The notes beneath the pieces are model-generated. The model was given only the letters and a program-made list of their open reading frames with translations, made no database searches and was not told the DNA's origin. Positions 1-64,000 of a stretch of DNA of 64,000 nucleotides are shown piece after piece. How positions within the stretch are numbered: the stretch's first letter is position 1; each line of letters starts with the position of its first letter. The stretch is from a virus. The translations under genes and the position numbers were made by a program. The stretch covers positions 124,001-188,000 of the IMG/VR virus record IMGVR_UViG_3300033571_009404; one strand, written 5' to 3'.

Positions 1-6
1 GTCAGC

Positions 7-549
7 ATGATGACTAAGCTCTCTAGTTATTCCGTGCAGTTCATGTCGCTGATTAACGATAGTGACTTGCGTCCTATTGACTTACCTGTCATTCGACCCG
101 ATAACATGACCGGGAAGGGTGCGGAGCTGATTCAAGCTGAAGTCATTGTTGCTAATGTCAATCACGAACGCAGTGTTTTAAAACATCACATCTGGACCGG
201 CTTGAACTGGCCTAATGTAGATAGTGATTTCCAATCGACTCAGCATCATCATTTAAAAGTCGATATCCCAGTACGTGCAATGGGAGATCGCCCTGTTACC
301 GTTAAACGCATTCGTGTGGAATCTGCACGTATTCGTGCTCGCTACGCAGGTCCTCCATTAACGCTGAATGATCGTGACATCATTCCAGTACCGGGGATTA
401 AAGAATATCTGGACTTACCTATTGCCGATAGTCAACGATTCAAAGATCGCAATGGGAACTTCTGGTTCTACTCTGTCCCGCAGAAGAGGAACTTGGCAGA
501 AGCAATTGCCAACAACGTTCTGAACGGTATTAACTGGATTCCGATGTGA
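7..549 (+). CDS. Hypothetical protein, possibly cut at its 5' end
   Basis: This 180-residue reading frame ends at a TGA just before a terminator hairpin. The two codons before the first ATG are open, so the true start may lie outside the window and no ribosome site can be judged. There are two ATG codons in a row at 7 and 10. No membrane segment or signal peptide is visible. The middle of the protein (about residues 95-115) is rich in arginine and valine, and the C-terminal third has aromatic residues typical of a folded structural domain. The next gene downstream looks like a virion protein, so a structural role is possible, but I do not recognise the family. Confidence 0.6.
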   Translation: MMTKLSSYSVQFMSLINDSDLRPIDLPVIRPDNMTGKGAELIQAEVIVANVNHERSVLKHHIWTGLNWPNVDSDFQSTQHHHLKVDIPVRAMGDRPVTVKRIRVESARIRARYAGPPLTLNDRDIIPVPGIKEYLDLPIADSQRFKDRNGNFWFYSVPQKRNLAEAIANNVLNGINWIPM

Positions 550-600
550 CGTAAATCACGTTCAATAGTGTGATTACGAGTTTGATCATCACTGTCTTAG

Positions 601-633
601 AGTAGGGAGTGAAGCTCAAATTTACTCCCTACT
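601..633 (+). terminator. Terminator hairpin after the first gene
   Basis: A 13-bp stem with one G-T pair (601-613 with 621-633) and a 7-base loop is followed by an AT-rich stretch containing short T runs. It lies between the stop at 549 and the start at 657. Confidence 0.6.
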
Positions 634-656
634 TATTTAACTTTTAGGATGTTTTC

Positions 657-1505
657 ATGGAGAATATTACTCGGACTATCGGCAGTGCTTATTTGCAGAC
701 AGTTCAATGGATCGGTGCACGTTTCGTCATGAAACAAAACTCCACTCTTAACGAGAAGTGGAACATCCAAAGCGGTATTGCACCCGGTACCAATGACATG
801 CCCCGCATCAAAGCCTACGGTATCGGAAACGGTGGACATGATCTGATCGTGGTCAATGGCATTGCCAAACCGCGACCGACTCAGTTCAAGACTCGCAATG
901 CTTCTCTGTACAAACACATGCCTTTCGTGCTGCGTTTACCAGAAGCAGATCTGACGGTGGATGAGCGTAGTAAATACGCCATGCGTCGAATCGAAGATCA
1001 CAACGGTACGAACTACGTGGCGTACTACTTAAAGCGTATTGACTTCACCAACGTCGTTCCGGTGATCAATTACCACCAAGTCGTTGAAGGTGGCGATGAA
1101 GTCGTCACTGCCTTTAACTACACCACGGACGACCTGAACCCGGTCGCACCAGCACTGTCTCCCACTGGCACGAACATCGTCTCGGGCGATTACCTGTCGG
1201 CCTCGGCTCCGGTGTCGATTGCACTGACCGCTGCTGATGTTGAAGAACTGATCAACGTAGCACAGATCATCTGGAACGATGCTGACTTAGCCATCGTCTC
1301 GGAAATGTGTCTGGTCTCTGGTGTGGATAAGACTGTGGCGTCTCCTTCAGTGGGTAACTCGACGATTAACTTCGTTGAGCTGATTGCTGCCCAAGTGTGC
1401 ACCATGATCAACGTGTTCTATCCGATGAACTTCAACAACCAAGGTGTGGATATCGCTCTGGACCTGGGTGCAACGGAACCTCTGTTCAGCTTAACCAGCA
1501 GCTAA
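657..1505 (+). CDS. Putative virion structural protein
   Basis: The 282-residue protein starts at an ATG preceded by TTAGGATG. It has no signal peptide or membrane segment. The sequence is rich in Asn, Thr, Val and Ala with scattered aromatics, as in phage structural proteins. The second half (about residues 170-282) holds a Pro/Ser/Thr-rich stretch and then an Ala/Val/Ile-rich helix-like segment. A hairpin precedes it and another follows it, so it may be a one-gene unit. I infer a virion role from composition and context only; the exact family is not recognised. Confidence 0.45.
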   Translation: MENITRTIGSAYLQTVQWIGARFVMKQNSTLNEKWNIQSGIAPGTNDMPRIKAYGIGNGGHDLIVVNGIAKPRPTQFKTRNASLYKHMPFVLRLPEADLTVDERSKYAMRRIEDHNGTNYVAYYLKRIDFTNVVPVINYHQVVEGGDEVVTAFNYTTDDLNPVAPALSPTGTNIVSGDYLSASAPVSIALTAADVEELINVAQIIWNDADLAIVSEMCLVSGVDKTVASPSVGNSTINFVELIAAQVCTMINVFYPMNFNNQGVDIALDLGATEPLFSLTSS

Positions 1506-1514
1506 CCTGTTTAG

Positions 1515-1544
1515 AACGGTTTTAAGGTACCTTAGAGCCGTTTT
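1515..1544 (+). terminator. Terminator-like nested hairpin
   Basis: Arms AACGG (1515-1519) and CCGTT (1538-1542) enclose a perfect 12-base palindrome (1523-1534). A short T run follows at 1541-1544. It sits 10 bases after the stop of the gene at 657-1505. Confidence 0.5.
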
Positions 1545-1565
1545 ATCCACGGGGACGGAGAATTT

Positions 1566-1600
1566 AGCGTCTATGGGATTTAAACGTCCTATAGACGCTC
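1566..1600 (+). promoter_or_regulatory. Hairpin in the leader of the RuvC-like gene
   Basis: An inverted repeat (about 9 bp plus a short inner extension, arms 1566-1579 and 1588-1600) ends directly before the ribosome site AAGGA at 1603-1607. It could hide or expose that site, or act as a processing point. No U run follows, so it is less likely a terminator. The role is inferred. Confidence 0.35.
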
Positions 1601-1613
1601 CTAAGGATTGTCC

Positions 1614-2216
1614 ATGTTAAGAATCCCAGAAGAAAGTTCTCCCATCTTACCCATGATAGGCATAGACCCCGGCTCAATGAAGCTAGGTCTAGCCGTCTTG
1701 TGGTTCGATGTGACTACTATGACCATCGTGAAAACGGAATCCCGCACAGTTCGTGTGGATAAGATGGTTAAAGACAACCCACTGGTAGAAACCATGGGTG
1801 AACTGTTTGCTCGTTTGTACAAGCTGCAGCACATGTTAACTGGATACTTCAATGCGATCCAGCCAGTGATGATTGCAACTGAAACACCGTACTACAATCC
1901 ACGTCGTCCATCTGCTTACGGTCCATTGGTGAAAGTCATCACCATGATCGAAGAAGCTGTAGTGAAATACAATCCTGAAATGGGATTGACGTACATTGCT
2001 CCGTCTACCGTTAAGGCACGGGTCAATGCTAATACCTTGGTACGTGACAAGGATAACGTGATCGAATGTGTTCGTAACCTCCCTGACTTGTTCTACGATG
2101 GTGAGATCCCATTTGATCAGCTCGATGACAACGGCGCTGATGGACTCGCTATTGTTTATGGAGCGTTCCATAACCTCGTGAGGGAAAAGTGTTTGATAAC
2201 GTCAAAAACTACTTAA
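1614..2216 (+). CDS. RuvC-like Holliday junction nuclease
   Basis: The 200-residue protein carries the RuvC-type first strand and loop: the GIDPG motif at residues 16-20, with Asp18 as the first catalytic acid. A second acid sits in ATETPYY (Glu about residue 90), and the last acids in the DDNGADGLA segment (about residues 171-176), which matches the C-terminal Asp pair of the RuvC/RNase H-fold family. Enzymes of this family cut branched DNA using Mg2+, so this one probably clears recombination junctions before packaging. I chose the ATG at 1614 because AAGGA lies six bases upstream; a TTG at 1608 is in frame but lies on that spacer. The 3' end overlaps the next gene by 28 bases. Confidence 0.8.
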   Translation: MLRIPEESSPILPMIGIDPGSMKLGLAVLWFDVTTMTIVKTESRTVRVDKMVKDNPLVETMGELFARLYKLQHMLTGYFNAIQPVMIATETPYYNPRRPSAYGPLVKVITMIEEAVVKYNPEMGLTYIAPSTVKARVNANTLVRDKDNVIECVRNLPDLFYDGEIPFDQLDDNGADGLAIVYGAFHNLVREKCLITSKTT

Positions 2217-2662
2217 TCGCAGCACTGGTTGCTGCAGTAGCATTAGCCGGTCTTGGTTTGTGGTACTTCCAAAAAGAATCCAAGAAGGATGCTGCTACAA
2301 TCGCCGTAGAGAAAGTACGCGGCGATACTGCTGAAGATGCTCAGCAAAAGGGAGAGCAGTCTTCGGAGGCTACTAACAAGTCTTCAGAGAAGTTAGCTGG
2401 GGATCAAGATAAAGTTGATGCAGATGCTACCAAGCAAAAGGACACGACTGAACAGAAACGCCGTGAGGCTGAAAGTCAGTACACACCTCCCAAGCAGACT
2501 GCACCGATTGATGGTACTGGGATGACCTTGAGTAATAAGAATCCTGACCAACCATTGATTGACCAAAAAAGCCAAATCGCTATGGATCAACTCTGGGGAC
2601 AGTATTGCCAGAATTATCCCACTAATGACACCTGTGTCAAATTGAAAGGACAACAGAAATGA
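2189..2662 (+). CDS. Candidate i-spanin (Rz-like inner-membrane protein)
   Basis: The 157-residue protein begins at GTG with GAGGGA just upstream, inside the end of the RuvC-like gene. It has an N-terminal membrane anchor (about residues 8-27), then a long Lys/Glu/Gln/Ala-rich segment (about 30-105) likely to form a coiled coil. The tail contains two cysteines near its end. This N-in, C-out plan is typical of Rz-type i-spanins, which join an outer-membrane lipoprotein to fuse the two membranes at lysis. The next gene, overlapping by 4 bases, is a lipoprotein, as expected for the partner. Assignment rests on architecture and pairing, not on sequence identity. Confidence 0.65.
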   Translation: MFDNVKNYLIAALVAAVALAGLGLWYFQKESKKDAATIAVEKVRGDTAEDAQQKGEQSSEATNKSSEKLAGDQDKVDADATKQKDTTEQKRREAESQYTPPKQTAPIDGTGMTLSNKNPDQPLIDQKSQIAMDQLWGQYCQNYPTNDTCVKLKGQQK

Positions 2663-2997
2663 AGTCCAACCTTAAACTCGCATTTCTGTTTACCTTTCTG
2701 TTCCTGTTAGCTGGTTGTTTGCAGGGATGCGGTACCCAGATTGTGACGGTGACGAAGTATCAGTTCGTTCCTGTACCTAAAGCCTATACTCTACCCTGCG
2801 TGGATGTAGCACCTCCTGATCCATTCGAATTCTTGACGTTGCCAACTCATCGTCGTATTGACTTGTTATCTGATCGCAGTTTCAATCAGAGTGTTGTGAT
2901 TGTGAAATGCAACAACAAGTTAAAGACCATCTCTGACTGGAGTGATGAACAGGAAACGATTTACAAGAACAAGTCAAGTCAGGAGCCCAGTAAATGA
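2659..2997 (+). CDS. Candidate o-spanin (Rz1-like lipoprotein)
   Basis: The 112-residue protein has a lysine-containing N-terminus, a hydrophobic core and the lipobox LAGC with Cys20 as the lipidation site. The mature part contains a proline-rich stretch (VPVPKAYTLP and APPDP, about residues 38-57), a known trait of Rz1 proteins. It overlaps the upstream i-spanin candidate by ATGA and the next gene by ATGA as well, so the three are probably translated together. It would sit in the inner leaflet of the outer membrane and contact the periplasmic coiled coil of its partner. It is longer than the classic Rz1 of lambda. Confidence 0.65.
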   Translation: MKSNLKLAFLFTFLFLLAGCLQGCGTQIVTVTKYQFVPVPKAYTLPCVDVAPPDPFEFLTLPTHRRIDLLSDRSFNQSVVIVKCNNKLKTISDWSDEQETIYKNKSSQEPSK

Positions 2998-3470
2998 CCA
3001 CCGCCACTGAAGTTCTCCACAAGTTACCAGATGGCGCTGAACTTGGTCCACTGGAGGCAAAAGATGAAGTTCTGTCTGAACTCATCGAGGCATATAACGA
3101 CCGTGTAGAGATCCGGCGTAACTCCTGCAATGTCACGTTGAAGAAGTTAACCCCGGAATCTACTGGTGCTGACTTGAAGACGGAAATCACCAAGCTCCCG
3201 ATTGAAGATCAGTTAGAACTGCTGCAAGCTTATAAAGAAGGTAAGAAGGATAAGACCTCTGAAGAAGAAGCAGCAAAGGAAGAACGACAGCACAAATGGA
3301 AGATCATTGACAAGTTGACCGATCTGGGCATCACTGTCATCTTTCTGATTGTGGTGACTTATTGTTATCATGGTATCACCACTGGTAACTGGAACAATGA
3401 AATCATTTCCAAACTGATTGATGTCAGCGTTGACTTGATCAAGTACTTCTCAGGAACTAACAACTCATGA
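2994..3470 (+). CDS. Single-pass membrane protein, possible lysis-cassette member
   Basis: The 158-residue protein has a charged, helical N-terminal region (about residues 1-100) and one strong membrane segment (about 110-127, ITVIFLIVVTYCYHG) followed by a short C-terminal helix. It overlaps the o-spanin candidate and the next gene by ATGA on both sides. Position directly after a spanin-like pair makes a role in lysis or its timing possible, but a single central membrane helix is also seen in many unrelated phage proteins. No family is recognised. Confidence 0.5.
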   Translation: MTTATEVLHKLPDGAELGPLEAKDEVLSELIEAYNDRVEIRRNSCNVTLKKLTPESTGADLKTEITKLPIEDQLELLQAYKEGKKDKTSEEEAAKEERQHKWKIIDKLTDLGITVIFLIVVTYCYHGITTGNWNNEIISKLIDVSVDLIKYFSGTNNS

Positions 3471-5278
3471 AACCCTCTCTGATCCGAAATGCTTTCGGTA
3501 AACGGCCAGTGAAGTTCTTACTGCCCACTCCGGAAACAAAATTCACGGTCTCTTTGGAAGAGATCGCCACTGGCGTAGCCGCACCTGAAGTAGAACACGT
3601 GATCTATGGCCGTCTGCTTGATCTGGGTCAGTTAGCTCGCGCTTCTCACATGGAAAAGCAAGAGCAATGGGAAGTCAAAGTCCCAAAGACCAATGACAAT
3701 GCCACACGCGGTACCATTCGTGTTCGCAAGACCATGATCGAAGGCAGTCCGGATGAATACACCCTCTGCGGTAAAACTCCCGCAGGCGATGCATCCAATC
3801 CACTGGAGCGTAAGGAAGTTCCTATTCCCTGCACTCAAGACATGTTCGATGTCATCAAATCCATGGCGTCAGCCGGGATGCGTAAGGATCGTTACTTCTT
3901 CCCGGCTACTGCCACGGGCGAAGTCATTCCTCACGATGCTGCTAATCTCGGTGATCCCATTCCTGAAGACCAAGCAACAGATGCAGCGCATGCTGAAGGC
4001 GACAAGTGGGTCATGCCTTTGAAAGATGCTGTTACTGAGCACAAAGATCTGGTCAATGCACTGGAGTCTCCCGATAAGTCTGACGATCAGAAAGAGATCG
4101 CAGAACAAGGCGGTGAACTCAAGCGCATGGAAGCTGCTGAAGCCGAACAAGAGAATGTGGCAACTGAAGGCGATACAGTTGACATGATCAATGCATCTTC
4201 TCACTGGTTGCCTGAACTCGACTTCACCAAACAACCTGGCGTCTTCAAGAAGCAAGAAGTGGTGGTGGAAGCCATCATCTGGACGGGTAAGAATCTGGCT
4301 CAAGTCCAAGCTTTCTTGTCGGGTAATGCCAAAGCTGGTGAAGAAATTGTCATCAGTGAAGATGACGGCAATGCTGATACCGATGGTGAACTGCTGATCG
4401 ATACACTGGAAGATGGTGAAGGTAAGCAAGTGCAGCACATTGCTTCTCCTGGCGATTACATCATCAAGGGCGTCAAGGGTGAGTTCTATCCGTGCAAGCC
4501 TGACATCTTTGCTGAGACGTACGCACAGACCAATCTGGTGACACTGGAAGAATTGCCTCCTGAAGGTGTGGAAGCAGAACCCACTGGTGAACCCAGTGAA
4601 GCACCCGCACAAGCGGCACAAGAACTCTCTACCAATGCATCGCCTCTGCAAAGCCCGCAAGCTGAGCCTGAAGGTCTGGTATGGGAAGTTGACTTGTTCC
4701 TGAAGGAAGACGGTTCGTACTACGACTGGGTGAAGATTGATCTGGAAGTCGGTAAGGGTAATGAGAACATGCCACTACCCCCGCTGCCTCTGAATCTGTC
4801 TGACATCATCGCAGCTCCGTATGGTCAGCGCACTGAAGCCGAGGAAGCGACTGTTTCCAATCTGTACTCCACGATCTTCGTAACCCGTAATCCTGGCGCT
4901 ACACCTCTGTCGACTCAACCGACTCCGGCATTCGATCAGTCCAAGGTTGCAGAAGATGGCACTCCTGCTGAAGGTACTCCTGCTGACAGCAATGGTACTG
5001 GTGCCGCACCGGAAGGTGTCAATGATGTTGAAGTAGATCCGGCTGCTAAGGAAACTACTGAGGAACCCACCGCTGGTGAACCTCCTGCTGAAGAGAATGC
5101 ACCTGATGCAGAAGAACCACCTGTTGGTGAACCTCCGGAAGAAGCTACTCCTCCGGCGGAAGATGAAGCACAACCTGAGACTCAACCTGAAGAAGTTACT
5201 GAACCTACCGCTGAAGCTCCTAAGGGACGTCAGCAACAGTTCACTGACGATCTGAAGCAAGCTCTCGGTCAAGACTAA
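3467..5278 (+). CDS. Acidic multidomain protein with a phage 'KGVKGEFYPCKPDIF' module
   Basis: The 603-residue protein looks like a composite. Residues 1-145 form an alpha/beta domain with basic strands (GTIRVRKT) that could be CYTH-like, although the ExExK signature is absent. Residues about 265-353 match a small module common in phage proteins of unknown function, from VEAIIWTG to KGVKGEFYPCKPDIF. A short aromatic domain follows at about 405-485. The linkers and the last 110 residues are dominated by Glu, Pro, Ala and Thr and are probably disordered. It overlaps the upstream membrane-protein gene by 4 bases and ends at a strong bidirectional terminator. No enzymatic function can be assigned. 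Confidence 0.55.
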   Translation: MKPSLIRNAFGKRPVKFLLPTPETKFTVSLEEIATGVAAPEVEHVIYGRLLDLGQLARASHMEKQEQWEVKVPKTNDNATRGTIRVRKTMIEGSPDEYTLCGKTPAGDASNPLERKEVPIPCTQDMFDVIKSMASAGMRKDRYFFPATATGEVIPHDAANLGDPIPEDQATDAAHAEGDKWVMPLKDAVTEHKDLVNALESPDKSDDQKEIAEQGGELKRMEAAEAEQENVATEGDTVDMINASSHWLPELDFTKQPGVFKKQEVVVEAIIWTGKNLAQVQAFLSGNAKAGEEIVISEDDGNADTDGELLIDTLEDGEGKQVQHIASPGDYIIKGVKGEFYPCKPDIFAETYAQTNLVTLEELPPEGVEAEPTGEPSEAPAQAAQELSTNASPLQSPQAEPEGLVWEVDLFLKEDGSYYDWVKIDLEVGKGNENMPLPPLPLNLSDIIAAPYGQRTEAEEATVSNLYSTIFVTRNPGATPLSTQPTPAFDQSKVAEDGTPAEGTPADSNGTGAAPEGVNDVEVDPAAKETTEEPTAGEPPAEENAPDAEEPPVGEPPEEATPPAEDEAQPETQPEEVTEPTAEAPKGRQQQFTDDLKQALGQD

Positions 5279-5291
5279 CTGAAAAGTTAAG

Positions 5292-5330
5292 GTCATAAAG
5301 CCCCACTGCCTAGGCAGTGGGGTCTATGAC
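5292..5330. terminator. Bidirectional terminator, GTCATA/TATGAC class
   Basis: A perfect 22-base palindrome (5301-5322) sits inside outer arms GTCATA (5292-5297) and TATGAC (5325-5330). It lies between convergent genes ending at 5278 (+) and 5332 (-). The same 39-base sequence occurs in inverse orientation at 18758-18796. Confidence 0.85.
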
Positions 5331-5331
5331 G

Positions 5332-5967
5332 TCAGCCGCCGTGTCCGTGCAACATCTCTCTCACAATCGATACCGTAGTAGCTACCTTGGGAATCGTCGA
5401 AAGTGCAAAACGATATTTACCAATGATGGCAGCTTTACGTAACTGCATGTACCGATATTTGGCGATGACTTGCCGGATACGATCTTCTACTAACTCATCT
5501 GACAATGCGTTAGCATCCTCGGCAGTTGCATTCGGCTTTTGTTCACATGCCAGCATCAGTCGGAAGGGAAGAACTTTACCCTGCTGCGCCTGAACTGCTT
5601 GCTGATAGGTGAATTCGAATACTTCTTGATCGAATGGATTGAAGATCTTATTGGTTTCATTCAGACGATCTACTTCTTCCTGATGCAGCCGTGCGTATTT
5701 CAGATGCAATGCACTAGCAATCATCTCAGGTGTGATCGATTCCAGCTTAGGGCCAGAAGTCCAACCACGACCATCGAAATAGATATCACCCAAACTAGCA
5801 CGTTCCAAGGGAGGTGCAAAGGTCGAGTAATACTTAGGTAACTCCGCCAGTCGAGACTGAGTGATGGATTCAGTATAAATACCGATTCCCTCTTTCTCAT
5901 TCAGGATCCTGTAGAGATGCAGAGTTACCATGTTGCTGTCTGATACTTCTGCTAATTGTGCTGACAT
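5332..5967 (-). CDS. Hypothetical protein at the end of the fibre operon
   Basis: The 211-residue protein starts at an ATG with AAGGAAAACC upstream, 18 bases after the stop of the last fibre gene. The N-terminal 90 residues look like alpha/beta structure with aromatics; the rest is helical and rich in Gln, Glu and Arg. It has no signal peptide. Its place as the last gene of a fibre cluster is where fibre chaperones and attachment proteins often sit, so a role in fibre assembly is possible, but there is no motif to prove it. Confidence 0.5.
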   Translation of the reverse strand: MSAQLAEVSDSNMVTLHLYRILNEKEGIGIYTESITQSRLAELPKYYSTFAPPLERASLGDIYFDGRGWTSGPKLESITPEMIASALHLKYARLHQEEVDRLNETNKIFNPFDQEVFEFTYQQAVQAQQGKVLPFRLMLACEQKPNATAEDANALSDELVEDRIRQVIAKYRYMQLRKAAIIGKYRFALSTIPKVATTVSIVREMLHGHGG

Positions 5968-5985
5968 GGTTTTCCTTAATGAAGA

Positions 5986-7245
5986 TTACGCGCCCTTAGG
6001 AACCCATGCATATGTCAAGAAACGCCCAGGTGGACATGTTTCAGAATTATATCCACCGTCACCGAAGTCATAGGACTGCCACATGTTAGAGTAGATCGTA
6101 ATCGATCCACCCGCTGGCACCTTATAAAGACCCTGAATGGACTTGTTATCAGAATCCGAACTTTGGGTGTTATATGCCAAACTGATCAAAGATCCATTGA
6201 CATACGCTTCTTGACAGACGCCTTGATTACCTTGACCTGCCATGGTGTTAGAAACCACCACAGCTTTACTGTAGGGGTTAGTCCAACTCCACGATGAACG
6301 AGGTGTAGGGTTATCAGGGACCGTTGGATCTGGTCTACCTGGTGTTCCGCTGAACAAGTAAACCCACTGTCCATCTGAACCAGCAGATAAACGCTTAATA
6401 GCGTCTGCTAACTTCGCTTGGAATTCAGCAGTCGTGTAAGCATTGATCTGGCCAGGTGTAACTCCGTGTGGGTTGCTCTTGTTGCTATCGTGCGCGAGCA
6501 TGGTGCTGATGATGCTATTACCCCGATTGGTGAACTCGGTGTAAAGCGCTGACAGAATGGCGTCTGTTTCCTGTTTGGTGTAGACGTTAATCTGACCTGC
6601 ATACAGTTGGTGAGGATTGTTAAAATCGGAAACGTGTTGTTGGAGTAAGAGCTTCAACGCGGCGTTATGATCTAACTGAGACTGATACTCTCGATCCAAG
6701 TCGGCACGGATCTTGTCGTAAGTTGCTTGACGACCCTGAGCCATACCCGCCATCACCCCGTCAAGCTGACGAGTGATGTATTCCCAACCGTACGTGTCAT
6801 CAGTATCATGCTGGTGAGGTCCAGGGTTCAAGAACCAAGGACGTGCAACTAAATCTTCGTACTTCACTGGACGGTCATCTAAGTCCATCGCATCTAAAGC
6901 TGCGAAGATGTTCTTGCGGTTGTTACTGTAACCACCACCTAAGGCTTGGTAGTCTAAGATGATGTTGTTCGACACTGTCGTGTTGTAGATCACAATGGAT
7001 GCACAGATCTCCTTACCATACTCCCGCGTAGGAATGGGATAGAGATCTGCTGGGGAGTAATCTACTCCCTTCTGGAGAACGTATCCAGTTGCAGCATCAG
7101 TGATCTTCAACGACTCTGTGAAGAAAGCCCCAAAGTCAGGCACAGCGGTCCGTACTTGACGATTGACCAATGTCTGTGCCTCGCCTACGATCTTATTACT
7201 GGAGGCTTTACCAGTACGATCGAGTGGTTTTCTGAAGTCAGCCAT
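5986..7245 (-). CDS. Tail fibre/baseplate appendage protein, paralogue 4 of 4
   Basis: The 419-residue protein shares its plan with the next three genes upstream. It has an N-terminal module (about residues 1-115) with D.TG near the start, FFTESLKI and a GVDYSP motif. Two copies of the NPHxxTxxQINxYT repeat follow (about 208-230 and 258-278). The C-terminal beta domain (about 295-419) contains YVNGSLI and VPAGGSITIY. NPH-type repeats are widespread in tail fibres of tailed phages. The N-terminal module probably attaches to the baseplate, while the variable C-terminal domain may contact the cell surface. The ribosome site is AACGAGG, identical to that of the neighbouring paralogue. Confidence 0.75.
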   Translation of the reverse strand: MADFRKPLDRTGKASSNKIVGEAQTLVNRQVRTAVPDFGAFFTESLKITDAATGYVLQKGVDYSPADLYPIPTREYGKEICASIVIYNTTVSNNIILDYQALGGGYSNNRKNIFAALDAMDLDDRPVKYEDLVARPWFLNPGPHQHDTDDTYGWEYITRQLDGVMAGMAQGRQATYDKIRADLDREYQSQLDHNAALKLLLQQHVSDFNNPHQLYAGQINVYTKQETDAILSALYTEFTNRGNSIISTMLAHDSNKSNPHGVTPGQINAYTTAEFQAKLADAIKRLSAGSDGQWVYLFSGTPGRPDPTVPDNPTPRSSWSWTNPYSKAVVVSNTMAGQGNQGVCQEAYVNGSLISLAYNTQSSDSDNKSIQGLYKVPAGGSITIYSNMWQSYDFGDGGYNSETCPPGRFLTYAWVPKGA

Positions 7246-7256
7246 GAAGATCCTCG

Positions 7257-8432
7257 TTAAGCTGTCGGTACAAACCGCAGGCCATAGATGGTACCAGAAC
7301 CACCAGATGGAGTACCGGTATAGATCGTAATCGTTCCACGACCAGGGACCATGATGTAAGTCTGTACGGATTTAATCCAGTTGGTGTGTTGATTCGTGGC
7401 GTCGGCGATCAAAACGCCATTCACATACATCTGGTTACCCACACGACCAGCACCATTGGAGTTGGTAAACGAGTAGAAAACGGCTTGGTTAAAGTCATTG
7501 TAATGCGACCAACCACCAGTATAGGAATTGACTAACAGCTGCCAATACCCATTCTCACCAGTCGGAGTTTGACTAACAAGCTGTTGCAAGCGTGCGTCCA
7601 GTTGTTCTTTGGTCCACATCTGCAACATCGCAGCGGTAATTCCGTGAGGGTTATCTCTGCGTGCAACGTGAGCTGCTAGATTGGCCTCAATTACTAATGC
7701 ACGGTTATTGAACTCGTTGTACAACTGGTCACGGAATTGGTTCAATTCTGTCTTGGTGTAGACATTTAACTGATCCGGAGTAACCGAGTGAGGATTCTGG
7801 TCGTTATCAATGTGGTTGGTCAGTCGACTTTCGGTGCCGTTTTGCTGAGCACCTAAGACACTGAACATGGCATCGATATACGCGTACAGATCGACTTGGG
7901 CTTCAGGGAAACCGTTAATCAAGATCTGACGAATCCGTGCAATGGCATGCTCCTGATATTCGAAACCAATACGGTTGTCATTACGAGCCATATAGTGAGT
8001 TGGAGGATACTGCGATGCTTTAACTGGTGTTAAGAGAGGTCCCCATTTCCAGTCATGCTGACCAGCAGCTGCGATGTTTTGCATTTGGGTGACGACTTGA
8101 GATTCAGGCACTTCGTAGAAGTCACCTAATACTTGGTACGTCAACATCACGTCTTTGGTCACAGCAGGGTTCTTGATCACTACGATGTTGCAGATTTCCT
8201 TGTTATACAAACCAGAGGGAAGTTCTGCCACATCAGACGGATAATAATCAACACCCTTCACCAGCTCACGGTTGTTATTACCCAGATCGATTAACTTCAT
8301 CGACTCAGTAAAGAAAGAACCGAAGTTCGGCGCGAACAGGCGCATCGGACCATCAGCTAACACATGTGATTCATTGCGAATCAGATTAGTTGGATTCACC
8401 CCTGTGGTGTCCAACGCGTACGTATAACTCAT
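7257..8432 (-). CDS. Tail fibre/baseplate appendage protein, paralogue 3 of 4
   Basis: The 391-residue protein has the shared N-terminal module (DTTGVNPTN, FFTESMKLI, GVDYYPSD) and two NPH repeats (about residues 213-230 and 263-280). Its C-terminal domain has YVNGVLI and VPGRGTITIYTG. ACGAGG stands six bases before the ATG. Only 11 bases separate it from the next gene, so the three smaller paralogues form one transcript unit. Middle and end domains differ more from its paralogues than the N-terminal module does, as expected if the baseplate anchor is kept and the receptor-facing part varies. Confidence 0.75.
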   Translation of the reverse strand: MSYTYALDTTGVNPTNLIRNESHVLADGPMRLFAPNFGSFFTESMKLIDLGNNNRELVKGVDYYPSDVAELPSGLYNKEICNIVVIKNPAVTKDVMLTYQVLGDFYEVPESQVVTQMQNIAAAGQHDWKWGPLLTPVKASQYPPTHYMARNDNRIGFEYQEHAIARIRQILINGFPEAQVDLYAYIDAMFSVLGAQQNGTESRLTNHIDNDQNPHSVTPDQLNVYTKTELNQFRDQLYNEFNNRALVIEANLAAHVARRDNPHGITAAMLQMWTKEQLDARLQQLVSQTPTGENGYWQLLVNSYTGGWSHYNDFNQAVFYSFTNSNGAGRVGNQMYVNGVLIADATNQHTNWIKSVQTYIMVPGRGTITIYTGTPSGGSGTIYGLRFVPTA

Positions 8433-8443
8433 TGGCTACCTCG

Positions 8444-9619
8444 TTAAGAAGACTTGGGGCTGAAACGGTAAACCAGAGGACGACATGCTTGTCCATTAGC
8501 GTTACAATCCACGTAAATCGATCCACCTGCCGGAACCCACACTGCACCTTGCGTACGTTTTGGATCTCGATAAACCAGAGTCTGTGCATCGGTGATCAAA
8601 GTACCATTAACGTAAATGCGCTGCGCCGTACCACGGTCACTGGTCGACATAGATGTCACCGAGTAGAAGCAAGCCACAGCAAACGGGTTAGTTTCACCCC
8701 ATGCCGTGGTATAGTCCCCGTAGCGATATTCATACTGACCATCAGCACCACTTGGGTTAGCAGCAACTGCAGCTTGAATAGCAGCTTCCATCTGTGCAGC
8801 TGTCATCGAACCGATGTTAGCTGCAGTGTCGTTGTGAGGATTGACCGCATTGATGTGCGTATTCACTCGGTTCTGTGCATTGATCATCAACTGATCAAGG
8901 TCTGCATGCATCGAATTCAGAAGGTCATCCACCTTTTGACGGATGTATGCATTGATTTGTTCGGCAGTGACTCGGTGCGGGTTCGACTTGTCATTTAAGT
9001 GTGCGGTCACTAAAGCATCCAGATCATCAGCACGACTCTTGATGTCAGCACCATACTCATCCGCCTTACGATAAATGTCATCCAACTCTAATGTTGCTTT
9101 GATCTCAATCGCTTGACGGATACGGTCCGTGCGATAGACAGCTTCATTGAAGTTATAGATGTCACCGATATCGTGCGTGTGTTTGGTCGGTTCGAATTCT
9201 GTGGGTAAGTCCTTGATGTTCGGCCAGTAAACCTGACGGGCATCTAACGAGGTCGATGCAATCAATTGCTCAATTGCATTGATCTGAGAACTATATTCAT
9301 CACCACCTACGGTCTGATACGTCACCAGTACGCGATCTGATACAGTCGGCTCAGTGATGACAATCATCCCATGGACTTCCATACCAGTGCGCTTAACAGC
9401 TGATGCATTCAAACACGTGAAGGAGTAATGCACACCACGTTTTAATTCCTCATTGGTCGCGGCATCCACAACCTTTACTGATTTACTATAGAAACAGCCA
9501 TGGCGAATAGCAATGGAACGCTTCGATTTGTAGACCAGGGTGTAAAGATCATTGATGACGAGATTATTGAGGCTTTTACCCGTTGGATCAAATGGGTAAC
9601 GAGTCAATAATGGCATCAT
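8444..9619 (-). CDS. Tail fibre/baseplate appendage protein, paralogue 2 of 4
   Basis: The 391-residue protein starts at tandem ATG codons; CGGAG lies upstream. It keeps the module FDPTGKSLNN, FYSKSVKVVD and GVHYSF, then the two repeats KSNPHRVTAEQINAY (about residue 213) and AVNPHNDTAANIGSMT (about 258). The end domain has YVNGTLI and VPAGGSIYVD. A terminator separates it from the 536-residue paralogue upstream, so it is probably first in its own unit. The middle (about 120-200) is helical and may form a trimeric coiled coil. Confidence 0.75.
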   Translation of the reverse strand: MMPLLTRYPFDPTGKSLNNLVINDLYTLVYKSKRSIAIRHGCFYSKSVKVVDAATNEELKRGVHYSFTCLNASAVKRTGMEVHGMIVITEPTVSDRVLVTYQTVGGDEYSSQINAIEQLIASTSLDARQVYWPNIKDLPTEFEPTKHTHDIGDIYNFNEAVYRTDRIRQAIEIKATLELDDIYRKADEYGADIKSRADDLDALVTAHLNDKSNPHRVTAEQINAYIRQKVDDLLNSMHADLDQLMINAQNRVNTHINAVNPHNDTAANIGSMTAAQMEAAIQAAVAANPSGADGQYEYRYGDYTTAWGETNPFAVACFYSVTSMSTSDRGTAQRIYVNGTLITDAQTLVYRDPKRTQGAVWVPAGGSIYVDCNANGQACRPLVYRFSPKSS

Positions 9620-9641
9620 GTTTAAAATACTCCGGAGAAAA

Positions 9642-9671
9642 CCCAGTGACAGATGCTACATTGTCACTGGG
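9642..9671 (-). terminator. Minus-strand terminator between fibre genes
   Basis: A 10-bp perfect stem (9642-9651 with 9662-9671) is followed, reading on the minus strand, by a TTTT run. It lies after the stop of the 536-residue fibre gene. Confidence 0.75.
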
Positions 9672-9687
9672 TCTTTGGAAGGTTACA

Positions 9688-11298
9688 TCAGGTGGTCAAT
9701 GCAGTAGTCAGATTATCAAATGCAGTTTGCATCGAAGTCATCATCTGGACAAACTGGGTAGAAGTCACAAACGACATCGGATTGATGTAGGTGATACCAG
9801 CCGGTTCAACAGTCTGTGCAGTCACGTTATCATCAGCCAGTGCGGACACACCCTTATTGATCTCGTTGACAGTGATGTAATTAGCTGCATTGCGAGTCTT
9901 GACGTACACGCTAACAGTTTTACCATCAGCCGATACCACCCAACCGATTTGGTCACGGGCAGCAACAGGATCTAAGGAGGTCGCTACTGCAAACGTGGCT
10001 GCATTAGCAGCATCATGAGCAGCACGTAAAGCGATGCGCACGTAGTACGATGCGCTGTTTGCATTATCTGCATCACAGAGACCAGAGACAATCCACACCA
10101 GATCAGTTACAGGGACGTAACTCAACGACGGGTCAGCTAAACGAGCAGTACCCAGTAAATGCCAGATATTACCAGAGCCATCACCGCCACCTGAGAACGA
10201 ATAGTTCTTAGACACACCTGCGTTGGCAGCACCACCGAAACGAGAGTCCAGAGATGCCAAGAACTCAGTCATGGTCTGACCGTTAAACTTCTGACTGTTT
10301 GCAGCAGTACCTTGCAGTACGTAGGCGGCGTAATCGTCAAACGAGTAACCGTTGAAGTTGACAGAATTCTGAGCAGTACCTTGCAAGATGGCGTCTCGCA
10401 GTGTAGCGTAGGTCATGCCTTGCAGACGCACCGAGTCATAAGCCACTGCATCGGCTGACAACTTCTGTCCCAGCAAGTTATCAAGCTGAGCCTGGCTATA
10501 AGTACCGACATCAGCAGCCGTAGTACCATGTGGATTACGCGCAGCAGCGTGGGTATTGAACGGTGTGATGATGTTCTTCAACATCGCCTGCATCGTCGAC
10601 AACGGAGACATCATGTAATCGTTGGACAGACCAGCCTCAGCAGCAGCTTGCGTTGCCATGGGGTTGTTCTGCACGTTACCCAGACCCACTTGTGCTTTGG
10701 TCACATTGTGGGGGTTACTCTTGTCAGCGATGTGGTCAGCTAAACCACCAGAACCTTGTTGGCGCAGTTGATCTGCGATATCACCCAGTTTAGCAGTGAC
10801 GTCTTTCAGGCCAACTTGATCGATCAGATCCCAAACGTGGTCAATCACCGGGAATACCAGCGGAACACCAGTGACTTGTTCCCAACTCGTGATACGTGGG
10901 TTTTCCAGACGATCCGATAAGATCTCAGCAATATCTGCTTCTGACAGAGTCCAGCGACCACCAAGCGTCTGATAGCCCAGCGTCAGAGTACCCGACAGTT
11001 CGGTATTCAGGAATTGAATAGAACCATACACCGGTTTAGCTACACCGCGCGATGCGCCAATGTACCAGTAGCCGAGGTAATAGTCGACACCTTCAGTCAG
11101 GGGAACGATAACACCAGAAGTGTCACGGAAGGTAATGGTCAAGCTCTCCGCGTAGAAAGGAGCATAACGCGGAATTACGAGATTATAGTCGCGATAATTG
11201 ACTGGCGTCACCACGCCAATTTCGCCTGTGATTTTATTAACCGGGTTAACGCCAGTAGCATCTTCCGGGTAATCGAATTCACTGGATGTGGTAGCCAT
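9688..11298 (-). CDS. Tail fibre/baseplate appendage protein, paralogue 1 of 4 (largest)
   Basis: The 536-residue protein opens with the same module as the three downstream genes (DATGVNPVNKI, FYAESLTI, GVDYYLGYW) and has two NPH repeats (KSNPHNVTKAQVGLGNV at about residue 193, ARNPHGTTAADVGTYS at about 252). It then carries extra repeats with the pattern LQGT..NS..FNG (about 305-345), like the repeated shaft units of many long fibres. Its C-terminal 190 residues do not match the YVNG domain of the other three. AGGGAG precedes the ATG. A terminator lies just after its stop, so it can be expressed apart from its paralogues. Confidence 0.75.
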   Translation of the reverse strand: MATTSSEFDYPEDATGVNPVNKITGEIGVVTPVNYRDYNLVIPRYAPFYAESLTITFRDTSGVIVPLTEGVDYYLGYWYIGASRGVAKPVYGSIQFLNTELSGTLTLGYQTLGGRWTLSEADIAEILSDRLENPRITSWEQVTGVPLVFPVIDHVWDLIDQVGLKDVTAKLGDIADQLRQQGSGGLADHIADKSNPHNVTKAQVGLGNVQNNPMATQAAAEAGLSNDYMMSPLSTMQAMLKNIITPFNTHAAARNPHGTTAADVGTYSQAQLDNLLGQKLSADAVAYDSVRLQGMTYATLRDAILQGTAQNSVNFNGYSFDDYAAYVLQGTAANSQKFNGQTMTEFLASLDSRFGGAANAGVSKNYSFSGGGDGSGNIWHLLGTARLADPSLSYVPVTDLVWIVSGLCDADNANSASYYVRIALRAAHDAANAATFAVATSLDPVAARDQIGWVVSADGKTVSVYVKTRNAANYITVNEINKGVSALADDNVTAQTVEPAGITYINPMSFVTSTQFVQMMTSMQTAFDNLTTALTT

Positions 11299-11393
11299 TC
11301 GAAATGCTCCCTACAGGGGTTTAAAGAACTTAATGGTATAGACGGAAGTCGTTAGACTATACTATTTTACAAATTTAAAGGACGGATACCCTC
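11299..11393. promoter_or_regulatory. Divergent intergenic promoter region
   Basis: These 95 bases separate the minus-strand fibre cluster from the plus-strand gene at 11394, so at least two promoters must start here. A TATACT box at 11358-11363 is a fair match to a bacterial -10 element, but no convincing -35 is spaced correctly. A phage-specific promoter is equally likely. Confidence 0.35.
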
Positions 11394-12626
11394 ATGTATC
11401 AGTTAGTAAAAGCCATTGGCAAGAACCTCGACGGTAGCCGTTGGGCGAGTGTAGAAATCGGTGATGTTCCGATGAAAACACTCTACAGTACTTACAAGTA
11501 CCTTTGGGCTACCCTGTCCAACCCATTCATTGATCATCAAGTCGCATTGGACCTGATGCTTTTGATTGGTACCAACCGTTTTAATACCCAGACGTTCAAT
11601 GAGTACTTGGCGTCACTGGGTAATTTAGCGTTACCTACTCAGGATACAATTCCAGAGATCAATCCTCAGTATGTACGCTATGCTGATGTATGGAAGGCAG
11701 GTTATTCGGTTCAACCCATCCACGACACAGCAGCCCCTGACTCGCCTTTACCTGTCTCAGAGAAGCATCACCTACATCTGACAAAGACGGGATTGACGTA
11801 TTCAGACTTTTACGACTACTGCTTAGTTTCCATCAACGGAATGTATCACTACAGTGATGGTAACAACAGTGGTGTGTATGTCAAAGACGGTATGCGCTCC
11901 ATCAATAAGGCGGGTCGTAACATGATTGGGATGACCTCGTTTAAGAACGTAGGTAAGATTCGTCTGATCCCGATTACGGATGACATGATCTTTAAACTGA
12001 CGGATGACCAGCAATACTGTCACCAGATGTATTTAGATCTGAAAGAGGACTTCACTGGCAAACAAGTCTTTATTTGCATTGGTGGTTACTTACACATCAA
12101 CGATAAGAACTTCATGCGCCAGTGGAATGATACCTGCTGGTATCTTAACTTCGATCGTTATCCGATTGTTGACCGGTACTTCCAGTCTAAGGATCTGATT
12201 GATTTATCGTCTCTTGATTTGTTTGTTCCTCCACGCAGTGAGTCCGCTGTGGAAATGGACGAACTATTAAGTGATGCAGCTATGCTGGCCATGATGAAGC
12301 TGTCTCAAACCTTTGTGGTGGTATTAGACACCCCTGAGTTCTTCTACGAGAAGCAATTCATCCGTGGTACCAAGATTCCTGGTCATTTCGTTTCAGCAGT
12401 CAATCCCATTTACCCGATGATCACTGATTTGGGTAAGCTGGCAAATTACTGGCCTCATCCGGATGATGGTCTCTTTAGTCTGACGACTCAGAACACCTTG
12501 CGTCATAACCGTGCGTATCGCACCACGAAGATGAAAGACTTACCGGTGGTGTCGGATCAGCGGCGTGCCAATGATCCGGTAAACCAATCTCGGGCTTTCT
12601 TCCAGGTCATGGGTAAGGACATGTAA
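11394..12626 (+). CDS. Putative virion structural protein
   Basis: The 410-residue protein starts at ATG with AAAGGA upstream. It is a soluble alpha/beta protein rich in Tyr, Asp and Thr, with a histidine-rich patch near residue 125 (EKHHLHLTKTG). It has no membrane segment, coiled coil or known catalytic motif. It lies alone between the fibre cluster and the spike-like gene, both transcribed the other way, and ends at a bidirectional terminator. A baseplate or tail role is suggested by its neighbours only. Confidence 0.45.
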   Translation: MYQLVKAIGKNLDGSRWASVEIGDVPMKTLYSTYKYLWATLSNPFIDHQVALDLMLLIGTNRFNTQTFNEYLASLGNLALPTQDTIPEINPQYVRYADVWKAGYSVQPIHDTAAPDSPLPVSEKHHLHLTKTGLTYSDFYDYCLVSINGMYHYSDGNNSGVYVKDGMRSINKAGRNMIGMTSFKNVGKIRLIPITDDMIFKLTDDQQYCHQMYLDLKEDFTGKQVFICIGGYLHINDKNFMRQWNDTCWYLNFDRYPIVDRYFQSKDLIDLSSLDLFVPPRSESAVEMDELLSDAAMLAMMKLSQTFVVVLDTPEFFYEKQFIRGTKIPGHFVSAVNPIYPMITDLGKLANYWPHPDDGLFSLTTQNTLRHNRAYRTTKMKDLPVVSDQRRANDPVNQSRAFFQVMGKDM

Positions 12627-12627
12627 A

Positions 12628-12667
12628 GGCATAAAGCCACGTCCCTAGGGACGTGGCGCTTATGTCC
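12628..12667. terminator. Bidirectional terminator, CATAAAG class
   Basis: A perfect 22-base palindrome (12636-12657) has outer flanks GGCATAAA and CTTATGTCC. It lies between convergent genes ending at 12626 (+) and 12668 (-). The stem sequence differs from the copy at 5301 but the CTAG centre and outer flanks are alike. Confidence 0.8.
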
Positions 12668-13684
12668 TCAGTTATCCCAAGTCACTGACTTACCATGGAT
12701 CGTTCCCTGCGGAGCACTGATACCACCTTGAGCCACGGTGATGCTACCATTGAGTAACCGGAAGTCACCCGCCATGACAATGCTACCGCTACCACCAGAA
12801 CCACCACCTGAGCCAGGATCGGCACGCATGTCACCATTCAACTGCAGCGCGCCATTCTCGGTGAAGTTACCGGTATGGGTCGTTGTCGACTTAATGGAGT
12901 TGGTTGTAGACGTCAGGCTGCTGTTTTTGGTCTCCCAAGTGATAGAGTCGGTCGCTACAAGTTTGTAAGTCTTGCTATTGATAACGATATTCTCAGGGAT
13001 ATTAATTAACAGGTTCTTACGGTCCATATCAAACGTACTACCATCTGCATTGGCCATGTAGATACGGTTGTTCCTAGAGTCGATCATGTGCTGATTACCT
13101 ACACCATCCTCATACACCAGCCGACCATTCATGGTGTCTAATACGAGATCATGCGTGGTAAATTCACCATTCGCTTTGGATGTATGTAAATAGAGGTGTC
13201 CCTTATGAGTAGAGACTTCTAAGAAGTACATGTTATCAGCCATGTTATCAGCTGTTAATTCAACAGCATCATCTGGTTGACCACTCCACGCATAGACAAC
13301 TGTCTCTAAACGGCGTAAGTTAAGATCTTGTTTATAGGTTACCCAGAAGTAACCTTTATCGGCATCTTCATCAGCGTACCGATATAGCACCACAATCTCA
13401 CCACGACGCACGTCAGGGGCTGTCATCTGGTTAGGGCTACCCAGACCCATCCATTTCGCTTTGATGGTGTTAGCGGTGTTTGCTTGCGTCTGATAAGGCA
13501 CACCTTGACCATCGGTACCTTCAGTAACTTTCTGATCCATGCTATCGGTCAGCTGTCCTGACAACATCGATAGATCTTCAAACGGCGAGACTTCAATGAT
13601 GGTACTGTTAGTAGGCTTGTTGGCAGCCACGATACCCATCGAATACATCACAAGCTTAGATTTGGTTGCCGATTCATCAGCCAT
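12668..13684 (-). CDS. Putative baseplate spike / puncturing protein
   Basis: The 338-residue protein has an N-terminal part (about residues 60-170) with beta structure, then short strands in regular order from about 170 on (YLEVSTHKGHLYLH, LVLDTMNGRLVYED, IDSRNNRIYMAN). A Thr/Ser-rich ladder follows (ITWETKNSSLTSTTNSIKST) and a Gly/Ser segment near 295. Such strand ladders are typical of the triple-stranded beta helix of gp5/gpV-type spikes, which pierce the outer membrane. I place the start at the ATG at 13684; a longer TTG form (to 13723) is possible, and neither has a strong ribosome site. It is divergent from the SbcC-like gene. Confidence 0.5.
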   Translation of the reverse strand: MADESATKSKLVMYSMGIVAANKPTNSTIIEVSPFEDLSMLSGQLTDSMDQKVTEGTDGQGVPYQTQANTANTIKAKWMGLGSPNQMTAPDVRRGEIVVLYRYADEDADKGYFWVTYKQDLNLRRLETVVYAWSGQPDDAVELTADNMADNMYFLEVSTHKGHLYLHTSKANGEFTTHDLVLDTMNGRLVYEDGVGNQHMIDSRNNRIYMANADGSTFDMDRKNLLINIPENIVINSKTYKLVATDSITWETKNSSLTSTTNSIKSTTTHTGNFTENGALQLNGDMRADPGSGGGSGGSGSIVMAGDFRLLNGSITVAQGGISAPQGTIHGKSVTWDN

Positions 13685-13751
13685 CACAGACTCACTATTG
13701 AAAAAATTGACTAACCTCGTCAATTAGATGTTAAACAAGAGGGAATTGCCC

Positions 13752-16292
13752 ATGCGTTATTTGTCCATTAGCTTAACGAAGTATAAGCGCATTCAGTTGG
13801 ATGCTAACACACGGATCTTTATTCGGTTCGATAATACCACTCAGATCATTCTGGGCACCAACGGCAGCGGTAAATCTTCGATTGTAGCGGAACTCACACC
13901 ATTGCCATCGAATAAGAAACACTACCTAGATGGTGGTGGTAAGGTTGTTGTTGCTGAACATAACAATAACCAGTATCAGTTCTCCAGTATGAAAGATGGA
14001 GACTCCATGCGTCACAGCTTTGTGAAGAATGGTGTTGAATTGAATCCAGGCGGTACTGCACCTGTACAGACCAAGCTGGCATATCAAGAGTTTTACATCA
14101 CTCCTGATACACATCTGCTTTCTTTGTCTAAACTGAAGTTCACAGACATGTCAGCAACGGATCGCCGTCAGTGGTTTACACGGATGGCAGATGCTAACTT
14201 TGACTTTGCACTTAGTTTGTACGGTAAGCTTAAAGGACGTGCTAATGTGGTGTACGGTTCCTTAAAGCGTACTCGTGAACGACTGGTGTCTGAAGTCAAT
14301 AAGCAATTAAAGCCTGAAGACCGTGCACAGTTAAAGAAAGAAGTTGCTGAACTCCATGATGCATTGACCTTGCTACTGGAGAATCGCTCTCCCATTACCA
14401 AACCGATTGTGGATTGCGAACGCGATCTGCAATATGCCGTCAATGAACTAAACCAGATGAGTCAACGGTTGTTTACGTTGAAGTTCGAAGCACCTTATGG
14501 CACCAACGCATTGATGCAACCCATGAGAGATGACTGGGGTGTATTGCGTCCTGTGCATTACAACAGCATTTCTGAAGTTGATGAAGCTATCCAGCGCTTC
14601 AATCAAGAGATCGCGGTTTGTACGGCACTTCAGAACGAGGCATTCCTTCAGAATAACAAACTGAAAGAAGCACGCGATATTCTGGAGAAGACTGGTACTG
14701 AAGGTAAGGAAGTCTTAGAAATGAAGTTGGAGGTATTGCGTACCGCACGGGATGCTACGCGCAATAGCTCTAAACTGAAGTTCGTCTTCACTGATCCTTT
14801 AGCTGCTAGTTCATCGTACACGGCTATTGAACCAGTTTTAAAAGAAGTCTTTGAGAACATTCCCATCAATGACAATCGTCAGTTCACAGGAGCAGGACGT
14901 GATGAGATGGTTAAACGACATGCTGATCTGAAAGAGGCAAGTCGTCAATTACAGTTAGAATCCAATCGTGCAACTTCACAAAAGGAGCACATGGAGTCTC
15001 ACCGTAATAACAAACATCTGACATGTCCTAAGTGCTCTCACACTTGGTCCGATGGCTACGATGAGAATCGTTACCAAGAACTGGTTAAGAAGATCGAAGA
15101 TCTGATTGTTAAATACGCTGACAACGAAAAGCAGTTAAAGCAGGTAGAGAAAGACTTGGAAGAGTGGCAAGCTTATTCAGCACTCTATCGACAGTACATG
15201 CAGGTTGTCAACAGTACACCAGTGTTAAGGCCATTCTGGGATTACTTGTCAGATAAACAAACCATCACCCACTACCCACGCACTGGCGTCAATGAACTGT
15301 ATCATCTTGATAACACCATCAAGGCCGAAGTTGAAGCAGCTAAGATTGATCGTGAAATCGACGAAGTGGTTAAGTTAATTGCAGCTAAGATTGAGATGGG
15401 GGACCAAAGCTTAACTGAGGTCGTAAGTCAAATGGCTAGTTTAGAGGTGAAGATTGAATCTCTAACAAACCAAATGGCTGAACTGACTAATGCGGTTGCC
15501 AAACATCAACAGTATCGTCGTCAGTTAGCACAGAGTGCTGAACTTGCTGTGCGTATTGAACAGCAGTTGACTAAGGTTGAAGACATTCGTACTGAAACCG
15601 TTGAAATGATCCGACGCGATACACTGAACCATTGTATTCGTCAGCTGCAATCTAATCTGTCGACTAAAGAGGAAACTCTGAAGTCTATGGAAATGCAAGC
15701 AGTACTGATCGCAGACTTAGAAAACCAAATCCAAGTCTTAACGGTAGAAGACGAAGCTGTCAAGAACTTAGTCCGAGAACTGTCACCTACGGATGGTTTG
15801 ATTGCTGAAGGCTTGTTGGGCTTTATTGCAGATTTTACAAAGAAGATGAATGGTTTGATCAAAGAGATTTGGTCTTATCCATTAGTCATTCATACCTGCC
15901 AACCTAATGAACAAGGGGAAGCAGAGTTAGACTTCAAATTCCCTATGTCTGTTAACCGTCGTGATAACGTGGTGGACGATGTATCCTTAGGTAGTACAGG
16001 GATTGTGCAAGTCATTGACTTAGCTTTTAAGATCGTAGCTCAACATTGCTTAAAGCAAGAAAACTTCCCGTTGATCTTGGATGAGTTTGGTACTGGCTTT
16101 GATGAAGTCCATCGCATTGAAGCGGGTAAGGCAATTGGTCGATTGATTGAGCATCACAACTTCAGTCAGTTGTTCATGATCTCACACTACTCAGCCAGTT
16201 ACGGCACATTACCGCATGCACAGATCTGTGTCTTACATGCAGGTAACATAACCGTACCTGAGAAGTACAACGAACACGTAGTCTTTGAGTGA
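13752..16292 (+). CDS. SbcC/Rad50/gp46-like recombination ATPase subunit
   Basis: The 846-residue protein is an SMC-type ATPase. It has Walker A GTNGSGKSS at residues 35-43 and long coiled-coil arms (about 170-420 and 430-690). A zinc-hook CPKC at 425-428 lies between the arms. The ABC signature region (DDVSLGSTGIVQVIDLA) is near residue 740, and Walker B LILDEFG is at 774-780. Proteins of this family hold DNA ends and work with an SbcD/gp47/Mre11 nuclease in end resection and recombination-dependent replication. No such nuclease is seen in the window. I start at ATG 13752 because AAGAGGG lies eight bases upstream; an in-frame ATG at 13728 lacks one. It ends at a clear terminator. Confidence 0.88.
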   Translation: MRYLSISLTKYKRIQLDANTRIFIRFDNTTQIILGTNGSGKSSIVAELTPLPSNKKHYLDGGGKVVVAEHNNNQYQFSSMKDGDSMRHSFVKNGVELNPGGTAPVQTKLAYQEFYITPDTHLLSLSKLKFTDMSATDRRQWFTRMADANFDFALSLYGKLKGRANVVYGSLKRTRERLVSEVNKQLKPEDRAQLKKEVAELHDALTLLLENRSPITKPIVDCERDLQYAVNELNQMSQRLFTLKFEAPYGTNALMQPMRDDWGVLRPVHYNSISEVDEAIQRFNQEIAVCTALQNEAFLQNNKLKEARDILEKTGTEGKEVLEMKLEVLRTARDATRNSSKLKFVFTDPLAASSSYTAIEPVLKEVFENIPINDNRQFTGAGRDEMVKRHADLKEASRQLQLESNRATSQKEHMESHRNNKHLTCPKCSHTWSDGYDENRYQELVKKIEDLIVKYADNEKQLKQVEKDLEEWQAYSALYRQYMQVVNSTPVLRPFWDYLSDKQTITHYPRTGVNELYHLDNTIKAEVEAAKIDREIDEVVKLIAAKIEMGDQSLTEVVSQMASLEVKIESLTNQMAELTNAVAKHQQYRRQLAQSAELAVRIEQQLTKVEDIRTETVEMIRRDTLNHCIRQLQSNLSTKEETLKSMEMQAVLIADLENQIQVLTVEDEAVKNLVRELSPTDGLIAEGLLGFIADFTKKMNGLIKEIWSYPLVIHTCQPNEQGEAELDFKFPMSVNRRDNVVDDVSLGSTGIVQVIDLAFKIVAQHCLKQENFPLILDEFGTGFDEVHRIEAGKAIGRLIEHHNFSQLFMISHYSASYGTLPHAQICVLHAGNITVPEKYNEHVVFE

Positions 16293-16295
16293 TGT

Positions 16296-16324
16296 ACCAG
16301 CAGGGGTGGCTCCCTGCTGGCTTT
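16296..16324 (+). terminator. Rho-independent terminator after the SbcC-like gene
   Basis: A 9-bp GC-rich stem (16296-16304 with 16311-16319), a six-base loop and a CTTTT tail form a textbook terminator. Confidence 0.85.
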
Positions 16325-16350
16325 TATAACCTTTGCAAAGGAATGTATAA

Positions 16351-18744
16351 ATGGCCAGTGAACATAAAGAACCAGAGTTTATCGTATCGCTGCGTAAACT
16401 GGGTGAAACCATGGGTACCATGCAGCGTCAGATCAATGAAGCACTGACGTTGTTTCAGCAATATGCCGACAACATCAATACCCCTGCTGAAGAGAAGCTG
16501 ATGCCGACTCTGGCATGTGATATCATCGACTCTTCACTACCTGTGAAGAAACCCACCGAATACACTCAGGAACAACTGGATGAGCGTAACCGTATCACCA
16601 GTGAACCGACTGTGACTGTTCCTCTGGCTGGTTACAACGAGGAGATCCTTGCTAAAGGACGTCCGACGGTTGCTGAACAACCCGGTGTGAATCAAAAGCA
16701 ACTTTACAAAGCTGCACGTGGGTATATTCCCAGTGACGCAGCTGCCAATCCGATTCCGGAATACAAGCCACAGAACGATCCTCTGAAGAAGGGTGATCCG
16801 AATGCACTGCCGGAGTCTCTGCACAATCGCCTGATGGTGCCTCTGGGTACATTCCTGAATCGCTTCGTAAGGGGTGAGAATGCCAATTCAGTGATGTTGC
16901 GGATGGATAAGTTCCATGCTGCTGAGTTTCTGACATTCATACAGAAGATCAATGAATGGGTCGGTGGTCATAGCCTGTACGCTAAGAATGGGGTTGACAA
17001 CATTCCGATCTTGGCACGGAGTTATATCGACATTGGTAAGTTGCTGTACATCCTGACCTCGTCTGCCGATAGTCTTTCGCGCACCATTAACGCCAGTCGT
17101 CCTCAACTGCCGCCCAATATCAATGAAGGTATTGTGGCATACATTGTCGGCCGTGCTTGGCTGCAAGGTGGTAGTATCAATTATCCGGACAATGCACCAG
17201 CTGAATTCCGGATCGCTGCTGAAGCAACTGAGAACATCCTGCTTAAGTCCGAGACGGTCGGTAGCACGTTCACAGAAATGGTCAAGGATGGTCACGGATG
17301 GCTGTCGAGAGTTGTTCGCAATTTCTTCGGTCCTCGTTATGCGCGTGAGTTCAACCTCATGCTCAATAAGCCATGGGAACACATCCATGAGATCCATCTG
17401 GTGATGGAGTCAGTTTCTTGGTTGTATGTTTTGTCTGATTTCTACATCAAACAAATCTACAGCGAGAAGAAGGTGACTGATCGCGCCAATCTGGAAGAAC
17501 GGATCGAGAGGGTTTATCTTTCTCTGATCGAGAAGTTCCCCAATATCCGACGCGACATCTTTGTACCTGAAGCGCACGGTGTATCACCCACAGCCGATAT
17601 CGATCACCCCCATGTAGCTCAGTTCTATCAACAAGCGAGTGAATTCGTGAAGATCATTCAGCGTATTAATACTGAATTGAAATACCACGATGACGCAAGG
17701 TTGGTACATAACCTGACTAAGTGGATCACCCTCATCTTGCTGGGTCAACTCGCTCCTCGCATCAGTGGCGTTCGGCAAACTGCACTCGATACTGCATGGC
17801 GTCAACTGCAGAATCTGGCGCACGTCAATGACGCACTGCGTCAAGAGATCTTCAAGTACATTGTAGCTCAAGAAGGACACGGTGAACTGTCCTTGATGTC
17901 TCAAATGCTGCAATATCTGTTCAAGCCTTCAGACTCAATGAAGTATTTGGAGATGATGTCCCAGAACATGATTGAGATGGATACCATGGGTGATCTGGCT
18001 GAGGCTGCTGTCAACCTGGCTGATCTTTATACTTACACCATGGAGTATCGTGGGATCAATGAAGGTACCCGTGGTCCGATTGAAGAGTTGGGTGATGCAC
18101 CTGAACCAGAGAAGCTGGATTCTGCAGAAGTAGCAGAAGTCGTCACACCAGATCTCGGTAGTTCGGTAGTTGGAGATGATGCTGTTGACAAGGCGCTTGA
18201 CGTCCTGACAACGTTCCTGGGTAGTGGTAGGGGTGATGATTTCCGTAAGGCTATCGAAGCCCGTATCCAAGAACGTAAGGGTAAAGTTCAAAGTGCTGTT
18301 CAGCCTGCTGAACCAGTCGTGGAAAAAGAAGAGGCACCCAAGCCTATTTCGACATTCACTAATCCTCTCTATGACATCACTCGTCCTGACATCCTGAAAG
18401 AATTGTCTCTGACCTTCTCGGGTGAGATCTGCAACCAATACGTTGGTAAGGTTCGTCCTTCCAGTGTACGCAGTGGCTCGACCTTCCGTGTCCACAATGA
18501 AGATCTGATTACGCATTATCGTCAGATCAACAATGAATGGCCTGATGGGTTCTACAAGGATCAGGATACTGGCGACTATCAGTTCCTGTTGAAGTTGTCC
18601 GCAGATATCTACGTCATCATTCTGTTCCGTACTCAAGCTGAACTCGCCCAAGTTGTTCGGCTGAATGTCCAGAACAATGCAGTACCGTTCGATGAAGTCT
18701 ATATCACGCTGATGACCCAGCTGGCGATGATCTCTGGCCGTTAA
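16351..18744 (+). CDS. Large hypothetical protein, possibly virion-associated
   Basis: The 797-residue protein starts at ATG with AAAGGAAT upstream. It is mostly helical: a long domain (about 150-560) without membrane segments, a Glu/Pro/Val-rich linker (about 565-680), and a compact C-terminal domain (about 685-797) with many aromatic residues. No nucleotide-binding or nuclease motif is seen. It lies alone between terminators at 16296 and 18758. I do not recognise the family; size and layout fit a structural or injected protein, but this is inference. Confidence 0.45.
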   Translation: MASEHKEPEFIVSLRKLGETMGTMQRQINEALTLFQQYADNINTPAEEKLMPTLACDIIDSSLPVKKPTEYTQEQLDERNRITSEPTVTVPLAGYNEEILAKGRPTVAEQPGVNQKQLYKAARGYIPSDAAANPIPEYKPQNDPLKKGDPNALPESLHNRLMVPLGTFLNRFVRGENANSVMLRMDKFHAAEFLTFIQKINEWVGGHSLYAKNGVDNIPILARSYIDIGKLLYILTSSADSLSRTINASRPQLPPNINEGIVAYIVGRAWLQGGSINYPDNAPAEFRIAAEATENILLKSETVGSTFTEMVKDGHGWLSRVVRNFFGPRYAREFNLMLNKPWEHIHEIHLVMESVSWLYVLSDFYIKQIYSEKKVTDRANLEERIERVYLSLIEKFPNIRRDIFVPEAHGVSPTADIDHPHVAQFYQQASEFVKIIQRINTELKYHDDARLVHNLTKWITLILLGQLAPRISGVRQTALDTAWRQLQNLAHVNDALRQEIFKYIVAQEGHGELSLMSQMLQYLFKPSDSMKYLEMMSQNMIEMDTMGDLAEAAVNLADLYTYTMEYRGINEGTRGPIEELGDAPEPEKLDSAEVAEVVTPDLGSSVVGDDAVDKALDVLTTFLGSGRGDDFRKAIEARIQERKGKVQSAVQPAEPVVEKEEAPKPISTFTNPLYDITRPDILKELSLTFSGEICNQYVGKVRPSSVRSGSTFRVHNEDLITHYRQINNEWPDGFYKDQDTGDYQFLLKLSADIYVIILFRTQAELAQVVRLNVQNNAVPFDEVYITLMTQLAMISGR

Positions 18745-18757
18745 GTAGTAAAGTAAG

Positions 18758-18796
18758 GTCATAGACCCCACTGCCTAGGCAGTGGGGCTTTATGAC
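18758..18796. terminator. Bidirectional terminator, inverse copy of 5292-5330
   Basis: A perfect 22-base palindrome (18766-18787) lies inside outer arms GTCATA and TATGAC. All 39 bases are the exact reverse complement of 5292-5330. It lies between convergent genes ending at 18744 (+) and 18798 (-). Confidence 0.85.
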
Positions 18797-18797
18797 G

Positions 18798-19412
18798 TTA
18801 GCCTTTAGCTATCAATGCTGCTTCTAAGACATTGACCTTAGTCTGCAGAGCGTCTGCTCTTGCTTTCTCAGTCAAATACTTCGTTGTGTCAGTCGTGTTG
18901 TCAGTCACACGCGCTAGACGGGTGGCTTCGAAGTTAGCATGGTCTTCTTGAGAAACAGAAGTCGGAGTAGAAACGAATACTTCCTTAACCTGTGCTTCAA
19001 TACCAACCTTACTCATGACGAAGTCTTTGATCTGATCCATTAAGAGATCTAATGGCAGTGTGTCAGGAATGGCGCCTAAACGAACAGCGATCATCCCGAT
19101 GCGGTAAGGAACCCCACCTTGATCGGGATAACCCAACACGTAACTGTTGGGAATGTAAACCACATTACCAGACGCATCCTGAAGAGACAGAATGCATACG
19201 TTGTCATTTGTGTCAGTAACGTACTTAGCGTTGCTGATACCTTTGGGTTCGTAAATGTCTTGGAATGGATTCTGACCGCTAGCTACTAAGTCAGACAGAT
19301 ACCGAATAGCGATGAGCTTGTAACTTGCTCCTACTATCAGATCTACACTGAATTCGTTACTGACTTTAAAGACGCCTTCTACGCCTAATCCAGGTACTAC
19401 GTAGTTAGCCAT
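18798..19412 (-). CDS. Putative virion structural protein
   Basis: The 204-residue protein has AAGAGG before its ATG. The first 130 residues are beta-rich with Gly/Pro turns (VPGLGVEGVFKV, LGYPDQGGVPYRIGM). The last 65 are helical and may form a short coiled coil (EKARADALQTKVNVLEAALIAK), suggesting a trimer or dimer. It is cotranscribed with the upstream 441-residue gene, 10 bases away. The family is not recognised; a tail or baseplate role is plausible. Confidence 0.45.
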   Translation of the reverse strand: MANYVVPGLGVEGVFKVSNEFSVDLIVGASYKLIAIRYLSDLVASGQNPFQDIYEPKGISNAKYVTDTNDNVCILSLQDASGNVVYIPNSYVLGYPDQGGVPYRIGMIAVRLGAIPDTLPLDLLMDQIKDFVMSKVGIEAQVKEVFVSTPTSVSQEDHANFEATRLARVTDNTTDTTKYLTEKARADALQTKVNVLEAALIAKG

Positions 19413-19422
19413 GTCTTACCTC

Positions 19423-20748
19423 TTACGATGTGAAGTTAGACTTAGCTGCCACCAGATACTGGATGTTATCAACAGACAGTACCACAAACAGCAGGTTATT
19501 ACGAATGACTTTGGAGTAACCCGTCGTCGGAGAATCATAGATCCCCATCCATTCTGCGTCCAGCACCATCTGCATTAACTTCAATGCAAAGTTCTGGGTC
19601 GGCTGACTCATACGAGCAAAGTCAGGCGAAGTCGAAGAGACGTTAATCAGATCAGGATAGTAGTCCCGTAACTCGAACTTGTTATCCTTATTCTCCGTGC
19701 CGCCTACGGTCAGAATATGCATGGATTTATAGGGGAAACCCATGGCATACCCGTGCTCATTAATATGAGCCTGATCGGAGACGTTCGTTGCATAGGTCTT
19801 AAGAACCTGCAACGATTCGGACAGGGGAGCTTGCGGATCGTGAACACCGGTCTGCGATGCGCGATCTTCGATCGAGTACAAGTCCCAGCGAGGCACCAGA
19901 ATGAATTCAGTGCGACGGAAAAGGTCAGGAAGAATCTTGACCCATTCGTCACGCGTATGCGTACTGTGTGCCAGTACCCAATTCACCAACGCATCCTTGA
20001 TGGAGTCGATGTTGTTACCTGCGTTACCATAGATCAAAACGCACCACAGACTCGGTACAACGTTCTGTGCGTTCTGTTGATCGTGGTAGTCGAAGGAGTC
20101 GATACGGATGACTGTTTCAGGTACACCGTTCTTGGCCAGTTGTGCTTTGGTAATCACTTCAGGTACAGTGATCGATTCCAGAGCAAGCTTGACTTCTTGA
20201 CCAGTACGGAAGAAGTAATCGACGTCGTCGAAAGGCGGCACTACGAGAATCTCGTATTCGTCATAGTGCGTCTGGAAGTTCGAGTCGACGAACCAGAACT
20301 TGAACAGATTATCATCACGTGTAGTACCGTCATCTTTGAAGACGATCTTAGACTTCCAGGAGACCCATTCAGGCATCCAGATATTGCCATCTTGAACAAT
20401 GGCACCACAACGGAAGTCTTCGGCTTCAGCGTCATACGTGGTGATGAGTTTTTGCAACAGTTCATCTGCGAAAACTTGACCACCGTGATTGATGGTGTTA
20501 TCATAGATGAATTTGGTGATCTTCAGAGCTTGGGTACGGTAGGACTCTTGTGCCTCCACCAGCGTGTCGTCTTTCTTGGACAACATCGAGATGATGGTAA
20601 TACGTGGGAATTGAGCGGCGTCTGAATACTCACCCACTTCACGACTGAAGGAGCGAGACAGATCCGAGATCTCACCCACAGTTGCAATCTGACCTGGGGT
20701 GTTCTTGATGAAGTCCGCGTGCGAACTGAATCCTTTAAATGCGTACAT
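19423..20748 (-). CDS. Putative virion structural protein
   Basis: The 441-residue protein starts at ATG with GGGAGAAAT upstream. It is a soluble alpha/beta protein, rich in Asp, Phe and Val, with no signal peptide or catalytic motif. The N-terminal 70 residues are Ser/Thr/Arg-rich; the centre has an acidic aromatic stretch (VVPPFDDVDYFF, about residue 175). It is first in a two-gene minus-strand unit. Structural role inferred from composition and company. Confidence 0.45.
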   Translation of the reverse strand: MYAFKGFSSHADFIKNTPGQIATVGEISDLSRSFSREVGEYSDAAQFPRITIISMLSKKDDTLVEAQESYRTQALKITKFIYDNTINHGGQVFADELLQKLITTYDAEAEDFRCGAIVQDGNIWMPEWVSWKSKIVFKDDGTTRDDNLFKFWFVDSNFQTHYDEYEILVVPPFDDVDYFFRTGQEVKLALESITVPEVITKAQLAKNGVPETVIRIDSFDYHDQQNAQNVVPSLWCVLIYGNAGNNIDSIKDALVNWVLAHSTHTRDEWVKILPDLFRRTEFILVPRWDLYSIEDRASQTGVHDPQAPLSESLQVLKTYATNVSDQAHINEHGYAMGFPYKSMHILTVGGTENKDNKFELRDYYPDLINVSSTSPDFARMSQPTQNFALKLMQMVLDAEWMGIYDSPTTGYSKVIRNNLLFVVLSVDNIQYLVAAKSNFTS

Positions 20749-20850
20749 CTATTTCTCCCAGATGTTGGAAGGGTGTTAATAAGAACTGCTTGAGTATTTG
20801 TCAAGCCGCTGGTAAACTATAGGCATAAAATAACGCTAGAGGTGCGAGTG
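20749..20850. promoter_or_regulatory. Divergent intergenic region with a possible sigma-70-like promoter (+)
   Basis: On the plus strand TTGAGT (20790-20795) and TAAACT (20813-20818) are 17 bases apart, a moderate match to the bacterial -35/-10 pair, and would drive the membrane protein/lipoprotein pair. The opposite strand must also carry a promoter for 20748; none is clear. Confidence 0.35.
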
Positions 20851-21237
20851 ATGAGCATTGTTGCAATTTTCAAGACCTTGAGATGGATGTTTGACTTGTT
20901 CAAGCACATCTTCTTAGGTAACAAGTCGTTTTCGTATTACATGCGTGCTCGCCGTAAAGCCACATTGATGTTTATGCTTTTAATTGCCATGTCTTCACTG
21001 GTCTTAGGGCTGTCTGTTCAGAATGCTGAACTGCGCGCTAAAACTAAGGAGGCTGGCAAGCAACTGAATGAATGTGCACCTAACCGTGAGTGCGATAACA
21101 AACCACCACTGAAGAGTGGGGAGGTCAACACTGCACCTCCTCCCAAGAGAGACTCGTATGATTCGAGTGAACATTCGCGTTTTATGAATGAATACTTCGA
21201 TGAAATCGAAAAGAACGAATCTAAAGGAAGAAAGTAA
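20851..21237 (+). CDS. Inner-membrane protein, possible second i-spanin-like gene
   Basis: The 128-residue protein has a basic, amphipathic N-terminal segment, then a clear membrane helix (about residues 37-56, LMFMLLIAMSSLVLGL), then a polar region with two cysteines (ECAPNREC) and prolines (TAPPPK). The start at 20851 is chosen because AGAGG lies eight bases upstream; a GTG nine bases earlier overlaps that site. The next gene, five bases on, encodes a lipoprotein. This inner-membrane plus lipoprotein order repeats the layout at 2189-2997. The outer-facing part is short for a spanin, so another envelope role is possible. Confidence 0.5.
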   Translation: MSIVAIFKTLRWMFDLFKHIFLGNKSFSYYMRARRKATLMFMLLIAMSSLVLGLSVQNAELRAKTKEAGKQLNECAPNRECDNKPPLKSGEVNTAPPPKRDSYDSSEHSRFMNEYFDEIEKNESKGRK

Positions 21238-21242
21238 TTGAC

Positions 21243-21719
21243 ATGAAGATGAATATCCATAGCTTCGCTAAAGTCATGTTTGTTTTGGTATTGAGCGGTT
21301 GTGCAATCAACAACACTTACTATCAGCAACAAGAACGTGATCCTAATCATTATCGCGCTGGGGATAAGTCTACCCGCGAACAGCAATCACGATCTACTCC
21401 TCCAGTAGGGGAGGTCAATCACGAAGTGAATAAGCCTCCTGTTGAAGAAAAACCCAAGACAACTAGACCGGTGCAAAAGCCTCAGACGGTTAAGTCCAGT
21501 TGTCCACCCTTCGTACTACCCAAGATACCGGAAGTACCACCACTTCCCAGAGACTCAGTTGAAGCCATTCGCACAAATACTGCAATGACGGATATTGAGC
21601 GACAAAAAGCTTTAGATGAAATCGAAAAGCAGCACATTATCGCTTTACGAGCTGATGCTAATAGCTTACGTAAAGACATTGCTGAAGCTTACGAGAAATA
21701 CAAGAAAGCTTGTCACTGA
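21243..21719 (+). CDS. Lipoprotein, possible second o-spanin-like gene
   Basis: The 158-residue protein has a signal sequence and lipobox LSGC with Cys20. The mature part is proline-rich (residues about 55-110: PPVGEV, KPPVEEK, LPKIPEVPPLP) and ends in a charged helix (about 115-156) that could form a coiled coil, with a final CH. It follows the membrane protein by five bases; AAGGAAG is 12 bases upstream of the ATG, rather far. Location and pairing suggest an outer-membrane partner for the upstream protein. It might instead be a superinfection-exclusion lipoprotein. Confidence 0.5.
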   Translation: MKMNIHSFAKVMFVLVLSGCAINNTYYQQQERDPNHYRAGDKSTREQQSRSTPPVGEVNHEVNKPPVEEKPKTTRPVQKPQTVKSSCPPFVLPKIPEVPPLPRDSVEAIRTNTAMTDIERQKALDEIEKQHIIALRADANSLRKDIAEAYEKYKKACH

Positions 21720-21724
21720 ATCTT

Positions 21725-21752
21725 TTTACACGACAGGCTCATCCTGTGTAAA
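21725..21752 (+). terminator. Weak terminator-like hairpin
   Basis: Arms TTTACAC and GTGTAAA with an inner AGG/CCT pairing and a bulge lie just after the lipoprotein gene. No long T run follows. Confidence 0.35.
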
Positions 21753-21772
21753 TCTAAAAGCTAGGAGCTAGT

Positions 21773-23281
21773 ATGGAACAAGGCATGGTCTGCTACTGCG
21801 ACGGTGGTTCTCGCAATGGCACCGCTAAAGGTGGAGCAGGTTGGGGAGGCTTTGGCATCCACGGTTATCTCTACAGGCTGGTAGAAGAAGTTAAGAAGGG
21901 TGCAGGGATGGCTGATTGGATCCCCTGCACTGATGGATACGTCACCAAGAAGGAATTTAAGGAAGGCACTAATAAGTTCACTGAAGTCGAAGTCGTCCAT
22001 TATATCGACGGCGTGGGCTCCTTCGGCATGGATGTTACTAACAACTATGCAGAACTTCAGGCCGCCATTAATGCTCTACGGCATGCACAGCAATACGTGC
22101 TCAAGTCTGTTCTGATCGTCTCTGATAGCCGTTACGTCATTGACGGGATGAATGAGTACGTGGACAACTGGGCGTCTTATGGTTGGAAGAAACGCAATGG
22201 CGGTGAAATCGCCAATCTTGATGTATGGCAAGAGTTAGCCGCGCTACGAGACAACCTTGTCAACAATGGGGTCAAGATTGAATGGCGATGGGTCAAGGGG
22301 CACGATGAGGAGCGAGGGAATATCGGCAACACTATTGCTGATCGATATGCTACCATCGGAGTCATGTGTTCTAAGGGTGGTGAAGTACGTATCGAGATCG
22401 ATACTACAGCTGCTCAAGGTTATTGGAAGAACGATGTGGATAAGCATCCGCTTATCTGTCACCGTCGTATGTACTTCAACACGGCTAAGGATGGAAACAA
22501 GCCGGGCGAGTACTACATTGGTGAGCATGGTGCTGACGATGAAATCTTGGGCACTCGTAAGAGTGATGGCTGTTATGGTATCGTACGCTTGAAAGTACCT
22601 GAACCAGTCGTGGAAACCGTGCTGGACCATGCTGTAAGGTCCGCTGGAAGCCTTGACAATATTATGGCAGTGAGGTTAGATAACCTTTTCCGTGTGGATA
22701 CATATCAAGATATCCGCCGTCATGGACAGTTTGCTTTCATTCAGTCCAACAAGTACAACTTGTCGACGACGTGTATTGACGAGCAACCTCTCACCACAGA
22801 GTTCACTCGTCCGATGTTGGCCATGCGGGCCGTTGAGGCTATCGACGCTCTCGCTGACATTCTCAAGTTGTACCAAAGCCGTGATCCAAGTATTACCACC
22901 ACTGACATAACCGATGTCTTCTACACTACGGAAACCAAGGTGAAGAAGAAAGAGGAAGTGAAAGAAACGCTTTTGAAACCTGAGTTCGGCGTAGGCTATA
23001 CCGACGTAAAGGTAGAAGCTAATTTCAATGACGGAGTTAACGGACTGCGTCAGGCACCAGTTATTCTGGTATTGGGATTGGATTTACCTCATCGCAACTC
23101 TCTGAAGCAATTGGAATCGTATTCTCCCAAGGTGACGTTAGTTACATGGAGCGACGAAGTCAATACGTTCAGGTTTGCGACAGTGATCGAAGCGGGTGAC
23201 GACTTGGGTATTTACGTTGGTCAGTATAGCAACTTGCGTTTGATTGCACCTCCAGCTACACTGACTGAGTCAGCAACTTAA
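21773..23281 (+). CDS. Ribonuclease H with a long C-terminal extension
   Basis: The 502-residue protein begins with a type I RNase H domain (residues 1 to about 195): YCDGGSRNG with Asp10, NNYAELQAA with Glu94, SDSRYVIDG with Asp118, and the loop His177 plus Asp190 in KGHDEERGN and TIADRYA. All expected catalytic residues are present, so it should cut RNA in RNA-DNA hybrids, for example primers or R-loops. A glycine-rich insertion sits between the first and second acids. The remaining 300 residues match nothing I know and include a charged linker (about 385-400) and a final beta domain. AGGAG lies six bases before the ATG. Confidence 0.85.
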   Translation: MEQGMVCYCDGGSRNGTAKGGAGWGGFGIHGYLYRLVEEVKKGAGMADWIPCTDGYVTKKEFKEGTNKFTEVEVVHYIDGVGSFGMDVTNNYAELQAAINALRHAQQYVLKSVLIVSDSRYVIDGMNEYVDNWASYGWKKRNGGEIANLDVWQELAALRDNLVNNGVKIEWRWVKGHDEERGNIGNTIADRYATIGVMCSKGGEVRIEIDTTAAQGYWKNDVDKHPLICHRRMYFNTAKDGNKPGEYYIGEHGADDEILGTRKSDGCYGIVRLKVPEPVVETVLDHAVRSAGSLDNIMAVRLDNLFRVDTYQDIRRHGQFAFIQSNKYNLSTTCIDEQPLTTEFTRPMLAMRAVEAIDALADILKLYQSRDPSITTTDITDVFYTTETKVKKKEEVKETLLKPEFGVGYTDVKVEANFNDGVNGLRQAPVILVLGLDLPHRNSLKQLESYSPKVTLVTWSDEVNTFRFATVIEAGDDLGIYVGQYSNLRLIAPPATLTESAT

Positions 23282-23301
23282 CCCATCCCGGAGCTTAACC
23301 C

Positions 23302-23706
23302 ATGAACGCAATTCTACAGTTGTTCTCGGGTATGTTCGGCTTCTTCTTCAAGAGGTTGCCGCCACACACCCAGCGCGCGCTGTTCATGGCATCTTACGTG
23401 GTGCAAAGCTATCGTCGCAACCACGACGATGTCAAAGCAAAAGACGAAAAGGAGATCCTTAAGAAGTTGGATCGAATCTTCGACCTATGCAATGAAGGCA
23501 ATGTCAACGTGATGCAAATGCCCGATCTCGTTTCTAAAGTGATCGTGAAGGGTGTGGTGATCTATGATGTCAACAAGCCAGTCTCGTCTGACGAGGCAAC
23601 AGCCATGGCTCGTGATGTCACAGGTCAGGTACCCGAATGGCTTCGTTATGAAGGTATTGAGACCGACACGGCTCAGCTTTTACAACGCATGCCATCTGCG
23701 GCTTAA
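23302..23706 (+). CDS. Small hypothetical protein
   Basis: The 134-residue protein starts at ATG with CCCGGAG upstream. The first 18 residues are hydrophobic and aromatic (LQLFSGMFGFFFKRL), possibly a membrane-binding or amphipathic helix. The rest is soluble and helical with many Lys, Asp and Val. It follows the RNase H gene by 20 bases and ends before a bidirectional terminator, so the two are probably cotranscribed. Function unknown. Confidence 0.5.
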   Translation: MNAILQLFSGMFGFFFKRLPPHTQRALFMASYVVQSYRRNHDDVKAKDEKEILKKLDRIFDLCNEGNVNVMQMPDLVSKVIVKGVVIYDVNKPVSSDEATAMARDVTGQVPEWLRYEGIETDTAQLLQRMPSAA

Positions 23707-23725
23707 CCGCAGTAATTGATCTAAC

Positions 23726-23779
23726 GTCATAAATCCCTACCCCTCCCAGTGCATCGGGAAAGGGTAGGGGTCTTATGAC
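23726..23779. terminator. Bidirectional terminator, GTCATA/TATGAC class
   Basis: Outer arms GTCATA (23726-23731) and TATGAC (23774-23779) enclose a GC-rich stem CCCTACCC/GGGTAGGG with an inner TCCC/GGGA extension. It lies between convergent genes ending at 23706 and 23781. Confidence 0.8.
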
Positions 23780-23780
23780 C

Positions 23781-24632
23781 TTACGCGTCGAAACCAATCG
23801 ACTTGACTTGCTTGGTCAGATCGTCCATTGCCACAGTCAGGCAGTTGGAGATGGCCAGGCTACGGAAGTGCACCACCGAGTAGAACTCCAGTTCCTTAGC
23901 CACTTGATAAGCACCGTCAGCAATAGCGCTAATGACTTGGGGACTGATGTTGTCGTTGATGGAACCATCAGCTTTGGCTTTGGACTTCAGAACGTCCACC
24001 AGCGCCATCACAGAAGCAATCGACTTCTTGATCTTCTGACGATCGATACCGTTGATGATGTCCGAGACTTCTAACATCGTCTTCAGAACATCGAACCAGT
24101 CTTGCTGGCGTGCGATTGCGTCCCCATACGACAGCATGGGATTGTGTTTACCGTGATCGAAGTTTGCTTCCATCGCAGTAGCAACAGCCAGACGAGCCTT
24201 CTCTAACGAGTTATAGTACACCATCTCGTCTTTGGTCGACAACCACATCTCCGGCGTGTTGACCAGAATAGCAATGTACTTGCTATAGTACGCCAGTGCT
24301 TCATTGATCTTCTCTTTGGAATGCAGTGCGGCTTCTTTCAGAGAAGTCAAGGTTTGCAAGTAAGTGCCTTTCTGACCTTCAGGAACCGGCACAGAGAAGT
24401 CAGACAGGCGGGAATAGGAGATCTTACCCATCAGGTCTAAGAACTTGCGCTGATCGCGCGAGAAGACGATAGGTTCATCCGACGGTGCATTGGATGCAAA
24501 CGAGGAGAACAGCTGGGTAAAGATAGTCGGTACAAAAGCACGCATGGAGTCAGCCAAACCTTCGTTGGAGACTTTCATGTCGTTTTTCAGTTGCTTGCGG
24601 AAGAAATCAATGGTTTCCGATGGCTTGGTCAT
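23781..24632 (-). CDS. Hypothetical helical protein
   Basis: The 283-residue protein is nearly all helix, rich in Ala, Lys, Asp and Ser, with no signal peptide or known motif. I choose the ATG at 24632 because GAGAAGG lies seven bases upstream; an in-frame TTG at 24680 would lengthen it by 16 residues across that site. Its leader contains an inverted repeat and a good sigma-70-like promoter (24722-24750). A single gene with a host-type promoter in this phage group could be expressed early, but function is unknown. Confidence 0.5.
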   Translation of the reverse strand: MTKPSETIDFFRKQLKNDMKVSNEGLADSMRAFVPTIFTQLFSSFASNAPSDEPIVFSRDQRKFLDLMGKISYSRLSDFSVPVPEGQKGTYLQTLTSLKEAALHSKEKINEALAYYSKYIAILVNTPEMWLSTKDEMVYYNSLEKARLAVATAMEANFDHGKHNPMLSYGDAIARQQDWFDVLKTMLEVSDIINGIDRQKIKKSIASVMALVDVLKSKAKADGSINDNISPQVISAIADGAYQVAKELEFYSVVHFRSLAISNCLTVAMDDLTKQVKSIGFDA

Positions 24633-24664
24633 TTCAATACCTTCTCTTGGTATAGTAAGTAAAA

Positions 24665-24684
24665 CTTCTTGATAACTCAAGAAG
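24665..24684. repeat. Inverted repeat in the 5' leader of the gene at 23781-24632
   Basis: CTTCTTGA and TCAAGAAG face each other around TAAC. It lies between the sigma-70-like promoter and the start codon, so it may act as an operator or RNA hairpin. A role is inferred. Confidence 0.5.
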
Positions 24685-24721
24685 GCGTTAGAGTGGTGTA
24701 CATAAAAATAAACTGAGAATG

Positions 24722-24750
24722 TGTATAGTTTGATCCAACCGTTTTTTCAA
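24722..24750 (-). promoter_or_regulatory. Sigma-70-like promoter on the minus strand
   Basis: Reading on the minus strand, TTGAAA (24750-24745) and TATACA (24727-24722) are 17 bases apart, five of six and four of six matches to the bacterial consensus. It would start a transcript about 80-90 bases before the ATG at 24632. Confidence 0.6.
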
Positions 24751-24780
24751 CAACATCTACCATAAATGAGGCAGTAGACG

Positions 24781-26250
24781 ATGTTAACACAACCTTTTGC
24801 TAAGGCTCCTCTCATCATGCCGATGATTAACATCGGCGCACTGCAAGATATTCCGACTGGTAAGTGGGAACGCGGTGCATATGGTGAATACATTCTGAAT
24901 GGTGGCTTAGCTATCATTGAAGGCGTGACTGGCCGTCCGAACATGTTCAAGTCCACCTTCCAACGTTATCGCTCTTTGAGGGCATCTGCTCGTATTCCGC
25001 AATCTGTCGGATCGATCTTCGACACTGAAGTGAACATGCACGAAGGGCACCAGGCGCACTTTGCTGCTGGTATTCCCGAGTTCGAAGGCGAACAAGTGTT
25101 TGACACTGGTCGTTGGGTGATCTCCAACAAAGCGCAATACAGTGGTAACGAGTACTACGCTCTCCAGAAAGAATTCCTGGAAGGTAAGGTCAAGAATGCC
25201 AAGGATCACTCTGTGGTGCTCCCGCTTCTGGATCGTGACAGTGCTCCCATGAAGGTCATCATTCCGTCGTTCTCGAATATGGACTCCATCACTCAGTTTG
25301 ACACTGATGAGATGATGCGTATCCAAAAAGACAACAACATTGATGATTCTTCCGGTAAGGTCATTTATGCCCTCGCTGGTCTGGCTAAGAAGCGTCTCTT
25401 GGACGAAGCACCTCGTCTGATGATTCGTTCGTCGAACTATCTGTCGATGACAGCACACCTGACCAAGAAGATTGAACTGGGTGGTGGTGGACCTGGTAAG
25501 TCGATGTTGCCGGATAAGCAGCTGAAGTTCCTGAAGGGTGATGACGTTATCAAGGGTGCTGGTCCTGGCTTCCTGACACTGACTCACAACCTGTGGTACA
25601 TCTACAACACATCCCCGCTGATCAATCAGGCCGACAAGACTGTGCTGTATCCGAAGAATCGTGATGACGACCTGAATCTGGATACTGACTTAAATGAAGT
25701 CACCATGATCAACCTGCGTGGTAAGTCTGGTGTGTCTGGTCTGCCGGTGCGCGTTATCATCTCGCAGAAGAACGGTGTGATGCCTGAACTGTCGGAGTTC
25801 CGCTACCTGAAGGAAACGGGCAACTACGGCTTTGAAGGTAACAACACAACCTACAACAGTGTCTTCCTGCCGGAAGTCAAGATCATGCGTACGACTATTC
25901 GTTCATTGATTGAAGAGAACCCACTGCTGTGCCGTGCACTGAACATTCAAGCTGAGATGTGTCAGATGGATGAACTGTGGGATGCTGGTATGGGTCCGGA
26001 TGTGCAACAGACACCGAAACAACTGTACGAGACTCTGAAGGCTAAGGGTTATAACTGGGAAGTCCTGCTGAAGACGCGTGGTTGGTATACTTACAACAAC
26101 GATCAACACAAGGTGCCTTTCCTGTCGACCATGGACTTGCTCTGCATGACCCTGCCGGAAGATCATCCTTCGTACTACTTCCCGTTCTGGATGGATCCTG
26201 CAACTAAGGACATCAAGGCCGAATACCGTGAAAAGTACATGACAGAATGA
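24781..26250 (+). CDS. UvsX/RecA-like recombinase
   Basis: The 489-residue protein has a P-loop GRPNMFKST at residues 51-59, which shares the unusual F-K-S core of T4 UvsX rather than the common GKS/GKT. It is preceded by a hydrophobic strand (GGLAIIEGV). A Walker B-like strand followed by polar residues (MKVIIPSFSNMDSITQF, about residues 156-172) fits the UvsX/RecA pattern. Such proteins coat single-stranded DNA and drive strand exchange with ATP. It is about 100 residues longer than T4 UvsX, with the extra length at the C-terminal side. From memory phiKZ-type phages carry a UvsX-like gene near a virion RNA polymerase fragment, as here. GAGG lies nine bases before the ATG. Confidence 0.72.
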   Translation: MLTQPFAKAPLIMPMINIGALQDIPTGKWERGAYGEYILNGGLAIIEGVTGRPNMFKSTFQRYRSLRASARIPQSVGSIFDTEVNMHEGHQAHFAAGIPEFEGEQVFDTGRWVISNKAQYSGNEYYALQKEFLEGKVKNAKDHSVVLPLLDRDSAPMKVIIPSFSNMDSITQFDTDEMMRIQKDNNIDDSSGKVIYALAGLAKKRLLDEAPRLMIRSSNYLSMTAHLTKKIELGGGGPGKSMLPDKQLKFLKGDDVIKGAGPGFLTLTHNLWYIYNTSPLINQADKTVLYPKNRDDDLNLDTDLNEVTMINLRGKSGVSGLPVRVIISQKNGVMPELSEFRYLKETGNYGFEGNNTTYNSVFLPEVKIMRTTIRSLIEENPLLCRALNIQAEMCQMDELWDAGMGPDVQQTPKQLYETLKAKGYNWEVLLKTRGWYTYNNDQHKVPFLSTMDLLCMTLPEDHPSYYFPFWMDPATKDIKAEYREKYMTE

Positions 26251-26257
26251 GGTTACA

Positions 26258-26938
26258 ATGACTGAAGTCACAGCAAAACAACTTTCTATTTACACTGGAA
26301 AGAACAATTCACCGGCACGCAATGTGATCGTGGAGCCGATAATCAACTTCACTGGAATGAAGATTGATAGTGAACTCTATCGTGCTGCTAATGCATTGCA
26401 TTGCACGCTGAGATACCATGCCATCAAGGTTAGTGGTTTACGTGATGTGAAGATTCTGGATGTGACTGGTAAAGAAATTCTCCTTGCTGACTTTAGACCA
26501 GTGATGGAATTCGATGAAGTTGAAGGTGAGGCTATCTTCCGTATGTTCGATTACTTCCAACTGCTGAAGGTACGCCAGTTGCGAAAAATCGCAACTGAAC
26601 AGGAAGCCAAGTTTACCTTCGACGTTGTATTCATCGAACCCGATCCCACCCACACAGTTGTGGTACGTGCCTGGAAGATTGCAAATGCCTATATCCGTGA
26701 ACTGGGTGGTCCTGACGGCAAACGTGATCTGACAGCTGCACCTGATTATAAAAGAGTACAGATACGGCTTGATGGTGATTTCTACCGTGATGAAAACACG
26801 ATGAAACAAGCCAAAGAGATTCTTAACGATGTGCGTTTGGTGTCTTCCAATCCACATAGCCGCACGCGGTTCGTTGAGAACATCTCAAAAGACGTAGTTG
26901 TTTCCGGGAAAAGCGATGGCAAAGATGCGGCAAACTGA
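26258..26938 (+). CDS. Paralogue of the tail tube protein
   Basis: The 226-residue protein shares two blocks with the tail tube protein at 59718-60584. One is FIEPDPTHTVVVRAWKI (tube: FMEPDPTHTKVVKAWLI) followed by GKRDLT (tube: GHRDLT). The other is SSNPHSRTRFVENISKDV (tube: SAANPYQRPAFVQQISADV). Order and spacing are kept. It is shorter and lacks the alanine-rich tail of the tube protein. In other contractile tails, tube-like paralogues cap or start the tube at the baseplate or neck, so such a role is likely. It follows the recombinase gene by seven bases with GAGG in the gap. Confidence 0.72.
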   Translation: MTEVTAKQLSIYTGKNNSPARNVIVEPIINFTGMKIDSELYRAANALHCTLRYHAIKVSGLRDVKILDVTGKEILLADFRPVMEFDEVEGEAIFRMFDYFQLLKVRQLRKIATEQEAKFTFDVVFIEPDPTHTVVVRAWKIANAYIRELGGPDGKRDLTAAPDYKRVQIRLDGDFYRDENTMKQAKEILNDVRLVSSNPHSRTRFVENISKDVVVSGKSDGKDAAN

Positions 26939-27242
26939 AGAAGATCAAAAAGCCCTTGATCTGGGTCTGAGTGTAAACTTGGCCATAGCTTTAAGGAAAC
27001 CCGAGGTTAAGGGCTTGACTACTCCTGTGTATAACACCAACGACACTGTCTTGGATATCCACGGTAAGCGAGTAGGTGTTATCTTCATGTCCCCTAATAC
27101 AGTTGTTAAGAACGACAAAGGTGAATGCCTGTACGGCATTTCCTTTAATACCACTGAAGGTCGTCAAATTCAATATGTCGCACAAGAGACTGTTGAGAAC
27201 GATGACGACTATGCATTGGTTAAATCACATAAACGTCGATAA
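26916..27242 (+). CDS. Small hypothetical protein
   Basis: The 108-residue protein overlaps the end of the tube paralogue by 23 bases. The ATG at 26916 is chosen because CGGGAA lies just upstream; a TTG at 26898 is in frame. The N-terminus is a charged helix; residues 45-95 look like a small beta barrel (LDIHGKRVGVIFMSPNTVV). The C-terminus is basic. Function unknown. Confidence 0.5.
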   Translation: MAKMRQTEEDQKALDLGLSVNLAIALRKPEVKGLTTPVYNTNDTVLDIHGKRVGVIFMSPNTVVKNDKGECLYGISFNTTEGRQIQYVAQETVENDDDYALVKSHKRR

Positions 27243-27251
27243 GGATACATC

Positions 27252-27725
27252 ATGTTCAATTCCAAAGATCTCGAAGCTGCAGACAGTCTGAAAGTATCTA
27301 TGTTCACACCACCGGAACAAGAAGAAGGTCGTATCGGTGAAGCGGTGATGGACATCTTCGCAGTTAAGTCGAAGTTCAAGTTTAACCTGCATGACATCGT
27401 CATGCATTACAAGGGTGGTACGTATTACATTGTCGGTACTCCTGACGAATACGTGATCGAAGCCACTCGTGAACCAGCTTACGCCTATCTGATGGAAGAT
27501 GGTCGCGTCTGCGTGCGTTCCCAAGCTGAAATGGAATCCAACCTCGAAGGTGGTGAAGTTCCTCGCTTTGCTCGCATCAACCCGCCTGGCATCGGTATCG
27601 TCGATTCGGCATGGATGAATAAGACTCGTGAATGGATTCAAGCCTATCACGAAAAGCTCGCCAAAATGGTCGTTACCGGCGAAGCCAGGACTACCCTCTG
27701 GCTGACATCGAAGCACGCTGCTTAA
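27252..27725 (+). CDS. DUF1653-like small protein
   Basis: The 157-residue protein has AAGGATAC before its ATG. Residues about 47-95 resemble DUF1653 domains: HDIVMHYKGGTYYIVG, then EPAYAYL, then DGRVCVRSQAEM. This family is common as a short stand-alone protein in bacteria and phages and has no assigned biochemical role. The C-terminal 60 residues are extra to that domain. It is followed 45 bases later by the MazG-like gene. Confidence 0.5.
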   Translation: MFNSKDLEAADSLKVSMFTPPEQEEGRIGEAVMDIFAVKSKFKFNLHDIVMHYKGGTYYIVGTPDEYVIEATREPAYAYLMEDGRVCVRSQAEMESNLEGGEVPRFARINPPGIGIVDSAWMNKTREWIQAYHEKLAKMVVTGEARTTLWLTSKHAA

Positions 27726-27770
27726 GAAACTGTCAGAAAACATCGTATATATTTCATGAGGGAAGCTACC

Positions 27771-28118
27771 ATGAAGCTCGAAGATTTCACCCTTGGGGAA
27801 TTAGAACGCCACAACAAGCTAGGTGAGGAAGCTGGGGAAGTGCTCAAGGCAATGATGAAGATGCATAACCACGGTAAACACACTGAAGCAGAAGGTATCG
27901 TCTATGACAACATTGGTGACTTTACCGATGAGATTGGTGACTTCCTCGCCGCTGTAGAAAAGATGATCAATCACGGTGACATCGATTACGTGCGGTTAAT
28001 GCAGCGAGTGGCAAAGAAGGGAGCCACCATTACGAAGTTCTTGAAGCATCAGAACTCCGAACCTGTCTATAACTACTCTCTGACGCTACGTAGCGCTGCG
28101 AGTCTTAAACTGGATTGA
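27771..28118 (+). CDS. MazG-like nucleotide pyrophosphohydrolase
   Basis: The 115-residue protein is all helical and shows the paired acidic motifs of the all-alpha NTP pyrophosphatase fold: LGEEAGEVLKAM (Glu19, Glu20, Glu23) and DEIGDFLAAVEKMI (Glu54, Asp57). These residues bind Mg2+ and a nucleotide triphosphate in MazG, dUTPase-2 and related enzymes. Phage members may remove unusual nucleotides or lower alarmone levels; the substrate here cannot be read. The ATG at 27771 is chosen because GAGGGA lies seven bases upstream; the ATG at 27756 overlaps that site. Confidence 0.68.
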   Translation: MKLEDFTLGELERHNKLGEEAGEVLKAMMKMHNHGKHTEAEGIVYDNIGDFTDEIGDFLAAVEKMINHGDIDYVRLMQRVAKKGATITKFLKHQNSEPVYNYSLTLRSAASLKLD

Positions 28119-28124
28119 TTTACC

Positions 28125-28469
28125 ATGAATCAAGAAACAACTACTGCCCCACAGGAAGAAGGGGTTCGTCCCTTGGCGGAGATCGTCACCAACATCCTGA
28201 AACAAGAAGGACATCCCAATCCCGAGGGTTGGATGCGATTCTTGGAAAATAATACTGGGAATCTGGATGTTATGCTCGAAGATGCAATGGTGCGCCGCGC
28301 CCTCTCCGCCATGTTAGTGGATGCGTCCGCTAATGGCGATGGTCTGAATACCATTGACGAACGTATGGCTGTTTTGACAACTGCTACCCGTCCTGAATGG
28401 ATCCGTATCTTCCAACTGAGGGTTGCACCATGCGTGGTCAAAAACCAGCTGCCGCTGACCAAGCACTGA
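28125..28469 (+). CDS. Small hypothetical protein
   Basis: The 114-residue protein starts six bases after the MazG-like gene and has only a weak ribosome site, so it may be translated by coupling. It is helical, with an acidic N-terminus and a tryptophan-containing middle (EGWMRFLENN). Its end overlaps the SLOG-like gene by 40 bases in another frame. No motif is recognised. Confidence 0.5.
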   Translation: MNQETTTAPQEEGVRPLAEIVTNILKQEGHPNPEGWMRFLENNTGNLDVMLEDAMVRRALSAMLVDASANGDGLNTIDERMAVLTTATRPEWIRIFQLRVAPCVVKNQLPLTKH

Positions 28470-29032
28470 TCGATGAAGACGGTGTAGTGATGGACCCTCG
28501 CTGGGTTACTGAATTGCAACGTCTTATCACTGGTGCAGGATTATCTCTGAGTGAACCAATACCGCATGAACTGATCATCGAATTCGATCAACGCATCATC
28601 GTCGCAGGAACCAGATACTTCGAGGACATCGGACTATTTGATTCTCTGATGGATGATGAAGCAGCTCTTTACAAGACTAAGGGCAGCTTCATGTTCATCT
28701 CCGGTGCAGCTAAAACCGGTGCAGATGCTCTGGTGATCGAGTGGTGCAAAAAGCGTGGTTACCCTTATGCCGTCTTCCCAGCTGACTGGGACGCCCATGG
28801 GAAATCCGCAGGATACGTGCGCAATGCTGAGATGGCCAAACATCTCACTAATCTGACCGTCTTCTGGGACGGGAAGTCTAACGGCACTAAACACATGATC
28901 GAATGTGCAGTGGAAAAGGGCGTACGTCCCCACAAGTACATCGTCGATATCCCACCACCGGAAGCCCGTGTACACTCTTATGGTGTCATGAATGCGAAGT
29001 CTGACCCACGTCCGGCTCACAGGGGCTTGTAA
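28430..29032 (+). CDS. SLOG-superfamily (DUF2493/YspA-like) nucleotide-binding protein
   Basis: The 200-residue protein has the DUF2493 order of motifs. IIVAGTRYFED (about residues 56-66) is the first strand and loop. FISGAAKTGADALVIEWC (89-106) is a phosphate-binding loop. FPADWDAHGKSAGYVRNAEM (116-135) is the family signature, and VFWDGKSNGTKHMI (144-157) is the second glycine loop. SLOG proteins bind nucleotides or nucleotide-derived ligands such as NAD or ADP-ribose products. The actual ligand is not visible. TGAGGG lies seven bases before the ATG at 28430, which overlaps the upstream gene. Confidence 0.75.
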   Translation: MRGQKPAAADQALIDEDGVVMDPRWVTELQRLITGAGLSLSEPIPHELIIEFDQRIIVAGTRYFEDIGLFDSLMDDEAALYKTKGSFMFISGAAKTGADALVIEWCKKRGYPYAVFPADWDAHGKSAGYVRNAEMAKHLTNLTVFWDGKSNGTKHMIECAVEKGVRPHKYIVDIPPPEARVHSYGVMNAKSDPRPAHRGL

Positions 29033-29046
29033 TCAAGGATTAGTCC

Positions 29047-29715
29047 ATGCCTGGTAATCGCGCTGCGGCAATGGCTGAACTGAAGAACGTCGTAGAGAAG
29101 ATCCTGCCTGGGGGTGGGATCTTTGATATGTACCGTAATCGGTTAGAGCCAATGTCTGATGAAGAATTTGAACAATTCATTCATCGTCTTGAAACAGGTG
29201 AAGAACGACTTGCAGTTATCGCTCCTAACTTCAGTAAGGTGCGTCTGGAAGTAGAACGCAATCTGGCGATCGCTAAGGAGTGGGGACACAACTTCTTTGA
29301 ATCGATTCGCATCGAGACTGATGATGATACACCACCTTATTACTCTAACGACAAGTATTTGGTGGTTCTCTTGCCGATCCGTCGGCAGGCACAGCTGTTG
29401 TCTAAAAAGATTTCGGTAGCGGAGGATAGCAACTCCATCGATATCTTCTCAGGCCAAGCTGTAGGTAGTAGTCGTGGTAGTAGCATCTCCTACCCAGAGT
29501 CGCAGATCCTTCGTGCATTAGGCTTGCCTGATAACCAAGAGGAACTGTTAAAGCTGCGTGGTGGTGACGTCGCAGGTAATGCTGCGTTGAATGCATCCAT
29601 CTCTCGTACTGGTGGTGCATCCATGTCCGAAATCCGCAAGCTAGGTACAGAGGTCACATCAACACGTACATTGAGTGTATTGCTCACTTCGATGCACATC
29701 GGCAACACTCTGTAA
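29047..29715 (+). CDS. C-terminal fragment of the RNA polymerase beta subunit
   Basis: The 222-residue protein follows the last ~150 residues of bacterial RpoB. MSDEEF (residues 36-41) matches the FSDEEV segment. SIRIETDDD (86-94) matches the QIRLYDGRT strand. YLVVLLPIRRQAQLLSKK (104-121) matches MYMLKLNHLVDDKMHA. SGQAVGSSRGSSISYPESQILRALG (135-159) keeps the Q..G....G......E...L.A.G spacing. SVLLTSMHIG (210-219) matches NVLLKEIRSLG. This region forms the clamp-side anchor in RpoB. The large beta chain at 45111-49568 ends where this part should begin, so the two should make one beta subunit. It probably corresponds to phiKZ gp149 (from memory). AAGGATTAG precedes the ATG. Confidence 0.8.
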   Translation: MPGNRAAAMAELKNVVEKILPGGGIFDMYRNRLEPMSDEEFEQFIHRLETGEERLAVIAPNFSKVRLEVERNLAIAKEWGHNFFESIRIETDDDTPPYYSNDKYLVVLLPIRRQAQLLSKKISVAEDSNSIDIFSGQAVGSSRGSSISYPESQILRALGLPDNQEELLKLRGGDVAGNAALNASISRTGGASMSEIRKLGTEVTSTRTLSVLLTSMHIGNTL

Positions 29716-29731
29716 GAAAGGCACACGCGCT

Positions 29732-30265
29732 ATGGCTCAAGGCGAATTAGAGATAGAAGTGGATATGGGGTCATTGAACAGCATTTTTATCCAGGCTTAC
29801 GAGCGTGAGATAAACATCTGGTCCGATGCAGCTGCTGCAGATATCGATCACTTCGTGAGAACGATGGTGATTGAATCGAGGCATGTGGCATTGATTACCA
29901 CAAATGGGATTGAGGAGATCAGGAATGCTCTCTTCAAAGAGGAAGTGGTGAGTGACTTCATTCAATCATTGTCCTACCGATTCTTTGCTTACTGGGGTAA
30001 GAATAAAGTCGGTATCGGGCAATTATGTGAAGTACTGTCCGTCGCACTAACACAACCAACTGAAGAATCAGAGGCTGATGATAAGGATAATGAAGTACTG
30101 TTACCTCCTGAGTATAGCGACCGCTATCGCACTGAAGGTGACTTACTGAAGATCCTGAATCACAACCGTTGGTTTATTGTTATCTGCCTCATCAGGTTAT
30201 TTGTGGAACACAAACGTGCACCGCGGGTTCAACAATCTGAAGAGGGAGAGGGATCAGCTGGTTAA
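29732..30265 (+). CDS. Hypothetical acidic protein
   Basis: The 177-residue protein starts at ATG 29732 with AAAGG ten bases upstream; an in-frame ATG at 29675 lies inside the polymerase fragment gene and is less likely. It is rich in Glu and Asp, mostly helical, with a hydrophobic helix near the end (about 150-163, WFIVICLIRLFVE) that could be buried or membrane-associated. Function unknown; conserved position next to a polymerase fragment makes a virion or transcription role possible but unproven. Confidence 0.5.
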   Translation: MAQGELEIEVDMGSLNSIFIQAYEREINIWSDAAAADIDHFVRTMVIESRHVALITTNGIEEIRNALFKEEVVSDFIQSLSYRFFAYWGKNKVGIGQLCEVLSVALTQPTEESEADDKDNEVLLPPEYSDRYRTEGDLLKILNHNRWFIVICLIRLFVEHKRAPRVQQSEEGEGSAG

Positions 30266-30269
30266 GGGG

Positions 30270-30294
30270 GTAGGTCAGTTTGGGTCTGACCTAC
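30270..30294 (+). terminator. Hairpin after the gene at 29732-30265
   Basis: A 9-bp perfect stem (30270-30278 with 30286-30294) is followed by AAAGTTTAACT. The T run is weak, so termination may be partial. Confidence 0.45.
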
Positions 30295-30326
30295 AAAGTT
30301 TAACTCCTCATTAAGAGGGTTCTAAC

Positions 30327-31148
30327 ATGTCGATCTCCAGTTCTGGAGGAATCTACACTGAGTTAGACGTACTGCTGGATACGCATCTGGCTACGTTATC
30401 ACTCATAAGCCAGGACCTCTGCAATGAGGTCCTGCATTCCGGGGTTCATCACACGCGTAAGGAAGACGCTTATCCAGGCGTTGCCCATGCTGCGATGAAA
30501 CAGAAGTACGAGCAACGGAATGAAGTCACATTGACTCAGTCGATGATGACTAATATCTTTATCGTGATTCGCCACCTGTTTAAAACGATTCTCGATGAAG
30601 AAGTAATGACGCCGTTCCACGGCAAACTGAAACTCTTCGTTAACGTTCATCCGTATTCGAACTTGTCCGACGAAGAACGCGACGCTTTGACTGTCGCGAT
30701 CGCCCACAACATCGGTGGTGTGGCCGAGGTCGAGTTAATCGACATGGCAGTATCGGAACTTACTCCGACTCACTGCAAAGCGACTTATCGCTTCATGGTG
30801 ATGTATGACTGGGGTACCTGGATGAATGTCCAGACGCCAGCTTTCCACCAGACTGCCATTCCGGAGGTCGCTGTTATTGCACCGGCAATATACCATGCGG
30901 GCTCCCCTACTGAAGATGAGATACAAGAAAGCTTCGTGGAGCTTAAAAAGCACTTTCCCGATGCTACTTCTTTATTTGACGCTTCTGAGAAGCTAAGTCA
31001 AATGCTCATCAATTTACATCTGATAGACGTCGCATTCTTTAGCGTCATATCAGAGTTTAGTCAAACCGTACATACCAGCACTCTCCCAGATATCGCGACC
31101 CTATTAGGGAATGCGATATCTGGTGAGGCTGCAATACCAACACGGTGA
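30327..31148 (+). CDS. Hypothetical protein
   Basis: The 273-residue protein has AAGAGGG before its ATG. The N-terminal half (1-100) is helical and histidine-containing, the middle (100-190) appears alpha/beta (LKLFVNVHPYS, ATYRFMVMYDWG), and the end is helical. No known motif, membrane segment or signal peptide is found. It ends at a bidirectional terminator facing the gene at 31225-31716. Confidence 0.5.
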   Translation: MSISSSGGIYTELDVLLDTHLATLSLISQDLCNEVLHSGVHHTRKEDAYPGVAHAAMKQKYEQRNEVTLTQSMMTNIFIVIRHLFKTILDEEVMTPFHGKLKLFVNVHPYSNLSDEERDALTVAIAHNIGGVAEVELIDMAVSELTPTHCKATYRFMVMYDWGTWMNVQTPAFHQTAIPEVAVIAPAIYHAGSPTEDEIQESFVELKKHFPDATSLFDASEKLSQMLINLHLIDVAFFSVISEFSQTVHTSTLPDIATLLGNAISGEAAIPTR

Positions 31149-31166
31149 GGCTAGCGAGTATACCCA

Positions 31167-31194
31167 GTAGGGGGAGATGGAGATCTCCTCCTAC
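31167..31194. terminator. Bidirectional terminator
   Basis: A 12-bp stem with one mismatch (31167-31178 with 31183-31194) and a four-base loop lies between convergent genes ending at 31148 (+) and 31225 (-). Confidence 0.65.
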
Positions 31195-31224
31195 ATATAT
31201 CTAAGGAGTTTTGTGACTCTTTCC

Positions 31225-31716
31225 TTAGACTGCTTGTTTGCGGTTCTTTTCGAAGGCTTCATGGGTCATGGTAGACGTACCGATATCGGTTTCACCTTCC
31301 ACTAACTTCAAGTCTTCTAAGTCTTCCGGAAGCTTAGGATCCACAGGGTTAGGGTTATCTGGGATCTTGTACTTGGTGGTCGACGGAACGCTGTTCAAGA
31401 TGTCGGCAATCATTGCATGGGTAGCTGCTTGATTGCGCGTTTGTGCTTCTTCGTTCTTTAAGCGACGCTTACTGATTTCCTGCTTATCCATGTCGGAGGC
31501 AGCTTTGAGCAAGTTAGTCACCACCTTAGGATCGTTGATCTGATCTAAGCTATGACGAGCGTGACGAATGATCTGACGACGCAAGGACTGCGTATAGTCA
31601 TAGATCTCTTCTTCAGTTTGCTTACGGTCATCGGTTTCAGCATGCAGCGGTGCATAACTGATCATGTCAGGATCAGCAGCAGTGTTTAAAACATCGACTG
31701 GAATGTTCGCACTCAT
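31225..31716 (-). CDS. Hypothetical helical protein
   Basis: The 163-residue protein has GAGGTAAATC before its ATG. A central helical, Arg/Lys/Gln-rich segment (about 40-105) is flanked by acidic, proline-containing ends (NPNPVDPKLPEDLEDL). This layout occurs in small terminase subunits of some phages and in scaffold-type proteins, but no diagnostic motif exists and I would not assign either. It is the only minus-strand gene between 24.8 and 34.7 kb. Confidence 0.45.
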   Translation of the reverse strand: MSANIPVDVLNTAADPDMISYAPLHAETDDRKQTEEEIYDYTQSLRRQIIRHARHSLDQINDPKVVTNLLKAASDMDKQEISKRRLKNEEAQTRNQAATHAMIADILNSVPSTTKYKIPDNPNPVDPKLPEDLEDLKLVEGETDIGTSTMTHEAFEKNRKQAV

Positions 31717-31886
31717 GATTTACCTCGAATAATCTTTATTTATATACTGGGGAGAAAAGTGAATTAACAAACTCCCCATATAGCGGTGAATTCGTCATAA
31801 GTATCTATTGTACTTGAGATACATATCACTAATCTGGTACAGGAAAATGTGTACCTTTAATCGGGTGTTCACTTGTAGGGAGACCT
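31717..31886. promoter_or_regulatory. Divergent intergenic region with inverted repeats
   Basis: The 170 bases are AT-rich and contain no gene. An inverted repeat TGGGGAG (31748-31754) / CTCCCCA (31772-31778) flanked by TATA on both sides lies near the minus-strand start. A second short pair GTATCT/AGATAC lies near 31799-31823. Promoters for both flanking genes must lie here but none is clear. Confidence 0.4.
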
Positions 31887-32471
31887 ATGAAGTTGCTTAA
31901 CAATTTCCTCTTTAAACGTAAGCTGAAGCTAGTGAATCGTTTACTAGAGGAGTATCAAAACTTCGATATCGCTTCAGGAAAGGAAGAAGGTCGTACTAAG
32001 CTCATCGGTAAAATGCTGCACGCAATCCCTGTAGATGCGTTCCACCTCTACAATGCGAAGCTGGGTGAAGCCTACATGGCACACACCGGAGTTCGTAGTC
32101 TGGATGCATTTAACCAGCTGCTCTATCGAGCCCATGTCACATTAAAGTCTAACATCGTTTTTCGTGATGACTGGTATGTGGAGTATGAACGGTACTACAA
32201 GAACGACGGTACCGAAGCAGTTGCACACCACCTAGCTTACCGGACTATCGATTCATTGATGGTCACAACTAACGGTAGTTATGGAAATCCTGTTGAGCTT
32301 GTTGCTCGCATGATTTTTCTGGGTACAGCTATTTGTGATTCGATTACTGTTGGGATCGAAAACAATAGTGAGTATGAAATCAATACTCAACGTACCTTAA
32401 TCAAGTTGCTAACGGATCTGGGTAACCTGGCCGAGACATTGATCGAAATGGGTTACACCATCGGTCGATAA
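31887..32471 (+). CDS. Hypothetical protein
   Basis: The 194-residue protein has GTAGGGAG before its ATG. It begins with a basic helix (KLLNNFLFKRKLKLVNRLLEEY) and is otherwise a helical soluble protein with several Tyr and Asn. No motif is recognised. It is first in a plus-strand run of three small genes ending at the terminator at 33605. Confidence 0.5.
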   Translation: MKLLNNFLFKRKLKLVNRLLEEYQNFDIASGKEEGRTKLIGKMLHAIPVDAFHLYNAKLGEAYMAHTGVRSLDAFNQLLYRAHVTLKSNIVFRDDWYVEYERYYKNDGTEAVAHHLAYRTIDSLMVTTNGSYGNPVELVARMIFLGTAICDSITVGIENNSEYEINTQRTLIKLLTDLGNLAETLIEMGYTIGR

Positions 32472-32512
32472 GCAACACTAATTCCCCCTAATCAATCTAA
32501 TCAGGATGTGTC

Positions 32513-32998
32513 ATGATCAAACGTGATAAGCCTAATACCGGTAAGACCAAGATCGCTTCTATCTTGGATGATGAGAATAAACGCAAGGACGACACCTATG
32601 GAGTAAATGGCGTTCTTGCTCGGTTGTTCCGCCAGATGTTGTTGGATCTGAACATCAATAAGCAAAAGTGGATGCATTTGATGGCAGATTTTATGCATGA
32701 CCAGCGTAACAACATTCCGAACAACAAGTCTGACCACACCATGTTTCGCGGTAACTTGACTAAGGAACTCGGCCGTGAGCAGTTGACTTTCAAAAGTCTC
32801 TGCCGGGGATGCCGCTTCCTTGGCTTTCGCAGCATCGAGATTACGATCGCTGGGAAGCATGAAGATACGGGTGAGATCACTTACCACTCGACGATGGTGG
32901 ACTTTGGTCCACGTCGCCGTATCAACGACTTTATGCGCGAAACAGAGCGTAATACCGAGGACGCTCAAGAAGAAGCTGAGTCCTCCAAAGACGACTGA
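32513..32998 (+). CDS. Hypothetical basic protein
   Basis: The 161-residue protein has ATCAGGATG before its ATG. The first 100 residues are basic and helical (MIKRDKPNTGKTK, RLFRQMLLDLNINKQKW), and residues 95-130 contain strands and a Cys-x2-Cys (CRGC). The end is very acidic (AQEEAESSKDD). A nucleic-acid-binding role is possible from the charge pattern but not shown. It is followed by the NADAR-like gene. Confidence 0.45.
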   Translation: MIKRDKPNTGKTKIASILDDENKRKDDTYGVNGVLARLFRQMLLDLNINKQKWMHLMADFMHDQRNNIPNNKSDHTMFRGNLTKELGREQLTFKSLCRGCRFLGFRSIEITIAGKHEDTGEITYHSTMVDFGPRRRINDFMRETERNTEDAQEEAESSKDD

Positions 32999-33059
32999 TG
33001 AAAACTAGAATAAGGAATAGCTGGAATCTCCATAGCTAACTTACTCGCGGAATAAACGT

Positions 33060-33599
33060 ATGAAACATAAACAGCCTGCTAAGAAAGGTCCAGTTCGATT
33101 CAGACACGATACTGACGGTGTTGATCACATCAACGTGCACTACTACGCATCAAAGACTACTCTGGGTCGTGAACTCTCTCACTTCTCCAGGAAAGCTTTC
33201 AAGCATCCCCAGTATGGCCCATTCAATTCGTTGGAAGCCTTCTGGTGGTGGATTCGTGCTGAGACACCAGATGACCAGATTCGTCGTTGCAGCGCTGATA
33301 AGGCACGTTCGATGGGACGCGATTGGGAAAAGAAGCGTACCAAAGACAATGCTAGCGAGTTCGCTCGTGAAATCTTCATTGCTAATTGGCATCGTATCGA
33401 CCAGAATCAAGGTCTGAAAGAGATGTTGATCGAATCGGACTTACCGTTCACTTACTACTACCTCCAAGGCAAAGAACCTGTGACGCAAATCGATGACAAG
33501 GATTCCGCATGGATGATCCAAGTCTTTGAGAACCTGCGGCGCATGTTCAAAGAAGGGGTTAGTTTGGATGAGAACGACCTCCCTGCATTTCTGAAGTAA
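33060..33599 (+). CDS. NADAR-like protein (possible ADP-ribose glycosidase)
   Basis: The 179-residue protein follows the order of NADAR/YbiA-type domains. HYYASKTTLGRELSHFS (residues 27-43) fits the N-terminal S...G.LSNF block. GPFNSLEAFWWWI (53-65) fits the S.E..Y/W block with a glutamate. IRRCSADKARSMGRDWEKKR (74-93) fits the AK..GR block. IANWHRIDQNQGLKEMLIES (107-126) fits the closing helix with N.GL...L. NADAR enzymes cut N-glycosidic bonds, and some reverse guanine ADP-ribosylation. If so, this protein could undo ADP-ribosylation made by host toxin systems. The match is by eye, so the family call needs a profile search. Confidence 0.5.
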   Translation: MKHKQPAKKGPVRFRHDTDGVDHINVHYYASKTTLGRELSHFSRKAFKHPQYGPFNSLEAFWWWIRAETPDDQIRRCSADKARSMGRDWEKKRTKDNASEFAREIFIANWHRIDQNQGLKEMLIESDLPFTYYYLQGKEPVTQIDDKDSAWMIQVFENLRRMFKEGVSLDENDLPAFLK

Positions 33600-33604
33600 A
33601 CCAA

Positions 33605-33649
33605 CCACTCCCTTCGGGGAGTGGAATTAACCTGTGCTCTTTTTTTTTT
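33605..33649 (+). terminator. TTCG-capped hairpin plus T tract
   Basis: An 8-bp stem (33605-33612 with 33617-33624) is capped by TTCG. A separate ten-base T run ends at 33649, sixteen bases after the stem. It follows the NADAR-like gene. Confidence 0.65.
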
Positions 33650-33665
33650 GATTTAGGATGTGACC

Positions 33666-34730
33666 ATGGCTCAGAAACCACCGTCAAATATCCTGGCAGT
33701 GTCGACATTCAGTCAACCTGATACTAGCAACATGGCGGTATCGGATATCTATGACACCAAGAACCCTGGCGTTGTCAATAGCATCCAAGATCAGGTAGAC
33801 AAAGAAGACAGCAGTTTAAAGTCCTACGCGATTCGTGGCTCTAAGTTCTTGAAGTCTCTCTTACCCACCGTTGGTACGGTGTTGTCGGATGGTACTTCAA
33901 TTCTTAAAGCAACATCAGGTAAGCAGCGTTTAGCCTTACTGATGAATTCGTCTTCGCGTGTCTTTCAGTCACTACCAGACAATTACAAGAGTTTGATTAC
34001 GAGTGATCCCAAAACACTGGGGTCTTCGATTGTCACAGTGGGTGGTGTTACCCAAAAGGTATTAAACACCAACTACGGTAACATTCAATCCACCGCACGT
34101 TTAGTGGGCGACTTAACAGGTGACTCCAACTTAGTTGGTGTGCAAGATCCTGATAGCATGCTCGCTATGACGTCGGGGATTGCTAAGGAAGCTTCTCGCA
34201 CACGTGTTCCTGGTACATTTGGTGCTCTCGTTAGCACGATGAACAATAGTACCCTGGTCAACAAGTTTGCTAAGATGACTTTGCCAACTACTTTAGAGTA
34301 CAGTGATTCACTGGGCCTTAAAGACTTGGCGACCATGACCAAGCCTGGGGACGTCAATCTGATGAATCCCAATCTTGCTAAGGACTTCTCAACCGTCTAC
34401 ACGTCTCCGCCGTCTTGTACTGCGGCTGACAACAAGGCTGAGTATACCAACGTCATGGATGCGTTTAACACCGTCAATAGCGATTGGGATAAAACCAAAC
34501 GCCAGTACGATGTTCAACCTAGCACTGACATCACTCCGTTGATGGGTTCTAGCGATGACATGCAGAAGATGCTTAAAGCAGGTTACATGGATTCGAATAA
34601 CATTGATAAGGAAGTCTATTCCTTTTCGACGGTATTCTCCAGTGAGTCTGTGGATAGCAACTTGGCCAATAAGTATTCTGGCACTGCTCGTACATCGACT
34701 ACCACCACCAGAACTCCGTCATATTTCTAA
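33666..34730 (+). CDS. Putative tail/virion structural protein
   Basis: The 354-residue protein starts at ATG with AGGA seven bases upstream; a GTG at 33660 is in frame but too close to that site. It is rich in Ser, Thr, Asn and Asp with few charged clusters, and has no signal peptide or membrane segment. The end is a Ser/Thr/Arg tail (SGTARTSTTTTRTP). It converges on the tail-associated 723-residue gene and lies next to the tape-measure region, so a tail role is likely, though no family is recognised. Confidence 0.5.
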   Translation: MAQKPPSNILAVSTFSQPDTSNMAVSDIYDTKNPGVVNSIQDQVDKEDSSLKSYAIRGSKFLKSLLPTVGTVLSDGTSILKATSGKQRLALLMNSSSRVFQSLPDNYKSLITSDPKTLGSSIVTVGGVTQKVLNTNYGNIQSTARLVGDLTGDSNLVGVQDPDSMLAMTSGIAKEASRTRVPGTFGALVSTMNNSTLVNKFAKMTLPTTLEYSDSLGLKDLATMTKPGDVNLMNPNLAKDFSTVYTSPPSCTAADNKAEYTNVMDAFNTVNSDWDKTKRQYDVQPSTDITPLMGSSDDMQKMLKAGYMDSNNIDKEVYSFSTVFSSESVDSNLANKYSGTARTSTTTTRTPSYF

Positions 34731-34731
34731 C

Positions 34732-34770
34732 GGCATAGAGCCCAGGGAGAAATCCCTGGGCCTTATGACC
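34732..34770. terminator. Bidirectional terminator with GAAA loop
   Basis: An 8-bp perfect stem (34741-34748 with 34753-34760) is capped by GAAA, with outer flanks GGCATA and TTATGACC. It lies between convergent genes ending at 34730 and 34772. Confidence 0.8.
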
Positions 34771-34771
34771 T

Positions 34772-36943
34772 TTAACGACGTTCTGTACCGTGCACCATGG
34801 CAGCTGCAATTTGACCAGGGATAGTATCACCCAAGAAGGAAGCGATGTGTGCTGTCGATTTCCATGTCTTGAATTCTTCCATCTGTTTAGTCAATGCGAG
34901 CTTCATGCGTGGGAAGGCGTAGACTAAGTCGTAGAGCTTCATGCCAGCCAATACGTTCATGTAGTCGGTAAACGAGTTATCGTCATCGAACGTACCAGTT
35001 GCTAAGCCTGCGCCTAACACAGCACCTGCACCTGCACCAGCTAACGCTCCAACACCAGCCGCAGCAGGAGCTACAGCACCGCCTCCTAAGAGGGTAGCGC
35101 CCACACCACCAGCTAATGCACCAGCTTCAGAGCCACCAGCCGCGCCCAATACACCACCACCGATACCACGAGCAAGCTTACCCCAAGAGAAGCCTTGAGA
35201 TAACGGCATGTGAATAATCGAAGACAGATCCAACACCGAGAAGTCCACACGAATACCTAAGGACTTACCGTTGTTGTTAAAGCCTAAGTTACCCACACCA
35301 CGAGTGATGGTCATGGAGTCGATAATGCCCAGACGAGTAAGCACACGACCTTGGTCGTACAACTCGCACAGGAACGGCGACACGTAGGACTGCTTACCAG
35401 CAGACAGAGGCAACACACCCGCTAACAGACATGCTAAGGGGAAATGCATCTGGATCAGACGCGATATGGGATTACCATACGTCGGAATCAGATCAATCGA
35501 GTAGTTACCACGTGGTAGGTTAGCCGTAGACTGTTGCCAGTATTTAGGGATGTCCACGAATGCAGCACCACCTAGGGTCGCTAAGCCAGAGATCTGAAGA
35601 GAATCTCCCACACCACGGAAGAAGTCACCCACACCACCCAACGCTGCCTTAACAGTGTCACCAATCCAACCACCGCCTACGTTACCGTTAGCAAAGGAGA
35701 ATTTCATGTTACGTGCTTGAGACGACATGTTATTCATCTTTTGCATCAGTTCAGATTCACCTGCAGAGTTACTGAAGGATTCACTAACCTGACCAGTTGC
35801 ATTGACACGGAAGCCTACGAAAGATGCACCATCGTTAATTTCAGCTAACAGGTATTCACGCAGACCTGGGTCGTCCTTGATATTCCCATCAGCATCGTAC
35901 TCGATAGACTCAGCCGTCGTGGAGTTCGATTGACTGTTATCCGTATCAGACACATTACCTACAGAGGCAGCATTGGAATTTAACCAGCGCTGTAAGTAGA
36001 TCGGCATGTCGGTTTCATCAGCCCCTTTACCAGAGCCACCGTTGCCTAATGTGTTAGTGACCCCAGGATCGCTCACAGTGGTCGTGTAGAGCCTTTGAAT
36101 CTTATCGGCGAAGGATTCGTTGCTAACTTCGTTTAACGCCTCATGGATCGCCATAGAGCGTTTACGGGCCATACGCTGCGCACGGTTGGCAACAGCGTAT
36201 GCATTGATACCACCTGACTCACGGAAGATGTCCGGCATTTGACGGTGAATCTTCTTCAACATATCAGGCGTGAAGGTGTAGCCTTCGTTAGCTGCTTTTT
36301 GATCTTCACCGCCTAAACGAGGCACGATACCTTCGTTAACGGCAATCTGGTTAATGATCGTGTTGACAGCTGTCCAGTACAACGGCATGGCAGGCTTGGA
36401 GTAATAGAACTTACTCGCTGGTTTATTCATGAAGTAACGAGCAGCAGAACCAATTAAGGTCACAGCTAATAACTTCCACGATAAGATACCAACGACAAAG
36501 CCTGTTGCCTTACCCAGTGTATACATCACACCGGTAGAACGACCAGTACGTGCTAAGAGACCTGCATCAGCTGAATAGAAGCCTGTGAAGAAGGTCGTTA
36601 AGCTATTGAACTGAGCTTGACCAAAACGCAGATAGATCAACTGTGCGTTATCGTCAAAAGCTTCGCTGTAGTACGGACCCATACCTTTGCCACTACGACC
36701 GGTCGCATCCTGGAGGCTTTTGGCGTTTACACCAGGGGACCTTGGGTCAGTGAATCGACAGAACTGAGGTAATGGGTTAATTGCAAAGTTACCACCTAAG
36801 GTGGTATCTGTAAATTTGATGTCCGCTGAGGACTTGTAAAGCTTATCCCGAATATCAGGATGGATATCATCGGAACCAATGACGAATGCGTTCTTTACCC
36901 AATACGCATCCCGTACCGCTGGTCCGGAAAGAATACCTGCCAT
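34772..36943 (-). CDS. Large tail-associated virion protein
   Basis: The 723-residue protein starts at ATG with GGAGAATTC upstream. It has hydrophobic stretches near residues 150-175 and a long Gly/Ala-rich segment (about 600-665, LGAAGGSEAGALAGG and similar) that resembles membrane-seeking parts of injected or tape-measure-linked proteins. A beta-rich domain (about 480-590) contains IDLIPTYGNPISRL. It lies directly downstream of the tape measure in the same direction, separated by a terminator-like palindrome. From gene order it is likely a tail or baseplate component; the family is not recognised with certainty. Confidence 0.55.
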   Translation of the reverse strand: MAGILSGPAVRDAYWVKNAFVIGSDDIHPDIRDKLYKSSADIKFTDTTLGGNFAINPLPQFCRFTDPRSPGVNAKSLQDATGRSGKGMGPYYSEAFDDNAQLIYLRFGQAQFNSLTTFFTGFYSADAGLLARTGRSTGVMYTLGKATGFVVGILSWKLLAVTLIGSAARYFMNKPASKFYYSKPAMPLYWTAVNTIINQIAVNEGIVPRLGGEDQKAANEGYTFTPDMLKKIHRQMPDIFRESGGINAYAVANRAQRMARKRSMAIHEALNEVSNESFADKIQRLYTTTVSDPGVTNTLGNGGSGKGADETDMPIYLQRWLNSNAASVGNVSDTDNSQSNSTTAESIEYDADGNIKDDPGLREYLLAEINDGASFVGFRVNATGQVSESFSNSAGESELMQKMNNMSSQARNMKFSFANGNVGGGWIGDTVKAALGGVGDFFRGVGDSLQISGLATLGGAAFVDIPKYWQQSTANLPRGNYSIDLIPTYGNPISRLIQMHFPLACLLAGVLPLSAGKQSYVSPFLCELYDQGRVLTRLGIIDSMTITRGVGNLGFNNNGKSLGIRVDFSVLDLSSIIHMPLSQGFSWGKLARGIGGGVLGAAGGSEAGALAGGVGATLLGGGAVAPAAAGVGALAGAGAGAVLGAGLATGTFDDDNSFTDYMNVLAGMKLYDLVYAFPRMKLALTKQMEEFKTWKSTAHIASFLGDTIPGQIAAAMVHGTERR

Positions 36944-36973
36944 GTTGAATTCTCCAAACGTTTAAAGGAACAA

Positions 36974-36996
36974 AGGGGGAGGATCATCCTCCCCCT
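36974..36996 (-). terminator. Palindromic terminator after the tape-measure gene
   Basis: An 11-bp perfect inverted repeat (36974-36984 with 36986-36996) lies three bases beyond the tape-measure stop on the minus strand, followed by TTTGTTCC. It may let only part of the transcript continue into the 723-residue gene. Confidence 0.65.
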
Positions 36997-36999
36997 CTA

Positions 37000-39900
37000 T
37001 CACCTCGACTTCGCCAGAGAGATCGGCGCGCGAGGCGCTCCTACACCTGGACCTGTCGCACTACGACGGCTATCTTCACGAGACGACGAATCGCTAGTTG
37101 CAGAACTACCACCTGCTAAACCACCGCCCTTGGAGACGGCTTCAGCAATAGTCTTCAAATAGTCACGCATGTCAGTGTTGATCTGAATCAACTGAGACAT
37201 GGCTTGTTGTGAACCCGCTGCAGTCAGTGCTGGGTCAGTCGTTTCCTTCTGACGTTGTGCCTGTGCTGCTTGGACCTTCGGCGTATTCATGTCGAAACCA
37301 GAACCCATCACTTGTGCGGCTGCGTCTGGACCTGCACCATCAGACGAGGCACTTGCTTGGGCCGTTGGTTTAGCCATTGCACGACCACTACCATCAGCCG
37401 AGACGTCCGGAGACGACGATCCCGTTGTGGAGGACTGTGCTTGCGGTGTTTGACCATCAGCCTTAGCTGTAGCATCAGCAGTTGCTGCGCTACCACCAGC
37501 TGTACTGTTAGTCAGTTGCTCAGAACCATCCTTAAAGCCAGCACCAAACTGACCACCCTTAGTCTTCACCAGGTTGTTCAGCTTCTGATAGACTTGACCA
37601 ATGGTCAATGCCTTACCGTTGCTGTAGAAGATACCGACGTTAGCACGAGCTTCAGCCGGGAAGACATCAGCTGCAATTGCCTTCGGATCTGCCTTCAAGA
37701 ACTTACGAGCACCACCGGCACCCATGAAGTGAGCCAAGTACAAGTCAGTATCAGTCAGAGGACGATCAACTGCACCCTTCAGCGCAGCCATGTTCTCCTT
37801 CAGGAACTCAGCACCCATCAGTGCGTTAGCACGTGGATCCAACTGCGTCGTTCCTGGTGCGATACCGTACTTACTACCGTACTTATCCAGCATCATCTTC
37901 CAGGTACTGTTAATGAACTGATAAAGTCCGGATGCTGACGAAGTCGGTGCCTTGACTTGCCAGTTAAATCCAGACTCAATAGCAGCCATGGTGGTCATCA
38001 ACTTAGGATCGACACCTGCCATCTTTGCTACTGCTTCAATCAGATCCTTAACAGCGGCGTATGACTTATTGCCAGTAGGTTTAGGTAAGGAATTAACATC
38101 ACCGCCCGTACCCTTCCCAGGGTGAGCGATTTCATTACCTCCACCCATGTCAGAAGAATAACCAGTGGCATCATCTTTCATGCCAGAACCCTTGCTACCA
38201 CCAAAGAGGTTCTTGAACCATCCGGTTACTCCACCACCGCCAGTCTTACCACCTTCCTTATCATCATCTCCACCACCAAAGAGCTTAGCCCAGAAGCCTT
38301 TATCCTTCTTGACTCCTGCCTCACCCAGTGCCTTAGCATCAGCAGCTTTATCAGCTGCATCTTTCTTCAGACCCGAGGAAGACTTCGACTCTTCATTGGC
38401 CACTAACTTCTTAGCCAGTTCACGTAACCCTGCTACGTTGTCGTCAGTACTCTTGACGTCTTCGTTTAAGGTGTAACCTGCCCATGGAGAAGTGGGTACC
38501 ATCCACACCGATACCGAAGAACCGGAGTAGTTAGTCTTAGTGGTGATGATTGCCATAGCGATGTCAAGACGATCTTGATCGCGTACAGCAGTATTGGCTT
38601 CTACTGGGTTAGCACGGTTAGTCTTCTTCTTCAGAATGGTTGCCCAGTTCAGGAAGACCGGCAGGAACCGCAGACGGAACCATGCCGAGAAGTTATAACC
38701 GCCAGGTGTACCCAGCGTTACACCAAAGGAAGGACCGATGGCTTTAATGACATCATCAACACTACCTTCCCAGGTAGCTTGACCGGTAGTGCCATATTTC
38801 AACTGTGGACCTAAGTAGACTTCAAGGCTATCTAATGCGCGTACCTTGATGGTATCCATTTCTGTCAGACCGTAGGTCTTATAGCGGATAGCCGTAATCG
38901 CATCAATCGTACCTTGAGAGCCGCTCGTGTAAGCACCTACATCAACGCCAGCAGTTGCTGAGTAAGTTACCCCAGAACCAACTGTACCCGCTAATGCAGC
39001 ACCACCAGAGCCATCTGCATCCATGTCCTTAGACAGAGCACCAGCATTAGGATCAGCAGCAGGAAGATCAGTTGCCTTACCTTCAGAATTAGCTAAACCA
39101 GAACCTTGGGAATCAGGAGAACCTGCAGCTACACCAGCAGCAGCTGCAACAGCATTGGCATCAACCTTATTCTTTTCAGTAGCCGATTTATTTTCTTCAT
39201 CCAGCTTCTTGTCCGTGGCTTCAACTAACTTAGCCACGCCTTCGGCATCAACGGGGAGTTCCTTTAAGTCTTTGAATGGCGAAATCTTCACGCCATAGGG
39301 ACCATCTGGGAATGCAGCCTTAGACAAATACTTCTTCTTGTCTTCGTACTTCAGTTTCTCCACGTCACCCAGATCTGTCTTGGGATCAACTTCATGCAGA
39401 CTTTGCAGATGTTTCATGAAGACAGGTTTGAATCGACGCATGAACCAGTCAATCCAAATTGCCATCTCCTTGTCCTTACCAGGATCCACATCAAAGCCAT
39501 CAACTAATTCCTTAGCCTTCAGATCCTTAGGGATATTCAGCTTAGGAGTATCGCCATCAAACTCAACATACTTCTGGAGTTTGTCTTCTAACTTGAAGAG
39601 TGCATCAGCGTGGTCTTTGTCATCAGGCAGAATACCGTATTGAGCAGCACGGACTTTCGACAGAGTCGTCAGTCGTTTCTTGGTAGCAAACTGATACAGC
39701 TTGTAAGCACCATAGCCAACACCAGCAACTGCAGCTGCACCTAAGGCAATGGGAGAAGATAAGAGCGTCAGTAAGCCAGCGCCTAATGTACCAGCACCAG
39801 TCAAGAGTGTACCTGCTCCAGCCAGTGCAGAACCACCACCGACTAAAGAAGCTAATGAGAAGGCACCCATACCAGCAGTTAAGCCATCCATCAGCTTGTT

Positions 39901-42900
39901 TTGCGACTGACCAGTAGCCAAGTCGTAAACACTCTTAGCACCGTAGGCAACAGAACCAATACCCAGTGCTTTACCTAAGAAGCCACTACCCATCCCGAGC
40001 AAGCCTTTACCAGCACCCAGAATACCCTTACCAATACCACCAAGTCCAGGTAACTTAGAAGCGATGTAAGCACCGATACCAGATTTAGCAGCGTCACCTA
40101 AGCCGCTGTCCTTATCTTCCTCGTCACCTCCACCAGCTGCACCTCCGCCCTTCTTGCCGAAGAGTTTACCAAAGATGCCACCTAAGGCACCGAAACCACT
40201 CATCTTACCAAAACCAAGCTGTTGCTGTTTACGGTCTTCAGCTTCTTGCTTACTCTTGGCTTTCTCTTTGTCCTTACGATCTAAGTCAGCAGCGCTATTG
40301 TCGCGGATGCCATCACCATCAGCATCGCCGAAGACATTACCCTTACTCTTAGGAAGACGTGCATCCAAGATATCACGGATTTCAGTCAGACGTGTCACCA
40401 TGGTTTTACCACCCACCATGATCACGCCATTAGGTCCAATGATCGAACCCAACATTCCCTTAGCAAAGTTCAAAGCACCATTGAGTACGGAGTCAGCTGC
40501 ACCAATACCACGGAACAGAGAACGTACACCAAGACCTGCAACAGAACCTAACTTAGATGCAAACAAAGCCGCACCAAACTTCATCTTCTTACCGTAGACG
40601 TCTAAGAGACCATCCCGCACATCTTCTTCGGTTAAGACGACGTTATCGTTTTCATCGAGAACGGGTCCATCGATTTCAGAAGGACGAGCCAGAACCTTAC
40701 CAGTACGAGCAGACTTATATTGACCTGCTTTAAACTTTTCAGCGTACAGCGTTGGGTTCTTAAAGCCCATGCGGTTGGTGTAGACGTCCTTAGGTACACG
40801 CAACATGTTGACGGCACCCATAACACCAGCCTTACCTACACCGTACACTGTTGGCACGGCTTTAGTAATAGCATCACGAGCAGTGTTTAAGACGTCATCA
40901 GCAGCACCTAGTCCTCGAATAGCGCCCTTACCGGCTTTGAGACCCAGTTTACCGATACCACCGATAATACCAGAGTTCCAAATCTTACCAGCGCCCCAAA
41001 GACCGGCAGTACCAATACCTGACAATACCTTATTGACTGCCTTACCCGTGCGGTTAGCTGCACCCAAGTAAGCACGGAAACCATTAGCAGCAGTACGAGC
41101 AGCGCCACGACCTGCAGCAAAAGGTGCTTTCCATAACGGCATCTTCCACCAAGGAGTTTTCATGGATTGCGTTGCGCCTTCTTTATTGATAGGAGCATCT
41201 CCACCTAAACCACCTTGCATGTACATACCGTTAGCCAGACGGTCTTCAATACGCATCAACGCATCACGTGTGGCTTCTAAGACGTCACGGCTGTTGTTCT
41301 CACGAATAGCTTGAAGGACTTCCTCACTATTCAAACCACTGCCGCTACTTTCGCCATTGGTGATATTATTGATTGTCCGATTGAAGGTACGGGTGTTAGT
41401 TGTGTTGTAGTTTGTGTCTGGACCACGAACACCACCCATACTGGCTGCAACACCCTTTTGTTCAGCTAACTGATACAGCGCTTGTTCACTGATGGGACGA
41501 TCAGCAAAGTAATCGTACACTGCAGTCATGTCAATACGACCTTGCTTAACAATGCCAAGGTTTTCTAACAGACCCAGTTGACCGGAATCGATCATCTGTT
41601 GGATACGTTCTTTGTTGACGTCGGCCGAACGACCGAGGTTACGATAGCTGGTATTGAACTCAGCTCGTTTAGCACCATCTTTATCGTTCTTGTAGTAGTC
41701 TTTAAACAGACCTGCGAACTGAACACCATGCTTGGCTGCGTCTCCTTGATAGAAGAGGCGGTTAGTCAGGGTCTCAGCATCGCCTACTTTACCTTCAGCG
41801 TTACCACGTACCAGTTCACGTCCTAAAAGCTTACGCTGTTCAGGAGAGAGTTTCTTTTGCGGATCGATCTTGTCTAATGCCCGTTCGATTTCAGTTGACA
41901 CGTTACCCTTAGACACTGGGTCAAACAACTTACTCAGTGTATTACGGCTAACAGCGCCTTCATGGTCGAAACGGTTACGATCGTAATCGTAAGTAATCAG
42001 TTGCGCTGATTGGTCACCAGTACGGATGATACGCAGCTCACGCTCAATACGCGACAGATAGCCGGGTAAGATCTCATTGATGGTCTTTAAGGTGCGACGG
42101 TTTAAATAAGCACTCTCGTCTAAATTACCACGCTTATCCACACCAACGGTTGTGTCTACGTTATTGATACCACGCAGCATGTCCTTGCCAAAATCAATGG
42201 CACGACCCTTTAACCCAAATTGATCTGTACGACTACGTGCCCAACGTTCTAACAGTTGAGGAACGTTCTGTGCATAGAAGCCAGCAGCATTACCACCACG
42301 ACGTAATGTTTGGTTCTGTTCCAGATAACGACGAGCGTTAGGTGCAAAGCGACCCAACAATGCATCAATCACCGAACCAGCGCCAAGCTGTCCCGCAGCA
42401 CGACCGGCTTGAGTAACACCATCGATGCCCATCCCATCAGCCATACCAGCCAGAGACGAAGCCTCACGTCCAATACCCACTGCTCCCTTTACCCGAGACA
42501 GCAGGTTCTTGGAAATGGTATTGGTTAAGTTCTCAAAGAACTGATCACGCTTCTTAAAGATGTTACCAGCTAAAGAGTTAACGATCTTGTTACGCAGCAG
42601 TTGCTCTGCGTATTCACCCGTCTTCAATTTAGCATAGTCAGGTAAGCCGGTGTTCTTGACCACGGCTTCTAAACTACGCAGCACTTTCACGTTGGTGGTC
42701 TTAGCCTCTTCCAACATGTCAACCGTAGCGTAGTACTGACGGTATTGTAATTCCAATGACTTACGCATGTAAGCTGCACCCACCTTCGTATTGAAGGCAG
42801 TGTTCTGGATCGTTGCAATGCGCATCTGATCCAAGATTTGTGCAGTTGTGGAGAAACGCTTCTGATCGATAGCGTCACGCATGCGTTCACGTACTTCGTC

Positions 42901-43422
42901 TTCAACACGGTGGCGATTATTCTGTTCAGTGTTGAATTGGAAAATCTCAGCTTGTAGACGTTCCAGTTCCGAATTACGGAAGTCATCTTTGCTAAAGAAA
43001 GATAACGGTGACGAATCCGTTTTGCTGAACTCTTTTAAGATGTCAGCAGCTTTCTTAGGCAGGTATTTCTCTGCAGCCGGGATGATTTTCTGTACAGCGC
43101 GACGCGAATCATTCAGAAGGGGTTTCGTGATGTTCGCAGCATCATTGTATAGATTCTTTCCAGAGCTTATGAGTTGGTCGCCGAATTCCATGGCTTCGCC
43201 ATAGCCAGCAGGCAGCACCTTTTTAATGGTTTGCCTGATGACTGCGCCGGATGTAAGTTGAGACTTAGCACCCTTAACGAAACCTTGAGTAAACTTCGTC
43301 ACCGGTTTGCGATCATCTTTCTGATTGCCGCCCGATGGACCGAAGTCGAAATCCGGCAGATCAAGCTCCATATCGGACCCACCAGAAAATGGGTCCATAC
43401 TAAACTTCTTCTGCTTGGCCAT
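37000..43422 (-). CDS. Tape-measure-like virion protein with lytic transglycosylase domain
   Basis: The 2140-residue protein is close to the size of phiKZ gp181 (from memory). It is mostly helical with long hydrophobic and Gly/Ala-rich segments in the centre (about 1180-1265), as in tape measures. A DADGDGIRDNSAAD loop near residue 1030 looks like a calcium site. Residues about 1785-1950 form an SLT domain: AAIESGFNW has the catalytic Glu (near 1813), followed by SSASGLYQFINSTW. This domain would cut peptidoglycan during injection. The last 190 residues are Gly/Ser/Gln-rich and end basic. AGAGAGG precedes the ATG. It is divergent from the polymerase genes. Confidence 0.85.
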   Translation of the reverse strand: MAKQKKFSMDPFSGGSDMELDLPDFDFGPSGGNQKDDRKPVTKFTQGFVKGAKSQLTSGAVIRQTIKKVLPAGYGEAMEFGDQLISSGKNLYNDAANITKPLLNDSRRAVQKIIPAAEKYLPKKAADILKEFSKTDSSPLSFFSKDDFRNSELERLQAEIFQFNTEQNNRHRVEDEVRERMRDAIDQKRFSTTAQILDQMRIATIQNTAFNTKVGAAYMRKSLELQYRQYYATVDMLEEAKTTNVKVLRSLEAVVKNTGLPDYAKLKTGEYAEQLLRNKIVNSLAGNIFKKRDQFFENLTNTISKNLLSRVKGAVGIGREASSLAGMADGMGIDGVTQAGRAAGQLGAGSVIDALLGRFAPNARRYLEQNQTLRRGGNAAGFYAQNVPQLLERWARSRTDQFGLKGRAIDFGKDMLRGINNVDTTVGVDKRGNLDESAYLNRRTLKTINEILPGYLSRIERELRIIRTGDQSAQLITYDYDRNRFDHEGAVSRNTLSKLFDPVSKGNVSTEIERALDKIDPQKKLSPEQRKLLGRELVRGNAEGKVGDAETLTNRLFYQGDAAKHGVQFAGLFKDYYKNDKDGAKRAEFNTSYRNLGRSADVNKERIQQMIDSGQLGLLENLGIVKQGRIDMTAVYDYFADRPISEQALYQLAEQKGVAASMGGVRGPDTNYNTTNTRTFNRTINNITNGESSGSGLNSEEVLQAIRENNSRDVLEATRDALMRIEDRLANGMYMQGGLGGDAPINKEGATQSMKTPWWKMPLWKAPFAAGRGAARTAANGFRAYLGAANRTGKAVNKVLSGIGTAGLWGAGKIWNSGIIGGIGKLGLKAGKGAIRGLGAADDVLNTARDAITKAVPTVYGVGKAGVMGAVNMLRVPKDVYTNRMGFKNPTLYAEKFKAGQYKSARTGKVLARPSEIDGPVLDENDNVVLTEEDVRDGLLDVYGKKMKFGAALFASKLGSVAGLGVRSLFRGIGAADSVLNGALNFAKGMLGSIIGPNGVIMVGGKTMVTRLTEIRDILDARLPKSKGNVFGDADGDGIRDNSAADLDRKDKEKAKSKQEAEDRKQQQLGFGKMSGFGALGGIFGKLFGKKGGGAAGGGDEEDKDSGLGDAAKSGIGAYIASKLPGLGGIGKGILGAGKGLLGMGSGFLGKALGIGSVAYGAKSVYDLATGQSQNKLMDGLTAGMGAFSLASLVGGGSALAGAGTLLTGAGTLGAGLLTLLSSPIALGAAAVAGVGYGAYKLYQFATKKRLTTLSKVRAAQYGILPDDKDHADALFKLEDKLQKYVEFDGDTPKLNIPKDLKAKELVDGFDVDPGKDKEMAIWIDWFMRRFKPVFMKHLQSLHEVDPKTDLGDVEKLKYEDKKKYLSKAAFPDGPYGVKISPFKDLKELPVDAEGVAKLVEATDKKLDEENKSATEKNKVDANAVAAAAGVAAGSPDSQGSGLANSEGKATDLPAADPNAGALSKDMDADGSGGAALAGTVGSGVTYSATAGVDVGAYTSGSQGTIDAITAIRYKTYGLTEMDTIKVRALDSLEVYLGPQLKYGTTGQATWEGSVDDVIKAIGPSFGVTLGTPGGYNFSAWFRLRFLPVFLNWATILKKKTNRANPVEANTAVRDQDRLDIAMAIITTKTNYSGSSVSVWMVPTSPWAGYTLNEDVKSTDDNVAGLRELAKKLVANEESKSSSGLKKDAADKAADAKALGEAGVKKDKGFWAKLFGGGDDDKEGGKTGGGGVTGWFKNLFGGSKGSGMKDDATGYSSDMGGGNEIAHPGKGTGGDVNSLPKPTGNKSYAAVKDLIEAVAKMAGVDPKLMTTMAAIESGFNWQVKAPTSSASGLYQFINSTWKMMLDKYGSKYGIAPGTTQLDPRANALMGAEFLKENMAALKGAVDRPLTDTDLYLAHFMGAGGARKFLKADPKAIAADVFPAEARANVGIFYSNGKALTIGQVYQKLNNLVKTKGGQFGAGFKDGSEQLTNSTAGGSAATADATAKADGQTPQAQSSTTGSSSPDVSADGSGRAMAKPTAQASASSDGAGPDAAAQVMGSGFDMNTPKVQAAQAQRQKETTDPALTAAGSQQAMSQLIQINTDMRDYLKTIAEAVSKGGGLAGGSSATSDSSSREDSRRSATGPGVGAPRAPISLAKSR

Positions 43423-43497
43423 ATCCAGACCTCTCTTAAATGGAAAGCTAAATTTCGATTACACACATAATTTCGAGTATTTGTAGGGATAGTCCTC
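43423..43497. promoter_or_regulatory. Divergent promoter region between tape measure and RNA polymerase genes
   Basis: The 75-base AT-rich gap must hold promoters for both late gene sets. No clear sigma-70 pair is visible; a phage-polymerase promoter is likelier. Confidence 0.35.
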
Positions 43498-45114
43498 ATG
43501 AAAAACCTATCAGTACCATTCAACGTCTTCTTCTTAGAGTTGAAGCCCGCTACGCTCATGCGTATGCGTCCGACGACTTCGTTGGAGATCTTTGATAATG
43601 CCAACAACCTGCATCCTGACGGACTGTTCTCTACCCTTACTTTTGGCAAAGTGGGTGATCCGCTTCGCATGCAGAAGTTTTCCTATATCGACATCAAGGT
43701 CGATATTCTTCATCCGGTGATGTATCGTGCCATTGGTAAGTTGAAACGCTTCCATACCGACATCTTAGCCGGTCGTGAATATGCCGTCTGGAATGAAGAA
43801 CTGAAAGACTTCGATCGTAGTAACATCATCGAAGGTCAAACCGGTTACGAGTTCTTCATGCGACATATGAAGAGTATTGTGTACCCTCCTAATAAGAGTG
43901 TGCAGCGTCAGCAGAACATTGAACTGTTCAACAAGTTCAAGGACAAGGCATTAGTCAACAAGATTGTGGTTATGCCTGCTGGTTTCCGAGATGTAGAAAT
44001 TGACAATGGTCGTGTGACCTTAGATGAGATCAATGGTTTCTACAAGACCATTCTGTCTATTGCCAACACCATTAGCCCGACTGCATTGCAAACTAACATC
44101 GAGATGTTAAACCGCTCGCGTTTCCGTTTGCAAACTGCATTCAATGAACTCTTTGCTCACTTAGAGCGAATGATTCAAGGTAAGCGTGGTTTCCTCTTGG
44201 GTAGCTGGGCTTCTCGTAGTCCCATGAACGGTACTCGTAACGTGATTACGGCTCTGGTCACACGGACTAACGAACTGGGTGCTCCTGGTTCCATTACCAT
44301 GAACGACACGGTCTTGGGCATTTACCAAGCCATGAAGGCATACATGCCTGTAGCGCGCTTCTTAGTGCGTAACAAGTATCTGCCTTTAATCTTTAGCTCG
44401 GTGGAACGGCCAGCACGTCTGGTGGATCCTAAGACACTGAAGATGGTAGACGTTCAACTGAAGCCGCAAGTCTTTGACCGTTGGAATACGGACGAAGGTG
44501 TAGAGAAGATCATCTCAGCCTTCGGTGAAGAATCGGTACGTCACAAGCCATTGATGATTGATGGACACTACATGGGTCTGGTCTATCGTGGACCGGATGC
44601 TACGTTTAAGTTCTTGCAAGACATCGATGACTTACCGCCTCATCTGGACAAGAAGAACGTCACACCCATGACCTTCGTGGAATTGATGTACATGTCCATT
44701 GGTAACAAGTTAAACGAATACCCGATGTTCGTGACGCGTTACCCGGTGACTGGTGTGGGTTCCATTTATCCTTCGTTTGCTTATGTCAAGACCACGATTG
44801 CTCAAGACCAGCGTCGTGAACTCAATGACCTGTGGCAGCCGTGGGGTGAAACCTTCTACAGCTTCCCTGTACCTGGTGGTGAGTTCGTGAACTCACTGAT
44901 TCCGCACCCGATGCACATTAGCCCTCTGGGCGCTGACTTTGACGGTGACATGTGTTCTGCTAACGGCACCTACACCGACGAGTCTAAAGTTGAAATCAAG
45001 AATTTCCTCTCCAAGAAGAAAGCGTACGTTGGTACTGACGGTCGTTTCATCTATCCGGCTGGTACTGACACGATTTCTTTGCTTTTGCACAACTTAACAG
45101 GTGAACCGGCATGA
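43498..45114 (+). CDS. RNA polymerase beta' subunit, N-terminal part (virion type)
   Basis: The 538-residue protein carries the metal-binding core of multisubunit RNA polymerase: DFDGD at residues 480-484, preceded by HPMHISPLGA. The usual N of NADFDGD is replaced by G, while all three aspartates remain. Upstream, LLGSWASRSPMNGTRNVI (about residue 230) matches the LLGKRVDYSGRSVI segment of RpoC. YPMFVTRYPVTGVGSIYPSF (about 410-430) matches the VLLNRAPTLHRLGIQAF segment. The chain stops soon after the active site, so the C-terminal half of beta' must be encoded elsewhere. The equivalent in phiKZ is gp180 of the virion polymerase. It overlaps the beta gene by ATGA. Confidence 0.88.
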   Translation: MKNLSVPFNVFFLELKPATLMRMRPTTSLEIFDNANNLHPDGLFSTLTFGKVGDPLRMQKFSYIDIKVDILHPVMYRAIGKLKRFHTDILAGREYAVWNEELKDFDRSNIIEGQTGYEFFMRHMKSIVYPPNKSVQRQQNIELFNKFKDKALVNKIVVMPAGFRDVEIDNGRVTLDEINGFYKTILSIANTISPTALQTNIEMLNRSRFRLQTAFNELFAHLERMIQGKRGFLLGSWASRSPMNGTRNVITALVTRTNELGAPGSITMNDTVLGIYQAMKAYMPVARFLVRNKYLPLIFSSVERPARLVDPKTLKMVDVQLKPQVFDRWNTDEGVEKIISAFGEESVRHKPLMIDGHYMGLVYRGPDATFKFLQDIDDLPPHLDKKNVTPMTFVELMYMSIGNKLNEYPMFVTRYPVTGVGSIYPSFAYVKTTIAQDQRRELNDLWQPWGETFYSFPVPGGEFVNSLIPHPMHISPLGADFDGDMCSANGTYTDESKVEIKNFLSKKKAYVGTDGRFIYPAGTDTISLLLHNLTGEPA

Positions 45115-48100
45115 TTCTTTACGATCAGTTCTTCCGGAACTATGCTATTCGTCTGCCTTCGGATCTGATTCGACCCAAGCTGCGCAAGATCAACTTCTTT
45201 GATCTGCCGCGTAACTCCATCGTGCACTACTACGATGACACGTCGATCGCTAATGGTCCGATGCATGATGAAATCTACCTGAAGAAAATCACCAAGCCTA
45301 TTTACTTAGGCAACGTGACGACTTTAGCGTTCCAAAAAGGTAATCCTCGTCTGCGGGTACCCAACCCTGCTGACATGATTTCCAAGTACTTCTCCAAGCA
45401 TCGTCGTTTCATCAAACTGCGGGACTTGCGTTTAGCTGGGCGTGATCAGACCACTGCGATCATGTACAACTACAACATGCTCCAGCACATCTACCAGTAC
45501 ATCCGCTCGAACTACAGTCATTACTTCGAGTGGTATAACACTTGGGCTACGATGGTGGCCAATGCTGAACAGGTGGCCAATGAAAGTGAACGCCATCAGT
45601 TCTTCGTTCTGAAGCTGCCGACTCTTTTGCCCTCGATCTCCGACATGCAGTTCGGTGAGCAACAGGCCAATGCAAACGTAGGTCAGTCTCTGGTACGTAA
45701 GTTCGATACGTCTGAACGTCGTATCCTGTTGGAGTTCTGGAAGATGCTTGGAGAACATCCCGAGACTTCGATCTTCAACATGATCAGTGAGCGTAACCGT
45801 AACCGCATTAACTTCGTTTTTGTGGAGTCGGGTCGTTGGACGTTCATTAACTTCGGTGTTCTGATGAGTTGGAAGAAAGCAACCAAGCAACAGTTGCTGG
45901 ATGCTAAGGACAACCCAGAACTCATGTCGACACTGTTAAAGAAGAAAGGCTTTGCACCTTTGACGATGCAAAAGACTTTCCTGCGCAACATGATGTCCAT
46001 CATGCAAGCGCGTTCGATCAACAGTGAAGAGGATGAAGTTGAAATCGATCTGGTTGAAGATGCACCTGAAGTCAATGGTGCTCCGATAGCTAAGCCTACT
46101 CCTAAGGCTGACACGACTAAACAGTTGGATAAGATCCCAACTAAGGCGGGACCCACTGGTGATGAAGGCGTCACCATAAAAAACCCGAGCCTGAAGAACC
46201 CAAGCGATACAACCCATTCTTCCAGTCCATCCTCCTCGGGAAGCGACGTAAAGGATGAAAGTTCTTCAGATGTACCGGTTGTGTCCGACCAGAGCTTAGA
46301 TGAACTGGACAAAGAATTCTCAGTAGCTGAAGATATCCAACGTCACATCGACGAGGATCTTAAGCAGCTGGAATTGATGAATAAGAACAGCTTAATTGCA
46401 GAGGACAGCACTACCCCTGAAAATGAGTTTGCTCTTATCGCTGGTGATGTGGAAGCACCTACCTTAGCTGAATCGTTCATGAAGCGTCTGGACGCATTGG
46501 CCGATACTGGTGCTATTACTGGTCAAGACTATGCTCGACTGAAGAAGCACTCAGAAGAGTATAAGACCATGCCGATCCCAGAAGTCATCTCTTCGTCCGT
46601 GGCAGGTACCATGGAAGAGTTCGTCGATATCAAGCCAGAAGATCTGTCGATTGAGGAACCGCCTAAGCTTCCTGACATTCCTACTGTGGTTGATAAGACC
46701 ATGCTGGAATCGACGCTGCTGGAGTTTGACTCTCAGTACATCGAGAAGGTCATGCAGCGTGACATCGCTGCGATGGTGTTGAACTTCCAGAAAGCTGGCA
46801 TCGCTGTTAAGTCTTACGAAGTTGAAAAGATTGAGAACATCGCTGGTGCTTCTTATGTCTACACGGTCAAGACTGTACCTATTGAGGGTATGCCTAGTAC
46901 TTGGGTATTCCGCTTACCCGTCCTGAATAAGGAAGGTGAGTACAAGTCCAATGACGTGAAGTACAACATGCGTAAGCAGCGCAGTGAAGTTCCCATTCTG
47001 AAGGTGAGTCAAGAGCGTGTGGCATTGACGTCTTATTACGGCAAGATCTTTGTGGATCGTTCGGATAAGAAGGTCAATGACTTTGGTACTTGGGTTCGTA
47101 ACCAAGTGCGCGCCAAGGGATTGAACCCGGCTGACCCGACGATTGTGAACATTCACCCAGCTGATGTGTTCGATCCGAAGTTCAAAGCACCGCGTGCATA
47201 CACCATCATGGCTAACGGCTTTACTGACTTGGGTGTGACGCCCTCGTTCGTACCCGATGGCTTTGAAGCAGATTCCTACATGCTCTGCTTTGACCATACT
47301 AAGCGCAAAGCTCTGTATGGTGAAGAAGTGGTCGCTGCATTGGAACAAGGTGGTCAGGTAGTCTTTGGTCGCGCAATGCGTGGTGGTTTCTTAACGGTTG
47401 ACCATCATGGCACGATCTATCTGACACGTGCTGATATGAATCCGCAACCGCTGATGACTTTTGATCAGCTGTTATCTCTGGACATGAGTAAGCAACCTCC
47501 GGTGGACTTTGTGGAGTTGCGTTATCTGGGTAAGTCTGTTCCGTTGGCTTTTGTCTTAGCCTACGAAATGGGTCTGACGCAGTTAATGCAATATCTGCGA
47601 GTGACTCCGCGTCGTGTGCCTGTGGGTACACGTGTATCGCTGGCTCAGAATGAATTCGGTATTGTGTTTAACGACACGACGCTGATCTTCAACCGTGATA
47701 ACAGTGTAGCATCGCTGATCATGGCAGGGTGGAATGAATATCACCGCAGTATTCGTGAGTATGACTATCATGAATTTGACCGCCGTGGTGTTTACTTCAA
47801 CATCTTCGATAAACACGGCATGACCGTGAAGTACTTGCGTGAAATCGATCTGATGTACCAGCTCTACATCGACCCGATCACAAAAGACTTGCTGCAAGAG
47901 ATGAATGAGCCTACAGAGTTCCGTCCTCTGTTAGTTCGTTGCGCTCAACTGTTAACGACAGATGAATATCCAGATACCATTAACCGTGAGAAGGGTTATG
48001 AACGGATGGCCGGTGCAGTTTACGCTGAACTGGTTAATGCTGTTCGTGCTCACTCGGGTCGACCCAATAAGTCTAAACAACCTATTGAACTGAACCCGCA

Positions 48101-49568
48101 CGAGATCTGGAAGAACATCACGACTGACCCGTCGAATGCTCAAGTCACTGACATCAACCCGATTCAGAACTTGAAAGAGAAAGAAGCTGCTACCTTCAGT
48201 GGTAATGGTGGTCGCAGTTCTCGCTCGATGGTTAAGAGGACTCGTCTGTATCGTGAAAGCGATAAGGGCGTGATCTCGGAGTCGACCGTTGACTCGGGCA
48301 GCGTGGGTATTAACGTCTACATGAGTGCTAACCCGCGCTTTAAGTCTTTACGTGGTCTGCCTAAGGGCGGTTACGATCCTGAAAAGGATGGCGTGACTTC
48401 TCTCTTGTCGACATCAGCATTACTGGCACCTGGTTCTGACCGGGATGACCCTAAGCGTGTGAACTTCGTGGCGATTCAAAACGCACACGGTGTGGCATGT
48501 GAAGGTTATCATCAAATGCCAGTGCGTACCGGTTATGAAGCAGTGATTGCTCATCGTACCGGTAGCATGTTCGCTGTGTCGGCTAAACAGCCGGGTCGTG
48601 TGATCTCGATTAACACAGCAGGTATCATCGTTGAGTATGCTGATGGTACTCGTGAAGGTGTTGAACTGGGTCGTCGCTTTGGTGATGCTGCTGGTCTGAC
48701 TATTCCCCATGACATCGTCACCTTCTTGAAGGTGGGTCAGGAATTTAAGCCCGGTGCCATCATTGCCTATAACACTGGCTTCTTCGAACGGGATGTTCTT
48801 TATCCTGACAACGTGATCCTGAAGAATTCCATGTTGGTACGCACTGTACTGCTGGAAGCTCCGATTACGTTTGAAGATAGCTCGGCCATCTCGAAGCGGG
48901 CTGCTCTTAAAATGGCAACCAATATCACCAAGGTCAAAGAGATCGTGGTGAGCTTTGAGCAAGAGGTGCACAAGTTAGTTCAAGAGAAGCAACTCGTTGA
49001 AGCAGAGGATATTTTATGCATCATTGAGGACCAGGCGACCGCACAGTCTGGTTTATTCGATGAAACCTCTTTGGATACGTTGCGTACTTTGAGCAACCAA
49101 GCTCCTCAGGCTAAAGTCAAAGGTATGATCGACCGCATTGAGGTGTACTACAACGGTGAGTTAGAAGACATGAGTGATTCGCTACGTGCAATCGCTGTGA
49201 GTTCTGACAATCAACTGAAGTATCGTCAGAAATCTTCTGGTAAACAAGCATTTACTGGACAGGTGGATGACAACTTCCGTGTCGATGGTAATCCATTGTT
49301 AATGGACACCATGGTCATCCGTGTGTACATCACTTCGTCAGTTGGTGCTGGCGTAGGTGACAAGGGCGTGTTCTGCAACCAGATGAAAACCGTTATCGGT
49401 GAAATCATGGAGCGGGACATCGTCACTGAATCCGGTGTGGTGATTGATGCGATTTTCGGTCAGAAGTCGATTGACGATCGTATCGTGACGAACCCAGCAA
49501 TTATCGGCACGACAGCTACTCTCTTAGAGGTCGGAGCAAAACGAGTGGTAAAGGCTTACCGCTCCTAA
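45111..49568 (+). CDS. RNA polymerase beta subunit, main part (virion type)
   Basis: The 1485-residue protein has the beta catalytic region near its end. GDK at residues 1416-1418 and Lys1426 keep the eight-residue spacing of the two active-site lysines of RpoB. About residues 1102-1180 match the RpoB stretch around the rifampicin pocket and the following strand (FVAIQNAHGVACEGYHQMPV, then GYEAVIAHRTGSMFAVSAK). The chain ends at VVKAYRS, before the C-terminal clamp part, which is the 222-residue protein at 29047. Residues about 300-440 are an acidic Ser/Thr/Asp-rich insertion, probably disordered. It likely corresponds to phiKZ gp178. This polymerase should transcribe early genes after injection. 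Confidence 0.85.
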   Translation: MILYDQFFRNYAIRLPSDLIRPKLRKINFFDLPRNSIVHYYDDTSIANGPMHDEIYLKKITKPIYLGNVTTLAFQKGNPRLRVPNPADMISKYFSKHRRFIKLRDLRLAGRDQTTAIMYNYNMLQHIYQYIRSNYSHYFEWYNTWATMVANAEQVANESERHQFFVLKLPTLLPSISDMQFGEQQANANVGQSLVRKFDTSERRILLEFWKMLGEHPETSIFNMISERNRNRINFVFVESGRWTFINFGVLMSWKKATKQQLLDAKDNPELMSTLLKKKGFAPLTMQKTFLRNMMSIMQARSINSEEDEVEIDLVEDAPEVNGAPIAKPTPKADTTKQLDKIPTKAGPTGDEGVTIKNPSLKNPSDTTHSSSPSSSGSDVKDESSSDVPVVSDQSLDELDKEFSVAEDIQRHIDEDLKQLELMNKNSLIAEDSTTPENEFALIAGDVEAPTLAESFMKRLDALADTGAITGQDYARLKKHSEEYKTMPIPEVISSSVAGTMEEFVDIKPEDLSIEEPPKLPDIPTVVDKTMLESTLLEFDSQYIEKVMQRDIAAMVLNFQKAGIAVKSYEVEKIENIAGASYVYTVKTVPIEGMPSTWVFRLPVLNKEGEYKSNDVKYNMRKQRSEVPILKVSQERVALTSYYGKIFVDRSDKKVNDFGTWVRNQVRAKGLNPADPTIVNIHPADVFDPKFKAPRAYTIMANGFTDLGVTPSFVPDGFEADSYMLCFDHTKRKALYGEEVVAALEQGGQVVFGRAMRGGFLTVDHHGTIYLTRADMNPQPLMTFDQLLSLDMSKQPPVDFVELRYLGKSVPLAFVLAYEMGLTQLMQYLRVTPRRVPVGTRVSLAQNEFGIVFNDTTLIFNRDNSVASLIMAGWNEYHRSIREYDYHEFDRRGVYFNIFDKHGMTVKYLREIDLMYQLYIDPITKDLLQEMNEPTEFRPLLVRCAQLLTTDEYPDTINREKGYERMAGAVYAELVNAVRAHSGRPNKSKQPIELNPHEIWKNITTDPSNAQVTDINPIQNLKEKEAATFSGNGGRSSRSMVKRTRLYRESDKGVISESTVDSGSVGINVYMSANPRFKSLRGLPKGGYDPEKDGVTSLLSTSALLAPGSDRDDPKRVNFVAIQNAHGVACEGYHQMPVRTGYEAVIAHRTGSMFAVSAKQPGRVISINTAGIIVEYADGTREGVELGRRFGDAAGLTIPHDIVTFLKVGQEFKPGAIIAYNTGFFERDVLYPDNVILKNSMLVRTVLLEAPITFEDSSAISKRAALKMATNITKVKEIVVSFEQEVHKLVQEKQLVEAEDILCIIEDQATAQSGLFDETSLDTLRTLSNQAPQAKVKGMIDRIEVYYNGELEDMSDSLRAIAVSSDNQLKYRQKSSGKQAFTGQVDDNFRVDGNPLLMDTMVIRVYITSSVGAGVGDKGVFCNQMKTVIGEIMERDIVTESGVVIDAIFGQKSIDDRIVTNPAIIGTTATLLEVGAKRVVKAYRS

Positions 49569-49570
49569 AG

Positions 49571-49596
49571 TAGAGATGGGGGAAACTCCATCTCTA
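49571..49596 (+). terminator. Hairpin after the RNA polymerase beta gene
   Basis: A 9-bp stem (49571-49579 with 49588-49596) lies three bases after the stop. There is no T run, so it may be an RNA-processing or stability element rather than a full terminator. Confidence 0.5.
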
Positions 49597-49632
49597 CGAT
49601 CGATTTTCACCCAGTCCTCTTTAGGAATTTCC

Positions 49633-49830
49633 ATGAAACAAAACTCTGCCTTTTCGACGTTGGCGGCACTCGCCAACATCAACGAACTCGCAAGTGCCTT
49701 GCTGCCTGCTGTAGTCGGTGGTGCACTGGCCGACAACATCGATGGTCAGCCGGTTCGTCAAGCAACGATTCACGCTTTGGCTATGGCTGAAGTGCAGAAG
49801 ACCTTCAACCAAGTTCTGGAGGCTAAATAA
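49633..49830 (+). CDS. Small alanine-rich protein
   Basis: The 65-residue protein starts at ATG with TTTAGGAATTT upstream. It is an alanine-, leucine- and asparagine-rich helical protein (TLAALANINELASALLP). Its stop overlaps the next start as TAATG, so the two are translationally coupled. It may be a small head or core protein working with the 494-residue protein, but no family is recognised. Confidence 0.55.
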   Translation: MKQNSAFSTLAALANINELASALLPAVVGGALADNIDGQPVRQATIHALAMAEVQKTFNQVLEAK

Positions 49831-51314
49831 TGCTGACCCAACAAGCAATTCAAGCAGCGATTCCTCTGGTACTTCAATTTGAAGCCGCAGGTCGCATGCT
49901 GACTCCTGTTCCGGGTTCTCCTCTGGACGGGCTGTGCCAAGCCACTTACAAAGGTGAGCTGTCGCAAGTAGCCAATGCTTCTCCTGAAGTAGGTGGTGAG
50001 ACCGAACGTCAAATGCTGGAACGCATCACTTCCCAGATTGACATCATGACCAACTCCAATCTGGCTGCTGTGGAAGAAAACATCCATAGCACCACCATGG
50101 ACACCTGGGTACAGGTGGGCGTTGATGCCATCAAGAACGTGATCACCGTGGCGCGCAGCCAAGTATCGCCTGCTGTGACTGACTTAGCTGAACGCGTGGC
50201 GGCTAAGTTGAACGAGATGTCGCCTGCCGATGTAGCTGGTCGTGAAATCAAGATCCGTCCGGTCAATCCGATTCTGGATAACAACCAGCTGCGCTCGCTG
50301 ACCTCGAAGTTCATCGATGGTACCATCGTCGAAGATCCTCCGCTGACGCTGCGTGCAGCTGACGTGGACGCCAACAGCATTCGTGAAATGATGCTGACCA
50401 AAGTACCTTCACTGGATGGCGTGATCCAGACCTGGGCGGCTAACCTGTCGGATCAATGGCTGGTGTCTCTGTGGCAAACCGTCTTCGCCGGTGGTCGTAC
50501 TTCGGTGGCGCCTTTCGCTGGTCGTACTCTGCGTGAGATCCTGACCGACAGCCGCTTCCAAGAAGATGCCGCACTGGCAGTATTCCTGCTGGGTAACCAT
50601 CTGATCGAAGAAGGTCCGCCAGAAGGTACCGTGGGTGGTATCAGCCAATTCGAAGATCTGGTATCGCGTTATCGCAATCAAGCAGCAGCTCAACTGGAGC
50701 GTCTGCTGGAACATGCTGAGAAGACCTCTGAGCGTGGTTACCTGATCGCGTCCAAGGCTGGTACTGAGATCGTGGTCAACGAAGCCATCTACAACAAGTT
50801 CCTGGATGAAGGCGGTACTAACGAAGCCATTCTGGGTCTTCTGGTGTCGGGTGACAATGCTACCACCATCGATGAAGTGATGGAAGGCCGTGCTCGCTAC
50901 GAACGCCTGTGGGATCAGGAACTGGCTTACCGTACTGAAACCAACACTGCTCAACTCTTCACCCTGAAGAAGAACATTCTGGCTGACGAGTTCAAGCAGC
51001 AGGCTCTGGAAGACGCACTGCGTGAAGGCGAGGACATGATGATCGCCAACCAACGTGTGAGCGACCTGACTGGCCAATTCAAGCTGTATCTGGAAACCCT
51101 GGTCCTGAAGGATCTGGACAACCTGTACGAAGTGTGCTTGAAGGGTCTGTGCCAGACTCGCTTCCCGGATGCCGATTCGTACGAGTATCTGTCGGACATC
51201 GCCCGCATCATGAATGAGAACCCGCGTCTGGATGCTCCTTCGGCTGCAACTGTTGCGATGCTGAAGTACATCGTGCGCTGGTTGATCTCTCAGCTGCGCG
51301 TATCCTCGAACTAA
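49830..51314 (+). CDS. Putative head protein in the protease cluster
   Basis: The 494-residue protein is helical, acidic, and rich in Ala, Leu, Glu and Thr, with codons strongly biased to the common ones (CTG, GGT, GAA), which suggests high expression. No membrane segment or enzymatic motif is present. It lies between the virion polymerase and the prohead protease, where phiKZ-type phages carry virion proteins (gp177-gp176 region, from memory). A role in the head or inner body is inferred from this order. Confidence 0.5.
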   Translation: MLTQQAIQAAIPLVLQFEAAGRMLTPVPGSPLDGLCQATYKGELSQVANASPEVGGETERQMLERITSQIDIMTNSNLAAVEENIHSTTMDTWVQVGVDAIKNVITVARSQVSPAVTDLAERVAAKLNEMSPADVAGREIKIRPVNPILDNNQLRSLTSKFIDGTIVEDPPLTLRAADVDANSIREMMLTKVPSLDGVIQTWAANLSDQWLVSLWQTVFAGGRTSVAPFAGRTLREILTDSRFQEDAALAVFLLGNHLIEEGPPEGTVGGISQFEDLVSRYRNQAAAQLERLLEHAEKTSERGYLIASKAGTEIVVNEAIYNKFLDEGGTNEAILGLLVSGDNATTIDEVMEGRARYERLWDQELAYRTETNTAQLFTLKKNILADEFKQQALEDALREGEDMMIANQRVSDLTGQFKLYLETLVLKDLDNLYEVCLKGLCQTRFPDADSYEYLSDIARIMNENPRLDAPSAATVAMLKYIVRWLISQLRVSSN

Positions 51315-51326
51315 TAGGAGTGCTGT

Positions 51327-52052
51327 ATGGACTTTAGGAAACTGGTCAGAGATCCTGCCAAGGTCCGAGAGTGCCTACGTGAGATGGAAGACACTAGCGT
51401 TGTTGCTATTAAGCCTTTGCGGATTTACATTCCTGCACGGTTTGCTGAACGTAACCTCGCTAGTGTTGGTGCAGATACCTGGATCGTCGGTATTTGTGCC
51501 ACAGTGACGGAAGATGGTTTTTATGCGGTATCGCTGATCAATGCGATGTGGCGTATTGAACCAACTGCCACTGAAAAGGTGATGTTTGATGAAGATGAGT
51601 ACTACGAGTTCTTTTTTGAACCAGGGTCTCGCTTCATCTCCACGACGAACTTGGTGAAGACCGATACCTTGGTGTATCGCATCTATGACGAGATCGTCTC
51701 CAAGGCTCGGGTACCCTGGTATCTGAATTACTTGGATATGGGTCGTCTTTTCGACACTGCGAAGAAACACGCAGGTACTAACGTGGGTGAGAACCAGGTG
51801 ATTACTGAACTGATCATCAGCATTATTGCCCGTGACATGTACGATCGCCACATCGGGTTCCGTCTTACCTTAAACGAACCAAACGACATGGTCAATAAGC
51901 GTCCGGCTTACATTGCGTTACGTAGCGTGACTTACGCTGCAAGTAACACAACCAATAAGCTGGCAGGTAATCGTTTCCAAGACGGTATGGTAAGTGCACT
52001 TGTGACTCCTACCGAACGTGTTGAGAAGCTGGAAGAACTTTTACGGAAGTAG
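51327..52052 (+). CDS. Putative virion protein in the protease cluster
   Basis: The 241-residue protein has AATAGGAG before its ATG. It is an alpha/beta protein rich in Tyr, Asp and Arg, with an aromatic acidic run (DEDEYYEFFFEPG, about residues 90-102) and a conserved-looking DMYDRHIGFRLTL segment near 171. The C-terminus is a charged helix. Gene order points to a head or tail-completion protein; no direct family match. Confidence 0.5.
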   Translation: MDFRKLVRDPAKVRECLREMEDTSVVAIKPLRIYIPARFAERNLASVGADTWIVGICATVTEDGFYAVSLINAMWRIEPTATEKVMFDEDEYYEFFFEPGSRFISTTNLVKTDTLVYRIYDEIVSKARVPWYLNYLDMGRLFDTAKKHAGTNVGENQVITELIISIIARDMYDRHIGFRLTLNEPNDMVNKRPAYIALRSVTYAASNTTNKLAGNRFQDGMVSALVTPTERVEKLEELLRK

Positions 52053-52066
52053 CTAAGGAGCTTTGT

Positions 52067-52291
52067 ATGAGTGACATTCAATTCTTCCATTATGACGCCT
52101 TTGATGAAGCATCGCGTCAGGTACGTGAAGATCCCAACTATTTCAAGCCAACTGGACCAATTGAATTTTGTCACTACGAAGCCTTTGCTGAAGCCTCACG
52201 CCAAGTTCAAAGGAAGATGGCTAATCTACTTGAGTCATTTGAAAGAGATCGTGGTGGTGCGGAACTCCCTAATCCACAACAAACAAGGTGA
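52067..52291 (+). CDS. Small protein with an internal duplication
   Basis: The 74-residue protein has TAAGGAGC before its ATG. It contains two copies of one unit: FFHYDAFDEASRQV (about residues 6-19) and FCHYEAFAEASRQV (about 34-47), 28 residues apart. The rest is a charged helix. The duplication suggests two equal binding sites, perhaps for the neighbouring protease or head proteins. Function unknown. Confidence 0.55.
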   Translation: MSDIQFFHYDAFDEASRQVREDPNYFKPTGPIEFCHYEAFAEASRQVQRKMANLLESFERDRGGAELPNPQQTR

Positions 52292-52297
52292 GAGATC

Positions 52298-53083
52298 ATG
52301 TACGGCATGCCTAACATGAATACCGTTCGCTTTGCTTGCACAGCCTTAATGGGTACCAATAAGACTGGTAAGCTCGTCAAAGATGCGAATGGGTATTACA
52401 CCGTCGTGTTGGGTGCGCTGGATGTTTTGAATAGTGCTGGTGCCTTCTACTCGTATGAAGGTGCTAAAGAGCTGTTTGAAGAATCTGGCCCGCTCATGCG
52501 ACGTGTTGCCAATGGTGCACTGAAAGGTGAGTATGGTCATCCTAAGCGTTTGCCTGGGATGACGATTGATGAATTCGCTCAACGGATCATGACGATCAAT
52601 GAGCGTGACATCTGCGTGCACATCAAGGAAGTGTATCTGGACTTCGAATCGATTAAAGACCCGCAGACTGGTAAACCGGTCATTGCGATCTTTGGTAAGA
52701 TCCTGCCGTCGGGTCCCATGGGTCCGGCACTGGAGAAGTCTTTAGAGAATCCTGACGAAAACGTCTGCTTCTCGATTCGTTCGTTTACTCACGATACTCA
52801 GGATCGTCGTGGTCAAGTCACTAAAGTCTTGAAGACGATTGTGACTTGGGACTACGTCAATGAACCGGGTATCAAGTACGCCAACAAGTACGGCAATCCC
52901 GCTCTGGAATCGTTCGATGGGGATGAAACTGAGTTTACTCGCGGTAACATCCAACGTGCGGTCGATCCCAAGGGTCGTGGATTCGGTTTAGAGTCGTCGG
53001 TGATCCTGACGGCTGAAGAACTGTTCCAATCGATGAACTGGCAATTCGATACCTCGAAGAAGCCTGGTTACGCCAATTGGTAA
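52298..53083 (+). CDS. Prohead maturation protease (T4 gp21/phiKZ gp175-like)
   Basis: The 261-residue protein has the catalytic pattern of phage prohead serine proteases. GALKGEYGHPKRLPGM carries His81 on the loop after a beta strand, and VCFSIRSFT carries the serine at 159 (or 162) about 80 residues later. These proteases cut scaffold and head proteins before DNA packaging and may cut themselves. It is the last gene of the polymerase-head block and is followed by a strong hairpin. GAGAGATC precedes the ATG. Gene order supports the assignment. Confidence 0.8.
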   Translation: MYGMPNMNTVRFACTALMGTNKTGKLVKDANGYYTVVLGALDVLNSAGAFYSYEGAKELFEESGPLMRRVANGALKGEYGHPKRLPGMTIDEFAQRIMTINERDICVHIKEVYLDFESIKDPQTGKPVIAIFGKILPSGPMGPALEKSLENPDENVCFSIRSFTHDTQDRRGQVTKVLKTIVTWDYVNEPGIKYANKYGNPALESFDGDETEFTRGNIQRAVDPKGRGFGLESSVILTAEELFQSMNWQFDTSKKPGYANW

Positions 53084-53265
53084 AACGCCTCTAATTGCCT
53101 AGGAGTAACATCCTAGGCAATTATGCCCTTAAATCCGGCATTCTAAATATATTCAGACCCATATTACTTACTTGATTAGCAACAGAAGTAGCGTAAAAAA
53201 TTACACCGCTAGTACCTTCTATGCTCTTAAGGAGTCACAACTATTTCTCCAACGAAAGAGGAACC
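53084..53265 (+). promoter_or_regulatory. Intergenic region after the protease gene
   Basis: After the hairpin at 53092-53123 the stretch 53130-53250 is AT-rich and holds no gene. CATATTACTTAC near 53161 resembles the AT-rich early promoter motif reported for phiKZ (TATATTAC, from memory), so the following small-gene run may begin here. TAGCG/CGCTA form a short inverted pair near 53190-53212. Confidence 0.35.
53092..53123 (+). terminator. Strong terminator-like hairpin after the protease gene
   Basis: A 13-bp perfect stem (53092-53104 with 53111-53123) with a six-base loop stands nine bases after the stop, with TTATG on its right flank as in the other terminators. Confidence 0.75.
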
Positions 53266-53793
53266 ATGGTAGACAAGGAACAAGCATTGCTGAGCTATAA
53301 CGGTCACGACCTGCGTGTGGCTGCTGTACTCGCAGCAGGCGCTGAGCCTGCACCGCGCTTTCCAGTAAAGCTTGAAGAACTCATCATTCCGCAGCACCCG
53401 CTGTACGATGAACTCAAGTTGCAATACAAGGGTCCCAAAGTGGAGCCCAAGAAAGGACACGTTCTGGTGACCAAGTACAAGACCGGCTACGCCGTGCTCT
53501 TGGGCGATGTCTCACCGAACCTCAAGAAAACCGAAGACGGTATGACCGTCGTGGTTACGCTGATTTCGAGCCATGCATTGAAACGTGCGCGGGTCTTGGA
53601 TGATGCGGATGTAGCACCAGCAGCTCCTTCTGTGAGCAGCGACCCGCGCACAGGGTCCGGTCGCTGGAGTTCCGGAGATACGCGTACACAGCCTGATCGT
53701 ACGCGACCTTCTTATCGCAGTGAACGCAATACCACTGAGAACGAAGGTCGGTTTAAAAGCCATCTGCGTAACAACACGCGTACTCGTCCCTGA
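53266..53793 (+). CDS. Hypothetical protein with basic, Ser/Thr/Arg-rich tail
   Basis: The 175-residue protein starts at ATG 53266 with AAAGAGGAA upstream; an in-frame ATG at 53221 has no ribosome site. Residues 1-115 form a small alpha/beta domain (KGHVLVTKYKTGYAVLLGDV). From about 120 on the chain is rich in Arg, Ser, Thr and Pro and likely disordered, which suits nucleic-acid or protein binding. It is first in the small-gene run after the protease. Function unknown. Confidence 0.5.
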   Translation: MVDKEQALLSYNGHDLRVAAVLAAGAEPAPRFPVKLEELIIPQHPLYDELKLQYKGPKVEPKKGHVLVTKYKTGYAVLLGDVSPNLKKTEDGMTVVVTLISSHALKRARVLDDADVAPAAPSVSSDPRTGSGRWSSGDTRTQPDRTRPSYRSERNTTENEGRFKSHLRNNTRTRP

Positions 53794-53860
53794 AGCAATT
53801 GAAGTAAACTAAGCTTTATCTTTTTAATCCCTTTTAACTTGCAAGTAAAGGAAACTCTGT

Positions 53861-54373
53861 ATGACCACCGCAACCAAAGCCAAAGCCGACGCAACCGTCA
53901 AGGAATTCACCGAAGCCGACCTGAAACCGGAAGTCGTCGAACTGGCTGGCAAGATCGGCAAGGAAATCACCCTGTCCAACGACGGCGTGGCCACCGTGCC
54001 CGATGACCTCTACGTCCGCAACATGCCCGAAGGTGTGACGGAAGAATCGGTCCGTGCTCATCAGAAGTACGACACCCAGTTCGTCGCCGCATCGGCCCTG
54101 GCCTTCGGTGAAGCCGCCAACAAGGTCGCCAAGAAGCACAAGGATCTGGCCGAAAGCAGTCTGACCGTCAAGACCGTCGGTCGCGACAACATCGAAGTCA
54201 ACTGGCAGCGTGAGAACACCCGCCCCAATCCGCAAGTCAAGGGCGAGACCATCACCACCTTCGGTCGCACCACCGTGGCCATCAACCAGTTCGCAGATCG
54301 CGGCAGTTCGGGCGACCTGAGCAAGGTTCGCAAGATCATCGCCAATCGTGCCAAGGAATCGTTCGGCAAGTAA
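53861..54373 (+). CDS. Abundant-protein candidate of unknown function
   Basis: The 170-residue protein has AAAGGAAACTC before its ATG. Its codons are strongly shifted to C/G-ending forms (GCC, AAG, ACC, GTC), more than nearly all its neighbours except the sheath-tube pair and the gene at 57450. That points to high expression or a different origin. The protein is Lys/Ala/Val-rich, alpha/beta, with no signal peptide. It is flanked by a terminator, so it may be a single-gene unit. No family is recognised. Confidence 0.55.
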   Translation: MTTATKAKADATVKEFTEADLKPEVVELAGKIGKEITLSNDGVATVPDDLYVRNMPEGVTEESVRAHQKYDTQFVAASALAFGEAANKVAKKHKDLAESSLTVKTVGRDNIEVNWQRENTRPNPQVKGETITTFGRTTVAINQFADRGSSGDLSKVRKIIANRAKESFGK

Positions 54374-54404
54374 GCCGAATACCCACTGCGATCGCTTGTA
54401 GTCT

Positions 54405-54442
54405 AAAGAGCCCCGATCCAGTCACATGGGTTGGGGCTCTTT
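54405..54442 (+). terminator. Terminator after the gene at 53861-54373
   Basis: A 10-bp stem AAAGAGCCCC (54405-54414) with GGGGCTCTTT (54433-54442) gives a GC-rich hairpin with a TTT end, followed by ATGAC as in the strand-switch terminators. Confidence 0.75.
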
Positions 54443-54482
54443 ATGACGATCTTTATTTTTGAATAAAAACAGGAGCTATGTA

Positions 54483-55163
54483 ATGCGTAAAACGGAATAC
54501 CTCGACAAGATCATCGATACTGACGTGTTCGTCGGTGAACGTGCCACTGCAACGAATGGCTGGAGTCTGTCCAGCGGCTGCGGTTCTTACTCCCATGCAT
54601 TCGTGGCCAATCCATATCCGCTCGTGTTGATCTCGCCTGCTGGTGACATGGTCTGGAGTGCCACCGTCAAGCGTGAGAACGTCAACACCCATGGTCCGGA
54701 AAACGAATCGCTGTATTTCCGTGAAGCACTGGAGAGCCGCTTCTCCAAAATCGACAACGATGGCTGCCCGATCAAAAGCGATGAGTACGACTGGCGTGCA
54801 CCTGTGCTGCTGGCTGACTACTTCTACTCGCCGACTTCGCGCAAGACTACCAAGTCCTCCAGGTCGCTCTACAGCGAATGGAGTCTGAACAGCGACACCG
54901 ATTTCATCAGCGTATCCATGCTGGTTGAACCTCCTCTGCAATGGCGTGCAAACTTCGGTCTGCGTAAGGTACGCGGTCAGCTGTATCGCACAGCTTACGA
55001 CAGCACCTGGCTGCTGATCGTTCGTCCTGGTCAAGGTGAACGTGCTGATCAATCGGATTCGCGCTTCGCACTGCTGCTGACCGAAGGTCGTCGTTGGGCC
55101 GTACATATCGACTACAACGAAGCCCTCAAGTCCCTCGAACGGGAAGAGGTTACTTCCGAGTAA
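54483..55163 (+). CDS. Hypothetical protein
   Basis: The 226-residue protein starts at ATG 54483 with CAGGAG about eight bases upstream; a TTG at 54459 is in frame but lies before that site. It is a beta-rich soluble protein with many Ser, Tyr and Trp residues and no membrane segment. Residues 25-65 (SLSSGCGSYSHAFVANPYP) look like an edge of a beta sandwich. It ends at a hairpin. Function unknown. Confidence 0.5.
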   Translation: MRKTEYLDKIIDTDVFVGERATATNGWSLSSGCGSYSHAFVANPYPLVLISPAGDMVWSATVKRENVNTHGPENESLYFREALESRFSKIDNDGCPIKSDEYDWRAPVLLADYFYSPTSRKTTKSSRSLYSEWSLNSDTDFISVSMLVEPPLQWRANFGLRKVRGQLYRTAYDSTWLLIVRPGQGERADQSDSRFALLLTEGRRWAVHIDYNEALKSLEREEVTSE

Positions 55164-55165
55164 CA

Positions 55166-55195
55166 GTCATAAAAGCCGGGCTAACCACCCGGCTT
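55166..55195 (+). terminator. Hairpin between small genes
   Basis: GTCATA flank (55166-55171) and an 8-bp stem AAGCCGGG/CCCGGCTT (55173-55180 with 55188-55195) stand just after the stop at 55163. Right-hand GAAAAGG is the next ribosome site, so termination may be partial. Confidence 0.55.
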
Positions 55196-55210
55196 GAAAA
55201 GGAGAAATCA

Positions 55211-55663
55211 ATGTATAAAGATCTTATTGGGTTTATCGTACCTAGTGGTCGTGTCAAGGTCGATGAACTGGAACGCGGATCGGTACACGTTTTCAAAGTG
55301 GATGGTGACAATATCCCACCTACCATGGCATTGAAGATTGAAGATGAGGTCTTCGTCCACACCATCGAATTGGTGTATTCCAAAGAATATCATCGTCAGA
55401 GCGTGGAGATCACCCGGATCGTCCGCAAGGTAGAAGATCGTCCTCATCCGAATGGGTACATCATTGAGAAAAGCTACAGTACCTATCGTGAACGTGTGAA
55501 CTACCGTGTACAGTTCGGCGTAAACCTGTTTGCGGATGACGCATGGAACAAACTGCGAGAGTATTACAAGCCAGCCATCATGCACTCCCGCTGGCACACT
55601 GCAGATGTAGCTATGTCGGCTAAGGAAGAGGCTGATGTAATCGCTGCGATTGGTCAGGGTTAA
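55211..55663 (+). CDS. Small hypothetical protein
   Basis: The 150-residue protein starts at ATG 55211 with AAAAGGAGAAA upstream. The first 80 residues are beta-rich (GRVKVDELERGSVHVFKVDG); the rest is mixed with a helical end. It is followed four bases later by the DUF488-like gene, so the two are likely cotranslated. Function unknown. Confidence 0.5.
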   Translation: MYKDLIGFIVPSGRVKVDELERGSVHVFKVDGDNIPPTMALKIEDEVFVHTIELVYSKEYHRQSVEITRIVRKVEDRPHPNGYIIEKSYSTYRERVNYRVQFGVNLFADDAWNKLREYYKPAIMHSRWHTADVAMSAKEEADVIAAIGQG

Positions 55664-55666
55664 TCC

Positions 55667-56065
55667 ATGACTGCCGTCCTTGTCTGGACAACACAGATTG
55701 GACAGCATCGCTTTGTCAAAGAGAAAGGGATCCATCTCCTCGACGTGACCGCGAAGAGTGGTTTACTCGCATTTGCCCCAGCATTTGCAGATGTGATGGC
55801 GTACAAACGAGGAGAACTCTCTCAGAGCGATTATACGGCTCTCTACGAGGTTAAAATGGAGCGGTCGAGGAAAGTCTTCGACTACGTCTGGAAAACGCTC
55901 CTAGCGCCTCCTAATGGCCGCGTAGCGATAGCCTGTTATTGTCCTAAAGGTGAGTTCTGTCATCGCCACCTATTTTTGAAAATGATGCAGGACTATTATC
56001 ATCAACACGGACGTGAACTCATTTACATGGGTGAACTGTTCAATTATAGAAAGATCAAAAAATGA
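55667..56065 (+). CDS. DUF488-like protein
   Basis: The 132-residue protein matches the phage type of DUF488: LDVTAKSGLLAFAP (residues 25-38), then VMAYKRGELSQSDYTALY (43-60), then VAIACYCPKGEFCHRHLF (86-103). The three cysteines (90, 92, 98) and His99 in CYCPKGEFCHR are the family hallmark and could form a metal or redox site. Biochemical function is not established. Its end overlaps the next gene by ATGA. Confidence 0.65.
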   Translation: MTAVLVWTTQIGQHRFVKEKGIHLLDVTAKSGLLAFAPAFADVMAYKRGELSQSDYTALYEVKMERSRKVFDYVWKTLLAPPNGRVAIACYCPKGEFCHRHLFLKMMQDYYHQHGRELIYMGELFNYRKIKK

Positions 56066-56517
56066 GCAAGATTAAATATCGCATGGAGCATGACCTCAGC
56101 CGCCGTACTGTGAATCTGCTGACCACGGAAAACGGTAAGGAAAATCTCAAAACGGTCAAGATCGGTGTGGACTACATCATGATCTCCGATGAAGGGGATG
56201 ACGGCAACGAACGTGTCACACAGACTCAACTGAGTCGTGAGAAGGCGCGTCAGCTGTACAAGCAACTCTTTGGCACCATCAGTCGTAACAAGCGTGAAGG
56301 CTTTTACGCCGGACATGATCTGGGTTCTGCATCACGTGTTCACGCTAAGACGGTTATCATCGATAACCAACTCACCGCTTTCCCCGGATCGGAACTGGCA
56401 CGTAATACCAAGATCATGCGCGGTCAGTGCGTTCTGACCAAACGTTTCGGACTATCTGAAAAACCGGACTTCCATGGAACTCAAAAACCATCCCAAGCTA
56501 GCGAAGGTCAAGGTTGA
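56062..56517 (+). CDS. Small basic protein
   Basis: The 151-residue protein overlaps the DUF488-like gene by ATGA. It is basic (many Lys, Arg, His) with mixed alpha/beta structure and a polar tail. A nucleic-acid-binding role is possible from charge only. Its 3' end overlaps the next gene by 44 bases in another frame. Confidence 0.45.
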   Translation: MSKIKYRMEHDLSRRTVNLLTTENGKENLKTVKIGVDYIMISDEGDDGNERVTQTQLSREKARQLYKQLFGTISRNKREGFYAGHDLGSASRVHAKTVIIDNQLTAFPGSELARNTKIMRGQCVLTKRFGLSEKPDFHGTQKPSQASEGQG

Positions 56518-56809
56518 CATTGTTCCTGAAGCGGTTCCAATCTTGGAATACGTAGTTGGTCTGGAACAAGTCACCGAAATCAACGCTTTCGAAAGCATCA
56601 ACCCCGTGCCGTCACTGTCTAAACTAAGTAACGCTGCCATTGCGTTACATGGCAGCACGTTGTTAGTCATCCGGGGTAAGTCTCGCACGCAGCGGTTCTT
56701 CATCGTTGTAGCAGGCTGGAAAGAAGTCAGACCTCTGACGATCAAATTGAAAGAGATGATCGAAGAGTCCATCAATAAACAACTGGAACAAGAAAATGGA
56801 AAACGGTAA
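56474..56809 (+). CDS. Small hypothetical protein
   Basis: The 111-residue protein starts inside the upstream gene and overlaps the following gene by 14 bases. It is alpha/beta with two hydrophobic strands (AAIALHGSTLLVIRG, FFIVVAGW) and a charged C-terminal helix. There is no signal peptide. Function unknown. Confidence 0.45.
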   Translation: MELKNHPKLAKVKVDIVPEAVPILEYVVGLEQVTEINAFESINPVPSLSKLSNAAIALHGSTLLVIRGKSRTQRFFIVVAGWKEVRPLTIKLKEMIEESINKQLEQENGKR

Positions 56810-57410
56810 AGTAGCGACTCCTCTGAAGTTCAAAGGCTTCTACACCAGCAAGATCGCCGATCTGAGAAGCTACCAGAGCGCATTTGCGAAGATGGCGGCC
56901 AACTACGAAGCTCCTTCTGAACCTGAAATGAAGATTCGTCAGATCGTCACCACCGTGGCCCGTATGGCTTACAGTGCACGGGCATTGCACTTCCACGGTC
57001 TCAACGAGAATGACAGTGACGGCATGCAGATGTACAACACCATCACCAAGGGTTTTGAAGAAATGGCTGATGGTCTGGAAGTGGACGAACTGCTGAAAGC
57101 AATCGCTGCTGAAACTCGTCTGCCTTATATCCTGAGCCTCATGATGTTGGTCGACATGTACCTCTACCGTGTGCCTTCTTACCTGCCACCGGAAGAAGAC
57201 TTCAACCGCAACAAAGAGTTCTCGTTGATCAACCTGATCTCTGATGCTTTCTACCACCTGCTGTTTGTTGATCCGGCAGCCATTGTCATGACGGAAGACC
57301 ATCCTTTTGAAAACATCGGCTGGATGTTGCGTCAGCCGATTGCACCAGCGCTTTATCCCATTCGCATTGGCGAACTCAAATCCGCCGCCATTGACGAAAA
57401 CACTCTGTAA
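56796..57410 (+). CDS. Hypothetical helical protein
   Basis: The 204-residue protein has a weak ribosome site and starts within the upstream gene, so coupling is likely. It is helical throughout, rich in Ala, Met and Leu, with a hydrophobic middle (LPYILSLMMLVDMYLYRVPSY, about residues 109-128). It is not clearly membrane-spanning. No motif is recognised. Confidence 0.5.
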   Translation: MENGKVATPLKFKGFYTSKIADLRSYQSAFAKMAANYEAPSEPEMKIRQIVTTVARMAYSARALHFHGLNENDSDGMQMYNTITKGFEEMADGLEVDELLKAIAAETRLPYILSLMMLVDMYLYRVPSYLPPEEDFNRNKEFSLINLISDAFYHLLFVDPAAIVMTEDHPFENIGWMLRQPIAPALYPIRIGELKSAAIDENTL

Positions 57411-57449
57411 CACAACAACCTAGCTTTCTACTTAATGAAAGGAAATACC

Positions 57450-58637
57450 ATGAACGCACAAGTCCTCGATGAAGTCATCACCGATCCCACCAACCCGGCC
57501 TACTTCTCTGAAGAGAACATGAACGCCCGTTTCGCCAAGATGGAAGAGGAACGGAAGATCACCGACAGCATCAACGATCGTTCCAAGCAAGCCAAGGAAC
57601 TGATCGAGTCCTGCTTCTGGCCGCGCATGCATGTCAGGAAATTGCATAGCCTGGTCGACAAGCTGCGTGTGAACTGCTTCGACCATCCCAGCCTGAACAA
57701 CATCGGCGCACTGGAAAAGTATCCCGACTACCACATCAAGGCCAGCCAGACCTTGGACTGGATCATCGCCAGCTGCAAGACCATGCTGGCACAGGGTACC
57801 TTCGATGACGTCGGTGATGATTACGAAGTCATCAAGAAGCGCATCGAAGTCCAGCTGTACCGTGAACGTCGTATCCGTCGCCGCTTTGAGCGTCCCAACA
57901 CGCCTCTGAGCATGATGACGTCGGGCACTCGTATCAAGTACGAGCTGTCCTGTGAAGGTGAGAAAGAAGGTACGATCATGAACGTGGTCCAGAACGGTAT
58001 CAACAGCTACTGCGTTGAACTGATGGAAATCGTTGAAGATCGTTGCTCCCACGAACACCCTGGTCCGGGTGAACACAAGAGCTTCAACCACACCTGGGTC
58101 AGGTCGGTGATCAAGAGCAATCCGGGTCATCTGAAGATCGACGACAGCTGGCAACGTAATGTCCAGCTGTTCCGTCGTGACGTTCCCAAGAAGCGCTTCA
58201 ATGCCAAGGTCAAGAAGATCAAGGCAACGAAGCAACACGAGATGGGTGACAAACGTTGGCGCTATGAAATGCTGCCAAACTACAATGCCACCCACACAAA
58301 GGATGGCATTCCGTTCATTCGTCGCGGTGGCAAGTATCGGATGGATCGTGGTAGCGATCTGATCGCTGCATTGATCTCGAAGTACGAGCCGACTCATGAG
58401 CGTGTGGCCGTGGACGTCCAAAGCCTGATGATTTACCTCCACAGCCGTGGGGTGATGCGGATGGTTGCGGATGGTCGCTTCTGGGAAAGTGTATTCGTGG
58501 TGGACCGTGATCGTCTGGAAAAGGCGATCAAGCAAAACCTGAATCGCTTCAAGCTCACGAAGGAAACTCGTCGTGAAATGGCTCGCCAACACGATGCTGA
58601 AATGGATCGCATCGCGATGGCTGACTGGGAAGACTAA
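57450..58637 (+). CDS. Hypothetical protein with high-expression codons
   Basis: The 395-residue protein starts at ATG 57450 with AAAGGAAATACC upstream; an in-frame ATG at 57435 lies before that site. The N-terminal 150 residues are helical and charged and end in an Arg-rich patch (YRERRIRRRFERP). Later parts are alpha/beta with a Lys/Arg-rich segment around 250-265 (KKRFNAKVKKIKATK). The basic patches suggest nucleic-acid contact. Codons are biased as in the gene at 53861. No family is recognised. Confidence 0.5.
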   Translation: MNAQVLDEVITDPTNPAYFSEENMNARFAKMEEERKITDSINDRSKQAKELIESCFWPRMHVRKLHSLVDKLRVNCFDHPSLNNIGALEKYPDYHIKASQTLDWIIASCKTMLAQGTFDDVGDDYEVIKKRIEVQLYRERRIRRRFERPNTPLSMMTSGTRIKYELSCEGEKEGTIMNVVQNGINSYCVELMEIVEDRCSHEHPGPGEHKSFNHTWVRSVIKSNPGHLKIDDSWQRNVQLFRRDVPKKRFNAKVKKIKATKQHEMGDKRWRYEMLPNYNATHTKDGIPFIRRGGKYRMDRGSDLIAALISKYEPTHERVAVDVQSLMIYLHSRGVMRMVADGRFWESVFVVDRDRLEKAIKQNLNRFKLTKETRREMARQHDAEMDRIAMADWED

Positions 58638-58638
58638 T

Positions 58639-58666
58639 CAGGTGGACCTCTTCGGGGGTCCACCTG
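58639..58666 (+). terminator. Terminator hairpin after the gene at 57450-58637
   Basis: A 10-bp perfect stem (58639-58648 with 58657-58666) with an inner C-TTCG-G cap follows the stop at once. No long T run follows. Confidence 0.65.
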
Positions 58667-58696
58667 TATGCTCTCAATTTGTTTAAAGGGATAGCT

Positions 58697-59230
58697 GTGA
58701 ATAAAGATAAAGTCAAGAAAGGCATGTGGGTAGTGCATACCAGCAATGCCGTAGGAAAAGTCGTCTGGGTCGATCCTGACACAGGTAAGGACAGTAACGG
58801 CATACAAGTCGAATGGATGGATTCCATCCACAAACTGGATACTCAGTTTGTTGACTGTCGTGAAGTCATGCTCTATGTCGGTCCGATGTTAGCTGGTTTC
58901 ATGGTCAATCCCGGCAGCGACAGCGCACCCAAGCCAGCTATGTCTCGTCTGGTGAACATGCCGTTGCAACTGACAGGTTCGGCCTTACGTGATCTCTACC
59001 TGATGAATGATGGTGACATCAACGTCTGGCTGCATCGCTTGAACTTCCATTACCAGAACATCGGTGCTGGACACATCATGCCTCAGGGTAACTTCAACGA
59101 TGGTAAAGCTTGGTTCTTGCATTGGGGTACACTGCAGGTACTGACCTTCGGACGCTCTATCCTCAGAGAGAACCTCGAAGCTGCACTCTTGCCAGAGAAC
59201 CTTGCTGGCATTTTGGAACGTTATAAATAA
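58697..59230 (+). CDS. Hypothetical protein with an SH3-like N-terminus
   Basis: The 177-residue protein starts at GTG 58697 with AAAGGGA five bases upstream; a TTG at 58679 overlaps that site. Residues 9-45 (GMWVVHTSNAVGKVVWVDP) have the strand pattern of small SH3/KOW-type barrels. The rest is alpha/beta with a helical end. It begins a short run with the zinc-ribbon-like gene. Function unknown. Confidence 0.5.
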   Translation: MNKDKVKKGMWVVHTSNAVGKVVWVDPDTGKDSNGIQVEWMDSIHKLDTQFVDCREVMLYVGPMLAGFMVNPGSDSAPKPAMSRLVNMPLQLTGSALRDLYLMNDGDINVWLHRLNFHYQNIGAGHIMPQGNFNDGKAWFLHWGTLQVLTFGRSILRENLEAALLPENLAGILERYK

Positions 59231-59242
59231 GAAAGGATAATC

Positions 59243-59449
59243 GTGGATCAGACCCAACAAACTCCCAAGAAAGAAAAACCCGTCTGCCGTAATTGCGGCT
59301 CTGACAACGTGTGCATCGATGCAGCGGCACGCTGGGACAATGAACTGCAAGACTGGAAACTCTCTGGCACGCATGACTCCGGTCACTGCGACAACTGCGA
59401 AGAAGAGTTCAAGCGCTTAGACTGGGTTCCTGTGGAGAACAAAGCATGA
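59243..59449 (+). CDS. Small zinc-ribbon-like protein
   Basis: The 68-residue protein starts at GTG with GAAAGGATAATC upstream. It has two CxxC knuckles, CRNC (residues 15-18) and CDNC (about 49-52), with a further Cys at 24 and nearby histidines, the spacing of a zinc ribbon. Such small proteins often bind nucleic acid or protein partners. Its stop overlaps the next gene by ATGA. Confidence 0.6.
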   Translation: MDQTQQTPKKEKPVCRNCGSDNVCIDAAARWDNELQDWKLSGTHDSGHCDNCEEEFKRLDWVPVENKA

Positions 59450-59646
59450 CCACCACCCAAGTCTTGAATGACGACGGCAGTGTCATGACACTCGAACAGG
59501 CAGAAGCTATCGTTGCCTACGATGGATATGGTGCTCCGTACATTGACTTCAACTCAGCTGATACTGTAATCCTCGATGGTGAATTCGGGCATCGCATGCT
59601 CAAAGCACTCCTCGTTGTTATGGAACACAAAATGCTGAAGGCATAA
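59446..59646 (+). CDS. Small hypothetical protein
   Basis: The 66-residue protein overlaps the zinc-ribbon gene by ATGA. It is acidic at the start and helical at the end, with no known motif. It is the last plus-strand gene before the tail tube. Confidence 0.5.
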   Translation: MTTTQVLNDDGSVMTLEQAEAIVAYDGYGAPYIDFNSADTVILDGEFGHRMLKALLVVMEHKMLKA

Positions 59647-59694
59647 AACCCTCACCACCTCCTCCCGATGTACTGGGATGGAGGTGGTGAGGTT
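59647..59694. terminator. Bidirectional terminator before the tail tube gene
   Basis: A 12-bp perfect stem (59651-59662 with 59680-59691) with inner TCCC/GGGA pairing and a one-base bulge separates convergent genes ending at 59646 (+) and 59718 (-), with T or A runs on each side. Confidence 0.8.
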
Positions 59695-59717
59695 TGCCAA
59701 GGTATTTCTTTTTTGGA

Positions 59718-60584
59718 TTAGACCGGCAGAGCGGACGAACCCAGAGCTTCCACACCTTCCTTGTACGAACGGGAAGTGCGTGCGACGTCTGCCGAGATCT
59801 GTTGGACGAAGGCAGGACGTTGGTACGGGTTGGCAGCCGACAGGTTGATGCCCGAGAGCATCTCTTGTGCGAATGCATCCACACCAGCGCCGACTTGAGC
59901 AATACCGGTGAATTCCACATCGTGGCTCACGGTTTCCATTGCTTGGGTCAGGTCGCGGTGGCCAGTGATCTGACCAGACGACTTGGGCATCATGTTGGTG
60001 ATGAGCCAGGCTTTGACGACCTTGGTATGGGTCGGGTCCGGTTCCATGAACAGCATGGTCGCCGAGTAACGGTCGGCCAGCATGTCGGTCGGAGCAGAAC
60101 CAGTCAGGGTTGCGATTTCTGCAACCTTGGTTTCCGGATCCATCATCAGCATGCGAATCCAGCCCGACAGGAAGCGAGCAACCGGCATGCCGTACTTTTC
60201 CGACCAGCGGAACGATACGTTGGAGCGGTCACGCTTCACGTCGATGAAGTCTTCGTGTTGTTCACCAGCACCACCAACGGCGGTCTGAGCGAAGTCCACT
60301 TGCAGAGTCTGGTTCAGGCCATCAATAGCCATGGCGTGGAGTTCAACCAGCGAACGCAGCGTACCAACCCAGTACTCAGGGTTGTTGAGTAGCTGGAAGC
60401 CGCTCGGTGCCTCAACTAACATGCAGATGAGGTTACGGCGAACGTACGACTGGTTGTTAATCCACTCAGTCAGGTTGGTACTGTAGCCCATCTGACCACC
60501 CAGCTGGAGATTCACCATGGGGGCATGAACGGACGACGAGTACGCCTGACCCGTGAGCAGGGTATCAGCGAGACGAGTAGGCAT
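59718..60584 (-). CDS. Tail tube protein
   Basis: The 288-residue protein lies 11 bases downstream of the sheath gene in the same direction, the usual tube position. The first 230 residues are beta-rich with the blocks FMEPDPTHTKVVKAW and GHRDLT; the last part is Ala/Ser/Gln-rich. Codons are strongly biased, as expected for a highly expressed virion protein. phiKZ-type tube proteins form the inner channel through which DNA and injected proteins pass. A shorter paralogue lies at 26258-26938. AAGGAAATTC precedes the ATG. Confidence 0.8.
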   Translation of the reverse strand: MPTRLADTLLTGQAYSSSVHAPMVNLQLGGQMGYSTNLTEWINNQSYVRRNLICMLVEAPSGFQLLNNPEYWVGTLRSLVELHAMAIDGLNQTLQVDFAQTAVGGAGEQHEDFIDVKRDRSNVSFRWSEKYGMPVARFLSGWIRMLMMDPETKVAEIATLTGSAPTDMLADRYSATMLFMEPDPTHTKVVKAWLITNMMPKSSGQITGHRDLTQAMETVSHDVEFTGIAQVGAGVDAFAQEMLSGINLSAANPYQRPAFVQQISADVARTSRSYKEGVEALGSSALPV

Positions 60585-60595
60585 GTTGAATTTCC

Positions 60596-62698
60596 TTAAG
60601 CAGCGGCTTGATAATCATCGAGGCGGAAAGCTTCGACGTACAGGGTTTCGATGGTCTTCATGTTCGGACCGTAGACCTTGATGCGCAGCGTCCAGCTGTA
60701 GCCACGATCCTTGTCACCCTGGGTGAAGTAGCAATCCGGCACGACGATGATCACGTCATCGAACTTGCCTTCGCACTGCTCAGTGACGAACTTGTTGACA
60801 CGTTCGATCAGTTGATCGTTGTTCAGCTTAACCGAACCCGAGAAGGTGCGGTGAGCCAGTTCGCCGATCTTCATGACTTCGCAGATCGCGTGAGCGATCA
60901 GTTCAGACTTCAGGATCGAAGTGTCGTCACTGTAGACGGTTTGCAGGGCCGGGAAGTAGAAAGTACGACGATCCGACGGTTCCACCCAGTTCAGACCAAC
61001 ATCCCACTCAGTGTTACGAGTGGTACCCGGTGCATTGGGTACGTTGATGTTCTTGAACAGCGTGACCTTGTTGTTCGGGTCGATATCGTAGATCTGACCA
61101 TTGGTCCACTTACCGTTGGACGCACCCATGTACTTGGCACGCTTCACAGCGATTTCAATCACCAGCGGCAGTTCCTTGGTCCAGGTGTTATCCACCAGAG
61201 TACCCGAACGACCGATGATGGACGCACGGACAGCAGGAGTACCGAAGTATTCCGAATCCGGATAGTTACGCACACGAGCCAGCAGAGACTGGGCGATCGA
61301 TTCTTCTTGCGACAGGTTCAGTACCGGACCAGTGGAGTCATGGCAAGCCAGCGTCAGGAAGGTATCCTTACGGGCAGCAATGAAGCTGATCATGTCATAC
61401 TTGGTAGCCATCGGGAAGCCGGTATCGTACATATCGGAAACCGGATACAGCGCCAGGTTCTGATAATCGTGAGCCGGATCAGCCCAATTGATCACGTCGG
61501 CCGACACCAGAGCAGCGAAGTTATCGTCGCTCATGTCGCCATCCGAACCACCTTGAGCGTACAGGTTCATGCTTTCGCTGAACTTGAACTCTTCATCAGT
61601 AGTTACCTTGATCTGGTAGGTGTGATACGGCGAGTTCTGCGAAGACACGCCACCATACAGGTTGAAGCGATAGGCTTGGTCGGTGTCGCCTGCGACTAAG
61701 TCGGAATAGGCATCGACGTACGGCAGTTCAGCAGCCACGAACAGATCCAGCAGCGTCTTGATGTTGGCATCGTAAGTATGGAACTTACCGAAGTCACCAT
61801 AGACCGGAGGATTGGTCGAGGAAGGATCGATCGACTGGTAAGCGGCCGGGAATACGTCACCCACGTATTGCTGAGCATCCAGATACGGGTTGATGTAGTC
61901 AGGCTTCAGTACGAAGTCAACGGACTGTTCTGCGTTGATGTTGGAAACGAGCTTAGGCGTTGCCATGTCAGTGCTACGCGAGGTAACAGCAATACGGAAC
62001 GGATAGACTTTTTCCTTGGTCAGCAGACGACCATCGATCGGGGTGTTCGACAGCAGCGTCGGAGCGTAGATACGCAGTGCGCTGTTGTTACCCCAGTCAC
62101 CGAAGGACGAGATCTCAGCGTCGTGCAGCGGGTAACGCTTGGACTGAGTACCTGCGGTGGTGTCAACTTGATCACCGTCGATAATGGCGCCCTGACCGAA
62201 GGTCGAGTTACCATCTTCATCGAGGGGGATTTCCACGCCGATGAACTTGACCGAGTAACCAGCCACAGTCGGAGTGGCGGTCGATTTGACCGGATCACCG
62301 TTGACGTCTTTCTTGATCGAGCCGTCAGAATTGCGCTCGTAGTTGTCCAGGGTAGTAGCCAGGACGTCAGCGTAGATACGCACCGTTGCCGTCTTGGCAT
62401 CAGCAGGTTTCAGACGCTTAATGAAGTGCGTGTTGGCTGCAGCCGAAAGCTTGTTGGACAGCACCGTTTGGTGAGTCGCCCACTTTTGGCGCAGGTCAAA
62501 CGAGTCGGATCCATAGACCAGATCGCGGGAGTTACCGACGACCGGGCTTGCAATTTCAGGACCTTTCTTCGTGAAGAGATAAACGAAAGGGAAGTGCTGC
62601 GGACGCACTTCTGGCTCGTAGGCCGGAGTCACGGTACTGCTATCTTTGGTACCCAGATTCCGTACCATCGGTGCCGCGTTGATAAATGGAGACGACAT
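60596..62698 (-). CDS. Contractile tail sheath protein (phiKZ gp29-like)
   Basis: The 700-residue protein begins with SSPFINAAPMVRNLG and has the length and beta-rich, Asp/Thr/Tyr-rich make-up of phiKZ-type sheaths. A long variable middle (about 200-450) and a better ordered C-terminal region (about 540-690), ending in LRIKVYGPNMKTI, fit sheath proteins, where the C-terminal part contacts the tube. Codons are biased to the frequent ones. It is first in its unit, with CAGGATACAG before the ATG, and the tube gene follows. Confidence 0.85.
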   Translation of the reverse strand: MSSPFINAAPMVRNLGTKDSSTVTPAYEPEVRPQHFPFVYLFTKKGPEIASPVVGNSRDLVYGSDSFDLRQKWATHQTVLSNKLSAAANTHFIKRLKPADAKTATVRIYADVLATTLDNYERNSDGSIKKDVNGDPVKSTATPTVAGYSVKFIGVEIPLDEDGNSTFGQGAIIDGDQVDTTAGTQSKRYPLHDAEISSFGDWGNNSALRIYAPTLLSNTPIDGRLLTKEKVYPFRIAVTSRSTDMATPKLVSNINAEQSVDFVLKPDYINPYLDAQQYVGDVFPAAYQSIDPSSTNPPVYGDFGKFHTYDANIKTLLDLFVAAELPYVDAYSDLVAGDTDQAYRFNLYGGVSSQNSPYHTYQIKVTTDEEFKFSESMNLYAQGGSDGDMSDDNFAALVSADVINWADPAHDYQNLALYPVSDMYDTGFPMATKYDMISFIAARKDTFLTLACHDSTGPVLNLSQEESIAQSLLARVRNYPDSEYFGTPAVRASIIGRSGTLVDNTWTKELPLVIEIAVKRAKYMGASNGKWTNGQIYDIDPNNKVTLFKNINVPNAPGTTRNTEWDVGLNWVEPSDRRTFYFPALQTVYSDDTSILKSELIAHAICEVMKIGELAHRTFSGSVKLNNDQLIERVNKFVTEQCEGKFDDVIIVVPDCYFTQGDKDRGYSWTLRIKVYGPNMKTIETLYVEAFRLDDYQAAA

Positions 62699-62874
62699 AT
62701 CTGTATCCTGACGATGAATGGTATGGTTTCAGAACGATGCCTTGCATCATATTAATTCTAAAATTACTACGGTGCACGAATCATTTGATGATCGTTAATA
62801 ATAGGAATTGGTCCTACTATAGAACATAGAATGACCCTTATATCCTACCGTAGTAATCTCAATTAGGACTTGCC
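62699..62874. promoter_or_regulatory. Divergent intergenic region with an 11-bp inverted repeat
   Basis: The 176 AT-rich bases separate the sheath gene (-) and the gene at 62875 (+). A perfect inverted repeat ATTACTACGGT (62763-62773) / ACCGTAGTAAT (62847-62857) brackets the middle, so similar sites face both genes. A TATAGA with a weak TTAATA 17 bases upstream lies on the plus strand near 62793-62821. Late promoters are expected here. Confidence 0.5.
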
Positions 62875-63804
62875 ATGTCGATTTTCAAAACTGCGTATGA
62901 CACCACTGCCTGCAAAGACATGCAGATTGAAAAGATCCGTAATGGGATCTTGGAAGCTAAAGCACAGTACGAGCTGTATGACGGTGAACTGCCAAACACT
63001 TACCTCGTGAAGAAGAACCGCAATGCGATTGCGACGCTCCCATCTTTCGCACATCCCATGGCGGTACACTTCCGTGGTGATGACAAGGACAGCCTCGTCG
63101 CAGACATTCGGGATCTGGTACGACAGGATCCCCAGACTGCTGACTATAAAATAGTTGAGTCTTCGGACCACACTCTGGCTCTGGCACGCTTGGCATTGAA
63201 TGCCATCTGGTTAACTGAGACGGGCGTTTACGCTTTACGCGACATGCCGATTCTGGCTACTCAGGTGTATGCAGCCTGGGTTTCGCAAACCGTGGGTAAC
63301 CGTCTGGGCTTAGATCCCGGTGAACGTCTGAAGATGGCGATGTACGCTGCTTACTTCTACTCGACGCTGTTTATCGAGAAGAACAAGGAGATGACTTCGC
63401 GTGATACTCTGAAGTTCACCAACGCTTTAACCCAAGCCACCAAATGCTCGTCCAACGATGCCATGGCATTCATCGATGAAGTATCGCAACACCAGATCAA
63501 TAACCTGCATGACTTCTGCCGGATGGCTGAACCCATTGTAGGTACTGTTCGTCTGCGTGAAATGAATGCAGGCTGGTTGATCTCAGTGGTCGGTGGTACC
63601 TGGTGGGGCGCTAATGCTCGTGAACTGACTGCAGTGGCATTGGAACATCCGCCGACTTGGGTGGCTCTGTTGATGATGGCAGTTGGTGCGAAGAAGTACA
63701 AGAACGCCCTGCTGTCGAAGATCGCTGAAGTCTGGGCAAAGGGTCAGTCTGGTACCAACTATATCCATAGCGTGCAGTCCCTGACCAAGACCAGCATCTC
63801 TTAA
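62875..63804 (+). CDS. Hypothetical helical protein next to the sheath
   Basis: The 309-residue protein has ATTAGGACTTGCC before its ATG. It is helical, rich in Ala, Leu and Met, with hydrophobic runs (ALARLALNAIWL, WVALLMMAVGA) that look buried rather than membrane-spanning. No enzymatic motif is seen. It lies beside the sheath-tube pair and before another gene in the same direction, so a tail or neck role is possible. Confidence 0.5.
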   Translation: MSIFKTAYDTTACKDMQIEKIRNGILEAKAQYELYDGELPNTYLVKKNRNAIATLPSFAHPMAVHFRGDDKDSLVADIRDLVRQDPQTADYKIVESSDHTLALARLALNAIWLTETGVYALRDMPILATQVYAAWVSQTVGNRLGLDPGERLKMAMYAAYFYSTLFIEKNKEMTSRDTLKFTNALTQATKCSSNDAMAFIDEVSQHQINNLHDFCRMAEPIVGTVRLREMNAGWLISVVGGTWWGANARELTAVALEHPPTWVALLMMAVGAKKYKNALLSKIAEVWAKGQSGTNYIHSVQSLTKTSIS

Positions 63805-63821
63805 TTGAATTAGGAACGTTC

Positions 63822-64000
63822 ATGACTACCTACAACTATCTGGAAGATCATGCTCGTAAAAACGTCTGGGTCGATCCAGCTGAAGATAAACAGGCCATCG
63901 TTAAGCCTTACAAGTTGACTGGTTATCGTGGTGTCTTGAACTCCCTTAAGATTCAATGGACCACGGTTTCCATGCCGACTAAGGGCGAGCGTTACCATGT
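63822..64000 (+). CDS. Partial gene at the window end, function unknown
   Basis: An ATG at 63822, with TTAGGAACG upstream, opens a frame that runs to the window edge without a stop (59 full codons). It begins MTTYNYLEDHARKNVW and is alpha/beta with aromatics. It follows the gene at 62875 by 17 bases. The gene is cut, so length and role cannot be judged; similar company suggests a virion protein. Confidence 0.6.
   Translation, partial: MTTYNYLEDHARKNVWVDPAEDKQAIVKPYKLTGYRGVLNSLKIQWTTVSMPTKGERYH

Follow-up and report, generated by a model that had tools for sequence, protein, structure and literature searches.

Tail and recombination genes of the window

The window is the whole 64,000-nucleotide stretch that was analysed (G000:C1:124001-188000), within a virus record of 310,114 bp. 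The sheath, tube and tail genes, together with a multisubunit RNA polymerase (RNAP), mark the source virus (G000) as a phiKZ-like jumbo phage. The open frame that is the subject of this analysis, P0001, lies among the following features of the window.

12668-13723, minus strand: relative of PHIKZ164, as a separate gene; the structure of PHIKZ164 has been solved (6orj, 9xph)
24781-26250, plus strand: UvsX-like recombinase (PHROG 97, E 3e-24), directly upstream of P0001
26258-26938, plus strand: tube-like paralogue P0001 (ATG start, open frame, 226 residues)
26925-27242, plus strand: small ORF of 105 residues, its first 14 bases shared with the end of P0001
33660-34730, plus strand: weak relative of PHIKZ174 (E 0.0023 and 0.4), a candidate hub or initiator
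59718-60584, minus strand: major tail tube protein P0002 (288 residues), sheath-adjacent
60596-62698, minus strand: tail sheath protein (PHROG 3242, E 4e-201)

An earlier note on this DNA had placed a shorter paralogue of the tail tube protein directly after the UvsX-like gene and far from the tail genes. The first part of this placement is correct, as the UvsX-like gene ends at 26250 and P0001 begins 7 bases further on. The second part holds for the tube and sheath genes, which lie about 33 kb away with the tube gene directly downstream of the sheath gene on the same strand, but not for other tail-gene relatives, which are scattered across the window. The PHIKZ164 relative in entry 36za, present there as three chains, was named 'tail terminator' by the depositors; PHIKZ164 itself we take to be the trimeric central spike (6orj). 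The three chains in 36za, together with 6orj, suggest that the relative is the central spike, and the 'tail terminator' label was not used as evidence. PHIKZ174 is present as six chains in 9xph, alongside PHIKZ164. Several tandem relatives of the tail tip protein PHIKZ131 are also encoded at 5986-11298 on the minus strand.

A block with the gene order RNase H, gp153-like, UvsX, small genes and RNAP beta is found in the related phages FLC9, FLC6, Goslar, phiKZ, LucasX, DT01 and PhiPA3. None of these seven phages has a match at this locus for P0001, for the small ORF that follows it or for a MazG-like gene, whereas each of the remaining genes tested in the block has a same-place relative in at least one of the phages (FLC9 or another). 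Since P0001 lacks a counterpart here while the remaining genes have one, it is an insertion into the conserved UvsX-RNAP locus. The position does not prove a role outside the virion, because phiKZ-like phages have their virion genes in scattered places and the phiKZ relative of the RNAP-beta gene in this block, gp149, carries the annotation of a structural head protein. Upstream regions in the window were also scanned for k-mers in a crude way to infer promoter timing, and no usable motif emerged. The MazG-like gene (27756-28118, plus strand) is a second insertion within the block. A SLOG-family protein (YAcAr, PF10686) is encoded at 28397-29032 on the plus strand, with same-place relatives in FLC9, Goslar and FLC6.

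P0001 is a homolog of the tail tube protein

P0001 and the tail tube protein of its own genome are homologous. The two proteins share 35% identity over 102 residues (BLASTP, E 5e-19), with a Smith-Waterman score of 164, compared to 30.8 ± 4.7 (maximum 69) for 2000 shuffled sequences. When all six frames of the 310-kb record were searched with the tube protein, only two places matched, P0001 and the tube gene itself. P0001 also passes the Pfam family PF23806 (Phage_TTP_14) with 45.1 bits, against a curated cut-off of 27, and matches PHROG 3185 (E 7e-12). The two conserved blocks previously described from the sequence (EPDPTHT..V.AW followed by G.RDLT, and NP..R..FV..IS.DV) are both present and in that order. 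The likeness exceeds these two common blocks, since residues 6-219, nearly the whole protein, align to the tube protein of FLC9 (gp30). Features within P0001, all on the plus strand, are listed below.

26435-26527: beta-hairpin segment, residues 60-90, shortened (31 residues, compared to 44 in the tube protein of this genome)
26636-26674: block 1a, EPDPTHTVVVRAW, residues 127-139, conserved
26717-26734: block 1b, GKRDLT, residues 154-159, conserved
26849-26896: block 2, NPHSRTRFVENISKDV, residues 198-213, conserved, in the C-terminal helical region

Structure prediction, proposed in the earlier note as a check of a shared tube fold, gave a tube-like fold for P0001, so that the paralogy is borne out by BLASTP, PF23806, the predicted fold and its PDB matches alike. 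The AlphaFold2 model, obtained with a 40-sequence alignment, has a pLDDT of 74.3 and a pTM of 0.67, and it depends in part on sequence homology because this alignment contained tube proteins. The best PDB matches found with Foldseek were the phiKp24 tube (8bfk, E 1.6e-11) and the phiKZ tubes (9xps, 9xpf); E-values against the phiKp24 and phiKZ tubes ranged from 2e-11 to 2e-9, with query-normalised TM-scores of 0.58-0.65. P0001 thus resembles the phiKZ-type tubes PHIKZ030 (9xpf, 9xps), Goslar (11ec) and phiKp24 gp119 (8bfk) in its PF23806 and PHROG 3185 membership, fold core and conserved blocks. It differs from them in being an extra copy that is not sheath-adjacent, in its shorter hairpin and N-terminal arm, and in its long branch in the tree (see below).

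Core sandwich and C-terminal block are both retained in the model of P0001, and two other segments are shortened. The hairpin segment, bounded by two conserved glycines (residues 60 and 90 of P0001), spans 44-45 residues in 34 tube proteins and 25-40 residues in 15 paralogues, and its strands are 9 and 10 residues long in the P0002 model but only 4 and 4 in the P0001 model. The N-terminal part, which extends to the RN motif, consists of 21 residues in P0001, compared to 49-69 in tube proteins, such that about 30 residues of the N-terminal arm are missing. P0001 therefore lacks the full hairpin and N-terminal arm expected of a major tube protein. The C-terminal part contains 54 residues, compared to 58-95 in tube proteins and 22-33 in a group of N-terminally extended paralogues; most of the C-terminal extension, the element that reaches the next ring in phiKp24, is thus present in P0001, as is an aspartate near the sheath contact. 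In the phiKp24 tube, the hairpin and N-terminal arm form within-ring contacts (PMC9700779). From the shortening of these elements, we infer that the within-ring contacts of P0001 are weakened. Segment lengths and the monomer models, whose confidence is middling (pLDDT 74), would point to a loss of self-assembly.

Extra tube-like genes in other genomes

A tblastn search with the tube protein against 50,697 phage records gave matches in 252 records at 254 places, with Burkholderia phage FLC9 accounting for both extra places. Profile searches identified three tube-family copies in FLC9, two in the source phage and one each in six other named phages; a P0001-type gene was absent from phiKZ, PhiPA3, Goslar, FLC6, LucasX and DT01. 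The two extra genes of FLC9, which is an isolated phage, are gp262 and gp258; they are annotated as hypothetical, and no description of them was found in a literature search of limited scope. Plasmid records gave no match, and bacterial genomes gave one, a tube gene that adjoins a sheath gene. It lies on a contig of 245 kb (L140, JARLJL010000015.1) that carries these jumbo-phage genes and was assigned by binning to a Sulfuriferula metagenome assembly.

When IMG/VR was scanned with the single P0001 protein, the one match was a contig encoding an identical protein, and alignments were required to detect relatives. With these, sheath-distant extra tube-like genes were found in G009, G011 and G035 (two each), G036, G012, G014, G018, G020, G024, G016 and a 314-kb contig (L183). 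Including FLC9 and the source phage, 13 genomes carry such genes, and no linkage of the extra copies with tail genes was seen. In eight (FLC9, G009, G035, G014, G020, G036, G012 and L183), a thymidylate synthase gene (thyA) lies within about 2 kb of the extra copy; HNH-like genes and two unnamed families recur in this thyA-linked block, which in FLC9 also contains Thg1, RtcB and nucleotidyltransferase genes. FLC9 gp262 and gp258 and the copies in G009, G011, G035, G036, G012, G014, G018 and G020 resemble P0001 in being sheath-distant, with a shortened hairpin and long branches. Most of them are thyA-linked, and some have long N-terminal extensions, whereas P0001 adjoins UvsX. In the source phage, thyA is at 22287-23399 of the record and P0001 at about 150258, and other genes of the thyA block are also located elsewhere.

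In a tree of 49 sequences, one branch separates paralogues from tube proteins (support 87/87), and P0001 groups with other paralogues in a set of 14 (support 96/87), on an end branch of 3.4, compared to a median of 0.26. Constraining P0001 to group with its own tube protein, as for a recent duplicate of it, was rejected in the full tree (AU test, p 0.016); grouping it with all tube proteins was not (p 0.2). When the longest-branch sequences were left out, P0001 fell between the groups, and its grouping with its own tube protein was no longer rejected (p 0.12). Since the placement shifts upon their removal, long-branch attraction is possible, and P0001 may be orthologous to the thyA-linked copies or may have arisen as a separate duplicate that changed fast.

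The tube proteins of G009, G011 and G035 are 100% identical, while their paralogues share 81-96% (paralogue A) and 65-87% (paralogue B) identity, and thus evolve faster than the tube and than most neighbouring genes. Their dN/dS ratio (omega) is 0.15-0.34, with no sign of positive selection. An omega in this range, combined with identities below that of the tube, indicates that the paralogues are maintained without being held to the rate of the tube, and they are under purifying selection.

Possible roles of P0001

The reading that we prefer as best supported, with a probability of slightly less than one half, makes P0001 an accessory protein of tube fold that probably does not polymerise and probably acts in the infected cell. 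P0001 would be made together with UvsX and would build no tube, because the elements for phiKp24-type within-ring contacts appear to have been lost. It would remain soluble in the infected cell and bind a putative partner able to recognise the tube fold as well; the candidates are a host factor sensing the tube protein, a partner in tail assembly, or the tube subunits themselves.

The earlier note had pointed to contractile tails in which such paralogues cap or initiate the tube. P0001 would then be a minor virion protein that forms an end ring of the tube, as a baseplate initiator or neck cap. The precedent is provided by T4 gp48 and gp54, which form hexameric rings (PMC8718954) and, as P0001, are tube-like but distinct from the major tube subunit. 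The PDB matches of the P0001 model include chains of the T4 baseplate and neck as well as other baseplate or cap entries, and the retained C-terminal block and aspartate near the sheath contact would suit docking at the end of a tube. Many large genomes of the FLC9-like clade carry extra copies, and the phiKZ baseplate also holds a tube-like chain (9xqs_I), although none of twenty phiKZ proteins compared with the PDB maps to entry 9xqs. However, gp48 and gp54 are essential baseplate proteins, whereas P0001 is clade-restricted. An initiator or cap would be expected in every phage of the group with such a tail, yet the six phages named above as lacking a P0001-type gene have working tails, where functional replacement is conceivable, and the tube chains in the phiKZ neck structure (9xps) are gp30 itself. 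In the source phage, relatives of tip genes (PHIKZ164 and, weakly, PHIKZ174) are encoded separately, and P0001 is itself an insertion into the UvsX-RNAP block with shortened within-ring elements. Related copies lie amid genes of nucleotide and tRNA metabolism and evolve far faster than the tube onto which they would dock. Given these points, a cap or initiator is not supported, and we consider it doubtful.

Two further alternatives each have a rather small probability in our estimate. As a regulator of tail assembly, P0001 would bind tube subunits or the tube end and block premature or excess polymerisation, for which a protein that keeps the tube fold and C-terminal block with shortened within-ring elements would be suited; most phiKZ-like phages, however, manage without such a gene, and the lack of tail-gene linkage of the extra copies also argues against it. 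As a decoy or antagonist of tube-sensing host immunity, P0001 would be a monomeric tube mimic that keeps a DSR2-like sensor occupied but untriggered. DSR2 binds the tube protein as a monomer (PMC10981675, PMC11087589) and not as a hexamer (PMC11087589). The apparent loss of self-assembly elements in P0001, its accessory nature, and the duplication and fast change of such copies are consistent with this role. Against it, the known activator of DSR2 is a siphophage tube, a monomeric tube protein might equally trigger the sensor, omega is well under 1, and P0001 has no match to a defence family (PADLOC returned nothing). To our knowledge, no DSR2-type sensor has been described for phiKZ-type tubes.

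Tube proteins are ring-forming conduits. Copies that are kept by selection with shortened assembly elements, away from tail loci, would point either to a clade-specific tail part or to the tube fold being used elsewhere than in the tail. A more novel reading, in which a jumbo-phage clade turned tube copies into soluble, fast-changing in-cell proteins such as immune-sensor decoys, is improbable; if true, it would mean that a virion building block had been recruited as an accessory or counter-defence factor.

Several of the extra genes have unusual architectures. The group-B paralogues (L127, L126, L128, L129, L130, L133 and FLC9 gp258) have a short basic N-terminal motif and low-complexity sequence, followed by the tube-like domain. 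In G024 (L131, G024:C1:1-14000), the gene at 5661-6935 on the minus strand encodes a tube-like domain (PF23806, 58.6 bits) and, C-terminal to it, about 200 residues of other sequence. In G016 (L132, G016:C1:53000-68000), the gene at 6728-8011 on the plus strand encodes a 427-residue protein with two weak tube-like stretches per chain, and three related genes in tandem (424-485 residues) come after it. On the L183 contig (IMGVR_UViG_3300013939_000001), the tube-like ORF (5731-6390, plus strand) overlaps the thyA frame (6344-7711, plus strand).

Follow-up and report, generated by a model that had tools for sequence, protein, structure and literature searches.

The window analysed here is a stretch of 64,000 nucleotides, positions 124001–188000 of a virus record of 310,114 bases (G000, IMG/VR). 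It carries two forward-strand genes that we take to encode the two parts of one RNA polymerase β subunit, a small protein of 222 amino acids (β-C) and a large chain of 1485 amino acids (β-N). These genes and their neighbours were assigned as follows:

21773–23281, RNase H, preceding the β-C gene
24781–26250 (+), UvsX-like recombinase, homologue of phiKZ gp152, upstream of β-C (PHROG 97, E 3.4e-24; 34% identity, E 8e-92)
29047–29715 (+), β-C of the virion polymerase (vRNAP), orthologue of phiKZ gp149 and SPN3US gp218 (PHROG 3233, tblastn, predicted fold)
30327–31148 (+), homologue of phiKZ gp147, downstream of β-C (24% identity, E 3e-19)
34772–36943 (−), homologue of phiKZ gp182, between the two β genes (34% identity, E 6e-129)
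37000–43422 (−), homologue of phiKZ gp181 with a transglycosylase domain (PHROG 3201 and 4067; E 5e-77 to gp181)
43498–45114 (+), vRNAP β′ fragment of 538 amino acids, orthologue of phiKZ gp180 (PHROG 2986, E 7.5e-190; 36% identity, E 1e-103 to gp180)
45111–49568 (+), vRNAP β-N, 1485 amino acids, orthologue of phiKZ gp178 (PHROG 3148, identity to gp178, hhalign, structure match)
51327–52052 (+), vRNAP β′ C-terminal fragment, orthologue of phiKZ gp176, SPN3US gp244 family (44% identity, E 2e-69 to gp176)

The β′ C-terminal role of the gp176/gp244 family follows a published assignment (PMC5105663). The gp181 homologue lies between the two β genes and is the 'tape measure' of the sequence-only reading, here a putative label; the phiKZ record notes gp181 as a tail-associated endolysin.

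The small protein is encoded by an intact open reading frame with an ATG start. The PHROG 3233 profile, named 'RNA polymerase beta subunit', covers it from end to end (residues 1–222, E 4.5e-73). Among 50,697 phage records, tblastn with an E limit of 1 found 278 with a relative; identity is below 60% in every case, and in 266 of them the match spans at least 80% of the query. An alignment of nine sequences of the β-C family reveals invariant positions in three stretches, R.Q.Q.L..K, GQ..G.S.G and GGD. Pfam, searched at E up to 1, holds no family for either the small protein or the large chain.

In IMG/VR viral contigs, the small protein used as a single-sequence query matches only two loci, one of which is an identical copy, and a profile search with its family gave 226 matches, 80 of which were kept. 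Of the 82 loci from both searches, 75 were read and yielded 69 distinct proteins; left out were L001 and L014 (identical copies), L049, L051, L052, L055 and L078. Our alignment A4 consists of 57 of these 69 proteins and the window protein (58 sequences in all); fragments, near-duplicates and proteins with a long extension at the N-terminus were omitted, and several sequences were cut back so as to begin where the match begins.

The sequence-only reading had recognized in the small protein the missing end of bacterial RpoB, on the basis of a series of short motifs. All the words it quoted (MSDEEF, SIRIETDDD, LLPIRRQAQLLSKK and SVLLTSMHIG) are found in the translation, and the spaced motif that it gave exists as well, although its spacing was off by one; the real form is Q..G...G......E...L.A.G, with three residues rather than four between the two glycines. 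As a basis for the assignment, this likeness does not suffice. When hhalign was run between the gp149 profile and bacterial RpoB (six sequences), the best local match fell at the expected place (TQQPLGG...GEMEVWALEAYGA) with a score of 21.0, but among 200 column-shuffled profiles 31 scored no lower, and 13 of the 200 also touch the same region of RpoB. Since the match fails the shuffle control, we do not count it as evidence. Neither phmmer with the small protein nor hmmsearch with the profile of its family finds an RNA polymerase among the PDB sequences, the best matches of the small protein being beclin and designed proteins with E-values of 0.036 or worse. The link between the small protein and RpoB thus rests on homology to phage proteins and on structure, not on direct sequence likeness.

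We therefore turn to the predicted structure. The AlphaFold2 model of the small protein, built from the 58 sequences, is of moderate quality (pLDDT 77.9, pTM 0.44), with residues 112–123 below a pLDDT of 50. A Foldseek search of the PDB with this model gave 67 matches, none of them at E ≤0.001; the top 31, and 46 of the best 50, are second-largest-subunit chains of RNA polymerases. VIA-align compared the model with 217 of the chains, 180 of which reached a Z-score of 2 or more, and each of the best 50 of these 180 comes from an RNA polymerase entry (Z up to 8.9), so that the model shows no confident match to another fold. Residues 1–222 of the model correspond to approximately residues 1134–1339 of E. 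coli β. The last ~95 residues superimpose on E. coli β at ~3 Å and the whole alignment has an rmsd of ~18 Å, which is due to the two halves of the model being placed differently. In BFVD, the model has eight matches at E ≤0.001, one of them named as a virion-associated RNA polymerase subunit.

The large chain is intact. PHROG 3148 (RNA polymerase β) spans it from end to end (E 0), it shares 36% identity with phiKZ gp178, and relatives are found in 294 phage records at E up to 0.001. Its GVGDKG...NQMK stretch contains two lysines, K1418 and K1426, which are eight residues apart, the same spacing as that of K386 and K394 in the phiKZ non-virion polymerase (nvRNAP; PMC8287921). The C-terminus lies 59 residues past the second of these active-site lysines. 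The chain therefore does stop soon after the lysine pair, as the sequence-only reading had it, and the part of RpoB that follows approximately residue 1134 (E. coli numbering) is absent. Aligned by hhalign with bacterial RpoB, the profile of the large chain gives an E-value of 3e-11; in the shuffle control, its score of 99.2 was reached by one of 200 column shuffles (an outlier at 141.3). A phmmer search of the PDB sequences with the large chain finds no RNA polymerase.

For a model of the large chain, 54 of 66 loci were read, 10 with a C-terminal frame shorter than 400 residues were dropped, and 36 of the remaining 44 were combined with the window sequence (alignment A5). The AlphaFold2 model of the last 565 residues, built from these 37 sequences, has a pLDDT of 73.2 and a pTM of 0.64. 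In the PDB, Foldseek gives this model 432 matches at E ≤0.001, led by the AR9 nvRNAP (2.8e-18). In VIA-align (Z 19–20), the last residue of the model falls at residue 1134 of E. coli β (8txo_I: Z 19.7, 370 residues, 4.1 Å). Since the large model ends at ~1134 and the small model aligns with ~1134–1339, the two fragments, each modelled independently, tile β at approximately E. coli residue 1134. Being defined by the first and last aligned residues, the position of the joint is accurate only to within a few residues.

Among the gp178 homologues in IMG/VR contigs (L107–L172), we observed three recurrent interruption sites (large-chain numbering). The first, at ~1113–1122, is found in 14 of 66 loci and corresponds to the intron site of PhiPA3 (PMC11620839). 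The second, at 626/627, is clear in four loci (L123, L125, L160 and L165) and possible in L164, and the third, at 1414–1418, coincides with the catalytic GDK lysine in three loci (L160, L166 and L169). L166 and L169 seem to be one and the same sequence, and likewise L149 and L150. In an Rfam scan of seven loci, L160 has a group I intron at each of the three sites, L125 has one at 626/627, and L133, L144 and L168 each have one at the 1113 site; L165 gave no match, and the match in L166 lies elsewhere than the interruption site. In the window, where the β-N copy is intact, the scan gave no match at gathering scores.

The arrangement of a β subunit in two polypeptides is known from relatives. In SPN3US, gp241 has been described as the N-terminal and gp218, with 222 amino acids, as the smaller C-terminal fragment of β (PMC5105663), and in phiKZ, gp149 is listed among the vRNAP polypeptides (PMC8287921, PMC7618050). 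The claim of the sequence-only reading that a separate C-terminal fragment complements the large chain is borne out by homology and by the predicted structures, and is published for gp149 and gp218. The small protein is of the same length class as phiKZ gp149 and 45% identical to it over residues 15–196 (tblastn), whereas the ends of the two sequences are divergent. Both proteins have homologues of gp152 and gp147 as neighbours, in phiKZ, as in the window, the two β genes share a strand, and gp178, the partner of gp149, ends within eight residues of the aligned end of the large chain. The gene order differs: along the direction of transcription, gp149 comes ~27 kb after gp178, whereas the β-C gene of the window lies ~15 kb upstream of the β-N gene, the distance given in the sequence-only reading.

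SPN3US gp218 (SPN3US_0218) has the same length as the small protein and matches it with 32% identity along almost the entire chain, a distant sequence; SPN3US has been studied genetically, whereas for the window phage the IMG/VR record is all that is available here. The best match among phage records is gp52 of Burkholderia phage FLC9 (54.5% identity over 222 residues), a 'hypothetical protein' in its record. In FLC9, β-N is gp40, and gp41, gp42 and gp43 lie between, as judged from order and size. Bacillus phage Goe21 gives a weak match (L174, 2086–3636; E 0.08) to the C-terminal part of a longer protein, Goe21_00920. In Bacillus jumbo phages, the C-terminal β fragment follows an HD domain in a fusion protein (PMC7598289), whereas the small protein is unfused. 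The AR9 record has gp077 (L101, 477–3572) as an HD-family phosphohydrolase, with only the RNA polymerase part in virions.

From homology to gp149 in sequence and neighbourhood and from the matching fold, we regard it as nearly certain that the small protein is β-C of the vRNAP of a phiKZ-like jumbo phage. A virion structural protein with no relation to RNA polymerase, resembling RpoB by chance, is a very improbable alternative. Relatives of the small protein do bear the label 'virion structural' or 'hypothetical protein' in some phage records, and the match to bacterial RpoB by sequence is not significant; but such a protein would account neither for the PHROG 3233 match and the RNA polymerase β chains among the best 50 of 180 in VIA-align nor for the fit of the two fragments at ~1134. 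Published experiments on the relatives also argue against it. SPN3US gp218 is detected in particles and is lost from particles of an amber mutant in which gp241 (β-N) is not made (PMC5105663), and gp149 has been reported to co-purify with other subunits, having been found alongside mCherry-gp180 when a pull-down was made from cells infected with phiKZ (PMC10612078).

The nvRNAPs of AR9 (gp088) and phiKZ (gp71–73) likewise have a separate C-terminal β fragment, and the vRNAP, which has an N-β and a C-β, is reported to be split at a different position from the nvRNAP (PMC7598289). In phiKZ, gp71–73 itself carries the catalytic lysines (PMC8287921), whereas in the window these are on the large chain. 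Split β subunits in both phage polymerases (PMC7598289) would allow the small protein to be the C-terminal fragment of the nvRNAP instead, but the genome has a separate nvRNAP β-C (a phiKZ gp73 homologue, G000:235114–236082) and the small protein has as its orthologue gp149, which the phiKZ record labels 'structural head protein', and we give this reading hardly any credence.

The surroundings of the β-C gene agree with phiKZ in part. RNase H and UvsX precede β-C here, matching the order in phiKZ, where gp155 and gp152 come before gp149, and a UvsX-like gene upstream of β-C is also found in LucasX and Viktualia. The gene directly after β-C, at the position of gp148 (29675–30265), has no similarity to phiKZ gp148 (E 1.5). 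Directly upstream of β-C lies a gene for a YspA/SLOG-family protein (28397–29032, +; PF10686, E 3.5e-11), a place taken in the phiKZ record by gp150 and gp151, both of them short and unnamed. Elsewhere in the window, four adjoining open reading frames at 5986–11298 (−) all match PHROG 2163, a virion structural protein, and form a tandem array of paralogous tail or virion genes.

The remaining vRNAP subunit genes are all present in the genome: gp180 and gp176 in the window, together with the gp175 protease, and a gp80 homologue at G000:244727–245989. Homologues of the nvRNAP proteins gp71–73 (the gp73 part), gp55, gp74 and gp68 are also present, so that all four of the five phiKZ subunits that were searched for are accounted for (gp123 being the fifth). 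The gp73 homologue (G000:C1:235114–236082) is contained in a single 763-codon open frame; in the phiKZ record, gp71, gp72 and gp73 are annotated separately. There is also a homologue of the chimallin gp54 (26% identity, E 3.9e-26). Taken together, the vRNAP set, the four nvRNAP subunits and the chimallin homologue point to a phiKZ-like, probably nucleus-forming phage that has the full set of vRNAP genes and most, if not all, of the nvRNAP.

By analogy with the relatives, we infer that the small protein contacts the large chain in this phage. β-C would be made separately, bind the β-N chain and the β′ pieces in the infected cell, and be packaged in the head with the other vRNAP pieces, to be ejected with the DNA. 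It would supply the part of β that follows the catalytic lysines, and early promoters could then be transcribed without the host polymerase. One might further suppose that the cut at ~1134 persists because it brings an advantage: a small fragment that joins late would leave the polymerase incomplete, or able to unfold, during packaging and ejection through the tail, and active only after re-assembly in the cell; we consider this unlikely.

The split has already been published for relatives, and what we describe is its correct recognition in a new genome and a new sequence. Since both the split and the role of gp149 and gp218 are in print, the general understanding of these polymerases does not change. 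For this 310-kb phiKZ-like phage record, the annotation of the virion polymerase is completed, and the cut in β is placed on the E. coli scale, at approximately residue 1134.
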